The translations under genes and the position numbers were made by a program. From a virus: a stretch of DNA of 46,826 nt. Positions 1 through 46,826 of the stretch are shown piece by piece. Under the pieces are notes generated by a model. That model searched no databases and was not told the origin of the DNA. It was given only the letters and a program-made list of their open reading frames with translations. Location of the stretch: the IMG/VR virus record IMGVR_UViG_3300037155_000153, positions 1-46,826 of that record. One strand, written 5' to 3'. The stretch's first letter is position 1. Every line of letters starts with the position of its first letter.

Positions 1-92
1 ACTTCCGATGGAGTTGTAAACAATGAGTTTTACATTCCCGGAATGGGGAAGGGAGTAGTTAATTGTTGTAGTCGGATTAAAGGGGTTGGGAT
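1..92. repeat. 92-bp terminal direct repeat, left copy
   Basis: The first 92 bases are identical to the last 92 bases of the window (46735-46826). The repeat lies inside the T9SS sorting-domain coding sequence, in the same codon phase at both ends. It is either the overlap of a circular assembly or a paralogous repeat at which the contig broke. Confidence 0.95.
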
Positions 93-2403
93 AGTTCTGG
101 GAAAGAGTATAGTCTGAAACTGTGGTTAAAGGAGATGATTTTACCGATAAAGGATTATCCGGATCAGTGAAAGTCCCGACATAATATGCAACGGTTGTAC
201 CATTAAGAATTGTAAAACCTCCTCCTATATACATTTTACCATCGGCGGGGTTAATCTGCATTGCTTCGAGATAAGAATTGACGCCATTACCAATAACAGT
301 CCAAGTGCTGGTATTACTATTCCACTTGACAAGATGTTTAGCCGGCGTTCCATCGCCTAATTGAGAAATATATCCTCCTACATAAACATCACTGCCATTT
401 ATAGCTATAGAATAAACCTGACTATATAATGACAAACCACTACTTAAAGTTGACCATGTATTAGTGGTAGCATTCCATTTGGCCAAACCGTAAGCTATTG
501 TAGTACCGTCCCCAAGTAGAGAAAAACCGCCTCCCACATAAACATCACTTCCGTTTACGGCTATAACGCTAACTTGCGCACTTATTCCATTTATTCCATT
601 TGATGTCCCACTTGCTAAAGTTGACCACGTGCCGGTGTTAGTATTCCATTTGGCTATATGCTTAGCTGATGTACCATCACCAAGTTTAGTGAAATTTCCT
701 CCTACGTAAACATCACTACCACTTATGGCTATGGTCTTAATATAAGGCTGACTTGCAGAAACTCCGTTAGAGGAACCGCTTTTTAGGGTAGACCAGGTGT
801 TGGAGGTGGTATTCCATTTTGCTATGCAGTTAGCTGATGTTGAGCTATCTCCAAGTAAAGTAAACCAGCCTCCTACATAAACGTCACTGCCACTTACTGC
901 CAGGGCTTCAACCCACCAATTTACTCCATTAGACTTTCCACTTTTTAAGGTGGACCAGGTGTTAGAGATGGTATTCCATTTTGCTATGCAATTAGCTGAT
1001 GTACCATCACCAAGTTGATTAAAATCACCTCCCACATAAACATCACTGCCACTTATAACTATGGAACGGACATAATAATTCACACCATTAGAGTCACCGC
1101 ATTTTAAAGTTGACCAGGCACCTGTGGTAGTATTCCATTTAGCTATATAATTAGCTGATGTTCCATCGCCAAGTAGATTAAAACTACCCCCAACATAAAT
1201 ATCGCTACCACTAATGGCTATGGACAAGACAGAATTATTTACTCCGTTATTACTGCTGCCGAATGCGGACCAGTTTCCATTCCATTTGACTATGTAGTTA
1301 ACAAATGTTTTCCCGTCTCCGAGTTGAGTAAATTCACCACCAGCAAAAACATTACTTCCAATTATTGCTATAGCCCAAACCCAACTATTTAATCCGTTAA
1401 AGGATCCACCTGTTAGGGTTAACCAAGAGTTGGAAGTGTTATTCCATTTGGCTATATAGTCAGCAGATGTTCCATCTCCAAGTTGAGTAAAATCGCCTCC
1501 CACATAAACATCGCTACCGTTTATAGTTATCGCGGAAACCCAACCTTTTACTCCATTGAATGCGCCGCTATTTAAAGTTGACCAGGTGCTGGTTGTATTA
1601 TGCCATATAGCAATATTGCTAGCTGATGTTGTCCCGTCGCCAAGTAAATTAAAACCGCCACCAACATAAACGTCACTATCGCTTATAGCCAGGGCAGTAA
1701 CATTACCATTTACTCCATTAGATGCCCCACTTTTTAGAGTAGACCATGAACTGGTAGCAGTGTTCCATTTGGCTATGTGGTTTGCTGATGTAGTTTTGTC
1801 GCCAAGTAGAGAAAAACCGCCTCCTATATAAACTTCATTACCGCTAATAGATATGGCAGCAACACCATCATTTACTCCGTTAGAGGTACCGCTTGTTAAA
1901 GTTGACCAAGTGTTGGAAGTGCTATTCCATTTAGCTATGTAATTAGCTGATGTACCATCACCAAGTTTAGTAAACCCGCCTCCTACATAAACATCGCTAC
2001 CGCTTACTGCTACACTATAAATAGGACTATTTACCCCGTTAGTGATACCACTTGTTAAGGTTGCCCAGGTACTGGTAATAGTATTAAATTTTGTAATGTA
2101 GTTAGCGTTTGTTATACCATCACCAAGTAGAGTAAAATATCCTCCCACATAAATATCACTACCACTAATTGCAATGGAAGAAACAATATTATTTACTCCA
2201 TTAGAGATCCCACTTGTTAAGTTTGACCATGTACTGGTTGTTGTATTCCATTTGGCTATGTTATTAGCAGGAATATCGCTTACAATTGTGAAACTACCGC
2301 CGACATAAATATTTCCGCTGTCATCGATAGCAATCGTATAAACTCTACCATTTGTTCCAATTCTGCCTGAACCTAAACTTCCCCATGTATAAGACAAAGG
2401 GGG
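1..2403 (-). CDS. T9SS-sorted repeat (beta-propeller-like) protein, partial
   Basis: An open minus-strand frame of about 800 codons runs off the left edge. It is built from roughly 14 tandem units of about 55 residues with the recurrent pattern GSDVYVGG-F--LGDGTSAN-IAKWN-TT-TWSTL, which suggests a beta-propeller of the kelch or delta-60 repeat kind. It ends in a T9SS type A sorting domain (QNYPNPFNPTTTINYSLP, then VYNSIGSK at the edge). Such proteins are exported by type IX secretion and anchored or released at the cell surface. The 5' end is not clean: a TAA (2404-2406) lies just before TTG 2397, and the nearest signal-peptide-like start (ATG 2488) is in another frame and meets a TAG. The rest of the sorting domain matches the fragment at 46588-46826. 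Host gene; binding target unknown. Confidence 0.8.
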
Positions 2404-2513
2404 TTAAACAAATGATTAAAGAAACTACAACAAACTAACTACTTACAACACATACAAAAGCGGACATTAAGCTAAGAATAAGCTTCATTGGAAATAATTA
2501 GAAATTGTCTGAA
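2404..2513. other. Intergenic gap, candidate left prophage end
   Basis: This 110-bp AT-rich gap lies between the lipoprotein gene and the T9SS gene. On the minus strand it holds a short signal-peptide-like frame starting at ATG 2488 (MKLILSLMSAFVCVVSS) that stops at TAG. On the plus strand there are several ACTAC/ACTAAC/ACTTAC direct repeats (about 2428-2450), which might be transposase-binding sites, but no matching set was found on the right. Confidence 0.3.
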
Positions 2514-3002
2514 TTAATCTGTTAAAACGCGCGAATTATTTTTCAATTTCCGAATCGCGAAACCGCTCAATTGAATGCCATCAATATCCAAAGGACCATC
2601 CTTTCGGGGCAAAACATCGATCTTAAATCTTACAATTGAATTTGCACCAAGTTTTGTAGCTAAATGATATAACGAATCGATAGCATCGGTGAGGGAAAGG
2701 TCTTCTACCAGCCAGGTATGATTATCAATAAAATGTTCTTCATACCGGTCTGGAGGTAAAGCTATCGGAGAAGCAAAACTACGATGAATAACCTGGGGAT
2801 AAATATCCAAATTGAGCATAGCAATTGATTCATACTGCCCCATATATGATTCGGGAGTTATTTGGAAACCGAGTGCGGTATATTTTGTAAAGTCAGCGCC
2901 ATAAGTGCGAACTAAATGCTGATGTTCACTTATTAATGTTTCATTCGCGCAGCTCATAAGGAGAAGAGAACTAACCAGGGCAATAATGAGATGTTTTTTC
3001 AT
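2514..3002 (-). CDS. Putative lipoprotein (lysogeny operon)
   Basis: A 162-residue protein with a lipoprotein signal peptide: basic MKKH, a hydrophobic core (IIALVSSLLLMS) and lipobox cysteine C18. The C-terminal half (YHLATKLGANSIVRFKID ... ISGFAIRK-like) recalls small YbjQ- or DUF4156-like lipoproteins, but the match is weak. It overlaps the start of the upstream zinc-ribbon gene by 4 nt and is the last gene of the repressor-led operon. It is therefore likely expressed in the lysogen, where surface lipoproteins of prophages often block superinfection; that role is inference. It could also be a host gene if the prophage end lies further right. Confidence 0.6.
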   Translation of the reverse strand: MKKHLIIALVSSLLLMSCANETLISEHQHLVRTYGADFTKYTALGFQITPESYMGQYESIAMLNLDIYPQVIHRSFASPIALPPDRYEEHFIDNHTWLVEDLSLTDAIDSLYHLATKLGANSIVRFKIDVLPRKDGPLDIDGIQLSGFAIRKLKNNSRVLTD

Positions 3003-3385
3003 GATACTACTTCCCTCGTAGATACTGTTTCTGAATTTGTAAATAATTGTTTGAGCAGTAAAGCCTTTATGTCATGCTGACCTTCAAGAAGTCTGGCAAC
3101 AGCTATAAATATAGCTAACAAGAAGAATGAAAAGACAATAATGATAATTCCGATTGTTAAATTTTCCGGATGAGTTATTATAAGATTGGGAGAGTCCGGC
3201 ATTGACAAGGTTCTGGATATGTTGCTAAATAAATATATTGAAGCGAAAATTGAACATACAAAATTAAACCAACCAATCAATCTTAAAAGATTACTAAGGA
3301 GCGGATAGACCGGAATCATCATTTTACAGTTTGGACAACCATCATGTACATTTTCAATTATTAAATAACAATAAGGACATTTCAT
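2999..3385 (-). CDS. Zinc-ribbon membrane protein (lysogeny operon)
   Basis: A 128-residue protein. The N-terminus carries a compact zinc ribbon with two CxxC knuckles (CPYC at 3-6 and CPNC at 17-20). Two hydrophobic segments follow at about 35-58 (IGWFNFVCSIFASIYLF) and 74-96 (IGIIIIVFSFFLLAIFIAVA), then a short polar tail. It lies 16 bp downstream of the MuF-domain gene and overlaps the lipoprotein gene by 4 nt, so all should be co-transcribed with the repressor. Function not recognised; a role in lysogenic conversion or superinfection exclusion fits the position. Confidence 0.6.
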   Translation of the reverse strand: MKCPYCYLIIENVHDGCPNCKMMIPVYPLLSNLLRLIGWFNFVCSIFASIYLFSNISRTLSMPDSPNLIITHPENLTIGIIIIVFSFFLLAIFIAVARLLEGQHDIKALLLKQLFTNSETVSTREVVS

Positions 3386-3401
3386 TATTACCTCCGAAGT
3401 A

Positions 3402-3881
3402 TTAAATTATTATTTCAATGCCTTTTTCGACTGGTGTTTCATATTGTGCAAAAGGATTAGGCTCCCAGATATGGTAACATCCCCATCCTGCCCCGAAAAA
3501 CAATACCGGCAGGTTCTGCTTATTATTCATTTTTTCAATCTGTTTTGTTGAATAAGTCTTATCGACTTTATTATGACAAAATTTATAACAAATATCTATT
3601 GAGCGAATTGAAGGGGATAAGGTAAACATATCTACATCTCCCTGGCGGGCCCTATAATATTGATATACTCTGCTGCAGGCGCAAATTAATGTAGTATAGA
3701 TAATATCCGGAGGACGTGGGAGATCCGGAGAGATAAGAATAAGCGCATTGATAAATTCTTTCTTATTCAGCTTATTATCAAGACAATCCAGGACCAATAA
3801 ACCTATTTTAGATAGTAAATCCAGGGGAAATATTGCTTCAAGATAGGACAAAACCAGAATTACACGCTTATTATTGTCCAT
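3402..3881 (-). CDS. MuF C-terminal domain protein in the repressor operon
   Basis: A 159-residue protein directly after the repressor: its ATG follows the repressor stop with no gap. Residues about 1-75 look helical and are not recognised. From about residue 76 the sequence parallels the C-terminus of the MuF-like protein at 14702-15439, ending in LPV---G-GW-CYH-WEP-PF (residues 124-144). Such a C-H-W-P motif is usual at the end of phage minor head (MuF/gp30) proteins. A lysogeny gene carrying this domain is unusual. It may be a decoy or immunity factor acting on incoming virions, or a relic of a second head gene. Confidence 0.6.
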   Translation of the reverse strand: MDNNKRVILVLSYLEAIFPLDLLSKIGLLVLDCLDNKLNKKEFINALILISPDLPRPPDIIYTTLICACSRVYQYYRARQGDVDMFTLSPSIRSIDICYKFCHNKVDKTYSTKQIEKMNNKQNLPVLFFGAGWGCYHIWEPNPFAQYETPVEKGIEIII

Positions 3882-4268
3882 TTATGTGGTTAATTCTACT
3901 GGATCGCCGGGGTTTTCGAGGGATTTTAGCTCTATGGCGGTCATTAAATTGATTTTTGAGAGCACTTTTCTTAGTGTTTCGACCTCTTTTTCCAGTCTAA
4001 TTATCTCAATATCCACAGAACTATATACCGGTATGTCCTCCCGGAAGACCGTTATAGATGTATCATCGCCGAATACGAGCCAGATTGGATCAACTTTTAA
4101 GTAGTTAGCGATCTCAATGGCGCGGGAAACAGCTGGTTCACTAGTGTTTTTTTCATATTCTATTAATGTACGCTTGCTAAAATGAAGATCCCGGGCAAGC
4201 TGGTCCTGTGTAACCTTGCGCGAATCTCTCGACTTCTTTATTCTCTCACCCAGTTTACTGCTTTCCAT
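3882..4268 (-). CDS. XRE-family phage repressor (CI-like)
   Basis: A 128-residue protein with a helix-turn-helix of the XRE/CI type at about 9-64 (IKKSRDSRKVTQDQLARDLHFS, then RTLIEYEKNTSEPAVSRAIEIA). A leucine-rich helix at about 95-118 could mediate dimerisation. No LexA/CI-type peptidase domain is present, so induction would not be by simple RecA-stimulated self-cleavage. It is transcribed away from the early operon across a region with two 18-bp dyads (4294-4311 and 4323-4340), the second of which overlaps the early promoter. This is the expected layout of a lysogeny switch. Confidence 0.85.
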   Translation of the reverse strand: MESSKLGERIKKSRDSRKVTQDQLARDLHFSKRTLIEYEKNTSEPAVSRAIEIANYLKVDPIWLVFGDDTSITVFREDIPVYSSVDIEIIRLEKEVETLRKVLSKINLMTAIELKSLENPGDPVELTT

Positions 4269-4293
4269 AAATCGAAATAATAATTAAAAATAA

Positions 4294-4311
4294 TGTGAAT
4301 ATTTTCGCACT
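4294..4311 (-). promoter_or_regulatory. Operator-like dyad O1
   Basis: On the minus strand this reads AGTGCGAAAATATTCACA and matches the second site at 4323-4340 at 13 of 18 positions. The core AGTGCnnAAAnnTTCAC has GTG...CAC dyad symmetry. It lies between the repressor start and the early promoter. Binding by the repressor or the Cro/Ner-like protein is inferred. Confidence 0.55.
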
Positions 4312-4316
4312 AACTA

Positions 4317-4347
4317 TTGACAAGTGCAGAAAACTTCACTACCTTTG
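4317..4347 (+). promoter_or_regulatory. Early promoter of Bacteroidota type
   Basis: TTGAC at 4317-4321 and TACCTTTG at 4340-4347 are separated by 18 nt. This fits the Bacteroidota housekeeping promoter (TTG element near -33 and TAnnTTTG near -7). Transcription would start about 7 nt further, some 40 nt before the first early gene at 4393. The operator-like dyad O2 fills the spacer. Confidence 0.7.
4323..4340 (+). promoter_or_regulatory. Operator-like dyad O2 inside the early promoter
   Basis: AGTGCAGAAAACTTCACT lies between the -33 and -7 elements. It shares AGTGC--AAA--TTCAC with O1, in the opposite orientation. Protein bound here would block the early promoter. Confidence 0.55.
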
Positions 4348-4392
4348 TGTGGTTCAAAATTGAAACCGAAAATTTAATAAAAATCTGACAAT

Positions 4393-4572
4393 ATGAATAA
4401 AAACGTTAAAAATAAATCGCTGCTTAATAATTCGGAAATTGCAAGAAGACTGAAGGTGTCACCCCAATACATTGGTCAAGTAATGAGGGGCGATAAACCC
4501 GGGAAAAAGATAACACCGAAGATATTGGCACTAATTGAAAGAACATTAAAAAACTCATTGAGGGCTGCATGA
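4393..4572 (+). CDS. Cro/Ner-like small HTH regulator
   Basis: A 59-residue protein, the first gene after the early promoter and divergent from the repressor. The sequence NNSEIARRLKVSPQYIGQVM is a good helix-turn-helix (about 12-31), followed by a basic loop and a final helix (PKILALIERTLK). Size, position and motif match the Cro/Ner role of shutting down repressor or early transcription during lytic growth. Its TGA overlaps the ATG of the next frame (ATGA). Real, although shorter than usual gene-calling cutoffs. Confidence 0.7.
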   Translation: MNKNVKNKSLLNNSEIARRLKVSPQYIGQVMRGDKPGKKITPKILALIERTLKNSLRAA

Positions 4573-4862
4573 AAGAATTTACAACAGAAGAATGCATAGA
4601 AATCCTAAGAACCGGAAATGGGACAAGATATGAGATTATGAGCATATTACCCAGAATTCCTATTGAAGTAAAAAAAGCTTCTCTTCTCGCATCAATTTTA
4701 GAACATCCACATTTTCAGCGGAAGTATCTTCCAAAAAATTCTTTTCGCATTGGCTGCAAAGGTCCTCTATATATTTTCTTGAATCTGGAATTGAGCCTTT
4801 CTCTCCGCTTTCTTCTAAAGCCGCTAACTCTTTTAAGGTCTTTATTTGGGCATAAAGCATGA
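4569..4862 (+). CDS. Small early protein, 3' part doubtful
   Basis: A 97-residue frame translationally coupled to the Cro/Ner-like gene by ATGA. The first 33 or so residues (MKEFTTEECIEILRTGNG...) look like ordinary protein. The remainder is hydrophobic and low in complexity, and overlaps on the opposite strand a frame with better protein character (4660-4920). The gene may have been cut short by insertion of that segment. Function unknown. Confidence 0.35.
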   Translation: MKEFTTEECIEILRTGNGTRYEIMSILPRIPIEVKKASLLASILEHPHFQRKYLPKNSFRIGCKGPLYIFLNLELSLSLRFLLKPLTLLRSLFGHKA

Positions 4863-4920
4863 GGTTGACTTTGCGGAGATATATCATCCCTTTTTCGAGT
4901 TCTTTGATTCGTTCTTCCAT
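4660..4920 (-). CDS. Small coiled-coil protein antisense in the early region
   Basis: About 86 residues from ATG 4920, the in-frame GTG at 4929 being a less likely start. It is rich in E, K and L with heptad-like spacing (EERIKELEKGMIYLRKVNL, LKELAALEESGEKG), then CSQC and an acidic tail. It is the only minus-strand gene inside the early operon and converges on the frame at 4569. No promoter consensus is visible upstream. Function unknown. Confidence 0.5.
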   Translation of the reverse strand: MEERIKELEKGMIYLRKVNLMLYAQIKTLKELAALEESGEKGSIPDSRKYIEDLCSQCEKNFLEDTSAENVDVLKLMREEKLFLLQ

Positions 4921-5003
4921 TGTTGGCACTCTGGTTAGTTTGTTAAGGTAAATATAATAAGCGGAAACGCAATAATCTATTAAAATATTCGAAGAAAATT
5001 TGA

Positions 5004-5477
5004 ATGAACTACATCTCGGTTATTAAAATCAAGTTGAATGAGCTGGTGTTTGGGCGCAGTAAGTCTAAGAAAGATGTTACGCCTTACGACTGCGCGGAGA
5101 TCGTAGGGAAGTCTTACAATTATTTGTGGAAGATCTGCTCCATGTCGGAAGATCATCCGTTTCCGATGGAATACTTAGTGCCATTGATGAAAGCCAAAAA
5201 TAATTTTGATGTTCTTGAGCAGATGGCGCGTGAATGCGGGTTTGTAGTTGTGAAACTCCCAAAGGGGAAAATGGCCAGGGGCGAAGAGAATGAAATGGTT
5301 CATGAAATGCAGATAGCGGCTAACAAGGTAGTGGCTGCGTTCATGGACTTCATTAAGAGCGGACGGGAGGAGCATTCTATCCAGGTGATAGATCTAATCA
5401 TGAAAGATATCCAGACAAAATTATCAGTAAAAAAATATGTTGAGAAAAGAGCTTCCAGACAGGAGGATTTATTCTGA
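5004..5477 (+). CDS. Phage CII-like regulatory protein
   Basis: A 157-residue protein resembling the phage regulatory protein CII family (Cp76 type). The N-terminal helical region has a MSYSYLRR-like segment (VGKSYNYLWKICSMSEDHPFP), then LVPLM-A--NFDVLEQMARECGFVVVKLPKG, which is typical of that family, and a helical C-terminal tail. Family members bind DNA and set the lysis/lysogeny or early/middle balance. It follows the Cro/Ner-like gene in the same operon and its stop adjoins the next gene. Confidence 0.65.
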   Translation: MNYISVIKIKLNELVFGRSKSKKDVTPYDCAEIVGKSYNYLWKICSMSEDHPFPMEYLVPLMKAKNNFDVLEQMARECGFVVVKLPKGKMARGEENEMVHEMQIAANKVVAAFMDFIKSGREEHSIQVIDLIMKDIQTKLSVKKYVEKRASRQEDLF

Positions 5478-5701
5478 TGTGGATTTTATGCGCTGAAATA
5501 GATGATGGAAGCGGAACTTCGATATTTATTTATTGGACCGGGACAGGGATTTCATTTAAAAAGGATCAGGCGAAGAAATATGTAAAGCATGATGCGGCAG
5601 AGAGCAGATGCCGAACTATCAATATGAATAATGGCGGAGGAAAAGTTCAGGTAGCGGGATCTGATATTACTGTAAAATTTAAGATTGAGTACGGAGAATG
5701 A
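5477..5701 (+). CDS. Hypothetical early protein
   Basis: A 74-residue soluble protein, beta-rich in appearance (WILCAEIDDGSGTSIFIYWTGTG), with a charged middle. It is overlapped by 1 nt by the CII-like gene and overlaps the next gene by 4 nt, so it is part of a tightly coupled set. No family recognised. Confidence 0.65.
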   Translation: MWILCAEIDDGSGTSIFIYWTGTGISFKKDQAKKYVKHDAAESRCRTINMNNGGGKVQVAGSDITVKFKIEYGE

Positions 5702-6072
5702 AGGTAGTTAAAAAAGGAAACGCAGATTATTATTGTTTCCGGTGTCCGGGATGCGGGGATATTCATAGTATTCCGGTTCATGGTGAAAAAAATGCTTGGG
5801 GATTTAATGACAATGTCGATAAACCCACCTTTACACCAAGTTTATTAGTACGGTGTGGGCATTATTGTTCTGGCCAGGAAGGAAAAGAATGCTGGTGTAC
5901 CTACCGTAAAGAACATCCAGAAAATAAAAACGCACCAAAATGTTCTCTTTGTCATTCGTTTATTACCGATGGGAAGATTCAATTCTTAGGCGATTGCACA
6001 CATGATCTAAAGGGCCAAACCATTGAATTACCTGAGTTGGATGAAAGTTTTATAGAATATTACGGGAAATGA
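5698..6072 (+). CDS. DUF6527-like zinc-binding protein
   Basis: A 124-residue protein with paired cysteines: CFRCPGCGDIHSIPV at about 13-27, C52/C57, and C80/C83 (CSLCHSFITDGKIQF). It closes with LGDCTHDLKGQTIELPEL. The pattern W-F---KPTFTPSL...CHSFI-DGKIQFL-DC-H-L-G matches DUF6527-type phage proteins. Structural zinc binding is likely; the biochemical role is not known. Overlaps both neighbours by 4 nt. Confidence 0.7.
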   Translation: MKVVKKGNADYYCFRCPGCGDIHSIPVHGEKNAWGFNDNVDKPTFTPSLLVRCGHYCSGQEGKECWCTYRKEHPENKNAPKCSLCHSFITDGKIQFLGDCTHDLKGQTIELPELDESFIEYYGK

Positions 6073-6329
6073 GAATGCCTAAAGTGATTGATAAGGAAAT
6101 GGTAATAGGTATGGTGAAGATGGGATTTAAGCAGGCGGTTATAGCTGACCGGCTGGGATGCAGCACCAGGCAGATAAGAAGGATATTCAGGGGATTAGGA
6201 TTGAAAGCGGATAAAATAAAATTAGATACTGATGTTGAAGAGATAGTAAGAGATCTATGCTTAAGATTTGAAAGCGGTGAGAAGGCAAGTTTGAGATTTG
6301 GGGTTTCGAGACAAGCTATTCTAAAATAA
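6069..6329 (+). CDS. Small helix-turn-helix protein
   Basis: An 86-residue protein with an obvious HTH at about 15-40 (KQAVIADRLGCSTRQIRRIF) and a second HTH-like segment at the C-terminus (FESGEKASLRFGVSRQAILK). The two half-motifs suggest a homeodomain-like DNA-binding protein. Likely an early regulator, or a protein assisting transposition or packaging; which is not clear. Confidence 0.6.
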   Translation: MRMPKVIDKEMVIGMVKMGFKQAVIADRLGCSTRQIRRIFRGLGLKADKIKLDTDVEEIVRDLCLRFESGEKASLRFGVSRQAILK

Positions 6330-6342
6330 TTGGAGTCCAGGC

Positions 6343-6432
6343 ATGGATTATCTTTTGTGGATTTTGTTAGTCATTCTAGTGGGGTTATGGCTTTATGGCG
6401 TAACTCATTGTGAAGACGGGGAGGAAGAATAA
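6343..6432 (+). CDS. 29-residue membrane peptide
   Basis: ATG 6343 follows a GGAG ribosome-binding site (6332-6335). The product MDYLLWILLVILVGLWLYGV followed by an acidic tail (CEDGEEE) is a single membrane helix. Its TAA overlaps the next start (TAATG). Small phage membrane peptides of this kind are common; function unknown. Confidence 0.45.
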   Translation: MDYLLWILLVILVGLWLYGVTHCEDGEEE

Positions 6433-6655
6433 TGAAGGGAGAGTTTATAATATCGTCATTTTGCCGGGGGGGGCATTGTACAGTGCAGATTAAGCATAAT
6501 TCAATATATGCAGTTGTTTGCGGACCAGTAAAGGGCTTTCCCTTTGGTTTGATATTAAAGGGATTGATAAAGTTGAGTTTGAAGAAATGGGGACTTGTTT
6601 ATACAAATCAGAATTTAATAAATCGTTACAACAAAATGAGAAGGAGCAAACTTGA
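6432..6655 (+). CDS. Early protein read by a -1 frameshift at 6530-6536
   Basis: The gene starts in one frame (MKGEFIISSFCRGGHCTVQI, then KHNSIYAVVCGPVKG) and continues sensibly only in the -1 frame after 6536 (LSLWFDIKGIDKVEFEEMG, then TCLYKSEFNKSLQQNEKEQT). That frame stops at TGA 6653-6655, which overlaps the TTG start of the next gene. At the junction is a perfect X XXY YYZ heptamer, A AAG GGC (6530-6536), in the correct zero frame. A 7-bp stem (6539-6545 with 6557-6563) follows. The unshifted frame runs on to 6668 but looks non-coding. Programmed frameshift, real mutation and sequencing error all remain possible. Function unknown. Confidence 0.5.
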
Positions 6656-7560
6656 AAGAAGTTACTAAGGTAGAGAAGCACCCGGGAACGGGTATGACCG
6701 TTTATGATGAAGAGACTGAGAAATTTGTAGATGTCTCTCCTGAAACACAACGACTTGCCGCATACGTTCACCAGCAGGGGCTGATGGGAGCCTTTATATC
6801 GGCAGTCGCGATCAAAAAAATGTTTGATGAGAAGCTTTATTTAGGTATGGGATGCCAGTCGAGGGAGGAATATGTTGCAGTTTGTACTCCTTACGGACGC
6901 AGACAAGCATACCGATACTATAAAATTGCCACAAAATTCGATTCTGTGACTAAGTTATTGACTGGCGAAGACTTAAAACCGATCAATTTAGAAAATGGTT
7001 TAGTGACTTTAAAGTCACTAAACGGGGAGAATGGGTCGGAAATAGCCTCGTTGGGGTTAAGTAAACTATACGAATTATCCAATTTAGAGGATGATGAGGT
7101 TGCCGATCTGATCAAAAAAGGGAAAGTTGATCTACCAGGTGGAGAATTAACTCTTCAGGATATTATTGATTCTACAGCCAGGGAAGCGGCGAAGAAAATA
7201 GCCGGATTGAAAAAAACATATCAATCAAAAATATCTCAATTGACAGAGGAACTGAAACTTAAGGAGAGTGAAGAGAAGGAGAGGCGGAAACTGGTGGAGG
7301 ATCTTACTATCCAGAACAAAGAAGCAAAACGAATTGAGGCAAAGTTTGGAGACAGGGCAACTTTACTAAAACATAAGTACGAGCAACTGGAGGAAGCGAA
7401 CCGGCTGGTAGATGAGGCAAGTATGGTTATCCGGAAATGCGGAGTGAACGAGGATGACCCGGCAGAACTGCAGGCGGATCTGATCAGGCTGCTTAAAAAA
7501 ATTGATGAAGTGCACGAGGAGTTTGTTATGGAATTTGCCGAGATAGTGGAAGCGGCGTAG
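6652..7560 (+). CDS. Coiled-coil phage protein, DUF3102-like
   Basis: A 302-residue protein. The N-terminal 115 residues contain an AIKKMFDEKLYLGMGC-SREEY...GRRQAYRYYKIATKF stretch, similar to the helical DNA-binding-like domain of DUF3102-type phage proteins. A long charged coiled coil spans about 180-265 (LKKTYQSKISQLTEELKLKE and onward). Starts at TTG 6652, with GGAG about 8 nt upstream. It lies in the early operon; a role in DNA transactions is plausible but unproven. Confidence 0.6.
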   Translation: MKEVTKVEKHPGTGMTVYDEETEKFVDVSPETQRLAAYVHQQGLMGAFISAVAIKKMFDEKLYLGMGCQSREEYVAVCTPYGRRQAYRYYKIATKFDSVTKLLTGEDLKPINLENGLVTLKSLNGENGSEIASLGLSKLYELSNLEDDEVADLIKKGKVDLPGGELTLQDIIDSTAREAAKKIAGLKKTYQSKISQLTEELKLKESEEKERRKLVEDLTIQNKEAKRIEAKFGDRATLLKHKYEQLEEANRLVDEASMVIRKCGVNEDDPAELQADLIRLLKKIDEVHEEFVMEFAEIVEAA

Positions 7561-7562
7561 AC

Positions 7563-7802
7563 ATGAATAATCCGGGTTATATTAAACATTTGAAACAAGG
7601 TGCCAGAAGAGATGAGAATAAATTTCTTAACTGGTATGAACTTTTTATGGCATACTGTTTTGAAAAGGACGGGAAGGATACAGAGATTGGAAAATATAAC
7701 CCGGAATTCATTAGGGAATATTATTCACAAGGCCTTACGCCAGAACAGGCATACAGGGAATGTAAATCGGATCTTCTGATTGAAGAAGAGGAAGAGGATT
7801 AA
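7563..7802 (+). CDS. Hypothetical acidic early protein
   Basis: A 79-residue soluble protein starting 2 nt after the previous stop. It is aromatic-rich (NKFLNWYELFMAYCFEKDGK) and ends in an acidic tail (EEEEED). No domain recognised. Confidence 0.6.
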   Translation: MNNPGYIKHLKQGARRDENKFLNWYELFMAYCFEKDGKDTEIGKYNPEFIREYYSQGLTPEQAYRECKSDLLIEEEEED

Positions 7803-7817
7803 AAATTAATTAAAGGA

Positions 7818-8144
7818 ATGATCATGAAATATTTTATTGCAGTGCTTTTGTTATTGATTTTTTGGGGATGCGGAACAACAAGATACCAGGTAAAACCAAC
7901 CTTGAATTATAATCCTAATGAATTGAGTCTTGATGAGGTTTGCGCTTTTAGAGGGCACGTGCCGGACGGACAACCAACCGAATCCTGCGATCTTCAAGAT
8001 GAAGTAGTTGACACAGATACAGCGAGTTATCTGATTAAGCATATGGGAGTGACTTATCATTATACTTGTCTCAGATGCGGAAAGCATTATAATAATTTCA
8101 AAGCGGCATACTCAGATACAATTATTGTTTGGAGCAAGAAGTGA
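7818..8144 (+). CDS. Putative phage lipoprotein
   Basis: A 108-residue protein with a lipoprotein signal (MIMKYFIAVLLLLIFWGC, cysteine at 18), then a soluble part containing CLRCGKHY. It would be exported and lipidated. As an early-operon lipoprotein it could act in exclusion or envelope modification, which is inference. The stop overlaps the likely GTG start of the ASCH gene. Confidence 0.55.
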   Translation: MIMKYFIAVLLLLIFWGCGTTRYQVKPTLNYNPNELSLDEVCAFRGHVPDGQPTESCDLQDEVVDTDTASYLIKHMGVTYHYTCLRCGKHYNNFKAAYSDTIIVWSKK

Positions 8145-8605
8145 TTATTCCAGTTATTACTTTATGGCGCCCCTGGTGCTTTATGATTGAGGAAGGTTGG
8201 AAAACTATTGAGACCAGGTTATATGATAAGTTTGCCTATTTGAAGGGGCATACAATAGGAATTCATGTTGGAAAGAAATGGGATACAAAATGGTATGATC
8301 TTATTATAGCTGATCAAATCCAAAGAGGATTAATAACAGAGCACATGTGGGACAAAAGAGATGGTCAGATTATTTGTACTGCTTTTGTTGAAGGTAATGG
8401 ATGGTTAGATGGGGATTCATGTAGTCAGGCTGCTATGATTGACTGTAGATATACAACACGCTTTGGTTTATTCCTTACTAACATTAAACCATTTACTTCT
8501 CCAATTCTTCGTGGCAGCCAGGGAATCTGGTATTACAATTGTGGATTAGAAAAGAAAGTTTCCGCAAATGAATTTAAGTTAAGAAAAGAGGGGAAAATAT
8601 TATGA
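8141..8605 (+). CDS. ASCH-domain protein
   Basis: About 154 residues from GTG 8141, chosen because GGAG (8131-8134) lies 6 nt upstream and the previous stop forms GTGA. The N-terminus VITLWRPWCFMIEEGWKTIE is the hallmark LW-PW---I--G-KTIE-R of the ASCH fold. The fold is a beta-barrel related to PUA and is linked to RNA or modified-nucleoside binding; some members hydrolyse N4-acetylcytidine. Phage ASCH proteins may read modified nucleotides; substrate unknown here. Confidence 0.75.
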   Translation: MIIPVITLWRPWCFMIEEGWKTIETRLYDKFAYLKGHTIGIHVGKKWDTKWYDLIIADQIQRGLITEHMWDKRDGQIICTAFVEGNGWLDGDSCSQAAMIDCRYTTRFGLFLTNIKPFTSPILRGSQGIWYYNCGLEKKVSANEFKLRKEGKIL

Positions 8606-9030
8606 GTATCAGAGTGGAAAAGTTGAATAATGAGAGGATAGTAATTAACTCATTGTTGCATGGGAAAACCATTATTGAATGGGATGATAAAGATAAGCTG
8701 CATGTTTTTCTTAAACCAAGACAACATTCCAGCATGCAAACACTTACGCGAACGCTTTCGGAACGCATTGAGGAAAAGGGTAATTCTGATTATTTCAGAA
8801 ATGAGGGAAAGAGATTGTTGGAGAAGCATTCAAAACTAAAAAGCGGCGCTGAATTAAAGCTATGGAATATGGAAGTGGAAGCATTTTTGACTTTTAATAA
8901 GATTAGTTCGCTAGCGGTGGATGCGAATGAAAAGAAAATCGCCGCGGGTACAGTCATGAATTCTCCAGACCCGGTTCATGAGGGCCGGGTTAGTTCAAGG
9001 GAGAAATTATTTAATGAAAAGAAATTTTAG
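8602..9030 (+). CDS. Hypothetical early protein
   Basis: A 142-residue soluble protein, coupled to the ASCH gene by ATGA. It has a beta-rich N-terminus (IVINSLLHGKTIIEWDDKDK) followed by charged helices. No family recognised. Confidence 0.6.
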   Translation: MSIRVEKLNNERIVINSLLHGKTIIEWDDKDKLHVFLKPRQHSSMQTLTRTLSERIEEKGNSDYFRNEGKRLLEKHSKLKSGAELKLWNMEVEAFLTFNKISSLAVDANEKKIAAGTVMNSPDPVHEGRVSSREKLFNEKKF

Positions 9031-9039
9031 GAGTGCCAT

Positions 9040-9390
9040 ATGGAAAAAATATATAAAATTACCCACTTTGATTTATTCTTCGATTGTAAGATTAAAATTG
9101 ACGAGGATAAAGCAAAAGAACCAATTAAAGAAATGGTTGAGTTCTGGGGTGGTTGGGAAAGGAAATTAGAGTCAAATGAAGGAAACTATACTCTGACCTT
9201 TCTTAAAATGCTATCCATGAAGATTATACTTCTTGGTCTATATCAGAACTTAAATTTGTTTGGAATAAAAGAAGAGTTCAAAGGTCTTGAAGGGTGGGCT
9301 CCAATGGATGGATCTCAAGGAATTACCATACTAGAAATTGATGAAGCTATTATTGATTATGATAATCTTCATATAGAGAAATTATCCTAA
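9040..9390 (+). CDS. Hypothetical early protein
   Basis: A 116-residue protein with a good ribosome-binding site (GGAGTGCC before ATG). Mixed alpha/beta in appearance (KEMVEFWGGWERKLESNEGN). The same GGAGTGCC leader precedes the gene at 15457 and, slightly altered, that at 11897. Not recognised. Confidence 0.6.
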   Translation: MEKIYKITHFDLFFDCKIKIDEDKAKEPIKEMVEFWGGWERKLESNEGNYTLTFLKMLSMKIILLGLYQNLNLFGIKEEFKGLEGWAPMDGSQGITILEIDEAIIDYDNLHIEKLS

Positions 9391-9950
9391 TGGGAGAGAT
9401 AACGAAGAAACAGATACGGACGATTAAGACGCTGAAGAGCAGGATGAATCTGAGTGATGATAATTATAAATCAATACTGGCGGGGTTTGGAGTGGAGTCA
9501 TGCACAGCGTTGGGAAGTTTCCAGGCAACGGGTTTGATTTCGAAATTGAGCAAGCTGGTACCGGCGGTTAAGAAGAGTCCTAAGAAGTATTATGGAACGG
9601 GGGAACGCGGAGAGCAGCATCATTTGACCCAGTTACAGGCGGAAAGAATTGAGGTATTAGAGAAAATGCTGAACTGGGAGAGAAGTTCTACTGTTACTTT
9701 TATTATTAAACAGGTTGGGGCTGTTAAGTGCGTATCGATGCTGATGAACTATGAAGCGGTGAAAGTGATTACGGGGATGCAGAGAGTGCTGGCGTTTGAT
9801 ATGGCGAAATCTGCTAAAGGAAATACAGGATCTTATTGGAATGAAAGGGTAAATCAAAAAGAGTTCTTTGAGACAATTAACAATTCTACAAACAATGAGT
9901 TAAAAGAAGCTAATGAAAAAAGATATAATAACACTGCCGAACGGGGTTGA
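9390..9950 (+). CDS. gemA: GemA-like protein (Mu gp16, DUF1018)
   Basis: A 186-residue protein. The opening ITKKQIRTIKTLKSRMNLSD, then DNYKSILAGFGVESCTALG, matches the GemA/DUF1018 pattern (I-IA-K-L-LDDD-Y---L--VTG--S---L). In Mu, GemA modulates host gene expression and DNA supercoiling early in infection. Its start overlaps the previous stop (TAATG) and its 3' end overlaps the small gene at 9913. Location just ahead of the transposase agrees with other Mu-like phages. Confidence 0.8.
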   Translation: MGEITKKQIRTIKTLKSRMNLSDDNYKSILAGFGVESCTALGSFQATGLISKLSKLVPAVKKSPKKYYGTGERGEQHHLTQLQAERIEVLEKMLNWERSSTVTFIIKQVGAVKCVSMLMNYEAVKVITGMQRVLAFDMAKSAKGNTGSYWNERVNQKEFFETINNSTNNELKEANEKRYNNTAERG

Positions 9951-10089
9951 AGTGCTTAATAATATTGTTTACAGGGCGATTACATCAAATGTAAATTCAC
10001 AATTCAGGCAGCGCGGCAATCAGGAAATTAAACGGGGTGAAGTTACTATATGCAGGGTTTCGACAAAGAAAAGAACTGTGGTTTATTGA
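9913..10089 (+). CDS. Small hypothetical protein
   Basis: A 58-residue basic protein (MKKDIITLPNGVEVLNNIVY, ending in KKRTVVY). It begins within the last 38 nt of gemA in another frame and ends 54 nt before the transposase. Coding character is reasonable; function unknown. Confidence 0.5.
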   Translation: MKKDIITLPNGVEVLNNIVYRAITSNVNSQFRQRGNQEIKRGEVTICRVSTKKRTVVY

Positions 10090-10143
10090 TGAGAGCGTCA
10101 GTTAGAGATAGTAAAACAATTTTAATAACTCAATAAAGTTTTT

Positions 10144-11742
10144 ATGAATATACAAGAAATAAAGAACGAATTGAGTGCCGCTCCGAAAGGGGCAAAGGAC
10201 AATATCGTAACCCGGTATGCTGCATTATATGGAGTTTCAACGGATACTATTTACAGGAAAATCAGGAAGGTTTACGGACCAGCTAAAAAAGTAGTTGGTG
10301 TGAAGAAAATTCCTGCTGAACTGATTGATATGGTTGGGAAACTTAAACTTGAAAGCATCGCAATGGGTAACTCGGAACGGGAATTAGCTACGGAGGAATG
10401 CGTTCAGATCCTGAAGGACTCTGATGTGCCAGGAGCTGACCGGCTTACTATATCTACTGTGAATAACAGGCTCCGGGATGCAGGGTTCAGGGCTATGGAA
10501 AGAATTGTAAGGGTGGAAGCTGCTTATCCAAATCAGATGCACCAGCTTGATTTTTCCAGGAGTAAATATTTCCAGGTGAAAAGTTTTGATGTTAAGAAGG
10601 AAGATTATCTTCTGGTAGTCTCCGGGCGGGTACTGGATTATAAGGAGGACGATCATAAACTGCGGACATGGCTTTGCGGTATTCAGGATTCGTATAGCAG
10701 GATTGCCATTACCAGGGGCTTCGTGGCGGGCGGTGAGAGCGTGCTGGCAGGTGTGGAGTTTACGAGCTGGGTATATGGACGCGAACGCGATGAGAACAGT
10801 CTTCATTTCCTGCCCAAAATATTAAAAATTGATAACGGCGCGCTGGGTAAAAGTAAATCATTTGTGGATTTATTATTCCAGTTACAAATTGAAAAGGAAC
10901 TTGTTAAGCCATATAAGAAGCATGGTATCCAGAAACAGGAGAGCGTCTGGAAGGCACTTTGGAAAAAGTTTGAACTTCCACTTGCAATGAGGCTTAAAGC
11001 AGGATCTAAAATTTATTTATCTGAATATAATGATCTGATGTTTGATTTCCAGTTAAGATGGTGCGAAAGAGAGCATCCAATTAAATCAGGGACAAAAACC
11101 CACGTATATCTATCCGGTTTGCAGATGCGGGAACAGAGGGAGATTACTGTTGATCTTAAGTTTGTAATTGCTACTCCTTATAAGAGACATATTGATCAGT
11201 CCTGCTGTGTTTCTATCAATAAACAGAAGTATGAATGTCCATCAAAATATATTGACAAATGGTGTAATGTGCTGATCAATGCGAATGGCGATGCTATTGG
11301 TGAACTAATAGATGAATATTCAAAACCATTTCCATTAAAAGCAGTGCGTGGGTATGTGGAGGTTGGAGATTTTGAACATAGAGATCATCAGTCGTACAGG
11401 CAGGGATTGGAAGAGCAGATGCGCGGCCAAGTTAAAAGTGAAAAGGGAAAAACTAAAAGGGAAGAAAACAAGGAAAGCGGCGGAGTGAAGTATCTGGAGC
11501 CGCGGATTGTGGGAGCTGATCCGGAGACTAAGTTTAACCAGGCGTTTGAGGATGAGGATTATGTCTTCGCTAATGTTTACGATGCAAAAAAGTATATCGT
11601 TGAGTTGATTTATCAGAACTGCAGGACTGAGACTTTTGAGGACTATTCGGAGGTGTTTGAATTGGTCCTTGGTAAGAGTTTGAAGAAAAAAGAGATTGAC
11701 AGTATCTGGGGAGAAATAAAGAGGAAGGTAATGGCGTTATGA
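10144..11742 (+). CDS. Mu-type DDE transposase (subunit A)
   Basis: A 532-residue transposase. The N-terminus (about 20-130) has helix-turn-helix segments for end binding (ALYGVSTDTIYRKIRK; STVNNRLRDAGF). The RNase H-like core carries D136 (HQLDFS), D230 (KIDNGALGKS) and E266 (IQKQESVW), so D and E are separated by 35 residues. A beta-barrel-like region follows (to about 400), then a charged C-terminal tail ending in a helical domain expected to contact subunit B. It catalyses integration and replicative transposition. Shorter than MuA (663 residues), mainly at the N-terminus. Confidence 0.9.
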   Translation: MNIQEIKNELSAAPKGAKDNIVTRYAALYGVSTDTIYRKIRKVYGPAKKVVGVKKIPAELIDMVGKLKLESIAMGNSERELATEECVQILKDSDVPGADRLTISTVNNRLRDAGFRAMERIVRVEAAYPNQMHQLDFSRSKYFQVKSFDVKKEDYLLVVSGRVLDYKEDDHKLRTWLCGIQDSYSRIAITRGFVAGGESVLAGVEFTSWVYGRERDENSLHFLPKILKIDNGALGKSKSFVDLLFQLQIEKELVKPYKKHGIQKQESVWKALWKKFELPLAMRLKAGSKIYLSEYNDLMFDFQLRWCEREHPIKSGTKTHVYLSGLQMREQREITVDLKFVIATPYKRHIDQSCCVSINKQKYECPSKYIDKWCNVLINANGDAIGELIDEYSKPFPLKAVRGYVEVGDFEHRDHQSYRQGLEEQMRGQVKSEKGKTKREENKESGGVKYLEPRIVGADPETKFNQAFEDEDYVFANVYDAKKYIVELIYQNCRTETFEDYSEVFELVLGKSLKKKEIDSIWGEIKRKVMAL

Positions 11743-11882
11743 ATGAACAAATGCAACAGTTTGTAATAAAAACTAATGATAAAAATTCATATGAAGTAAA
11801 TGTTACATGGAATGATTTACAATTCTGGGTAATACTTATTGACGGGTTCAGGATTCTTTCAGAAAAAATAATACTTAACTAA
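11739..11882 (+). CDS. Small hypothetical protein
   Basis: A 47-residue protein coupled to the transposase stop by ATGA. Beta-rich with several aromatic residues (SYEVNVTWNDLQFWVILIDG). Function unknown. Confidence 0.5.
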   Translation: MNEQMQQFVIKTNDKNSYEVNVTWNDLQFWVILIDGFRILSEKIILN

Positions 11883-11896
11883 ATGTGAGGTGCCAA

Positions 11897-12190
11897 ATGT
11901 GTGAGTGTTTATTACCAGCAAAACCGTATCCGGTGAATGACCTGGAAACTATTCTTGTCTTCGCTAAAGAAGCGCATCCGGAAGCGGAGAACGATATTGT
12001 AGCGTTGGATCTTTACAGGCAGGATCTATACAAGAAGATCAAGAAGGATTTTGATAACGGAGCAACTGCTACATCGGAATATGATGAAGTGGCTTTTTAC
12101 GGAGCTCTGGGGCTAATGAAAACGGATATGGTAAGGAAATTAATTGTTAACGAATCAACATATAAAGTGAAGGAGGCCGTAAATGGCTAA
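11897..12190 (+). CDS. Hypothetical protein between transposase and DUF3164 genes
   Basis: 97 residues from ATG 11897, preferred over GTG 11885 because GAGGTG lies just upstream. Helical and acidic (AKEAHPEAENDIVALDLYRQ), with a CEC near the N-terminus. Overlaps the next gene by 8 nt. Not recognised. Confidence 0.6.
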   Translation: MCECLLPAKPYPVNDLETILVFAKEAHPEAENDIVALDLYRQDLYKKIKKDFDNGATATSEYDEVAFYGALGLMKTDMVRKLIVNESTYKVKEAVNG

Positions 12191-12818
12191 AGTTAAAACA
12201 CCGGCTAGCGGCCGGACATTACAGAATAACAGAGGCAATGAGATTGCCATAGAAAACGTAAGACCGGAACATATTAAAAGAGATGTAACGGTAAATAAAG
12301 TTTTTGACCTTGCTGGCGATTTACAGGAGAAAATGGAAATAACCAAGAAGAAAATTATGAAGTTGATTTCTTCTTATTCCGACTATCTGAAACGCATAAA
12401 CGGTTTCGATGTTAATGAAGAGGATATAAGCAATCTTCAGCTCTCAAATTACGCTAATACTGTCAGGGTCGTAAAGAGGAACAATAAGGTAATAGAATTT
12501 GATGAGCATCTGCAACTTGCGGAGTTAAAAATAAAAGAGTGCATGAAGAAATGGGGGAAAGATAGCCATCCGGCTCTTGTGGAAATAATTAACCAGGTAT
12601 TCAAAACCGACAAAAAAGGATTTGTAAATAAAAATGCGATCCTATCTTTGTTCCAGTACAAGATCAATAATGAAGCCTGGAAAGAGGCTATGGAACTGAT
12701 TAAAAAAAGCATCCAGGTAGTTGAACGGAAAGAATATGTCATGATTCAGTTCAGGGACAATAAGGATCAGGATTGGAATACGCTGGATCTGAATTTCAGC
12801 TCGCTGGAGGTGGAATGA
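12183..12818 (+). CDS. DUF3164-like Mu phage protein
   Basis: A 211-residue protein with the layout of the DUF3164 family of Mu-like phages: an N-terminal basic stretch, a helical middle (DLAGDLQEKMEITKKKIMKL), then VRVVKRNNKVIEFDEHLQLA, FKTDKKGFVN and the end motif EAMELIKKSIQVVERKEYVM. Family function is not established; it regularly sits among transposition genes. Its TGA overlaps the ATG of the next gene. Confidence 0.75.
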   Translation: MAKVKTPASGRTLQNNRGNEIAIENVRPEHIKRDVTVNKVFDLAGDLQEKMEITKKKIMKLISSYSDYLKRINGFDVNEEDISNLQLSNYANTVRVVKRNNKVIEFDEHLQLAELKIKECMKKWGKDSHPALVEIINQVFKTDKKGFVNKNAILSLFQYKINNEAWKEAMELIKKSIQVVERKEYVMIQFRDNKDQDWNTLDLNFSSLEVE

Positions 12819-13366
12819 ACGGAGATACAAAAATATGGCCGGAAGATCATAACGTGGAAAGTGTTTTGAAGTTGAAGGGAATACGTAAGGATGGATTGAG
12901 CAAAGAAGAATTCAGGGAAAAGTTAAAGGATTTCAATAATAATCATCCTATTAATGGAACTTCAAAATTCAAATGCATTGAAATATGCGGCCGACCGTGG
13001 AAAAGGTTAAATGTTAATGGGGCTGAAATAGATCCGAATAGTCATGAACCATTAAATAAGAATATTTCTCAAAGAGATTTATTCGGGTTTATAAATGCTC
13101 TTATGTCGATACGGGCAGAGGAAATGAAAAAAGAAGATACTTCAATGATTCCGGCCCCGTACGAAGCGATGGATCAAATAGACATTATCTTAATGAAAAT
13201 CAGCAAGGAAGGAGATAGAGTAATGTCAATTAGTCCAATTAATGCTAAACTAGTTGAATTGGCTCTTACTTCAAATCCTGATGGTGAGTCTGTAAGATGT
13301 GTTGCTGAAGTAATAGGCAAACAAGCGGCTGATCTGTTCTTATCGTTCATGAAAGATTTAAAATAA
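12815..13366 (+). CDS. Hypothetical protein
   Basis: 183 residues from ATG 12815, chosen because it overlaps the previous stop (ATGA) and has GGAGG (12806-12810) in front. Contains LSKEEFREKLKDFNNNHPIN and a C-terminal helical region. It precedes the MuB-like gene by 24 nt. No known domain seen. Confidence 0.6.
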   Translation: MNGDTKIWPEDHNVESVLKLKGIRKDGLSKEEFREKLKDFNNNHPINGTSKFKCIEICGRPWKRLNVNGAEIDPNSHEPLNKNISQRDLFGFINALMSIRAEEMKKEDTSMIPAPYEAMDQIDIILMKISKEGDRVMSISPINAKLVELALTSNPDGESVRCVAEVIGKQAADLFLSFMKDLK

Positions 13367-13390
13367 TACAACAATTGAAGGACTAAAATT

Positions 13391-14347
13391 ATGTATAAAG
13401 AGATTGATCCAAGGTTAACCCGGCATTTCGGGTTAGAGAGACAGGGGAAGTTCTTTTCGAAAACATGCACAAGTTTCTGTGAGGATATATCGGAAGGGTT
13501 TCTTCATCAGAAGATGGTGATAGTGGCTGGTCCGGTAGGGACAATGAAATCGAATCTGTTTGAAGTTGCATCATCGCATCAAAAAGATATATGCGAGTTT
13601 GTGTTTGTGACTAATCCTTTCAAGGAGAAAGTGAATATTGCCACTATTATAAATGCAATGATCTATTCATTATCAGATGAGAGCCCGCGCAGGGATCTGG
13701 AAGCACGGACAATTCAACTGCGCAGGATATTGGGGGAAATAGTTATCAATCAGAATAAGAATGTGGTAGTTGTTATCGAAGAGGCTCACAGGCTTCATAA
13801 TTCGATATTCAGGGCGATCAAAGAACTGAGGGAAATGACTTATAAGGGGAATAAGAATCTATTCTCTATAGTGCTGATTGGACATCCACAACTGCTATCA
13901 ACTTTGGAGGGGAAGAAAGAAGCTTACTGGAGATCTGAGATAATAGAGCTGAATGAACGCAATGGATGGATGACTTACCAAGAGCGGTTATCTTATGTGA
14001 AACAGGTATTTGGGAATGCAATAACCCCTGATGCTGCTAAAACAATTGCATCACTTTGCAAAGTACCTCTTCAGATAGTGGACTTTGTTGAGAAGAAAAT
14101 GAAGGAAGCCCGGATGGTTGGGAAAAAACAGATTGACAGTGAAGTTGTAAAACCTACTCCAAGAGAGCTGAAGGAAGCGTACGATGTTTCTATTAGGGAT
14201 ATAGCGAAGGAAAGCGGTCTGGGTGTTGCAACAGTGCAGGCATCAATGACCAATCCGAATTATAAATATGCGGATGAAGTGAGTAAAGCAATTGAGAGAG
14301 TAGCGGCAAAGAAAGTTTCTGAAAATCAAGTTAGGAAATCCGCATAA
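13391..14347 (+). CDS. MuB-like AAA ATPase (transposition target selection)
   Basis: A 318-residue protein with Walker A GPVGTMKS (47-54), Walker B VVVVIEE (125-131) followed by AHRL, and a sensor-like LIGHP. The C-terminus (about 250-318) carries a helix-turn-helix (VSIRDIAKESGLGVATVQAS). MuB forms ATP-dependent filaments on DNA, selects targets and activates the transposase. Here the HTH lies after the ATPase rather than before it, as in Mu. It could instead be read as a generic TniB-like ATPase, but the neighbourhood supports MuB. Confidence 0.85.
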   Translation: MYKEIDPRLTRHFGLERQGKFFSKTCTSFCEDISEGFLHQKMVIVAGPVGTMKSNLFEVASSHQKDICEFVFVTNPFKEKVNIATIINAMIYSLSDESPRRDLEARTIQLRRILGEIVINQNKNVVVVIEEAHRLHNSIFRAIKELREMTYKGNKNLFSIVLIGHPQLLSTLEGKKEAYWRSEIIELNERNGWMTYQERLSYVKQVFGNAITPDAAKTIASLCKVPLQIVDFVEKKMKEARMVGKKQIDSEVVKPTPRELKEAYDVSIRDIAKESGLGVATVQASMTNPNYKYADEVSKAIERVAAKKVSENQVRKSA

Positions 14348-14709
14348 TGAGCAGGGCAAAGATATCTTTCAAATGTCCGAAGTGTGGTAATAAGGACTTT
14401 AAGCCCAAAGGTCCTTATTGCAATCCTATTATTGGTATAGGGGGAACGGAGCGTACGAAGGAATCAATTATTAGAAGATATATGTGCCTGGAATGCGGGT
14501 ATGCATGGAAGAGTATTGAAATGTATTATGAAGATTTGGAAGTAAAGGGAATGATTCTTCTTGAGAAGTTATACAATTATATGAAGGACCATATGCCGCG
14601 TAAGGAAAGATACTCCATGCCTCCGCTGGAGGAGTGGATAGAGCGTACCAGGCGGGCTAAGACGGTACCTGCAGATCCAAAACAGATAAAGATGTTCACG
14701 CATGAATAA
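14347..14709 (+). CDS. Zinc-ribbon protein
   Basis: A 120-residue protein with two CxxC pairs forming a TFIIS-like ribbon: CPKCGNKDF (10-18) and CLECGYAWKS (47-56). A helical C-terminal half follows (EEWIERTRRAKTV). The stop/start with MuB overlaps (ATAATGA). Likely nucleic-acid binding; its role in transposition or late transcription is open. Confidence 0.65.
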   Translation: MSRAKISFKCPKCGNKDFKPKGPYCNPIIGIGGTERTKESIIRRYMCLECGYAWKSIEMYYEDLEVKGMILLEKLYNYMKDHMPRKERYSMPPLEEWIERTRRAKTVPADPKQIKMFTHE

Positions 14710-15439
14710 TAAACGTTACAAGGAATTCCGGGATGAAATTGATAAAATGCAGAAGCGCATGGACGCCGCGGAATTCTTTAAGACTCTTGATGTGAAGCTT
14801 CTGGATTATGCAATGAGAAATCCTGATGTGCCTATGTATGAACTTGAGGCTTATGTGACTGAAATATTTGCTCCGAGATTTAAGGAATATGCAGAGAGCA
14901 TTTCGGGCAAGTATAATGAGATCGTTAAGACGGTGAATGATTTATACTCGGATTTAGGGGTTGATATGTCGAGGGATTTTTTAAGGGTGAAGAGCATCGA
15001 GGCCGTAAATAAGTCTTACTTAGGAAAATTTTCAGAGAAAGAACTTGAATATATAACGAAGAAAACCAGAGAGGGGCTGTTTAATAATCTGAGTAAAAAT
15101 GAACTGGCCGCAAAGATCAGTAAGGTATCTGATACTGTTAGCGGTTATGCTGATGTAATTGCACAGACACAGATTAAGGGTTATGCTCAGAATCTGAAAA
15201 ACGAGAAAGCAAGAATTGGAGAGGTGGATTATTTCAGATATGCGGATCTTACTATACGCCCCAATTCACATTTGTTTTGCATTGATCAGGTAGCAGTAGC
15301 GGCAAGCGGGGTGAGTATTCATATAAATGAAATATTAAAAATGAGTAACGGGACGGAACTTCCGGTGATAACTTATAAGGGGGGCTGGCATTGTTATCAT
15401 GACTGGGAACCGGACCCGTTTTATGGAATGGAGGATTAA
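14702..15439 (+). CDS. MuF-like head morphogenesis protein
   Basis: A 245-residue protein. The helical N-terminal half includes TKKTREGLFNNLSKNELAAK and SGYADVIAQTQIKGYAQ, as in MuF/gp30 minor head proteins. The C-terminal domain has RPNSHLFCID, INEILKMSNGTELPV and the closing GGWHCYHDWEPDPF (227-240), the family's C-H-W-P motif. In Mu the equivalent gene lies between portal and gpG; here it is in the early operon about 6 kb away on the other strand. It is expected to sit at the portal vertex or be packaged and injected. Overlaps the zinc-ribbon gene by 8 nt. Confidence 0.65.
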   Translation: MNNKRYKEFRDEIDKMQKRMDAAEFFKTLDVKLLDYAMRNPDVPMYELEAYVTEIFAPRFKEYAESISGKYNEIVKTVNDLYSDLGVDMSRDFLRVKSIEAVNKSYLGKFSEKELEYITKKTREGLFNNLSKNELAAKISKVSDTVSGYADVIAQTQIKGYAQNLKNEKARIGEVDYFRYADLTIRPNSHLFCIDQVAVAASGVSIHINEILKMSNGTELPVITYKGGWHCYHDWEPDPFYGMED

Positions 15440-15456
15440 AAATTGAGGAGTGCCAA

Positions 15457-15822
15457 ATGAATTATCCACTTAAAAATATTAAACCAGAATTTGGAAATAC
15501 TAAGCAGATAACTCTTTTAAGGATTTTTAATAATGCTGAGAAGCTAGATCCGGATAAAGAATATGCTTTTGTCAATCCTTCCGATTATTATGATATTCCT
15601 GTAAAAATTGCTACTTGTCCTTACTGCCATGGTCCGTTAACCTGGTCTCCTATTGAGTGGTACCCCGAAGATTTGTCAATAAGTGAAGTTGAAATCCTAT
15701 GTAAGAATCTTGATAACTGCACCGAAGAGCATCAAGAGGAATATCAATATTACGTAGACCATAGCAATGCTCTTACAACTTTAACATCATGGATAATATT
15801 ACATTATAGGGTGCTGGGATGA
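15457..15822 (+). CDS. Hypothetical protein with CPYC motif
   Basis: A 121-residue protein with a clear ribosome-binding site (GAGGAGTGCC). It contains CPYCHGPLTWSPIEWYP and a second cysteine pair CKNLDNC, so metal binding is possible. Overlaps the next gene by 4 nt. Not recognised. Confidence 0.55.
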   Translation: MNYPLKNIKPEFGNTKQITLLRIFNNAEKLDPDKEYAFVNPSDYYDIPVKIATCPYCHGPLTWSPIEWYPEDLSISEVEILCKNLDNCTEEHQEEYQYYVDHSNALTTLTSWIILHYRVLG

Positions 15823-16043
15823 ATAAAGAAATACTTAGTAATGAGAAATTAGTTGAAAGCGGAAAACTTGTTATTAGAAAAGAAGAGACAAGGCTTTTAA
15901 TTAAGAATTACAGAAAAGCAACAAAGCCGGGTACATCCGGACATTGCGGCTGGGGCTGGGGGATGCTTTATAAAGTAGATTCCATAGAGGGATTAAATGA
16001 ATTATGGGATGAATTGATTGAAAAAGGAGCGGTGGAAGGATGA
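15819..16043 (+). CDS. Small hypothetical protein
   Basis: A 74-residue soluble protein with a glycine/tryptophan-rich stretch (SGHCGWGWGMLYKVDS) and an acidic C-terminal helix. It is coupled to both neighbours by 4-nt overlaps. Function unknown. Confidence 0.55.
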   Translation: MNKEILSNEKLVESGKLVIRKEETRLLIKNYRKATKPGTSGHCGWGWGMLYKVDSIEGLNELWDELIEKGAVEG

Positions 16044-16405
16044 TTGATAGGCCAGAAGGGATTATTAAAACGATGCCAGCGGTTTGGGTTAATGAACGTG
16101 GCGGATCAATTAAAGAAATTGAAAAATTTTGGACACGTGAAAGGCCTGATGATTATTACTGCATGTTTAATTTATCTGGACAGCCCAAATATGATGTGCT
16201 TTATTTCTATCTTCTTTTCTCCGGGGCCGTAAGATTGAGGGCCAATATAATCGGTTATGAAGGGGGCAAAGATTTATTATGCTGGGACGGGAAATATCAT
16301 CATGGTAAATGCTGGGTGCAAATTGCAGCACCTTTTACAATGGCTGACGAGCCTGTTGAAATGAAGGGATTTCAGGGATTTAGATATACGGAGAAGTTAT
16401 TCTGA
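16040..16405 (+). CDS. Hypothetical protein
   Basis: A 121-residue alpha/beta protein rich in aromatic residues (FWTRERPDDYYCMFNLSGQP; CWDGKYHHGKCWVQIAAPF). It overlaps its upstream neighbour by 4 nt and the methyltransferase-like gene by 1 nt (TGATG). Not recognised. Confidence 0.55.
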   Translation: MIDRPEGIIKTMPAVWVNERGGSIKEIEKFWTRERPDDYYCMFNLSGQPKYDVLYFYLLFSGAVRLRANIIGYEGGKDLLCWDGKYHHGKCWVQIAAPFTMADEPVEMKGFQGFRYTEKLF

Positions 16406-16947
16406 TGTTTAGAATGGAAATGGATACAAACTTTCAGACTCCTTATAATATTTGTCAGTTTATGGCATCTATTATCCCGGAGGGCGTAAAGACCATACTT
16501 GAGCCAACAGCGGGGATCGGGAATCTTGTTGCTGCAGTAATGGAGAGGTTACCTGGGGTGGCTATTACAGCTCCTGAAAATTTCTTCTTGCTTGATAAAA
16601 AAGCAAGATACGATTTGGTTATTGCCAATCCACCCTTTACTTCTAAAAGTGCAGATATAACGAACGCCCCCCCCGATGCTATAAAAATGGGTATGCGGTT
16701 GGGTTATTATATCCTGACGGAGTTGATGAAAATGTCAGATGAAATAATAATACTTATGCCTTGGTTTACTATTTCTGATTCGGATATCAGGCTGAAGGAA
16801 ATATTAAAATATGGGTTGGTATCTATTACTCCGCTTCCGAGAAAAACTTTCAGGTATGCAAGGATTCAAACTATGGTTATGCACTTAAAGAAGGGATATA
16901 AGGGACCGAGGATATTTAATCCAATTTTTCACGAGGAGATTATATGA
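16405..16947 (+). CDS. N6-adenine DNA methyltransferase-like protein
   Basis: A 180-residue protein with the two key motifs of amino-methyltransferases: the SAM-binding loop LEPTAGIGN (32-40) and catalytic NPPF (75-78). The N-terminal FQTPYNICQFMASIIPE is typical of type I/IIG M-subunit cores. It lacks a visible target-recognition domain and is shorter than solitary Dam-like enzymes. It may modify phage DNA against host restriction; sequence specificity unknown. About 90 bp separate it from the diversified gene. Confidence 0.75.
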   Translation: MFRMEMDTNFQTPYNICQFMASIIPEGVKTILEPTAGIGNLVAAVMERLPGVAITAPENFFLLDKKARYDLVIANPPFTSKSADITNAPPDAIKMGMRLGYYILTELMKMSDEIIILMPWFTISDSDIRLKEILKYGLVSITPLPRKTFRYARIQTMVMHLKKGYKGPRIFNPIFHEEII

Positions 16948-17035
16948 GGCGAATAATAGTATTCAGAGGTTATAAAAAGTAATAGCAAATAAGTTCTATA
17001 TATAAATTAATTAATAATAAATAAGGAAAATTAAA

Positions 17036-18145
17036 ATGAGTGCTGGGAAAAAGGAAAAACTTTGCGATACAAAAAACAGTCAGCTCAATGGACATGAGTT
17101 GCCGAATAACATTAAACCGTTCACAAACCTCAAGGATAATTATAATATCTTTGATAAATTCGGGTACTGTCATGAAATGGTTGAGTTACTTCCATTTAAT
17201 TGGGATGCCGTGAAGGGCTTTGATTCAGAGACAATTCACCCAGCTTTCTTGGTTGATGGGAAAGTAAGGCGAATATTCATTGGCAAATATCAATGCTCAA
17301 TTCTTGACGGAAAATATATCACTAAGAAAAATGGCATGGTGGCTCATTCAATTAACTTCGATAATTCTAACCTGGCATGTAATAATCTTAACAACGAAAC
17401 CTCAATCAATGGGTTCCATTTAGTAACAAATACTGAATGGGCGGCCACATCTATAATATCTCACAAAATATTAAATGGAGAAAGGGTACAGGGCAATAAC
17501 AGATTTGGCAGGGACTTTGCATCGGATAAAATACTAGGAGTTCCTGAACCAGGGCACGAAAATAGTTTTAAGAATCATGGCTTTCCATGTCGGTGGCTTG
17601 CAGGATCGGGTGGTGTTACAACATCCCACAATGGAAGCGAATCAGGAATCTATGATTTGAATGGCAATGTTTGGGAGTGGGTTAAGGGGTTACGCTTGAA
17701 TAATGGTGAGATAAATATTGTCTCCGACGCCGCAATATCCGGTCTTGATGGATCTGCAAGCAGTTCTGAATGGAGGGCAATTCTTGAAGATGGTTCATTG
17801 GTTAATCCCGGGACTAAGGGAACTTTGAAGTTTAATAATAAAGGGGAAATATCAAAGACGACAACACCTTACTGGGGCGGTCATGCTTTCAAGAATACTA
17901 CTTGTTCTAAAAGTGTTTCTCCGGATTGCACTGGGGTTGAACTACTAAAAAAACTGGCATTGTTTCCTTTTATAACAGATCTGCATGATGACTATTTTTG
18001 GTTTGATACCAGCGGTGAGAGCATTCCGCTCCGCGGCGGCGGTTGGGGCACTGGTTCCGTTGCCGGGCTCCGGGCCTTGAACCTCTCCTATGGACGAGGC
18101 GCTGCGGGCTACAGCATCGGTTTCCGTGTCGCTTTTGTTTTTTAA
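17036..18145 (+). CDS. DGR target 1: FGE/C-type-lectin-fold variable protein
   Basis: A 369-residue protein without a signal peptide. After a polar N-terminus it holds one formylglycine-generating-enzyme-like (C-type lectin fold) domain (about 40-369): IFIGKYQ, GFHLVTNTEWAA, RWLAGSGGV, YDLNGNVWEWVKGLRLNNGE and the closing RGGGWG...GLRALNL...IGFRVAF. It is collinear with the last 335 residues of the tail fibre at 37525. Residues 331-369 are encoded by variable repeat 1, which differs from the template only at adenines. The lectin-fold scaffold tolerates such variation at its ligand face. A stand-alone early-operon target is unusual: it may be a second virion adhesin or act in the host cell. 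Confidence 0.85.
   Translation: MSAGKKEKLCDTKNSQLNGHELPNNIKPFTNLKDNYNIFDKFGYCHEMVELLPFNWDAVKGFDSETIHPAFLVDGKVRRIFIGKYQCSILDGKYITKKNGMVAHSINFDNSNLACNNLNNETSINGFHLVTNTEWAATSIISHKILNGERVQGNNRFGRDFASDKILGVPEPGHENSFKNHGFPCRWLAGSGGVTTSHNGSESGIYDLNGNVWEWVKGLRLNNGEINIVSDAAISGLDGSASSSEWRAILEDGSLVNPGTKGTLKFNNKGEISKTTTPYWGGHAFKNTTCSKSVSPDCTGVELLKKLALFPFITDLHDDYFWFDTSGESIPLRGGGWGTGSVAGLRALNLSYGRGAAGYSIGFRVAFVF
18031..18142 (+). repeat. DGR variable repeat VR1
   Basis: Collinear with the template repeat at 40939-41050. In the first 103 bp (18031-18133) there are 17 differences, every one at a template adenine (for example AAT to GGT, AAC to TCC, AAT to GCT). The block ATCGGTTTCCGTGTCGCT is unchanged. After it VR1 has TTTGTTT where the template has CTTATTT. 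It encodes the C-terminal 38 residues of target 1, ending at the stop. Confidence 0.95.
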
Positions 18146-18194
18146 TTTGTTTTCTGTTTTCTGGAAATCTGTTTTAGGAATATGAAGTATAGAT

Positions 18195-18707
18195 ATGGAA
18201 TATAAAAAGGCTAGGGAAATTGCGGTTAGGTATTGGGAGAAGTTCAGGCCACTTTGCGACAGAGTCAAAGTGGCCGGATCTGTCCGGAGGGAGAAGGCTG
18301 AGTGCGGAGATATTGAGTTGGTGTGTATCCCGCTTGATGCGGAGTTTCAGGATGGTCTGTTTGACAAGAAGATCGTAAGGGACCCAGAGTTTGTGAAGTA
18401 TGTGAATTCTTTTCCCAGAGTAAAAGGGAATGGCGAAGGGAAATACACTCAGTTATTATTACCCGAGGGAATTAAGTTGGATCTGTTCATGTGCAATGAA
18501 GATAACTTCGGGCTGATGTGGATGATTAGAACAGGGAGTGAATATTTCAGTAAACGGATGGTGACGGAAATTAAGACCAGGGGGTTTTATTGTTATGACG
18601 GGTATCTGTGGAATGACAATCATGAGAAGATATCTGTTAAGGAGGAGATGGATTTTTTTACAATTACCAGAACAAAATTTATTAAACCAACTATGAGGCA
18701 ATTTTAA
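18195..18707 (+). CDS. Pol X-type nucleotidyltransferase
   Basis: A 170-residue protein with the Pol beta palm signature GSVRR (28-32), followed by GDIELV (D39, E41) and KLDLF (D96). These are three carboxylates in the family positions, with Glu in place of the usual second Asp. The C-terminal SEYFSKRMVTEIKTRGFYCY, then DGYLWNDNHEKISVKEEMDF, resembles the thumb of Pol X enzymes. It lacks helix-hairpin-helix and lyase domains, so it is a minimal NTase. It might add nucleotides to DNA ends or gaps, or modify a protein or RNA; not decided by sequence. Next to an HD gene. Confidence 0.7.
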   Translation: MEYKKAREIAVRYWEKFRPLCDRVKVAGSVRREKAECGDIELVCIPLDAEFQDGLFDKKIVRDPEFVKYVNSFPRVKGNGEGKYTQLLLPEGIKLDLFMCNEDNFGLMWMIRTGSEYFSKRMVTEIKTRGFYCYDGYLWNDNHEKISVKEEMDFFTITRTKFIKPTMRQF

Positions 18708-19303
18708 TGAAAAAGAAAACTGACTTTACGAGACTAATGGGGTTCCTGGAATATTTACCAGAGACAAGAAAAAAATTATATATAAGTATGATTCGTCGGT
18801 TAAACTATGAGAAAGAATTTATAAGAGAACTATTTCCTAATACAGTATTGTTTATTAATTGTCCTGCTGGTTATAAAATGCATCATACAGAGCCGGGAGG
18901 ATTAGTAAGACACTATGTAGAAATGCTGCAATGGATGCTTATGAATAATAACAAACCTCAGTTGTTTACTGATTCTGATATAGTTGAAGCTGTGATTCTA
19001 CATGACATATCGAAAGTATTGTTATACAGACATTCTACTCCGCAGGAAGAGAGAACAGATGGTTTAGCGTTTAGGTATATAAAAAGGGAAAGAGGAATTG
19101 CACAGCTTAATGATGAGTTCCTTACGCTATTTTTAATAAATTATTTTGAACTAAAAGTAAGCTGGGATGTGTTTGTTGCAGTATGTTTCGCTGAGGGAGG
19201 CTGGTCTGATGTTTCAAAGCTTCAGAATACTCAATCAAATAAGTTGGGGTATTTTCTACACATGGCGGATCTCTATTCTTCACAGATTTTGGGTAAGAAG
19301 TGA
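18707..19303 (+). CDS. HD-domain phosphohydrolase-like protein
   Basis: A 198-residue protein with the HD superfamily spacing: H69 in GGLVRHYVEML, H99-D100 in AVILHDISK, and D188 in LHMADLYSS. HD proteins bind two metals and hydrolyse phosphoesters of nucleotides or nucleic acids. The start overlaps the Pol X gene stop (TAATG), so the two are translationally coupled. Substrate unknown; a nucleotide or DNA-end-processing pair with the NTase is a reasonable inference. Confidence 0.7.
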   Translation: MKKKTDFTRLMGFLEYLPETRKKLYISMIRRLNYEKEFIRELFPNTVLFINCPAGYKMHHTEPGGLVRHYVEMLQWMLMNNNKPQLFTDSDIVEAVILHDISKVLLYRHSTPQEERTDGLAFRYIKRERGIAQLNDEFLTLFLINYFELKVSWDVFVAVCFAEGGWSDVSKLQNTQSNKLGYFLHMADLYSSQILGKK

Positions 19304-19767
19304 GCAAGTGTCCGAAGTGCGGGTATGTGTTTGGTGGGGAGAATAATGTTGCAAGGTGCTTTAAGGAGAACTGGGACAGAGACATATTGAATCCTGCAGA
19401 GAAAAGATATACTGGTGAGCTGGTGGATCAATTCGGATTTGAAAAGGTATTTAAGGCGTTCGAGATTGCGGCTCTTCAGAATAATATGAAGCTGGCTTAT
19501 GTTGCGGGTATTCTAAAGAAACAGGCGGAACAGGAATACAGGGAGAAAATGAAAACTAAGGACCGTGAAGATATGAAGAGGCTGGAGGAAGAAAAGAAAG
19601 AACTGAACCAGGTTACTGCAGAAGCGGAGAAAGTTATAGAGGGGATTATTGCGGAGGTGGACGATGAAGAAGTAGAGAATAAGGAAGAAGGAAGTAAGGA
19701 GAGGAAACCATTGAATTTAATTGAATCATTTAATATGTTTGAAAAGCAAAGGAAGGAGAAGAAATGA
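19300..19767 (+). CDS. Zinc-ribbon, DnaD-like replication-associated protein
   Basis: A 155-residue protein. The N-terminal CPKCGYVFG zinc knuckle is followed by a helical part (FEKVFKAFEIAALQNNMKLA, then YVAGILKKQ) that resembles the DnaD/helicase-loader C-terminal motif (Y--GIL--W). A highly charged coil comes next. It overlaps the HD gene and the following gene by 4 nt. It may load a helicase or primase onto phage DNA for replicative transposition; confidence in that is low. Confidence 0.5.
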   Translation: MSKCPKCGYVFGGENNVARCFKENWDRDILNPAEKRYTGELVDQFGFEKVFKAFEIAALQNNMKLAYVAGILKKQAEQEYREKMKTKDREDMKRLEEEKKELNQVTAEAEKVIEGIIAEVDDEEVENKEEGSKERKPLNLIESFNMFEKQRKEKK

Positions 19768-19991
19768 GTGCTAATGATAAGAATCTTGTTCCGTTAGAAC
19801 ACCGCGAAAAAATGTATAAAGCGGTCAGAGATATAATACCTTTAATGGAAGAGGCCTATAATAAAAAATGCGATGTGTCTATAAGTATTTTTAATCATAT
19901 AGAGCCAGAAATTGTTGATGATTTTACAGAGGAGGTCATTATACCTGCTAAGAAAAAGGGTACTACTATTACAATTCGAATAGAAGGTTAA
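19764..19991 (+). CDS. Small hypothetical protein, last early gene
   Basis: A 75-residue acidic protein (KCDVSISIFNHIEPEIVDDF, then TEEVIIPAKKKGTTITIRIEG). Last gene of the early operon, 27 bp before the terminator. No family recognised. Confidence 0.55.
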   Translation: MSANDKNLVPLEHREKMYKAVRDIIPLMEEAYNKKCDVSISIFNHIEPEIVDDFTEEVIIPAKKKGTTITIRIEG

Positions 19992-20018
19992 GTTTTAAGA
20001 AAATTGATATATAAAGAA

Positions 20019-20046
20019 AAGCCCCCTCAGTGAGGGGCTTTTTTGT
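20019..20046. terminator. Bidirectional intrinsic terminator
   Basis: An AAGCCCC(C)TCA / TGAGGGGCTT stem with almost no loop, followed by TTTTTT on the plus strand and preceded by AAAA, which is a T run on the minus strand. It lies exactly between the convergent early operon and packaging operon and can end both transcripts. Confidence 0.85.
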
Positions 20047-20495
20047 TAAATGTTGTCAGATAGGTTTTTGATGTAGAGGGAGACGGCAATGATTATAAAG
20101 CGGGAATCAGAAAGCAGGGTTTTTACTTTTACTTTTTCCCGGTCGATTTCGTAAGGGGTATTATTGTATTTCCAGGAGGAGTTTTGCTGGATGTATGAGT
20201 TGATTGCATCAATGACTTCGAGGTTGTCTACTTCTTTTTTCTCTATGTCGAATGTGCGGCTTTCTGTAATGACAAGTAAATCAAAGTTATAATCCGGTGT
20301 GTATGAAATGGGATGTCCATCTATCATTGTTACATATACGGCCGGAAGCGGATCTGCAAACTTGCGGACTTTTTCTTCCTGAATGGCCGCCCTGGCAATT
20401 TCACCACGATACTTTTTAATTGTCCGGATTGGCACTGTGTAGGTTGGCATGCCATCGGTTAAATACTTGAGTATAGCTTCCTGTGTTTTTAACAT
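20046..20495 (-). CDS. Mu gp37-like head-tail protein (DUF1834-like)
   Basis: A 149-residue protein, last gene of the packaging operon. The beginning MLKTQEAILKYLTDGMPTYT, the central PAVYVTMIDGHPISY and SYIQQNSSWKYNNTPYEIDR fit the gp37/DUF1834 proteins of Mu-like phages, which act at the head-tail joint or tail terminus. Start overlaps the upstream stop (TTAATG). Identification rests mainly on gene order after gp36-like. Confidence 0.55.
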   Translation of the reverse strand: MLKTQEAILKYLTDGMPTYTVPIRTIKKYRGEIARAAIQEEKVRKFADPLPAVYVTMIDGHPISYTPDYNFDLLVITESRTFDIEKKEVDNLEVIDAINSYIQQNSSWKYNNTPYEIDREKVKVKTLLSDSRFIIIAVSLYIKNLSDNI

Positions 20496-20941
20496 TAATC
20501 TAATCCTTCATTATTATCTAAATAGGTTGGCTTTGGATTGAACCACTTATTAAAAAGGCGCGGTTTGCTTCTAATGGTAACGCGATTTATGCCGGATTTG
20601 GAAACTGCATCGACGGGGATTTCTCCTTTTTTATATGAGAGCCAAAGTTTGTACACATCTTTGTAGTCCTTCACGATCTGCGGGTCCGTCGAGAATTCAG
20701 TATCGCCTTGTTTGAGTCCGAAGCAAAGATATTTGATTACGCTGAATAATTGCTCGCGGAGAGGATCTGTCATTGTGGTTTCATCTACCTGAATAAACCC
20801 GAGCATAATGTTCTGTGCACGATCGCGCTGCTCTTCAAGGATGGTGACGCTGGGTTCTTTGGTATCGGGATCTTCGCAGTATTGGGACCAGAGGGGGAAG
20901 TATTTCTGCATATAGTCAGTTGCGATTAAAATCATACCCAT
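20495..20941 (-). CDS. Mu gp36-like head-tail connector (DUF1320-like)
   Basis: A 148-residue helical protein: MILIATDYMQKYFPLWSQYC and a long middle helix, then RAQNIMLGFIQVDETTMTDP and LFSVIKYLCFGLKQGD. This resembles the gp36/DUF1320 connectors that bind under the portal. Placed between the gpG-like and gp37-like genes as in Mu-type genomes, though on the minus strand. Confidence 0.6.
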   Translation of the reverse strand: MGMILIATDYMQKYFPLWSQYCEDPDTKEPSVTILEEQRDRAQNIMLGFIQVDETTMTDPLREQLFSVIKYLCFGLKQGDTEFSTDPQIVKDYKDVYKLWLSYKKGEIPVDAVSKSGINRVTIRSKPRLFNKWFNPKPTYLDNNEGLD

Positions 20942-20950
20942 AATAAACTC

Positions 20951-21406
20951 CTAAATACTTTTAATAATTGCTTTGATGGTTTCCCAACCGAGGCGGCTGA
21001 GTTTTTGTTTCTCTGAGTCCTGGGATATTCCCCACCATTTGCGGATTACTTTGGACTTCCCTGCTCCAAGTGTTTGGTGATAACCGCCGATGATTTCTTT
21101 TTCAGTATCGTTAATAAGGACGCGGACTGAGCTGAAATCATTGGCAATGACATGATCTATTTTAGTGAGCATTCCCTGCGTGTGATCGAAATAGAGATCT
21201 ACCGGCCAGGTGTTGAGATGAGCGTGTTCTCGTTTCTTTTTGTAGGGATCAGAATATTTAACAAACATTTGCCCATAGAGATCGAATCCTTTTTGTGTAC
21301 GCTGCTTGATAATGAACTCAACTCCGAGGGCTAATTTGTTCAGGAGAGTCTGGCTCTTAAGAGCAGAGAGTAATGCTTGAATCCGGGAGTTTTCTATTGA
21401 TGCCAA
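20951..21406 (-). CDS. Mu gpG-like virion morphogenesis protein
   Basis: A 151-residue basic protein starting at TTG 21406. It matches the phage virion morphogenesis (gpG, tail completion) family: IKQRTQKGFDLYGQMFVKYS, then DPYKKKR, DHTQGMLTKIDHVI, GGYHQTLGAGKSKVIRKWWG and a C-terminal helix. These proteins take part in head completion and tail joining. It is followed by the gp36- and gp37-like genes. Confidence 0.7.
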   Translation of the reverse strand: MASIENSRIQALLSALKSQTLLNKLALGVEFIIKQRTQKGFDLYGQMFVKYSDPYKKKREHAHLNTWPVDLYFDHTQGMLTKIDHVIANDFSSVRVLINDTEKEIIGGYHQTLGAGKSKVIRKWWGISQDSEKQKLSRLGWETIKAIIKSI

Positions 21407-21567
21407 TTAGACACCTCATGAGTTTGGTGTTTGAGGGTATCCGGATATAATGCGCTATAGCGTTCGCAATGCGTTCGTAAGACTCGTGAAAGGAGGCAAG
21501 ACCGGGGGGAGGATATTTTATACCTCTTTACGGTTTCGAGGGCTTTATGGATGATTTCAGAAATCAA
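21394..21567 (-). CDS. Possible 57-residue protein between portal and gpG genes
   Basis: The gap between portal and gpG is fully open in one minus frame. It starts at a TTG overlapping the portal stop (TTGA) and stops inside the next gene. The product (MISEIIHKALETVKRYKISS, then many basic residues) has no known match. In Mu this is where the MuF gene (gp30) sits, so it could be a remnant or an unrelated small gene. Start codon and coding character are weak. Confidence 0.35.
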   Translation of the reverse strand: MISEIIHKALETVKRYKISSPRSCLLSRVLRTHCERYSALYPDTLKHQTHEVSNWHQ

Positions 21568-22715
21568 AAAGTATTGTCTCCCGGGAACATCGGCTGTTTC
21601 TTTAGAGGGATATCTTTATTAAGTATCAGGAGACCGAATTGATCAAAGAAAGCCGGATCTATTTCCGCACCTGCATTCAAAGCAATTGTTACTGCAGCAA
21701 GTTTATCTTTGGAATCAGCGGCATCGGATTTATCCATTTTGAATTTTGGATATTTAGCGATGTTGAGATAATTACGATCCACAAGCATTTTAATAAGGGC
21801 CTGGATTTCTTCCTCAATGAAATCAATATCATCAATAGCGACATGCTGCATAACACGGAAAGCATCGAGGTTGCCGCCGATCTGCAGGCCGGCTTTTTGT
21901 CCGCCGGATGCTTTCTCATGACCAAGGAGGGCTAAAGAGATACCGGACTTAACATCTTCTTTATAATCTTTATGATCACCGGTGGATCTGTGAGACTCGG
22001 TGATGTTTACTTTTGTACCGGCTGGAACAATACCGCGCGCACTGGCACCAAGATTTGTAATTCCATCTTCAAGGTTTTTCTTTTCAGGATCGCTTAAGCC
22101 GATGGGATATTCAGCCCAAAGGTATGGTTCGCCGAACATTTCAAGGAAGCTGCTCCAGGACTCTTCGCCGAATTCTTTGCGGATGTATGCTTTTAGGATA
22201 GTAAGCATTATCATTTTTTTGCCATAGCGGACTACGAGAGCAGAGTCCGGTTCGATGGGGGTCATGTAACTACCCATATCGATCTTGATCTGATTGTCAA
22301 ATGGATCAATGCGAAAATAGATCTGATCCCATTTCTTGAAACCTGTAATTACCTGGGAGCCGCCGCTTACTTTCCAATCCAGATCGATAACGGAGTACTG
22401 TTTCATTTTTGCATCGACAATATTTTCCTGAAGGTCACGGATGCGGATGCTTTCAAAAACATCTTTTACAAATGCAGCTACTTCAATGTCTTTAGAGTTA
22501 TCGCTGGCGGGTGCAATATCCCATGAGCGCTTGTAACCGGCGTGACGGGCAGTAAGGCAGCCGGCAATAAATTCATCAATTTCAGCACGGTCGATGAGGG
22601 CAAAAACATCGCGGAGGATTCCGAGTTGGTAGTTACTGTAAGCACGTTTGTAAAAACTGGGAGTGAATGAAACTCCCATATTCCAATAGTTTAAGCGTTT
22701 ATTTACCTGGATCAT
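21564..22715 (-). CDS. Portal protein, Mu gp29-like (DUF935)
   Basis: A 383-residue protein with the DUF935 portal pattern: FALIDRAEIDEFIAGCLTAR, RSWDIAPAS, a FKKWDQIYFRIDPF wing, LWAEYPIGLSDPEKK, NITESHRSTGDHKDY and LGHEKASGGQKAG. It forms the dodecameric DNA gate of the head. Downstream of TerL by 49 bp. Somewhat shorter than Mu gp29 (512 residues), mostly at the C-terminus. Confidence 0.8.
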   Translation of the reverse strand: MIQVNKRLNYWNMGVSFTPSFYKRAYSNYQLGILRDVFALIDRAEIDEFIAGCLTARHAGYKRSWDIAPASDNSKDIEVAAFVKDVFESIRIRDLQENIVDAKMKQYSVIDLDWKVSGGSQVITGFKKWDQIYFRIDPFDNQIKIDMGSYMTPIEPDSALVVRYGKKMIMLTILKAYIRKEFGEESWSSFLEMFGEPYLWAEYPIGLSDPEKKNLEDGITNLGASARGIVPAGTKVNITESHRSTGDHKDYKEDVKSGISLALLGHEKASGGQKAGLQIGGNLDAFRVMQHVAIDDIDFIEEEIQALIKMLVDRNYLNIAKYPKFKMDKSDAADSKDKLAAVTIALNAGAEIDPAFFDQFGLLILNKDIPLKKQPMFPGDNTF

Positions 22716-22764
22716 AATTTTACTCTTTTGAATTAAGTTTTAATTGTCAGGATTATGTCCCGAT

Positions 22765-24288
22765 CTAACGACCATGAAGCCAGGAGTCTTCTTTGTTGGC
22801 TTTGCTAAAGCGCCTATCCTTCAAACTTTTAATCTGGCCAATGTTTATGTATGCCGGAAGCATTATGTATGCTGTTGCTTCTGCATCAAGGCAATCAAGC
22901 TTTTCTGTTGCTTTACCAAAACTGATATATTGGTTTTGATAAACTTTATAATCATCACTTTTTATGATGGCTTCGTTAATGATAATTTCACCAGTCTGAT
23001 GTGGATGAACTAAATTCATGATTCTACCCATTTTATCCGATCCATAGTTTTCCGTCTTTAAGGATTTTGAAGAATATGGGACAATAGGAAGAACGTGTTT
23101 AGTAGATGCGCACCAATCTTTGTAATAAGGGGCTGCAATAGTCCATTGCGCAAAATCATTTTCCCAGAGTACAACGCGGAACCCGGGGAACGAGGATCTT
23201 GCTTCATGAAGCCAATCAAACAAAAGATCAAATGATTCTTTGCGGCCGTAAACATCGAGTATCATATCCTTGCCTTTATCAGATCTACCCATGATAACGG
23301 CTCCTTTGAGACATGCTTCAATGCTTTTACCAAAGGATGGATCGACAGCTGCGATAGTCACCATAATATTTATCAGATTCATGTTAACCGGCCGGAGCCA
23401 TTTGGGGTCGAATATGTCTCCAAGAAGTACAGGCTGATTCATCCAATCGCCCAGCCATACATCAAGAGGGATGGCTTTCTTTTTTAACCTAAGCGCCTCT
23501 GTAGTCCAACGGGACCCGGGCCAGTTGGTTTGTTCCTGTTCGTTCCACGCCGGGAGATTAAAATTCTTTTCAGGATTGGCTTCTGTAAAACGTGAACCAG
23601 GAGAGCTGGGAGTAATGAAGTTATAAAACCATAAAAGCAATCCACCCGGTTCAAGTTGGCCGGAACATTCAGAGGTAACAAAGTTGTAAACTTTTTCATT
23701 GTCGAGTTCTGATCCGACAGTCTGGCGGTTAAATAAATCGTCGCAAACTATCAACTCGAAACGTTTCATATTATCATCAACCCAGTTACGGAGTCCTTCG
23801 CGCATTCCAAGGGAGACGAAGGATTTATCATTGATTATATAAAATCCTTTCTTCATCTGCTGGAAGTTGATGGAATAGTCATATACCAGTTTTTTATTAC
23901 GGCGAATTTTTTTAGCAATGAGGGCTGTGCGCTCTTTGGAATCTTTTTCATTGCGGAGTGCAAGACCAATGAGACCGGTACCACCGAGACAAATTTTCTT
24001 TACAATTTTAGCGAAGATGCCGAATGTGGTTTTACCAAAGAGCCGGCAGCCGGAGACTCCATATTCGCCTTCAGTTAAATTCTTGATATGATGGTGAATA
24101 GGATTCCAGGGTTCATTAAATATTTCAGGGAAGTATTCATGACAAAATTCGAAATCATCATTATCGCAACGTGCACGGCGTTCTTTGCGCTTTTCTTCAG
24201 TGAGATCGGTTTCTTTGGCCTGAGTGGTAACACGCTTTAAGAAACTCTCAAATGCCTCGTCTTCTTCACGGAAATAGTTTGCGGCCAT
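22765..24288 (-). CDS. Terminase large subunit (Mu gp28-like)
   Basis: A 507-residue protein. The ATPase domain has a Walker A-like SGCRLFGKTT (79-88) and LIVCDDLFN as the Walker B-like strand. The nuclease domain begins at IAAVDPSFGKS with its first metal-binding Asp; further candidates are in MILDVYGRKESFDLL and the C-terminal DCLDAEAT. It translocates DNA into the head and cuts it; Mu-like enzymes package headful-wise from the left end with attached host DNA. Starts 2 nt after the HTH small-subunit gene. Confidence 0.85.
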   Translation of the reverse strand: MAANYFREEDEAFESFLKRVTTQAKETDLTEEKRKERRARCDNDDFEFCHEYFPEIFNEPWNPIHHHIKNLTEGEYGVSGCRLFGKTTFGIFAKIVKKICLGGTGLIGLALRNEKDSKERTALIAKKIRRNKKLVYDYSINFQQMKKGFYIINDKSFVSLGMREGLRNWVDDNMKRFELIVCDDLFNRQTVGSELDNEKVYNFVTSECSGQLEPGGLLLWFYNFITPSSPGSRFTEANPEKNFNLPAWNEQEQTNWPGSRWTTEALRLKKKAIPLDVWLGDWMNQPVLLGDIFDPKWLRPVNMNLINIMVTIAAVDPSFGKSIEACLKGAVIMGRSDKGKDMILDVYGRKESFDLLFDWLHEARSSFPGFRVVLWENDFAQWTIAAPYYKDWCASTKHVLPIVPYSSKSLKTENYGSDKMGRIMNLVHPHQTGEIIINEAIIKSDDYKVYQNQYISFGKATEKLDCLDAEATAYIMLPAYINIGQIKSLKDRRFSKANKEDSWLHGR

Positions 24289-24290
24289 TG

Positions 24291-24785
24291 TTAATCCCCT
24301 ATTGCCTGGCGCAGGGCACTGCCTTCAAGATCTGCTTTGAGTTCATTTTTGAAATGACGGATTGCATTTAGGAATTCATCTGTAATGAACTGTTTATAAT
24401 TTTTATTAAGAAAATCGATCATGTTTGTGAGGAGCTCGTACATCATGGGGATCTGATATTTTTTATCAGTGATCTTTTCCATGCTGACGCGAAGTTTTGC
24501 AAGAGCATCAGCATCTTTGGTTGTGAAGCTTTTCCCCTTCTTATCCAGAATGTTACCAATGTGTTTTAATATTTTATTGGCAAGATGCTGGGGGGAAAGT
24601 TTTTCATATTCATCATGAGTGCGTTCTGTGCGTTCTTTATCCCAGCCATTTATTTTGGCCCATAATGAAATTGTTTGAGCTGAGGGATTGCCTTTATATT
24701 TTTTAGATATTGCAAGAGCGGACTTGCCTTCGTCAACATAGAGGAAACGAATCTTGGCTTTTATTTCAGGGGAAAAAGGTTTCAT
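24291..24785 (-). CDS. Small terminase / Mu gp27-like HTH protein
   Basis: 164 residues from ATG 24785 (an upstream in-frame ATG at 24839 would add a poor leader). The N-terminal HTH (SPEIKAKIRFLYVDEGKSAL, then AISKKYKGNPSAQTISLWAKI) is followed by long helices (ITDKKYQIPMMYELLTNMID, then FLNKNYKQFITDEF). First gene of the leftward packaging operon and directly before TerL. Expected to bind the phage end and help the large subunit start packaging. Confidence 0.65.
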   Translation of the reverse strand: MKPFSPEIKAKIRFLYVDEGKSALAISKKYKGNPSAQTISLWAKINGWDKERTERTHDEYEKLSPQHLANKILKHIGNILDKKGKSFTTKDADALAKLRVSMEKITDKKYQIPMMYELLTNMIDFLNKNYKQFITDEFLNAIRHFKNELKADLEGSALRQAIGD

Positions 24786-24965
24786 AATAATATTATTTGT
24801 TATTCGACTTTCGAAAGATAACAGATGCATATAAAGCATTGCAGAGTAATAAGTTCACCTATCTATAGTTGAACACAAACCATTTTCAAATAGATAGGCA
24901 GGGCGTTAATATTGAGTCATGATTTTAAGCGCGTTTGCGCTGTTAATTTTTTAGAAGAATTTTTA
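24786..24965. promoter_or_regulatory. Divergent late control region
   Basis: 180 bp between the leftward packaging operon and rightward capsid/tail operon. It holds a perfect 9-bp inverted repeat, CCTATCTAT (24858-24866) and ATAGATAGG (24890-24898), with a 23-nt spacer. The left arm is part of an imperfect dyad GTTCA...TTGAAC (24853-24874). No TAnnTTTG element is visible on either strand, so late transcription may need a phage activator binding these repeats. Confidence 0.5.
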
Positions 24966-26210
24966 ATGAAAAGTATTTTGGAAAAACTTAAGTCTACACG
25001 CCAGGCACTTGTGAATAAGATATTCAGGAACAGTTCCGCAAAGAACGAACCGAAGTTTTATTACAACGCGATTGAGATAGCTGCCAAAGCTACAGGCGGG
25101 AATGATCCTGAATATATCAAGATAGTTCCAGTAGGTGTTTTCCCAACACACCCGGACGGACCACACGAAATAACCCCAGACCATATTACGGAAATGGCTG
25201 CCAATATAAAAAATGGCGGTACGGACCTGCTTTTTGATTTTGGGCATGATAGTCTTTACTGCATGGGAGCGGAAGCTGCCGGCTGGAGTCCAAAGGATCT
25301 CGTACAGGCAAAGGCGGACGGGCTTTATGTAAAATATCCTGTATTTACAACTGACGGACAGGAGAAGGTAAACGGGAAGGCATATAGATATTTTTCACCC
25401 GTTTACTGTTTAGAGTCATTTGACAAGAACGGAAAAGAGATAGGGGCAATTCTTCACAGCGTTGGTTTGGTTAATACTCCCTACATGGACACAGAGATTG
25501 ACGCGATTGGCAATTCGAAATTCAAAAAAAATAAAATTGAGGATAAAATGAATAAGGCTTTATTAATCTTTTTAGGTTTAGCGGAAACAGCAACTGAAAC
25601 TGAGGTAACTGCGAAATTAAATTCACTGCGTACTGAATTTAAGCTACCTGAAACTGCAACCATGACCGAAATTATAAATGCTGCAACCACAGCCGGGAAA
25701 GAATTTATTAATGCTGCTAAAGTTTGCAAGAACTGCGGCGGAACAATGAAAAAGAATGGATCTGTTTATGAATGCCCGGACTGCGGAGCAACTATCCCGG
25801 TTGATAAAAAGAATTCTGACGTAATGACTCCTGAGGAGATTACTGCTCTTAAGAATTCGGTAATTGGTTTTGAAAAGAAGGAAGCTGACAGATTGAAAGC
25901 TGATGCTGAGGTACTTGTGAATTCAGCGATTGCTGACGGGAAAATTCTTCCTGCATTTAAGGACCAGTTTGTAAATGACGCTGTGAAGAATTTTGCAACC
26001 GTTAAAGCTGACCTGGACGCAAGAATTAAGAATTCAGCATTACCACATAAACCTGAAATTAAAACCGGTGACAAAGTTGATCTTAATGATTCGAATGCTA
26101 TTGCAAATTCCGCAAGAATCTATATGAAAGAAATGGCTGACAAAGGGATAACGATCAGTAATACTGAAGCAGTGAACCATGTGTACCAGGCTGGTGGCGG
26201 AAAGTTATAG
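24966..26210 (+). CDS. Phage protease with nested scaffold (Mu I/Z-like)
   Basis: 414 residues from ATG 24966 (a TTG at 24912 would add 18 poor residues). The protease domain (about 30-185) shows VGVFPTHPDGPHEI, DLLFDFGHDS (candidate catalytic His), AAGWSPKDL, KAYRYFSPVY and HSVGLVNTPYM, as in the Mu I protease family. The rest (from about 195) is scaffold: an alanine/glutamate/lysine-rich helical region, with a zinc ribbon CKNCGG...CPDCGA inserted. An internal in-frame ATG (25548) with GAGG in front may give the scaffold alone. It matures the prohead. Confidence 0.8.
   Translation: MKSILEKLKSTRQALVNKIFRNSSAKNEPKFYYNAIEIAAKATGGNDPEYIKIVPVGVFPTHPDGPHEITPDHITEMAANIKNGGTDLLFDFGHDSLYCMGAEAAGWSPKDLVQAKADGLYVKYPVFTTDGQEKVNGKAYRYFSPVYCLESFDKNGKEIGAILHSVGLVNTPYMDTEIDAIGNSKFKKNKIEDKMNKALLIFLGLAETATETEVTAKLNSLRTEFKLPETATMTEIINAATTAGKEFINAAKVCKNCGGTMKKNGSVYECPDCGATIPVDKKNSDVMTPEEITALKNSVIGFEKKEADRLKADAEVLVNSAIADGKILPAFKDQFVNDAVKNFATVKADLDARIKNSALPHKPEIKTGDKVDLNDSNAIANSARIYMKEMADKGITISNTEAVNHVYQAGGGKL
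25548..26210 (+). CDS. Nested scaffold protein (Mu Z-like internal start)
   Basis: The in-frame ATG at 25548 (MNKALLIFLGLAETATETEV) is preceded by TTGAGGATAAA, a good ribosome-binding site inside the protease gene. Product 220 residues: helical scaffold with a CxxC/CxxC zinc ribbon (CKNCGG, CPDCGA) and a long charged helix. In Mu, gene Z is an internal start within I and makes the scaffold. The spacing and ribosome-binding site here indicate the same device. Confidence 0.6.
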   Translation: MNKALLIFLGLAETATETEVTAKLNSLRTEFKLPETATMTEIINAATTAGKEFINAAKVCKNCGGTMKKNGSVYECPDCGATIPVDKKNSDVMTPEEITALKNSVIGFEKKEADRLKADAEVLVNSAIADGKILPAFKDQFVNDAVKNFATVKADLDARIKNSALPHKPEIKTGDKVDLNDSNAIANSARIYMKEMADKGITISNTEAVNHVYQAGGGKL

Positions 26211-26229
26211 TTAGCAAATATATTCAGGA

Positions 26230-26257
26230 GATCCCCGATTAACTGCGGTCGGGGATG
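26230..26257 (+). repeat. Hairpin after the protease/scaffold gene
   Basis: ATCCCCGA (26231-26238) pairs perfectly with TCGGGGAT (26249-26256) over a 10-nt loop, with no T run after it. Its form (GAGATCCCCG...CGGGGATGACAGGC) resembles widespread chromosomal repetitive elements. It may act as an mRNA barrier or partial terminator before the decoration gene. Confidence 0.6.
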
Positions 26258-26318
26258 ACAGGCAAGACAGATGTTGGAAAGATTGATTATTAAAAATTTA
26301 TAGAGGTAAGTAAAAGCT

Positions 26319-27077
26319 ATGGGAAAAATAAATCATATTAAAAATTTGAACTATACCGCCGAAGGCGCCATTGCTCCTTTCCGGATAGTAAAATTTGGGA
26401 CATCGGACGGAAATGTTTTACAGGCATCTTCATCTGCTGATAAACTGATCGGCGTTTCTCTTCCTGTAGGTGCGAATTCATTCGCCGCTCTTGAGAGACT
26501 GGATATTTGCCGCGCCGGTTTAACTGAAGTTGAATATGGCGGCCAGGTAACACGCGGAGACAGATTAACCGCTGATGCAAACGGGAAAGCTATTGCAATA
26601 ACCGATGCTATGCTTGTGGCTGGTGTTGTTAATTCAATTGGAGTTGCTGAGTCTTCCGGTGTTCTGGGAGATATAGGCGATGTGTTCCTGAACGGTAACA
26701 ATTTTACAATTCTCCCTGGTATTCAGGATTGTACGTTTGTAGTTGGAGCCGAAGGTTCTGACGCAATAATTGTAACCGGCCAGTTGAAAGACGCATCCGG
26801 TAACGCGCTTACTGCAGTTGCTAATGTAAAAGCTTACATATCTGATAATGCTGATGGTTCTACTTTAGAAGTAACCGTACATTCAGGCGCAGTTGCCACA
26901 AGTTCTAAGGGTTTAGCAATTCCGGTAGTGGCGAAGAAAGTGTTTGATGTTGTTACCAATGCAACCGGTGCTTTTGATTTATCATTGACCGAATCAGGGA
27001 CCAAGACAGCTTATTTAGTTGTTGCTCTTCCCGGCGGTTCATTGAAGGTTTCCGGAGCGATAACACACGCGGCCTGA
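26319..27077 (+). CDS. Capsid decoration/stabilisation protein (DUF2190-like)
   Basis: A 252-residue protein. Residues 1-130 have the DUF2190 pattern: AEGAIAPFRIVKFGTSDGNV, DKLIGVSLP, DICRAGLTEVEYGGQVTRGD and a run of small residues. The second half (about 135-252) looks like an immunoglobulin-like fold (VTGQLKDASGNALTAVANVK) that could display on the capsid. It precedes the capsid gene as in related phages. Probably binds the outside of the head. Confidence 0.65.
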   Translation: MGKINHIKNLNYTAEGAIAPFRIVKFGTSDGNVLQASSSADKLIGVSLPVGANSFAALERLDICRAGLTEVEYGGQVTRGDRLTADANGKAIAITDAMLVAGVVNSIGVAESSGVLGDIGDVFLNGNNFTILPGIQDCTFVVGAEGSDAIIVTGQLKDASGNALTAVANVKAYISDNADGSTLEVTVHSGAVATSSKGLAIPVVAKKVFDVVTNATGAFDLSLTESGTKTAYLVVALPGGSLKVSGAITHAA

Positions 27078-27102
27078 GTTTAATAATATAATGCCGAAAA
27101 AA

Positions 27103-27132
27103 CTGGGCTTACCGGGAAAGCCGGAAGCCCAG
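27103..27132 (+). repeat. Strong hairpin after the decoration gene
   Basis: CTGGGCTT (27103-27110) pairs with AAGCCCAG (27125-27132), extended inward by CCGG/CCGG around a GAAAG loop. No T tract follows. It is the second of four hairpins that fill the gaps of the capsid module. Confidence 0.7.
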
Positions 27133-27158
27133 GGCGATATTAAGAGTTCTTTAACATT

Positions 27159-27545
27159 ATGAAGCAGGAATACGGATCTAAAAATTGTGTTGCTGTAGTT
27201 GCCGCCCAGGCATTTGATTCAAGCGTGAGAGACTTTGAAATCTGGTCTGGCACAAAGGCACCGTACAGCATAGCAGAGTTTATAAGATTCGGTTTAAGTA
27301 AAGGATATATAACAGGGTTTTACTGTTTTCAGAAGCCGAAGATTTACTTCGGGAAAATTGTAGAGACTGTTGATATAACTAAAATGGCAGCGCTTGTGAT
27401 CGTAAAGAGTGATTATCAAGAAGACGAAACGCATGCCTGCTATTGGAACGGAGAAAGATTGTTTGATCCGAACCCGGGGAGCCCGGACGGAAGGACGTTG
27501 AAGGAATACGAGATACAGGAGTGGTACCCGATTTTCAAATTGTAA
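27159..27545 (+). CDS. Papain/C39-like cysteine peptidase-like protein
   Basis: A 128-residue protein with an N-terminal Cys in NCVAVVAAQAF (C10), a late His in THACYWNGERLFDPNPGSPD (about 92), and a following Asp/Asn. This order of C, H and D/N with an aliphatic helix after Cys is that of papain-fold and C39-like peptidases. It lies between the decoration and major capsid genes, where no peptidase is usual since the prohead protease is separate. It may process a capsid component or be an inactive fold. Function inferred from motif only. Confidence 0.5.
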   Translation: MKQEYGSKNCVAVVAAQAFDSSVRDFEIWSGTKAPYSIAEFIRFGLSKGYITGFYCFQKPKIYFGKIVETVDITKMAALVIVKSDYQEDETHACYWNGERLFDPNPGSPDGRTLKEYEIQEWYPIFKL

Positions 27546-27575
27546 GTGTAAATAAATTTATTGGAGTAAAAAAAT

Positions 27576-28637
27576 ATGAAGCTGGGAAAAGTTTTTAGCA
27601 AAATGGGTGCTTTTTTAATGACACTGATGGTCATGTTTATGACTGCAGTGCAATTCTGCAATGAAGCAAGGGAAAGAAATTTTCATAGACTTCTTGTTTT
27701 AAGACCTGGAGACGCCGAACCGTTTCCAATGGACACGAGATTATCAGCAATTGTAATTGCTTATAAAAATCAGGATTTGATTGCAGATATAGTTTCACCC
27801 CGTGTACCTGTTGGGTTAAGGATTTTCAAATATATGAAATATAATTTGGCTGAAGGGTTCACCGTTGTTGACAATAAGGTTGGTAGAAAATCACCTGTGA
27901 ATAAAGTTGAATTTTCAGCCACACAGACAACTGACTCAACTATTACTTACGGACTTGGTGATATAGTTCCCCAGGAGGATATTGATAATGCTCCGGCAAA
28001 TTATGATCCGCTTGGAAGAGCTACTGAAGGGATAGCAGATCTGAATGATCTTAACCGGGAAATGAGAACCGCGGCTTTAATTTTTAGTCTCAACAGTTAC
28101 GCCAGCGCGAACAGAATTACACTGTCATCTGCAAATGATAAGTTTTCAGATAAAGTACACTCCACGCCTATCGATGTAATAATGGCAGGATTGGATGCAA
28201 TGATAATGAGAGCAAATACGATGGTGATTGGACAGGCAGCCTGGACAAAACTGAGAACCCATCCACAGATAGTTTCCGCAATATTGGGAAATGCCGGTGT
28301 TACAGGTATTGTAAGTAAACAGCAGGTTGCGGATCTGTTTGAACTTAAGAGTTTAGTTGTGGGACCTGGTTTTGTGAATACACAGAAAAAAGGTCAGACA
28401 CCTGTAATGGCAAGAGTTTGGGGAGGAAATATTTCCCTGATGTATCAAGATCCACTGGCCGATACAAACAACAGAGCAACATTCTCACTTACCGCGCAGT
28501 TTGGGCCTAAGGTTGCTTATTCATATTTCAATAAAGACCTTGGACTCCAGGGCGCTATTGAAGTGAAAGCCGGTGACAATGTGAAAGAATTGTTAACAGC
28601 TCCTGATCTTGGATATTACATAGAAGCTTGCATTTAG
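27576..28637 (+). CDS. Major capsid protein (HK97-fold)
   Basis: A 353-residue protein with the features of an E-type HK97-fold capsid: long extended arm (DAEPFPMDTRLSAIVIAYKN), the SATQTTDSTITYGLGDIVPQ E-loop region, the spine helix, DPLGRATEGIADLNDLNREM, and axial-domain strands (SLVVGPGFVNTQ; VARVWGGNISLMYQ). Residues 1-35 include a hydrophobic segment (GAFLMTLMVMFMTAVQF) that may be a cleaved delta-like region. The gene is flanked by hairpins, consistent with high, separately tuned expression. Confidence 0.75.
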   Translation: MKLGKVFSKMGAFLMTLMVMFMTAVQFCNEARERNFHRLLVLRPGDAEPFPMDTRLSAIVIAYKNQDLIADIVSPRVPVGLRIFKYMKYNLAEGFTVVDNKVGRKSPVNKVEFSATQTTDSTITYGLGDIVPQEDIDNAPANYDPLGRATEGIADLNDLNREMRTAALIFSLNSYASANRITLSSANDKFSDKVHSTPIDVIMAGLDAMIMRANTMVIGQAAWTKLRTHPQIVSAILGNAGVTGIVSKQQVADLFELKSLVVGPGFVNTQKKGQTPVMARVWGGNISLMYQDPLADTNNRATFSLTAQFGPKVAYSYFNKDLGLQGAIEVKAGDNVKELLTAPDLGYYIEACI

Positions 28638-28656
28638 TTCTTCTCCTGTATTGTTG

Positions 28657-28684
28657 AACCGGCTCATGAGAGTCGGTTTATTAT
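28657..28684 (+). terminator. Hairpin after the major capsid gene (possible weak terminator)
   Basis: AACCGGCTC (28657-28665) pairs with GAGTCGGTT (28670-28678) with one G-U pair and an ATGA loop. TATTATAA follows, only a poor T tract. Read-through into the tail genes must occur, so it more likely attenuates. Confidence 0.5.
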
Positions 28685-28726
28685 AACGGAAAATTAAATA
28701 TTTATAAAAAAATTATTGGGTGTCGA

Positions 28727-29416
28727 ATGAAAAGTTGCTTGGTAAAATCGAATATTCTTTACAAGGGAGTTGCTTACGGTCCGGGAGAAACGGCATTGAT
28801 AGCTGACGAGGATTTTGATGGTCTGACGGGTGATCATGTTGAATTATTGGGAAGTGATGGCGTGGGGACCGGAGAGGTTGAGAGCCTTCTTCAGAAACGT
28901 AATACTGATCTGCAGGGAATAATAAACAAACTTGAGGGAGAGAAGGAAAAGCTGACATTAAAAGTTTTTGACCTGGAAAAGAAAACAGCGCTGCAGGATC
29001 TGAATAATAACATAGGAGACAAATCAGCTTATATAACTGATTTGCAAAAAGAAAGAGACGAGCAGATTGCTTTGGTTGAAAAGTTAAAAGCTGAAAACGG
29101 AACTCTTAATCAGGGACTTGAGGATTTTGAAACTGAGGTACAGAAGCTGAAATCAGAGAACGAAAAGCTTACTGCTGATCTGAAAGCGGCTGAGGAGCTG
29201 ATGAATAATGAGAGGCCGAAAGATGATTTGAAAATAAATGTTGAAGCTGATGTTACAGGCCTTAAATCGGCTCTTGAGAAAGCAGGAAAGAAAATTATTC
29301 TTGATGAAGAAGGTCCGGAGGAATCAAAAGTGAATGAAATACTTCCAAATGGACTTAATATAACTGATAGTGAAAGTGCCGCTAAAGAAGTGAATAAAAC
29401 GGAAGAGAAGGATTAG
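28727..29416 (+). CDS. Coiled-coil head protein
   Basis: A 229-residue protein. The first 45 residues (CLVKSNILYKGVAYGPGETA, then LIADEDFDGL) resemble a small beta domain found downstream of capsid genes in phages. Then comes a long coiled coil (about 50-165: LQGIINKLEGEKEKLTLKVF and several LKAENG/LKSENE heptads) and an acidic tail. It could be a minor capsid, head-tail or accessory scaffolding protein. Confidence 0.55.
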   Translation: MKSCLVKSNILYKGVAYGPGETALIADEDFDGLTGDHVELLGSDGVGTGEVESLLQKRNTDLQGIINKLEGEKEKLTLKVFDLEKKTALQDLNNNIGDKSAYITDLQKERDEQIALVEKLKAENGTLNQGLEDFETEVQKLKSENEKLTADLKAAEELMNNERPKDDLKINVEADVTGLKSALEKAGKKIILDEEGPEESKVNEILPNGLNITDSESAAKEVNKTEEKD

Positions 29417-29426
29417 TTTTCTTCGC

Positions 29427-29458
29427 GTCAGCCAAGGTCCGGCACTCCCTTGGCTGAC
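29427..29458 (+). repeat. Strong hairpin ahead of the lysis cassette
   Basis: GTCAGCCAAGG (29427-29437) pairs perfectly over 11 bp with CCTTGGCTGAC (29448-29458) across a 10-nt loop. No T run. It separates head from lysis genes and may attenuate or stabilise transcripts. Confidence 0.7.
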
Positions 29459-29481
29459 ACATTCCTACAACATGGATTATT

Positions 29482-30162
29482 ATGAAAAGTTACAAATTAG
29501 ATGATATAAAAGCGGTATTAGCAAAGAATGCATTTCTTTATACTAATGAAAAGTATCGTTTGAATATTGTTGGGATTCGTTCTAATCCTGGTGTGCCTAA
29601 TGAATTTGATGATGTGCTGGCAGTTTTTTATATGACTCCGGATGGAGTTGCTTTCCACCAGTTTCCTTTTACTACTGATCCGGGCCGTTATTATCTTGAA
29701 AACCCTATCAATGTTGAAGGGACTGCGATACTGAAGGAAGGTCAGTATAATGTTTACCAGGAGGCTTTGCACCGTAACGAGTATATGGCATTGTGCCAGA
29801 GACTTGGACCAGTGATTGTTTACAGAGATCCGGATAGAGACGATGAAGAGGATTTCGGAGGAAAAACTGAATCCGGCATGTTTGGTGTTAATATTCATCA
29901 TGCGGGTGATATCAGTTCATTGGTGAATAAATGGTCCGCCGGCTGCCAGGTGTTTCAGAACCTGAATGACTTCCAGGAGTTTATGAAGCTGGTAGAGAGA
30001 CACAGGCTGAAATTCGGGAATAATTTTACTTATACATTGATCAATGAGAGGGATTTTAAGAGTCTTCCCATTAACGGGGACAATGTTATACCGGCTGAGC
30101 TGGAGAAAATAAACCCGGATTCAATTGATGATGAAATAAAAAAAGATGAGGAGAGCGCGTAA
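29482..30162 (+). CDS. Endolysin-like protein (L,D-transpeptidase-like fold)
   Basis: A 226-residue protein without a signal peptide. Motif INIHH-like VNIHHAGDISSLVNKWSAGCQVF has the His...Ser-x-Gly-Cys order of YkuD-type L,D-transpeptidase folds. The preceding TDPGRYYLENPINVEGTAIL and GQYNVYQEALHRNEYMAL segments are shared by phage proteins of this kind. It is followed at once by a holin-like gene (TAATG overlap), so it is the best candidate for peptidoglycan cleavage at lysis. A peptidase rather than transpeptidase activity would be expected. Confidence 0.6.
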   Translation: MKSYKLDDIKAVLAKNAFLYTNEKYRLNIVGIRSNPGVPNEFDDVLAVFYMTPDGVAFHQFPFTTDPGRYYLENPINVEGTAILKEGQYNVYQEALHRNEYMALCQRLGPVIVYRDPDRDDEEDFGGKTESGMFGVNIHHAGDISSLVNKWSAGCQVFQNLNDFQEFMKLVERHRLKFGNNFTYTLINERDFKSLPINGDNVIPAELEKINPDSIDDEIKKDEESA

Positions 30163-30452
30163 TGGTTTTACAATTTATTTTAACTCCACTTGGTTTATAT
30201 ATAATTGCTTTGACCGGCATGTTTACTCATTTTCTGAAATTAAATATTACCGGGGAAACCTTAGTTGATATAAAAAATTATTTTAATGACCATTTCAGAA
30301 GTACGCTGGTTGCTTTTATAGCTACTTCTGTTGGATTTCTGGGTTATTATTTCATGATGGCCTCCGGAACGAGGGCTGATGTGGCTGCGGTGTTTGCGCT
30401 GGGTTATATGTTCGACTCATTTTTTAACAAATTTACGAGTGCTGCAAAATGA
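30162..30452 (+). CDS. Holin-like membrane protein
   Basis: A 96-residue protein with three hydrophobic segments at about 3-25 (LQFILTPLGLYIIALTGMF), 47-66 (LVAFIATSVGFLGYYFMMA) and 70-86, and a charged C-terminus. Size, topology and its position between endolysin-like and spanin-like genes fit a holin that sets lysis timing by forming holes in the inner membrane. Overlaps both neighbours (TAATG; ATGA). Confidence 0.65.
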   Translation: MVLQFILTPLGLYIIALTGMFTHFLKLNITGETLVDIKNYFNDHFRSTLVAFIATSVGFLGYYFMMASGTRADVAAVFALGYMFDSFFNKFTSAAK

Positions 30453-31165
30453 ATAAGAATTTAATAATTATTGGTTTAATAGGGCTGATATTATCAGGGA
30501 TATTCTTTGGAGGATTCTTTGTTGGGAAGGGATGCAATAAAACAGCAGAGAAACCTGACAGTATTGTTACTGTTGTTAAAGTTGATACTTCGGCAATTGT
30601 AGCAAAGTATTATGCTGAGATGCAGGCGGAACTTACTGCAGAACTGAAACCGATTGTTAAATGGAAAACTATACCGGGCGTAAATGTAAATGTAGATTCA
30701 ATTTATGCTGAAGCGAAAAGATATTGGGAAGAGAAGCTTGCAGGACAATCATTAAATAATTATTCGTTCCTGGCTCATGGAGACTCAACTTTTGAATTAT
30801 TTGACAGCTCAGGCAAAAGCCACGGTACACTGAAAGTGACAGGCGAATATTTCAGCCCGTTACCACTGCACCCGGACGGGAAAATAAGGCTTGGTGCCGA
30901 GGCGAAATTGTTAACGTTTAACAGTAATACTGTAGCGACGGAAACTATAGTTAAAAAGGAATTACCCGAGTGGATATTAGGTGTGGGTGCATCATTGATT
31001 TATCAGGATAGTAAATTTGAGAAACAGCCGTTTGTGAATTTACAGTTTAATAAAAAATTATGGTTTTTATATTTCCAGACAGAAGTAAGACAGAATGTAC
31101 TTTTTGATAATGGGAACGTGAAATTGATTCCGCAATTAAACGCACAAATAGCAATAGGCTTATGA
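30449..31165 (+). CDS. Membrane-anchored envelope protein, spanin candidate
   Basis: A 238-residue protein. It has an N-terminal membrane helix (about 4-27, LIIIGLIGLILSGIFFGGFF), then a helical periplasmic part (VAKYYAEMQAELTAELKPIV), and from about 170 a set of alternating beta strands ending at the C-terminus (PEWILGVGASLIYQDSK, KKLWFLYFQTEVRQ, LNAQIAIGL), as in outer-membrane hairpins. An inner-membrane anchor joined to an outer-membrane-like end, right after the holin, suggests a one-piece spanin for outer-membrane disruption. That is inference; no sequence family recognised. Confidence 0.45.
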   Translation: MNKNLIIIGLIGLILSGIFFGGFFVGKGCNKTAEKPDSIVTVVKVDTSAIVAKYYAEMQAELTAELKPIVKWKTIPGVNVNVDSIYAEAKRYWEEKLAGQSLNNYSFLAHGDSTFELFDSSGKSHGTLKVTGEYFSPLPLHPDGKIRLGAEAKLLTFNSNTVATETIVKKELPEWILGVGASLIYQDSKFEKQPFVNLQFNKKLWFLYFQTEVRQNVLFDNGNVKLIPQLNAQIAIGL

Positions 31166-31338
31166 AAGCATTAGTCAGTTTAATGTGGGGTTTTGGAATT
31201 GTTTTAGGATATGGCCAACTACCTAATATTCCAATTATATATGTAAATGCAATTGCTCCGGTGAAAGATACTCTGGCATGCATATCATTTATTATTGCTA
31301 TAGTCCTTGGATTAAAACAGTTAAGGAAAAAAAGATAA
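31162..31338 (+). CDS. Small membrane protein of the lysis cassette
   Basis: A 58-residue protein with two hydrophobic segments (LVSLMWGFGIVLGYG; ISFIIAIVLGLKQLRKKR) and a basic end. Its ATG overlaps the previous stop (ATGA). Could be a second holin or an antiholin. Confidence 0.5.
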   Translation: MKALVSLMWGFGIVLGYGQLPNIPIIYVNAIAPVKDTLACISFIIAIVLGLKQLRKKR

Positions 31339-31393
31339 GAATTTGAAGTGCCTGATATTAAAGAAAAATTAAAAATTTAAGAGGTTAAGTATT

Positions 31394-32008
31394 ATGGGAA
31401 AGTTATCAGGAAAAGACGGAAGGATTAAATTAGGAACTGCAGTTGCATTGGCAACACCAGGCGCGGTAATAACGAGCGGTGTTTGCACTGTAACCACAGC
31501 AAGCGCACATGGACTGGTAGCAGGGATGTTTGTGCTGCTGAAAGGCGTTACGGGCATGGCTGATCTGAATAACCTTGGAAAAGGTTTTATTGTAGCATCA
31601 GCTCCTACTACAACTACTTTTACTGTAACTCTTACCAGCTCTCAAACCTGGACTTCCGGCGGAACAGCACAGAGGATAATTCCTATAACTGATTGGAGTA
31701 TTGACGGATCAATAGAAACCGGGGACGCAACGGACAGCGAAAGCGGCGCCTTTAAGGATAAAATTGTGGCCGGCCATAAGGACTGGAAGGGCTCATATTC
31801 AGGGCTTGATTATGACGGCGCGGGGCTTCCTCCCTGGGGAGATATTCTTGCTGCTGAACTTGATATTGACGGGACCAATTATTATTCGGGTACTGCAATT
31901 TTTAACGGATGGAAATCTGATGTTAAGGTTGTAGGCGCAAATGCTGTAACCCAGAGCGGAACCTTTGAAGGGACCGGAGTTTTAACAAAAACTAAAACTG
32001 TTTCTTAA
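31394..32008 (+). CDS. Tail tube protein
   Basis: A 204-residue protein: MGKLSGKDGRIKLG start, then ITDWSIDGSIETGDATDSES, GHKDWKGSYSGLDYDGAG and GTAIFNGWKSDVK...GTFEGTGVL, the beta-sandwich pattern of siphophage tail tube proteins. Residues about 25-95 are an insert (TVTTASAHGLVAGMFVLLKG, then VTGMADLNNLGKGFIV) of the kind seen in phage tail add-on domains. Followed by the chaperone and tape measure genes, as in other long-tailed phages. Confidence 0.75.
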   Translation: MGKLSGKDGRIKLGTAVALATPGAVITSGVCTVTTASAHGLVAGMFVLLKGVTGMADLNNLGKGFIVASAPTTTTFTVTLTSSQTWTSGGTAQRIIPITDWSIDGSIETGDATDSESGAFKDKIVAGHKDWKGSYSGLDYDGAGLPPWGDILAAELDIDGTNYYSGTAIFNGWKSDVKVVGANAVTQSGTFEGTGVLTKTKTVS

Positions 32009-32015
32009 GTATTGA

Positions 32016-32474
32016 ATGGAAAAGAGACGCAGCATACCGGTAAAGCTATTAGACGGCAAAGAGTATTTGTTCTCCGAGAGAAACAAGGAGGATAGTGATT
32101 TTGCGGCTCTTCAGGACAGGGTACGGAAACACAATATGCGTCTTATTCAAGACAGCGTAACAGTTCCTGAGGAGCGCCTTACTTTGCTGGCGGCTGAGAT
32201 GCGGCGTGAATATTCCATACAGATGGTTCTAACACATATTATGAGCAGCACGGGGGAACTACTCCGTGTTGCTTTTGATAGTTTTAAGATTGAAAACCCG
32301 GGAATTAGTTTTGAGGAGTTTCATGATATATTTCCGGCTGATGATGTAGAAATACTGAGTAATCTTATTATTCAGTTAGAGGGGGACCAGAAGTCAAAGT
32401 TATTTTCAGAAAAAAAAAAGAGGAAAGGACTTCAAATACCGTTTCTCACGAAATTACAATCCCGCTTCTCTTAA
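32016..32474 (+). CDS. Tail assembly chaperone, short form (G-like)
   Basis: A 152-residue product of the unshifted frame: RSIPVKLLDGKEYLFSERNK, a helical middle and TAA at 32472-32474. It lies between the tail tube and tape measure genes. Near its end is a run of ten A (32410-32419), at which ribosomes can slip to make the longer product. The abundant short form and rare long form together guide tail tube polymerisation on the tape measure in lambda-like systems. Confidence 0.8.
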   Translation: MEKRRSIPVKLLDGKEYLFSERNKEDSDFAALQDRVRKHNMRLIQDSVTVPEERLTLLAAEMRREYSIQMVLTHIMSSTGELLRVAFDSFKIENPGISFEEFHDIFPADDVEILSNLIIQLEGDQKSKLFSEKKKRKGLQIPFLTKLQSRFS

Positions 32475-32665
32475 ATACTTATCCATTTCTTTCACTTGAC
32501 AACATAGGCAAGCTGACCAGGCGTCAGTATAAAAAGCTTGTGAGCCAAATTTCCAATATTAATAATTACAGATTGTCCGGGGAGCTGGTGGCGGAGACAG
32601 AAGAGGCGCGGGATGAGCGGATAAACGCAGAAATACAACGCAGGATAAAGGAGAACAGGTTTTAA
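32016..32665 (+). CDS. Tail assembly chaperone, -1 frameshift form (GT-like)
   Basis: Slipping back one base in the GAAAAAAAAAAG run (32409-32420) opens a frame that reads KEERTSNTVSHEITIPLLLN, TYPFLSLDNIGKLTRRQYKK, LVSQISNINNYRLSGELVAE and ends at TAA 32663-32665, overlapping the tape measure ATG by one base. Product about 216 residues. The extension fills the otherwise unassigned 190 bp before the tape measure gene, which is the classical arrangement for lambda G/GT. Confidence 0.8.
32410..32419 (+). promoter_or_regulatory. Programmed -1 frameshift site (A10)
   Basis: Ten consecutive A, read GAA AAA AAA AAG in the zero frame. A-rich slippery runs of this type support -1 slippage of tRNA-Lys. 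Both frames are open across it and the shifted one reaches the tape measure start. Confidence 0.75.
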
Positions 32666-35481
32666 TGGAAGATGTATCCAAACTTGTAATTGATATTGAA
32701 GCCAGGTTAACTAACCTGGAGAAGAATCTGAAATCTGCTGAAAAGATGGGAGTTGATTCTGTAGGGAGAATGGAGCAGATATTCCAGAAAGCACAGATGC
32801 GGTTTAATGATTCATTGGCTAAGAAAAGTATATCCGAGATTGAGCAACAGGTTGTAAAGCTTCGCGCGGCTCTTGAGAAAAGGATGGAGATGGGTGCGCC
32901 ATTAGGACAACTGGAGATATTGAAAACCTCATTGAATAAGGCGGAGAATGCGGCGGCTCAGTTTAAGAAGAAAGCGGAAGAACCAGTAAGCGGGACCGGA
33001 ATGTTCGGGGATTTTGGAACTAAGATAAAGGCAATGGCCACACAGCTATTGGGTGTTTTAGCAACAATGCTGGCGTTCCAGAAAGTGAAGCAGTTTATCG
33101 GTGATGCAATGGGGGCCTTTGAGGGGAGGCAGGAATCTCTTTTAGGTGTTGATTCAATTATAAAATCAATGGGAAAGGATTCAGAGTTTACTTCGGATGG
33201 ATTGCTGCAGATGTCTAAACAATTATCATCATTTAATAAGTACCGGTTTAAGGTAGGAGAGATTCTGGACCTGCAAGGATTTCTGCTGACACTTGATACG
33301 ATGACGAAGGATCTGATGCCACGGGCAAGCCAGGTAGTAATGGATCTGGCGGCCAAGATGAAAACGGGACTGGTGGAAGCTGCTAAGGCCGTGGGAATAG
33401 CCCTGGAAGATCCTGAGGGAGGACTGAACCGGTTTAGAAGATCAGGGATAATATTTACTGTTGCACAGAAAGAAGTGATAAAATCACTTGTTGAAGCCGG
33501 AGACAAAGCAGGTGCGCAGGCGAAAATATTTGAACTTCTGGAAAATAAGGTTGGAGGGTATGCCCGGAATACTACTACTAATTATGGATTGTTAAAGAAT
33601 GGGCTATCTGTTGCTTTTGGAGCAATGGAAAGAACTATAGGAGGATTTCTTGTTAATGCGGTTGGCCCATTATTCCAGTCATTAACTGCTTTAGTACCAA
33701 AAGATACTTATGAGGAATTCAACAAACTTTCTGTTGCAATAAAAAACACAAACAACGCTATAATTCCTGCTATTGCCAGTTATGAAAATCTTAAGGCAAA
33801 GGGTACGCTTAACAAAGAAGAAAGTGAGAAATTAAAAACCGCAATTGAGCAGATAGCCGCGGCGTTTCCAGAAGCAATAACGGAATGGGACAAATATGGG
33901 AACGCAATTGACATAAGTACCGGCAAGCTAAAGGACCTGATTGAACAGCAGAAAATAGCCGGGCAAACCCTTAAGGATCTTTCGCTTCAGGAGGTTTATA
34001 ACGAATACGGAAAGCTTCAACAGCAAATTGAAGCTAATAAATTCAAGATGACCCAGAAGACCTATACTACCGGTGAATCAGATGCTCCAATGGAATATAC
34101 GAAAACAGATTACAGCAGGATGCAGGAAGAAAATCAGGCTTATGGAAAGCAGATGAAGGAGCTGGAGGAGAGGAGGAATGTTCTTTTAGGAAGGGAAACA
34201 AAAGGATCAACTATAACGCCCGGGAAGACAGATCCTACAAAAACCCAAATGGAGATACTGCAGCAGAATCTGGAAGCGACAAAAACTTTATTAGCGGCCA
34301 GACAGAAACTACAGGAAGAGGCAATAACCAGCGAGTACCTACGTGAAAAAACACGAATAGATAATACTTACAAGCTTGCCCTGGTAGATATTGAGAACAA
34401 GAAAAAGCTTGCTACTAAGGAGAAACCGGTATCAGATGCGGCTCTTAATAAGGAAAAAGAAGCGGCCAAAATAGTACATGATGCTGATATGCTGAAACTG
34501 GACCGGGAAACGGATGCAAGAAAAATAAAAGAAACTGAGGAACTGCTTAAAACTATCTGGGCTATGGAGGGGAAATATGCAGGTGAACTGAAGGACCTGG
34601 AGAGGCAGAAATATGAGGCACAGATAAAGGATTATTCACTTACAGTTGATGATTACAGTAAACATCTTGACAGGCTGAGAGATCTGGATATAAAAGCGAT
34701 GGAGAGGAAGAACCTGGACATAAGAAAATATAATATGCAGAACATTCCCTACTTCATGCTTAAGATGGCTTTTCCTCTTCAGGAAATTGATATTGCTGAT
34801 TATTCAACTGGTAAAAGTAAAGATAATGCTTCAGCAACAGATACTTATTCAAATGGGAAAAAGGATAAGGACTTAAAGGAATGGGAAAAAGATAATAAAA
34901 TTTTTGCAGAAGCAGCTAAACACGGCATAACTTCTATTACCTCTGAATGGAGCAGTGCATTGAGTGAATGGATAACTAAAGGGAAAACTTTTGCAGATGC
35001 AACTACACACATGTGGACTAATATGGCTAATTCTATTATTGACCAGTTGATAAAAATAGGTGTGCAGTTTGCACTGCTATCCGCAGCGGAGGGTTTGTTC
35101 GGCGCAGGTACCGGCGGATTTGGTGGGTTCCTAATTAAGGCGCTTGGAGGGCATACGGGAGGGACTTTCAGCAAGGATGGAGTTCAGAGAATGTCAGGCG
35201 GAGGAACGGCGCGGGTGCCGATGGGTTACAGGGATGATTCATATTTGGTTGCAGTTGAAAGCGATGAGGATCTGCATGTTACGCCAGCCGGCCAGACCAG
35301 GAGTAATGATATTGAACAGGCAGCGATTTCGAGGAAGCTTTCAGTGCTTAACGCAAATATTGTTGATGGGAATAATAAGCAAAAGAAACAGGGTCCGGTG
35401 GAAGTGATTGGGAAGATTGGGAATGATGCTGTTTACTTATCATCAGACCGTGGCGGGAAAATTTACAGGAGCCAAAGATAA
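32665..35481 (+). CDS. Tape measure protein
   Basis: A 938-residue protein, the longest in the tail block apart from the fibre. It has helical coils at the N-terminus (LVIDIEARLTNLEKNLKSAE), a hydrophobic patch near 125-145 (MATQLLGVLATMLAFQ), an APLGQLEILK region, long charged helices (about 540-680) and a glycine-rich end (LFGAGTGGFGGFLIKALGGH). Such proteins set tail length, about 0.15 nm per residue, which would give a tail near 140 nm, and later pass into the host membrane. Its stop overlaps the next start (TAATG). Confidence 0.85.
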   Translation: MEDVSKLVIDIEARLTNLEKNLKSAEKMGVDSVGRMEQIFQKAQMRFNDSLAKKSISEIEQQVVKLRAALEKRMEMGAPLGQLEILKTSLNKAENAAAQFKKKAEEPVSGTGMFGDFGTKIKAMATQLLGVLATMLAFQKVKQFIGDAMGAFEGRQESLLGVDSIIKSMGKDSEFTSDGLLQMSKQLSSFNKYRFKVGEILDLQGFLLTLDTMTKDLMPRASQVVMDLAAKMKTGLVEAAKAVGIALEDPEGGLNRFRRSGIIFTVAQKEVIKSLVEAGDKAGAQAKIFELLENKVGGYARNTTTNYGLLKNGLSVAFGAMERTIGGFLVNAVGPLFQSLTALVPKDTYEEFNKLSVAIKNTNNAIIPAIASYENLKAKGTLNKEESEKLKTAIEQIAAAFPEAITEWDKYGNAIDISTGKLKDLIEQQKIAGQTLKDLSLQEVYNEYGKLQQQIEANKFKMTQKTYTTGESDAPMEYTKTDYSRMQEENQAYGKQMKELEERRNVLLGRETKGSTITPGKTDPTKTQMEILQQNLEATKTLLAARQKLQEEAITSEYLREKTRIDNTYKLALVDIENKKKLATKEKPVSDAALNKEKEAAKIVHDADMLKLDRETDARKIKETEELLKTIWAMEGKYAGELKDLERQKYEAQIKDYSLTVDDYSKHLDRLRDLDIKAMERKNLDIRKYNMQNIPYFMLKMAFPLQEIDIADYSTGKSKDNASATDTYSNGKKDKDLKEWEKDNKIFAEAAKHGITSITSEWSSALSEWITKGKTFADATTHMWTNMANSIIDQLIKIGVQFALLSAAEGLFGAGTGGFGGFLIKALGGHTGGTFSKDGVQRMSGGGTARVPMGYRDDSYLVAVESDEDLHVTPAGQTRSNDIEQAAISRKLSVLNANIVDGNNKQKKQGPVEVIGKIGNDAVYLSSDRGGKIYRSQR

Positions 35482-37046
35482 TGGGTAAGGTTACAATTAC
35501 TACATCGGTTCAGCAGGTTGGAGATGATACCGCGCAGTTGATTCTTTCTATTCCTGTAGCAGGATCTGACGAGAGCTGGAATGCCCTTGAGCATGGAATT
35601 AGGATTGAGAAATGGGGAAAGATTCAGTGGCAATATGTTATAGATGATCCATTAATGGTACCGGGAATTTACAACTGCCAGATAGGAGATATGGATAAGG
35701 AATTGAATGCTTTGCTTTATGGTACTGATATCAGTTTTAGTATTGGTAATTATCCTTCAGTGGAAGTGAAGATAAACGGAGCTTCAAAGTTTAACGGCGA
35801 TGTGCAGGAACAGGGTGGAATGCTATGGGATGAGGGTACGCGAACTATTGATTTTACTTTTACCCCGGGGACAATGGTGCTGAATACAACAAGGGTGTAT
35901 GCTAAGGACTGTGATACTACTGCAGCAGCGATAAGAGGCGCTGTAGCTGATGGAGACACTGTAATTGTAACAACTGATACGGCCGGAGCGCATATCCCTA
36001 GATATTTGCTGGGGACAATGGTGGAGATATATGATGTTGTAGGAATGACTGATATAAATGGATTATTTAAGATATCTGAAATATTCTATGATGCCGCCGA
36101 TGCTGCTATTACATATAAGTTTAGAATAAATGTTGGAACCGGACAGACTTATTCGAGTGGGGGGACCGCAAAACAACATGTAGATTATAACCCTTTTGAT
36201 TATGCTTTTAATGGATATTATCCAATTAAACAGATCCTGGGAGATATTTTTAGATTAGTTAATGCAGATCTGACAGATGACCAGGTGGAAATATTCCATG
36301 ATTGGATTTTCAGGGGGATAAAGTTTTATTCAATACCCAGATATCCTGTTGATGATATTGCTTTTACTGAATTGGCCCCGGGTGTGAACACGCTTTATTT
36401 TAATCCCAATACGGGAATAAGTAACGTTGGTGATGTATTAAAAAGGCTGGCAGTTGATTTCTGTTCTTTTGCAGGAATGGTGGACAAAAACACGCCATTC
36501 TTTAAGAAGTTGTTTCATTATAATGCTGATAATCTGCAACAATTGGGGATGGTGAAGGACCGTAAGTTTAATTATAAATATTGTTTGCTTGAATTCGTCA
36601 GGGTGGATGGGATTAAATGGCTGGCGGTAAATCCACCGGTATATTACAAAGGACGTGAATCCGGACTGGACGAAAGAAACCTTGATATAAGCTTGTTAAA
36701 TGGGTTTACTTATTATGATGACGCAAATTTTTCTTCAACAATTAACGCAAATATAGACAGGGGTTCAGGGAATGAAATTTATCATATACTGCAAGGAAAA
36801 GACCCGAACCTGCTTAGCGGCGCATTGGCTGACAGTGGGAAACTAGCGGCTGAGTTTTGGTATGTGAGTAGAGGAAATATTCTGAAATGCCGGGAAGATA
36901 AGATTACTGTAGTGGGTATTGGTTATGATTATCTGAAGGATTTTCCAGACCAGGGAAGGAAGTATGAGCCGATCGGGCTTACGCTGGATCTGGATCTTGG
37001 AGAGGCTGAGTTTGACGCAATATATATGGGTGAGGTGGAAGCATGA
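35481..37046 (+). CDS. Tail tip/distal tail protein
   Basis: A 521-residue beta-rich protein directly after the tape measure. It has NALEHGIRIEKWGKIQWQYV, a middle insert (GAHIPRYLLGTMVEIYDVVG, then MTDINGLFKIS ... TYSSGGTAK) that parallels the insert in the tail tube protein, and a later hub-like part (DVLKRLAVDFCSFAGMVDKN). Position suggests a baseplate hub or distal tail protein. No enzymatic motif seen. Confidence 0.55.
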   Translation: MGKVTITTSVQQVGDDTAQLILSIPVAGSDESWNALEHGIRIEKWGKIQWQYVIDDPLMVPGIYNCQIGDMDKELNALLYGTDISFSIGNYPSVEVKINGASKFNGDVQEQGGMLWDEGTRTIDFTFTPGTMVLNTTRVYAKDCDTTAAAIRGAVADGDTVIVTTDTAGAHIPRYLLGTMVEIYDVVGMTDINGLFKISEIFYDAADAAITYKFRINVGTGQTYSSGGTAKQHVDYNPFDYAFNGYYPIKQILGDIFRLVNADLTDDQVEIFHDWIFRGIKFYSIPRYPVDDIAFTELAPGVNTLYFNPNTGISNVGDVLKRLAVDFCSFAGMVDKNTPFFKKLFHYNADNLQQLGMVKDRKFNYKYCLLEFVRVDGIKWLAVNPPVYYKGRESGLDERNLDISLLNGFTYYDDANFSSTINANIDRGSGNEIYHILQGKDPNLLSGALADSGKLAAEFWYVSRGNILKCREDKITVVGIGYDYLKDFPDQGRKYEPIGLTLDLDLGEAEFDAIYMGEVEA

Positions 37047-37528
37047 GTATGAGAGGGATACAAACCGCGAAATTAGTATTTGATTTAGGCGGAGATGATG
37101 AACAAACAGTTATGCTTGGATATTATAATGTAGTAAAGAATAAGCCGGAATTGCTTTATTTTGAGCATGAAGGTTCTATTGACGGGGAAAGGGATTCAAG
37201 ATTAAAAGCAGTGCATGTATCATTTGATTTTGATGTAAATCTATGGAAATATGGTACACCAGGCAGTAAATTCAACGAGATAATGGGTTTATTAGGAAAG
37301 AAATTTGTGTTTTGGCTTCATAAGGATGGTCTTCCATTTAAGAAAATTAGTGGGGATAACGCGTTATTTATAATAAAAGAATATGAAGAATATTATAAGA
37401 CTACAACTGATTGGAAGGACGGATTAAAGATAACGATAGAAAGTCAAAATCCTATAGACCCATTACTACCTGATCCGATAGTTGTAGAACCAAGTGAAAT
37501 AATAATGACACCAGGAGTTTATTTATGA
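37043..37528 (+). CDS. Small tail protein
   Basis: A 161-residue beta-rich protein (KLVFDLGGDDEQTVMLGYYN; LYFEHEGSIDGERDSRLKAV). It overlaps both the tail tip gene and the fibre gene by 4 nt, so it is made with them. Possibly links hub and fibre; not recognised. Confidence 0.5.
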   Translation: MSMRGIQTAKLVFDLGGDDEQTVMLGYYNVVKNKPELLYFEHEGSIDGERDSRLKAVHVSFDFDVNLWKYGTPGSKFNEIMGLLGKKFVFWLHKDGLPFKKISGDNALFIIKEYEEYYKTTTDWKDGLKITIESQNPIDPLLPDPIVVEPSEIIMTPGVYL

Positions 37529-40524
37529 GAACCTCAAAGTTTTTAACTATTCTGAAAACAGTAAATAATGTTCCAATAGTGACAGGTGTTTTTGAGATAA
37601 TTCCTTATGGGAATATTTATCCAAGCGGTGCACTGGCTTTAACAAATGAGCATGATGGGATATGGAGCCGGGCCGGCGCTCCTGATGGAGAGTATAGTTT
37701 GTATTATAATGGAGTGGTTTGTCCATCTTATCAGAGATTCTGGGTTGGTGATAATAAAATTAGCCTTGTAGCTGATAATTTCAATGAAGACGGTGCACCA
37801 AAACTGGATTATGCGGCGGGGAAGAATAAGTTTAATAAAGATACCGCCATATCCGGGATGTATATTCCAACTTCTACAGGCATAATAACCGCAGCTTCAA
37901 ATTGCGTAATAAGTGATTTTATTCCTGTTAGCGCGGGGGAAATTTATGTTTTATCCGGTATCCGCGATATTGATTTTTCAACAAACAAATATATAAATTG
38001 GGTGGGATTATATGATGAAAACCGTGATCCTATTACTCCATATTGCATTACATCGGATGAACATTTGCCTTTTACTATTCCTGCTGGGTGCTATTATGTG
38101 GTTATCCAATTATCATATTCTGAGGCATCACCAAACTATAATTTAGTGCAATTAGAAAAAGGTTTGGTTGTTACTGATTTTGAGTCTTATGCGCTGGAAT
38201 CGTTTGCCTCTGGATTCAGGGACAAAATAAATACAATTGAATATGTTTACAAGCCAGGGAAGAATTTAATTACTTCGCAAGGTTTTAACCATAGATATAT
38301 ATTAACTACTGATGGCTCTACAACTACGGGCAGTTCGACAGAACAAATGACATCATTTATTGAGATAGATCCCTTTAAAGTTTATACCTTCCGGGCAAAG
38401 ATTCTTAATATCCCCTATGGGTGGAATTTCTGGGGCGCATATTATGATAAAAATTTCAGTTTAATTACGAAGACCAGTCTTGGACTTGATTCTTATTCAC
38501 AAAAGTTTTTAGTTCCTGCTCCAGGGTTTGAAAATTATTATACTTATAAATTATTCCCCCCCACAAATGCAAAATATTTAAGACTTGTTGTTTGCTTTGA
38601 TGGAACCGGAATTGACCTGACAACCCTTCAATTAGAGGAGGGAGCTTATCCTACGACTTTTGAAAACTATTATTCAACAAGAAATCTGATCAGCGTAAAT
38701 AACGCTGATTACCATGGTGATATTCAAACGAGTCAGTGGGATAAAAAGAAAGCTGTATTTTTGGGCGATTCAATTACATATATGAATGTTTGGCAGCCAA
38801 AAGTTTGCAATGCATTAGGCATAATTTATAATATTCAGGAGCTTTTAACAGGCATTGGAGCGCATAAGCAAACTGCACTGGGCGGTTCTACCATAGCGCC
38901 GATAATAACAGGGGCAACAGGGCAATTGGCAGGAGACAGCATTTACAAAAGATGTGATTCGGTAGTTAGTTATTGTCCTGATTTAATATTTTTATTCGGC
39001 GGTCAAAATGATGTTGGACAGTTTGAAAATGCGCAACAGACTTTAGGCACAAGCGCTGATGCTCCTTATACTGGCGGCGAAGTAACTTACCCGGGTTCAA
39101 GAATAACAACCCCGACTTTCTGCAGTTCATATAAAGGAGTTTTATTAAAATTAATAACTCAAAACCCAAATGCAAAAATATTCGTTTTAACTCCTTATGA
39201 AAGCGGCGGCATTGCAAGAACGGATGGAAGTTTTGGAAACAAAGAAAATTACGTTGAAGCTATAATTGAAATAACAAAACAATATTCCTGCCAGCTGATA
39301 GACCTTTGCCATGAATCCGGGATTACAATAGAGAATAATTCAGTGATGACTATTGATGGGACGCATCCATCGGGCGCGGGAGCTGAAAGAATAGCACAAC
39401 TAATAATTTCTAAAATTGCCGGCTCTGTTTCATCATATAGCAGCCGAATAAATTCTGATATTGGTTCAATGTTTAGCGCGGGTCAACCTGGTGCATACCT
39501 GGGGAATAACAACTGGTTGATCTATGATAACAATAATAACTATCATGAGATGGTGGAGATCCCTGCTTTTAATTGGGACCCGACTAATGGGTTTAGTTCA
39601 ACACAATTACATCCTGTTTTTACAGTTAATGGTGTAAGAAAAAGAATCTTCATAGGCAAATATCAAGCGTCCTATTTGGGTGGACATGCGGTAACGCAGT
39701 TGGATGGGGTTGTAGCACAAACAATTAATTTCGATGATTCAAGTGCGGTTTGTAATAGCCTGAATAATGGGACTACAATTAATGGATTTCACCTTATTAC
39801 CAACGCAGAATGGGCGGCCATTTGTTTGGTATCAAAGAATATAATGGGTGCAACTGAAGTGGCCGGGAACAACAACTTTGGCCGTGACCAGGGCGCTTCA
39901 ACAATTCTGGGGTTAGAGGAACCGGGTGAAACGGGAAACTTTGCCTCAAGCACATCACCGGCTCGCTGGCTGGCCGGAAGTGGCGGAGTTACAACGGCAC
40001 ACGATGGTACAAGTTATGGCATCCGGGACATGAATGGAAATGTCTGGGAATGGGCAAAGGGAATGCGCCTGAACAATGGCGAAATAAACATCATTCCTTT
40101 AAATGATGCGGCTAATCCATCTGCGGATGTTACATCTTCAAGTGTATTATGGAAGGGAATCCTTGAGGATGGCTCTTTAGTTGCACCAGGCACTACCGGG
40201 ACGCTAAAGGTAAACGCGGCGGGACAGATCAGTAAAACAACTACATCCACATCTTCAGCTGAACCTTTTGAGAGTCTCTCCTGTGCTTCAGATGTAAGTG
40301 CGACCAGTGCCGGAGTGGCCCTATTAAAAGCACTTGCTATATACCCATTTGCGTCCGGACTTAATAGTGATTATTTCTGGTTTAACTCCGGGATAGAAGC
40401 TATTCCTGTCCGCGGCGGCACTTGGGGCGATGGTTCCAATGCCGGGCTCCGGGCCCTGGACCTCGGCAATGGCCGTGGCTATGCGAGCTACTACTTCGGT
40501 TTCCGTGTCGCTTTTGTTTATTGA
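37525..40524 (+). CDS. DGR target 2: tail fibre with SGNH hydrolase and variable lectin-fold tip
   Basis: A 999-residue tail fibre. Residues about 95-225 and 245-385 are two similar beta-rich modules, each ending LEKG/LEEG...FE-Y, likely carbohydrate-binding. About 405-635 is an SGNH esterase: GDSIT (block I), GGQNDVG (block III) and DGTHPSG (block V, Asp-His), so it may deacetylate surface glycans. About 665-999 is an FGE-like C-type lectin fold (KRIFIGKYQAS, MNGNVWEWAKGMRLNNGE). Residues 962-999 come from variable repeat 2. The protein probably recognises the host receptor and its tip is diversified by the DGR downstream. Confidence 0.85.
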   Translation: MRTSKFLTILKTVNNVPIVTGVFEIIPYGNIYPSGALALTNEHDGIWSRAGAPDGEYSLYYNGVVCPSYQRFWVGDNKISLVADNFNEDGAPKLDYAAGKNKFNKDTAISGMYIPTSTGIITAASNCVISDFIPVSAGEIYVLSGIRDIDFSTNKYINWVGLYDENRDPITPYCITSDEHLPFTIPAGCYYVVIQLSYSEASPNYNLVQLEKGLVVTDFESYALESFASGFRDKINTIEYVYKPGKNLITSQGFNHRYILTTDGSTTTGSSTEQMTSFIEIDPFKVYTFRAKILNIPYGWNFWGAYYDKNFSLITKTSLGLDSYSQKFLVPAPGFENYYTYKLFPPTNAKYLRLVVCFDGTGIDLTTLQLEEGAYPTTFENYYSTRNLISVNNADYHGDIQTSQWDKKKAVFLGDSITYMNVWQPKVCNALGIIYNIQELLTGIGAHKQTALGGSTIAPIITGATGQLAGDSIYKRCDSVVSYCPDLIFLFGGQNDVGQFENAQQTLGTSADAPYTGGEVTYPGSRITTPTFCSSYKGVLLKLITQNPNAKIFVLTPYESGGIARTDGSFGNKENYVEAIIEITKQYSCQLIDLCHESGITIENNSVMTIDGTHPSGAGAERIAQLIISKIAGSVSSYSSRINSDIGSMFSAGQPGAYLGNNNWLIYDNNNNYHEMVEIPAFNWDPTNGFSSTQLHPVFTVNGVRKRIFIGKYQASYLGGHAVTQLDGVVAQTINFDDSSAVCNSLNNGTTINGFHLITNAEWAAICLVSKNIMGATEVAGNNNFGRDQGASTILGLEEPGETGNFASSTSPARWLAGSGGVTTAHDGTSYGIRDMNGNVWEWAKGMRLNNGEINIIPLNDAANPSADVTSSSVLWKGILEDGSLVAPGTTGTLKVNAAGQISKTTTSTSSAEPFESLSCASDVSATSAGVALLKALAIYPFASGLNSDYFWFNSGIEAIPVRGGTWGDGSNAGLRALDLGNGRGYASYYFGFRVAFVY
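40410..40521 (+). repeat. DGR variable repeat VR2
   Basis: Collinear with the template at 40939-41050. In the first 103 bp (40410-40512) there are 16 differences: 15 at template adenines and one T-to-C (TTG to CTG). As in VR1, the end has TTTGTTT where the template has CTTATTT. It encodes the last residues of the tail fibre, 4 codons before the stop included. Confidence 0.95.
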
Positions 40525-40578
40525 TTTTCTGTCCTTTGTATTCTGGTTCTCTGTTCCTAATTTAATTTGGATGGTTTG

Positions 40579-40908
40579 GTGAATGATCTGTTAATTATTG
40601 AAAAGTGTATTGATTGTTTTAAATATCTGCATAATGCCCTGAACTACTTTCCTAAATCAGAAAAGTTTGTTCTGGCCGCGGATATAAGAAACGAGTTCTT
40701 TGAAATGCTGTCACTCTTTTTGACCGCGAATAAATCACGGGACAAAAAGAAATATTTACATGAGGCTGATATTAAACTTGAACTTTTGAGATTCAAAATC
40801 AGAATAGCAAAAGAGCTTGAGTTGTTAAAGCTAAAGCAATACGAGATTTTATCCAAACAACTCAGTGAGATCGGTAAGATGCTGGGAGGATGGATAAAAA
40901 GTGCATAG
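40579..40908 (+). CDS. avd: DGR accessory protein Avd
   Basis: A 109-residue helical protein from GTG 40579 (TTG 40567 would add four residues). It has the Avd family hallmark PKSEKFVLAADIR at 25-37 and the helical KKKYLHEADIKLELLRFKIR. Avd forms a barrel-shaped pentamer of four-helix bundles that binds template RNA and the reverse transcriptase; it is needed for cDNA synthesis in the Bordetella phage DGR. It lies between the VR2 gene and the TR, the standard order. Confidence 0.85.
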   Translation: MNDLLIIEKCIDCFKYLHNALNYFPKSEKFVLAADIRNEFFEMLSLFLTANKSRDKKKYLHEADIKLELLRFKIRIAKELELLKLKQYEILSKQLSEIGKMLGGWIKSA

Positions 40909-40938
40909 GTTATGTCTGCAACAAGTACGGTTTCCTAT

Positions 40939-41050
40939 CCGCGGCGGCAATTGGAACAATGGTTCCAATGCCGGGCTCCGGGCCTTGAACCTCAACAATG
41001 AACGAGGCAATGCGAACAACAACATCGGTTTCCGTGTCGCTCTTATTTAT
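40939..41050 (+). repeat. DGR template repeat (TR)
   Basis: An adenine-rich repeat with many AAY codons in phase with the targets; read through it would encode RGGNWNNGSNAGLRAL, then NLNNERGNANNNIGFRV. AAY codons allow up to 15 different amino acids without stop codons. VR1 and VR2 both derive from it by changes at adenines. It lies 30 bp after the avd stop and 150 bp before the RT start and would be transcribed into the RNA template. Not thought to be translated. Confidence 0.95.
41024..41050 (+). promoter_or_regulatory. IMH*-like end of the template repeat
   Basis: The end of TR holds the invariant GGTTTCCGTGTCGCT followed by CTTATTTAT. Both VRs have the same 15 bases followed by TTTGTTTWT. 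In known DGRs a small difference of this kind (IMH in VR, IMH* in TR) fixes the direction of information transfer. Assignment is by analogy. Confidence 0.6.
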
Positions 41051-41199
41051 GGCCAGAATTTTAATTTTACGGAATTAAAACAGAGCAATGAACAAAAGGA
41101 GATAATAACCTTGACGATAAATAACCGTCAAAAATATTCTTGTTCTTCCGTGCGGTTAGTAACCGACATACTGGACAATATCGCGCGGGGGACCTTTTA
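41051..41199 (+). other. Spacer between TR and RT, probable template-RNA scaffold
   Basis: 149 bp that could be translated in the TR phase to 41203 but without protein character. In characterised DGRs this spacer is part of the template RNA and binds Avd and RT. It includes a GGGGGA ribosome-binding site (about 41187-41192) for the RT start TTG 41200. Confidence 0.5.
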
Positions 41200-42198
41200 T
41201 TGAAGACATTTAATAATCTATATGAAAGAATATATGACTTTAATAATCTGCATCGGGCCTTTCTGAATGCAAAAAGAAACAAGCGGTTCAAATATGAGGT
41301 TATGGAGTTTGCAAGTAACCTGGAAGAAAATCTTATAACTATACAAAATGAACTGATTTATGAGACTTACAAACCGTCAAGATATAATGAATTTATTATC
41401 AGAGAGCCTAAAGAAAGATTGATTCTGGCTCTTCCATTCAGAGACCGGGTAGTTCATCAGGCAATATGCGCGATTATTGAACCGCTATTTGAAAAGACAT
41501 TTATCAATGATTCTTATGCATGCAGGAAAGGAAAAGGAACAATTGCCGGAGTCAAACGAGTTGAGAAATTTGTAAAGAATGAAATGAGAAATGAAGAAGT
41601 GTTTTGTTTGAAGATGGATATACAAAAATATTTTTACTCGATTGACCATGCAACTATAAAGAAGTTGTTAAGAAGAAAAATAAGATGTAGGAAAACACTA
41701 AATCTATTAAATGTAATTATTGATTCTACTGATGATCCAGGCATTCCCGTTGGGAATCTAACAAGCCAACTATTTGCAAATATTTACCTGAACCAAGTTG
41801 ATCATTTTATTAAAGAAACCTTAAGAATTAAGCATTATGTACGGTACATGGACGACATGATTATTCTAAGTAAAAATAAGAAGCAACTGTGGATCTGGTT
41901 AAGTGAGATTAGAAACTTTCTGAATATAGAATTGAGGTTAACATTAAACAAGAAAACATCTGTTTTCAATATAAAACGCGGAATAGATTTTTTAGGCTAT
42001 CGGCAATTCCCGCAACACAGGATCTTAAGAAAAAGAGTGATGGTAAAGAATTACAGGAAGTTCAAGAAATTTGTTAAAGTAAATATTGGTATGGACAAAA
42101 TGCAGAAATCGCTTGCAAGTCTGAACGGGCTTTGCAAGCATTGCGATTCAGAGAAATTTATGAGAAATATTAAAAATATTATAGGGGATGCGGGATGA
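41200..42198 (+). CDS. DGR reverse transcriptase
   Basis: 332 residues from TTG 41200 (MKTFNNLYERIYDFNNLHRA, the usual DGR-RT opening, with GGGGGA upstream). RT domains in order: ERLILALPFRDRVVHQAIC; YACRKGKGT; CLKMDIQKYFYSIDH (first catalytic Asp); GIPVGNLTSQLFANIYL, with the DGR-type GxxxSQ at 185-190 in place of QGxxxSP; YMDD at 216-219; LTLNKKTSVF; GIDFLGYRQFP. It copies TR RNA with errors at adenines and the cDNA replaces VR. Its stop overlaps the membrane gene downstream (ATGA). Confidence 0.95.
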   Translation: MKTFNNLYERIYDFNNLHRAFLNAKRNKRFKYEVMEFASNLEENLITIQNELIYETYKPSRYNEFIIREPKERLILALPFRDRVVHQAICAIIEPLFEKTFINDSYACRKGKGTIAGVKRVEKFVKNEMRNEEVFCLKMDIQKYFYSIDHATIKKLLRRKIRCRKTLNLLNVIIDSTDDPGIPVGNLTSQLFANIYLNQVDHFIKETLRIKHYVRYMDDMIILSKNKKQLWIWLSEIRNFLNIELRLTLNKKTSVFNIKRGIDFLGYRQFPQHRILRKRVMVKNYRKFKKFVKVNIGMDKMQKSLASLNGLCKHCDSEKFMRNIKNIIGDAG

Positions 42199-42560
42199 TA
42201 ACTTATCTGGTTTTTCTAATAACAACGTGGTTCACGGTATGGTTAAATGCTAAATTTATTAACGATTCAAAAGGAACGGACCAATATTGGCATATTGTTC
42301 AATTTATGCAGCAAGCTTGGATATGGTGCGCATTCGGGATCTTCGTTTTTATCAATAACGGAGATATTTGCAATTACATAATCAGGGCTGCTTGTTATGG
42401 AGCTATGTATATGCTTATCTACAACTCCTCTCTGAATGCTTTAAGGAAACTTAATATTAGCCACCTGGGAAGATATGATTTTGTTTCATTCCGGGTGACG
42501 GTAGTGCTATTTATTCTTGGCTTTATTGGGGCGGGAATAAATGAATATTTATTACTCTAA
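42195..42560 (+). CDS. Membrane protein coupled to the DGR RT
   Basis: A 121-residue protein with four hydrophobic segments: about 2-18, 40-54 (WIWCAFGIFVFI), 60-78 (YIIRAACYGAMYMLIY) and 100-118 (VTVVLFILGFIGAGINEYLL). ATG 42195 overlaps the RT stop, so translation is coupled. No family recognised. It is the last rightward gene, hence near the right prophage end, and may be a DGR-linked protein or a right-end cargo gene. Confidence 0.6.
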   Translation: MITYLVFLITTWFTVWLNAKFINDSKGTDQYWHIVQFMQQAWIWCAFGIFVFINNGDICNYIIRAACYGAMYMLIYNSSLNALRKLNISHLGRYDFVSFRVTVVLFILGFIGAGINEYLLL

Positions 42561-42880
42561 ATTGTTGGTTGATCGAAGAAAAAGGGTGGAAAATGTTGAC
42601 AACCTTGAAATATTGTGACAGACCATTTGTTGCAGTTTTGGGCTTCATTTATTGCGCGTCGGTTGTAAGCATTGGTATTTTGAGGTGAATTTATTTTATT
42701 GAAAACGGGCTGGTGATGGTTACCATAAGTCATCGTATAACCGGCTGTATTATAAGAGCCGCTGGAATTGGGCTTTATTACGCCCCTGTCATCCAGGACT
42801 TTTTCAATGTTCTGGTTTGATTGTGCATATGTGAAGGAACAGAGTATTATTAAAATGAGGATAGTAAAAATTCTTTTCAT
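42557..42880 (-). CDS. Small secreted protein
   Basis: A 107-residue protein with a standard signal peptide (MKRIFTILILIILCSFTYA, cleavage before QS). The mature part is polar and Asn-rich (GSYNTAGYTMTYGNHHQPVF). It converges on the last phage gene and overlaps its end by 4 nt. Either a host gene next to the right end or phage cargo. Function unknown. Confidence 0.55.
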   Translation of the reverse strand: MKRIFTILILIILCSFTYAQSNQNIEKVLDDRGVIKPNSSGSYNTAGYTMTYGNHHQPVFNKINSPQNTNAYNRRAINEAQNCNKWSVTIFQGCQHFPPFFFDQPTI

Positions 42881-43012
42881 GTTGAGCCCGGTGTTTGTTT
42901 TTGTAAAGTGTTAAAGTTTTCCTTGTTAATTCTAAACCAGTTATAAAATTAGGTAATAAATGTTAGTATTTCTATATATTTGGATGCAATTTTGAATAAA
43001 TAAACAGATATC

Positions 43013-43055
43013 GTCCCGGCTGCAGTTATACATGCAGCCAGGACTTTACTATTTC
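43013..43055. terminator. Stem-loop, possible terminator
   Basis: GTCC-C-GGCTGCA (43013-43024) pairs with TGCAGCC-A-GGAC (43033-43044) with one mismatch over an 8-nt loop. TTTACTATTTC follows on the plus strand. It could end transcription entering from the left. Confidence 0.5.
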
Positions 43056-43223
43056 TGAACTTTTAATTCAACAATAGTTCTATTTTTTGCCACCCGGGGG
43101 ATTCCTCTATTGTTTTGAGTTTTGTTTATTCCCAAAAATCTTTGTATCTCCCTCATATTTTATCTTTTCAATTATATCATATTTACTAAGAGAAAATTAT
43201 TATTTCTTTATGAGAAAAGAATC

Positions 43224-43299
43224 AGTACAAGTACTATATTTTATTGAAAAAGCGTAGTACTTGTACTATATTTTTAGGGATTTGATAGTACTTGTACTA
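43224..43299. promoter_or_regulatory. Three phased AGTACnnGTACT dyads
   Basis: AGTACAAGTACT (43224-43235), AGTACTTGTACT (43256-43267) and AGTACTTGTACT (43287-43298) have centres 32 and 31 bp apart, about three helical turns. Each is flanked by TA or AT extensions. Phased near-palindromes are typical of cooperative dimer binding. The bound protein and regulated gene are unknown. Confidence 0.6.
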
Positions 43300-43326
43300 T
43301 GGAAGGCAAATATTAAATAATCAGAC

Positions 43327-43962
43327 TTAATTTGTAAGTTTTGGCCGGATTTTGGGACTGGTTTTAATGTTGTAGACAATGAAGTAAATACAGATAAAAA
43401 CTTCCATAATATTTAACATGTATATAAACGGAATGGCTCCTTTAGTATTAAATATAAAAATGAATGATTTTATGATAAAAGTAAACTCATAGAGTATAAA
43501 TATCAGAAAATATGAATAAAGAATATTTCTTAAGAAAAATTTCTTAGCCATATATATAATTATAGTAAATATCAGATTTATCTGAAACCAGGCGGACAAT
43601 GAAATGATTATCCGAATGTCTTTATAAACAAAAAATAAAGCAACCCCGACTAAAAGAATAATTGTATTGAAAATAATTAACCATGTCTTAAGAGAATTAG
43701 TATAATAAAGGATGGATATGAACGCAAGAAATGAGAACAAAGCATAACAAGATATTGGATTTATATGGAAAATATAATAAATCAAATATCCAGCTGGATC
43801 AGTTATAGCATTTATAAGAAAGAATAAAAAAAAGCCATATTTATGCTGCCTGAATGGTGGAATCATCCAAATTACAAAATTAAAATAAAAGATCAGCTTT
43901 GTTATAAAATAGGGGACCAGAGCTAAATTTATATAATGGAACAGCGTGAAAATATTTATCAT
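43327..43962 (-). CDS. Polytopic membrane protein
   Basis: A 211-residue protein with about seven membrane helices and a lysine-rich C-terminus, high in F, I and Y. The size and topology recall the 7TM sensor part of Bacteroidota histidine kinases, but no kinase domain follows. Probably host. It is separated by 69 bp from the T9SS protein upstream. Function unknown. Confidence 0.6.
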   Translation of the reverse strand: MINIFTLFHYINLALVPYFITKLIFYFNFVIWMIPPFRQHKYGFFLFFLINAITDPAGYLIYYIFHINPISCYALFSFLAFISILYYTNSLKTWLIIFNTIILLVGVALFFVYKDIRIIISLSAWFQINLIFTIIIYMAKKFFLRNILYSYFLIFILYEFTFIIKSFIFIFNTKGAIPFIYMLNIMEVFICIYFIVYNIKTSPKIRPKLTN

Positions 43963-44031
43963 ACTTTATTGTTTTTTGATTCGGCCGTTATTCGTCTTTT
44001 TTGTATTTGGGATTATTTAATAATTCCTGGT

Positions 44032-46497
44032 CTATTTAATGAGAATTAACTTCCGGGCTGCAGTATAGTTCCCGGATTCCAGACGATAGAAATATATTCC
44101 GCTGGCGAGGGTGGAGGAGTTGAACTTGACGGAGTAATTGCCTGCGAGTTTGTATTCGTTAGCAATGGTTGCTACTTTGCTTCCGATGGAGTTGTAGACT
44201 GTGAGTTTTACATTTCCTGATTTGGGGAGTGAATAGCTTATTGTTGTAGTTGGGTTAAAGGGGTTGGGGTAGTTTTGGCCAAGAAAATAGTTCTTGGGAA
44301 TAGTATTTATCTCTACATTGATAACATTTGAATAACTTGATTTTCCATCGATGTCAATTTGTTTCAATCTGTAGGAATAATTTCCGGGAAGAAGATAGGA
44401 TTTATCAATAAATGAATAATCCTTTGGTATAGATGAGTTACCTGTTCCTGGGACAGAACCAATATCTAACCATCCCTGATTTTGGAATTCCCTTTCTATG
44501 TTAAACCTTATATTGTTATGTTCTGTAGCTGTTTTCCAGGTTAAAGCAACATTATCTTTAATAAATTCTGCTGAAAATGAATTTAACTCAACGGGAGTGA
44601 TTGACAGATCCTGATATTTATAAATAAGTCCGGTTGATCCTGTTAAATAACCAACTCGTTTATCAGGTGCATGAAAACCTAGAAAAGAAGGGCCACTTAA
44701 TACTGGAATTAAAGTCCAAGTTTTACCTTGGTCTAAAGTTTCATATGAAATACTTCCGAAAACAAAAACATGAGATGTATCGATCCATCCAAAACGAGAC
44801 AAACTTGTCATGGGAGTATATGGAATAATAACAGACCATGTATTGCCACCATCTGTTGTGCTATATACCTTGCTTCCATTAATATATAATCCATTCATTT
44901 TATTGAAATAATAAATATCATTAGCATACAAATTGGATTGACCAATCCATGTACTACCTCCATTCGTAGTTTTATATGACCAATCACCATTTGTCGTAGC
45001 CCAGCCTGTTAAAGAGTCTATAAAATATATTCTTGAAAAAGGCCAATAACCTGTTACTCCCAATTGGGATATCCAACTTTCGCCTCCATCTGTCGTTTTT
45101 AATAGATATGATGTGTTTTGAGTATATCCTTCTATTGCCCATCCCATTAGCTTATTTACAAATAATAATTGCGTTATGACGATTGGCGTATTAACTGAAT
45201 ACCAACTATTTCCTCCATCTGTGGTTTTTAATAATTCTCCACCACCTCCATAGTTATAGCTGCCTAAGAATCCTGTTAAACTGTCAATAAAGTAAATTGC
45301 ATCTGCACCTGCTAGTTTATTGTCTCTCTTAAAACTTCGCCCCCCGTTGGTTGTTTTGTATACTCCGGCTTGATAAGAATTAGCGTTATCTGAAGTTACC
45401 CACCCAGTTTCATCATTCGTAAAAAAAACACCTGTAAAATCATCATTGATTATGGATTCTGAATAATGATCCAAGTTCCCATTTGCTTTCATCACTTTTA
45501 ATCCATATCCAACAGAATACCCGATTCGGTCATTAAATAACAATGACATTTCATAATCTCCAGCGTCTCCTGAACCTACCCAATTATTTCCTTGATTAGT
45601 AGTTTTGTACAATCCAAGATCGACTACTGTAATATAACCGGTATCAGTACTAGTATATTTTACACAACTTATATCATAACCTGGAAATACTGAGTCTATT
45701 CTCCAGGAATTTCCTGCATCGCTACTATATATGCTTATTGCAGGTCCCAAAGCTGTAATATGAAGGCTATCAATCACATCCAGACAAAGTAATGGGTTTG
45801 TATTAGTCATTTGAAATGTCTGCCAGTTTAATCCTCCGTCCGTTGTCTTAAATATTTCTCCATTATCGCCTGTCATATAACCATAATTTTCATTCATGAA
45901 CTCTATCCACCAGAAATTTGCTGAGTAACCAGAAATTGTTTCATTCTGCCAAGTAATTCCACCATCAGTTGTTTTAATAAGCGAATTACTAGTTCCGCAT
46001 GCCCAGCCAAGTGTATCATTTATCATCTGCAATCCCCAAAAGTTTCCTGTTACACCGGAGGTAACCTGCGTAAAGTTTTCTCCTTTGTCTGTTGATCTTA
46101 AAAGAATGCCATTGTATCCTGAAGCAATTACAATATTTCCATTATAACTCCTTACTTTTAATAACACTTCAGCAGTATTAGTATTTGAAGTTGACCAAGT
46201 ATCTCCACCGTCGGTTGTTTTTATCAGAGCACCATAAGTTCCACATGCCCAACCAGTATCTTTATTAACAAAATGAATCCCAATATAATCTACTCTGGGA
46301 ACCCGTGGGTTCACTTCTGTCCATTGCTCTGTGCTAACATTCCTTTTGTTCAGGGGATAATAGTTTAACTTATTAGCAGGGTTATAATCGGCAAGAGTAG
46401 ATTTATCCATTCTGCGGTAATTGATTTTATTGTGCTGAGGCAAAATAAAAATGGAATTTATTATTATCAAAAGCAGAGCATATGTTAAAGTTTTCAC
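44032..46497 (-). CDS. T9SS-sorted YCF48/BNR-repeat protein
   Basis: An 821-residue exported protein. Signal peptide MKTLTYALLLIIINSIFILP, then about 12 repeats with the motif KTTDGG-TW and a following GWA-G, as in YCF48/sortilin-like beta-propellers (about 60-640). An FN3-like linker (VELNSFSAEFIKDNVALTWK ... GNYSYRLKQID) follows, and a T9SS type A sorting domain (QNYPNPFNPTTTISYSLP ... GNYTAARKLILIK) ends it. Cell-surface or secreted; adhesion or glycan binding is possible. Host gene. Confidence 0.85.
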   Translation of the reverse strand: MKTLTYALLLIIINSIFILPQHNKINYRRMDKSTLADYNPANKLNYYPLNKRNVSTEQWTEVNPRVPRVDYIGIHFVNKDTGWACGTYGALIKTTDGGDTWSTSNTNTAEVLLKVRSYNGNIVIASGYNGILLRSTDKGENFTQVTSGVTGNFWGLQMINDTLGWACGTSNSLIKTTDGGITWQNETISGYSANFWWIEFMNENYGYMTGDNGEIFKTTDGGLNWQTFQMTNTNPLLCLDVIDSLHITALGPAISIYSSDAGNSWRIDSVFPGYDISCVKYTSTDTGYITVVDLGLYKTTNQGNNWVGSGDAGDYEMSLLFNDRIGYSVGYGLKVMKANGNLDHYSESIINDDFTGVFFTNDETGWVTSDNANSYQAGVYKTTNGGRSFKRDNKLAGADAIYFIDSLTGFLGSYNYGGGGELLKTTDGGNSWYSVNTPIVITQLLFVNKLMGWAIEGYTQNTSYLLKTTDGGESWISQLGVTGYWPFSRIYFIDSLTGWATTNGDWSYKTTNGGSTWIGQSNLYANDIYYFNKMNGLYINGSKVYSTTDGGNTWSVIIPYTPMTSLSRFGWIDTSHVFVFGSISYETLDQGKTWTLIPVLSGPSFLGFHAPDKRVGYLTGSTGLIYKYQDLSITPVELNSFSAEFIKDNVALTWKTATEHNNIRFNIEREFQNQGWLDIGSVPGTGNSSIPKDYSFIDKSYLLPGNYSYRLKQIDIDGKSSYSNVINVEINTIPKNYFLGQNYPNPFNPTTTISYSLPKSGNVKLTVYNSIGSKVATIANEYKLAGNYSVKFNSSTLASGIYFYRLESGNYTAARKLILIK

Positions 46498-46587
46498 ATA
46501 AATCCCGGAAATCTTTAAATAAACTAATATTTAATTATACCTATATTATTATAGTCTTTCAAATTCAGAATCTATTATCCTTTTTGA

Positions 46588-46826
46588 TCATTTCAATAAT
46601 ATTAACTTCTTCGCAGCACTATAATTCCCAACCTCCAACCTATACAAATATATTCCACTGGCAAGGTTACTTCCATTAAACTGCACTGAGTAATTACCTG
46701 CGGGTTTGTATTCGTTTACAAGAGTGGCTACTTTACTTCCGATGGAGTTGTAAACAATGAGTTTTACATTCCCGGAATGGGGAAGGGAGTAGTTAATTGT
46801 TGTAGTCGGATTAAAGGGGTTGGGAT
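46588..46826 (-). CDS. C-terminal fragment of a T9SS-sorted protein
   Basis: The last 79 codons of a protein running in from beyond the right edge: NPFNPTTTINYSLPHSGNVK, VYNSIGSKVATLVNEYKPAG, NYSVQFNGSNLASGIYLYRL, EVGNYSAAKKLILLK, then TGA at 46588. It is a T9SS type A sorting domain. Its first 92 nt equal 1-92 of the window in the same phase, so it may be the missing end of the gene at 1-2403 if the molecule is circular, giving about 850 residues. Confidence 0.8.
   Translation of the reverse strand, partial: PNPFNPTTTINYSLPHSGNVKLIVYNSIGSKVATLVNEYKPAGNYSVQFNGSNLASGIYLYRLEVGNYSAAKKLILLK
46735..46826. repeat. 92-bp terminal direct repeat, right copy
   Basis: Identical to 1-92. A similar but diverged stretch also occurs in the T9SS domain of the neighbouring gene (about 44170-44275), showing that this region is a recurrent coding repeat in the genome. 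Confidence 0.95.

Follow-up and report, generated by a model that had tools for sequence, protein, structure and literature searches.

An Avd-type diversity-generating retroelement with two predicted lectin-fold targets in a Mu-like prophage

The viral DNA analyzed here (46,826 nucleotides, hereafter the window) contains an avd gene (40567–40908, 113 aa), an AAY-rich template repeat (TR, 40932–41050), a structured spacer of the TR RNA (41040–41192) and, downstream of the spacer, a reverse transcriptase gene (RT, 41200–42198, 332 aa from the TTG at 41200), all on the plus strand. Two copies of the TR were found on the same strand, a local variable repeat (VR1, 40403–40521) and a remote one (VR2, 18024–18142); no other place in the window matches the TR at more than 49% of the non-A template positions. 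With RT, Avd, TR, spacer RNA and two VRs all located, the element is, as judged from its sequence, a complete Avd-type diversity-generating retroelement (DGR), which agrees with the original prediction. The interval then assigned to it (40410–42198) holds the local half but not the second VR and its gene (17036–18145), and the starts of both target genes, at 37525 (local) and 17036 (remote), fall outside it. The proposed Mu-like prophage is borne out by a GemA-like gene of the Mu early region (9390–9950, plus strand; PF06252, 4e-7), a Mu-type transposase A (10144–11742, plus strand; phrog_310, 1e-13), a MuB-like transposition ATPase (13391–14347, plus strand; phrog_296, 3e-14; AAA_22, 3e-10) and a Mu-type portal protein (21564–22715, minus strand; PF06074, Portal_Mu, 8e-45). 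The terminase large subunit gene is at 22765–24288 (minus strand; phrog_38, 3e-18). A Por_Secre_tail domain in a flanking gene fits the suggested Bacteroidota-type (FCB group) host. Megablast of positions 10000–22000 against phage records gave no match, and a palindrome at 43222–43300 was rejected as one of a pair of phage-end sites because the left end has no comparable cluster.

The predicted Avd scored 119.7 bits with the NCBIfam model DivGenRetAVD (NF033474, curated cut-off 80) and 3e-29 with Pfam bAvd, and it matches the BPP-1 Avd (4dwl, 8ub7). The RT contains both of the motifs reported for it, GNLTSQ and YMDD, and matches RVT_1 (2.5e-22). Its closest solved relative is the BPP-1 bRT (8ub7, 8e-62 versus 2e-22 for a group II intron RT), and pairwise scores (212 bits with the BPP-1 DGR RT, 83 with the best group II intron RT) point to a place inside rather than outside the DGR clade; no other RT class fits RT and Avd together as well as the BPP-1 bRT-Avd structure does. 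RVT_1 models of group II intron, retron and defence classes do match the protein weakly, as would be expected if the repeats had arisen by chance near an unrelated RT of one of these kinds. However, the NCBIfam models of those classes score far under their curated cut-offs, which led us to reject a defence RT or retron identity, and the BPP-1 bRT leads the other solved relatives by about 130 bits. The spacer matches the Rfam family RT-14 (61 bits, gathering score 48.1), an element also detected in seven related DGR loci. The chance-repeat explanation, to which we assign a negligible probability, is refuted by the presence in one element of Avd, an RT-14 RNA and VRs that differ specifically at adenines.

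To quantify the adenine bias we compared a 101-bp core (TR 40941–41041, with 26 A; VR1 40412–40512; VR2 18033–18133). Of the 16 core differences between VR1 and the TR, 15 fall on template A (hypergeometric P = 3.7e-10); VR2 shows 17, every one at a template A (P = 3.9e-13). The adenine counts given previously (17/17 and 15/16) were thus reproduced, with the repeat formerly named VR1 being the upstream copy, VR2 in our numbering. The VR2 core has no non-A mismatch to the TR, and the sole one in the VR1 core is T40985>C. At the 3′ ends, the IMH-like sequences of VR1 (40498–40521) and VR2 (18119–18142) differ from the IMH* of the TR (41027–41050) by T/G in place of C/A at TR positions 41042 and 41045 (T40513 and G40516 in VR1).

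A sister DGR, with 92% (Avd) and 93% (RT) amino acid identity, was found in an otherwise unrelated phage with lambda-type packaging, where both targets have the same layout as in the window and lie 23.7 kb apart. Sister contigs belong to the IMG/VR records 3300037155_000207 and 3300037076_000477. Its VRs vary from their TR at template A in 16/16 and 13/14 cases instead of at scattered template bases, and the T/G versus C/A IMH difference is common to both VRs in both phages. The two TRs differ at six core positions, all non-A, with no template A changed, and at these positions the VRs of the two phages carry the base of the TR from the same phage in 23 of 24 comparisons, a pattern of concerted evolution. 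Both targets have therefore been rewritten since the split of the two DGRs. At its one non-A core mismatch, T40985>C, VR1 has the base of the sister TR, which makes it probable that the last rewriting of VR1 took place before the TR gained the T. Altogether, this comparison of sequences supports the earlier view that the DGR is active or recently active. A recent fossil, active until lately in a lineage that no longer rewrites its targets, would accommodate the non-A mismatch of VR1 and the lack of a hairpin downstream of either VR. We consider it improbable, because avd and RT are open frames, the VR2 core has no non-A mismatch, the VRs match their own TR, and the identity of RT and Avd between two different phages indicates that both genes are under constraint.

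The 2 VRs lie at the ends of genes encoding lectin-fold proteins. Target 1 (37525–40524, plus strand) is a tail-fibre-like protein of 999 aa with a GDSL/SGNH hydrolase domain (412–621) and a C-terminal FGE-type C-type-lectin domain that ends in VR1 (Pfam PF13472, 9e-14, and PF03781, 8e-6; PHROGs tail fiber phrog_5240, 1e-20, and phrog_2889, 2e-71). Target 2 (17036–18145, plus strand) is a stand-alone FGE-type C-type-lectin protein of 369 aa (phrog_2889, 4e-67), encoded among early genes 23 kb upstream of the DGR between an N6-methyltransferase-like gene (16405–16947, plus strand; PF02384, 2e-4, above cut-off) and a polymerase-beta-like nucleotidyltransferase gene (18195–18707, plus strand; PF14791/PF14792, below cut-off). 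A lectin-fold target with the VR at its 3′ end is identified by the FGE-sulfatase family and by homology of target 2 to TaqVP, the variable protein of a Thermus aquaticus DGR (5vf4, 8e-47), with which it can be aligned along most of the chain, VR included; TaqVP itself is diversified by the DGR of the prophage that encodes it (PMC6328139). The AlphaFold model of target 2 was not used for a fold search because its mean pLDDT is 62, with the VR below 50. Our main reading, to which we give a probability of about 93%, is a complete Avd-type DGR, carried by a Mu-like prophage, in which a single template serves to diversify two C-type-lectin proteins.

Diversification of target 1 would act on tropism, and target 2 may have an intracellular or phage-conflict role. 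Target 2 could instead be a second virion adhesin, so that both targets broaden tropism, which is a real possibility that we nevertheless regard as the weaker one. It shares the fold and family (phrog_2889) of the target 1 lectin domain, and such a function has been suggested for Lagaffe_CP (PMC11792537); however, it has no tail-fibre N-terminus and is encoded outside the structural module, among early genes. This early position recurs in the other two-target phages examined, in which the early target adjoins ParB/replication genes (G003), follows the integrase/repressor (G041), lies in the Mu early region (G042) or adjoins Erf/replication genes (G020, G021 and Lagaffe). A single common origin of all these early-region targets was rejected (AU p = 2e-61), and they therefore arose at least twice independently, which also speaks against the adhesin alternative. 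The persistence of one DGR with two non-adjacent targets in unrelated types of phage, together with at least two origins of early-region targets, suggests that selection rather than accident lies behind a role of DGR diversity outside the tail in phages.

Directly 3′ of both targets we found a phased TCTG array, at 40528–40553 after target 1 (plus strand, units about 7–8 nt apart, one degenerate) and at 18147–18171 after target 2 (plus strand), and nowhere else in the window. The (T)CTG array, with a period of 7–9 nt, is conserved in sister DGRs and also follows local and remote VRs in further phages. A hairpin/cruciform 3′ of the VR was looked for after both VRs in both phages, where the folding energy is about 0. 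This structure is common in DGRs but not strictly required (PMC3240598, PMC12875486), and DGR membership stands without it because it is a non-defining feature. Among 67 strictly dereplicated DGR loci, a 7–9 nt periodicity follows VRs but not TRs (z = 8.6 over dinucleotide shuffles; 7.3 for viral and 4.8 for genome loci).

Retrohoming site choice has been described as incompletely understood (PMC12875486), and we found no description of phased periodicity after VRs. The array may be a new recognition signal, and in the window target sites are probably recognized via the phased (T)CTG array 3′ of each VR, which would replace the usual hairpin. More tentatively, and at slightly less than even odds, we propose that DGR target sites carry an undescribed cis-element of 3–5 short lineage-specific units, spaced with a 7–9 nt period, which starts right after the VR and occupies the 'flexible' segment that precedes the hairpin, and that in the hairpin-less group of the window this element is the main recognition signal and permits homing to distant targets. 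That the array is a by-product, for example of shared ancestry in a single DGR clade or of local composition, seems rather unlikely to us. The TCTG form occurs mostly among related DGRs, and after dereplication chains of at least 3 CTG follow 10/83 VRs versus 2/83 TRs, as a by-product would allow; against this, the periodicity holds under strict dereplication in viral and genome loci alike, units differ among lineages (TCTG, ACTG, CTTT, CTTG) while the 7–9 nt spacing is constant, and the array is retained within the coding frame of Lagaffe gp40. Pairing of the units with the TR spacer RNA as a guide was rejected: their reverse complements are not enriched in their own spacer compared with others (p = 0.18), and in Dulem virus 37, with ACTG units, the spacer has no CAGT. 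As a sequence present after VRs and absent after TRs, the array offers a concrete stretch for mutagenesis in the reporter assays already available, and it could also help to detect DGRs better and to design their targets.

By analogy with BPP-1, the avd-TR-spacer RNA would fold through the RT-14 element and be copied by an RT-Avd complex that misincorporates opposite template adenines, and retrohoming would put the mutated cDNA in place of the 3′ end of a target gene, its polarity being determined by how IMH and IMH* differ (T/G in the VR, C/A in the TR). The local tail-fibre-like protein would thereby be rewritten, with consequences for tropism, and so would a predicted stand-alone lectin-fold protein of the early/DNA-modification region; since the latter is encoded 23 kb away, homing would work in trans across the genome.

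The BPP-1 DGR of Bordetella shares with the window the Avd-TR-RT order, adenine mutagenesis (PMC3240598, PMC12875486; 8ub7, 4dwl), a lectin-fold target with the VR at its 3′ end and the IMH/IMH* polarity (PMC3240598, PMC12875486). BPP-1 diversifies a single target, and 4 bp beyond its VR lies a hairpin whose absence lowers homing (PMC3240598, PMC12875486), whereas the window has two targets and, in place of a hairpin, the phased TCTG array. The DGR described here is of a known kind: earlier publications report DGRs from Mu-like phages of Bacteroidota as well as phage DGRs that serve two targets. Hankyphage p00 is a Mu-like transposable Bacteroides phage that carries RT, TR/VR and the target of a DGR (PMC6199706); one VR adjacent to the RT was described there, compared with two targets, one of them 23 kb off, in the window. 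In the Bacuni phages (PMC8143477) and Lagaffe_CP (PMC11792537), one TR likewise serves a distant and an RT-adjacent target, although target families and hosts differ; in the accessible parts of these reports we found no analysis of the early-region position or of its common or repeated origin. To these systems the metagenomic Mu-like phage of the window contributes one more well-documented example. In the Quimbyvirus DGR, too, there are two lectin-fold targets, the first located after the tail fibres and the second distal, in a methyltransferase/nuclease region, but its phage was not reported as Mu-like and its RT is read in three overlapping frames (PMC8008677), whereas the RT of the window occupies one frame.

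The original prediction of a complete diversity-generating retroelement (DGR) was right: the repeats, the Avd protein and the reverse transcriptase (RT) that it named are all present in the sequence, and the window DGR is a well-supported additional case, with two targets, of a known kind of system. The template repeat (TR, 40932-41050) lies between avd (40567-40908), whose product scores above cut-off with the curated NCBIfam model of DGR Avd and resembles in sequence the Avd of Bordetella phage BPP-1, and the RT gene, which runs from a TTG at 41200 to 42198. Among solved structures, the RT scored highest against the BPP-1 DGR RT (8ub7, 212 bits), with group II intron RTs reaching at most 83 bits, and NCBIfam RT models of other classes all scored far below cut-off. 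The Rfam RT-14 RNA, detected above gathering score at 41040-41192, coincides with the DGR TR spacer; because it also adjoins the TR in seven related DGR loci (L010, L012, L181, L185, L188, L272, and L274; eight loci with the window), RT-14 is a TR-spacer RNA in this DGR group.

The local (VR1, 40403-40521) and remote (VR2, 18024-18142) variable repeats form the final 119 bases before the stop codons of a 999-aa (target 1) and a 369-aa (target 2) gene, respectively. In the 101-bp core, which contains 26 template adenines, VR2 differs from the TR at 17 positions, 17/17 at template A (hypergeometric P = 3.9e-13), and VR1 at 16, 15 of them at template A (P = 3.7e-10). These are the counts originally predicted, the copy then called VR1 being the upstream one at 18024-18142. 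Template A is replaced by G, T and C, and the variable codons are mostly of the AAY type, which gives access to 15 amino acids. A third VR was not found within the window; since this is the entire virus record, further targets are possible host-wide.

A sister DGR is present on contigs 3300037155_000207 and 3300037076_000477, which represent the same phage (1 mismatch in 28 kb). Its Avd and RT are 92% and 93% identical to those of the window (contig 3300037155_000207), and the phage encodes orthologues of target 1 (74%) and target 2 (67%), the remote one 23.7 kb upstream of the sister DGR. Beyond the DGR and its targets, the two phages have nothing in common except a distant tape-measure and one small-protein similarity, and the sister carries ParB-like, replication-initiation, lambda-type terminase and portal genes without Mu genes. 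A DGR and its two non-adjacent targets have thus been retained jointly in two unrelated backbones. Within a 100-bp core, six positions, none of them A, distinguish one TR from the other, and there the four VRs agree with their own TR in 23/24 comparisons, even though the target 2 flanks are only 69% identical in DNA and no alignment was obtained for the target 1 flanks. With target genes so diverged, simple descent of the VRs cannot account for this match, which repeated copying from the TR would explain; this comparison of related genomes supports the predicted recent activity. The sole exception is VR1 position 40456, a C as in the sister TR and VRs, with T at TR 40985 and VR2 18077. The TR change at 40985 thus probably postdates the last copying into VR1 at that site; it has reached VR2, and so serves to time homing events relative to each other.

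Both targets belong to phrog_2889. Target 1 is tail-fibre-like, with a GDSL hydrolase domain, and is placed where the tail module ends. Target 2 is a stand-alone gene of the early region, flanked by methyltransferase-like and polymerase-beta-like genes, and aligns, VR included, with TaqVP (5vf4, E 8e-47), a crystallised DGR variable protein (PMC6328139). The sister local target (L181:4786-4860) has no tail-fibre part, and its N-terminus (MKNIIKMSLLIILLISGFANAQ) resembles a Sec signal; this protein may therefore be exported instead of being a tail component. GemA, transposase A, a MuB-like ATPase and a Mu portal bear out the assignment to a Mu-like prophage. Two adjacent flanking genes have similar end sequences (44034-44268 and 46590-46824), and the complete one carries a type IX secretion sorting domain (Por_Secre_tail), which fits the proposed Bacteroidota-type (FCB-group) host. 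Near the prophage right end, three copies of the near-palindrome AGTACTTGTACTAT are spaced 31-32 bp apart (43222-43300), whereas the left end lacks a cluster of this kind; these are possibly repressor operators or transposase sites.

Two-target DGRs as such are not new: they have been published for Quimbyvirus (PMC8008677), Bacuni phages (PMC8143477) and Lagaffe_CP and others (PMC11792537), and nd4/nd12 are further cases in the literature. A search of 47 virus records, of which 44 have a DGR-like RT, revealed two lectin targets in five records (G020, G021, G041, G042, and G046) beyond the identical pair G001/G003; an RT was looked for in G046 and not found. In G041, G042 and G020, the local TR has the remote copy as one of its VRs, and the changes there are adenine-specific; in two public genomes, likewise, the remote copy is such a VR, and its differences fall at template A in 11/11 (Faecalibacterium phage Lagaffe) and 11/12 cases (Dulem virus 37). 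The remote VR of G021 (L277:7650-7716) has an apparent indel relative to its own TR, which may mean that this copy is defective. The remote gene adjoins an integrase/repressor in G041, lies in the Mu early region in G042, and adjoins recombination/replication genes in G020, G021 and Lagaffe. In a tree built without the VR, the remote targets of these other phages cluster together with support, and those of the window and the sister make up a second group independent of the first; a single origin of all early-region remote targets was rejected. This repeated origin of early-region targets and a phased array at the target site are the aspects that specialists would want to follow.

A hairpin or cruciform after the VR is a known aid to homing (PMC3240598) that is not strictly required (PMC12875486), and no hairpin was found 3' of VR1 or VR2 in the window. 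Instead, TCTG units 7-9 nt apart, with a period of about 7-8 nt, follow VR1 (40528-40553) and VR2 (18147-18171), and a regular expression for this array has only these two matches in the whole window. The same array follows the sister VRs and is present in two more related DGRs. In G041, G042, G020, Lagaffe and Dulem 37 it occurs after both the local and the remote VR; most of those phages have a hairpin 3' of the array, with a GRNA loop in G041, G042 and Dulem. Pairing of the array units with the TR spacer RNA was tested and rejected. In 112 loci with automatically located TR/VR pairs, chains of at least three CTG occurred in 25 loci after the VR versus 2 after the TR (Fisher 1.6e-6, uncorrected for kinship), and in 10/83 versus 2/83 after dereplication. 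Array units vary among lineages, and self-similarity measured independently of the unit peaked 3' of the VR at lags 7, 8 and 9 only. For the 67 loci left by strict dereplication, self-similarity at lags 7-8 averaged 0.317 after the VR, compared with 0.270 after the TR and 0.265 in dinucleotide shuffles (z = 8.6 over the shuffles); the first 20-30 bases after the VR carry the signal. The array had been spotted before testing and the tested loci include the discovery loci, the genome-contig subset (z = 4.8; viral, z = 7.3) being nearest to an independent set. Across these 67 DGR loci, a 7-9 nt periodicity is general 3' of VRs and absent after TRs. The DGR literature examined holds no description of such an array; because the survey PMC5758913 lay outside its scope, priority is uncertain. 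In Lagaffe gp40 (NC_047911.1; L281:31798-33060), the remote VR is internal and followed by a C-terminal extension, and the array is kept within the coding frame, which suggests that it has a role at the DNA level.
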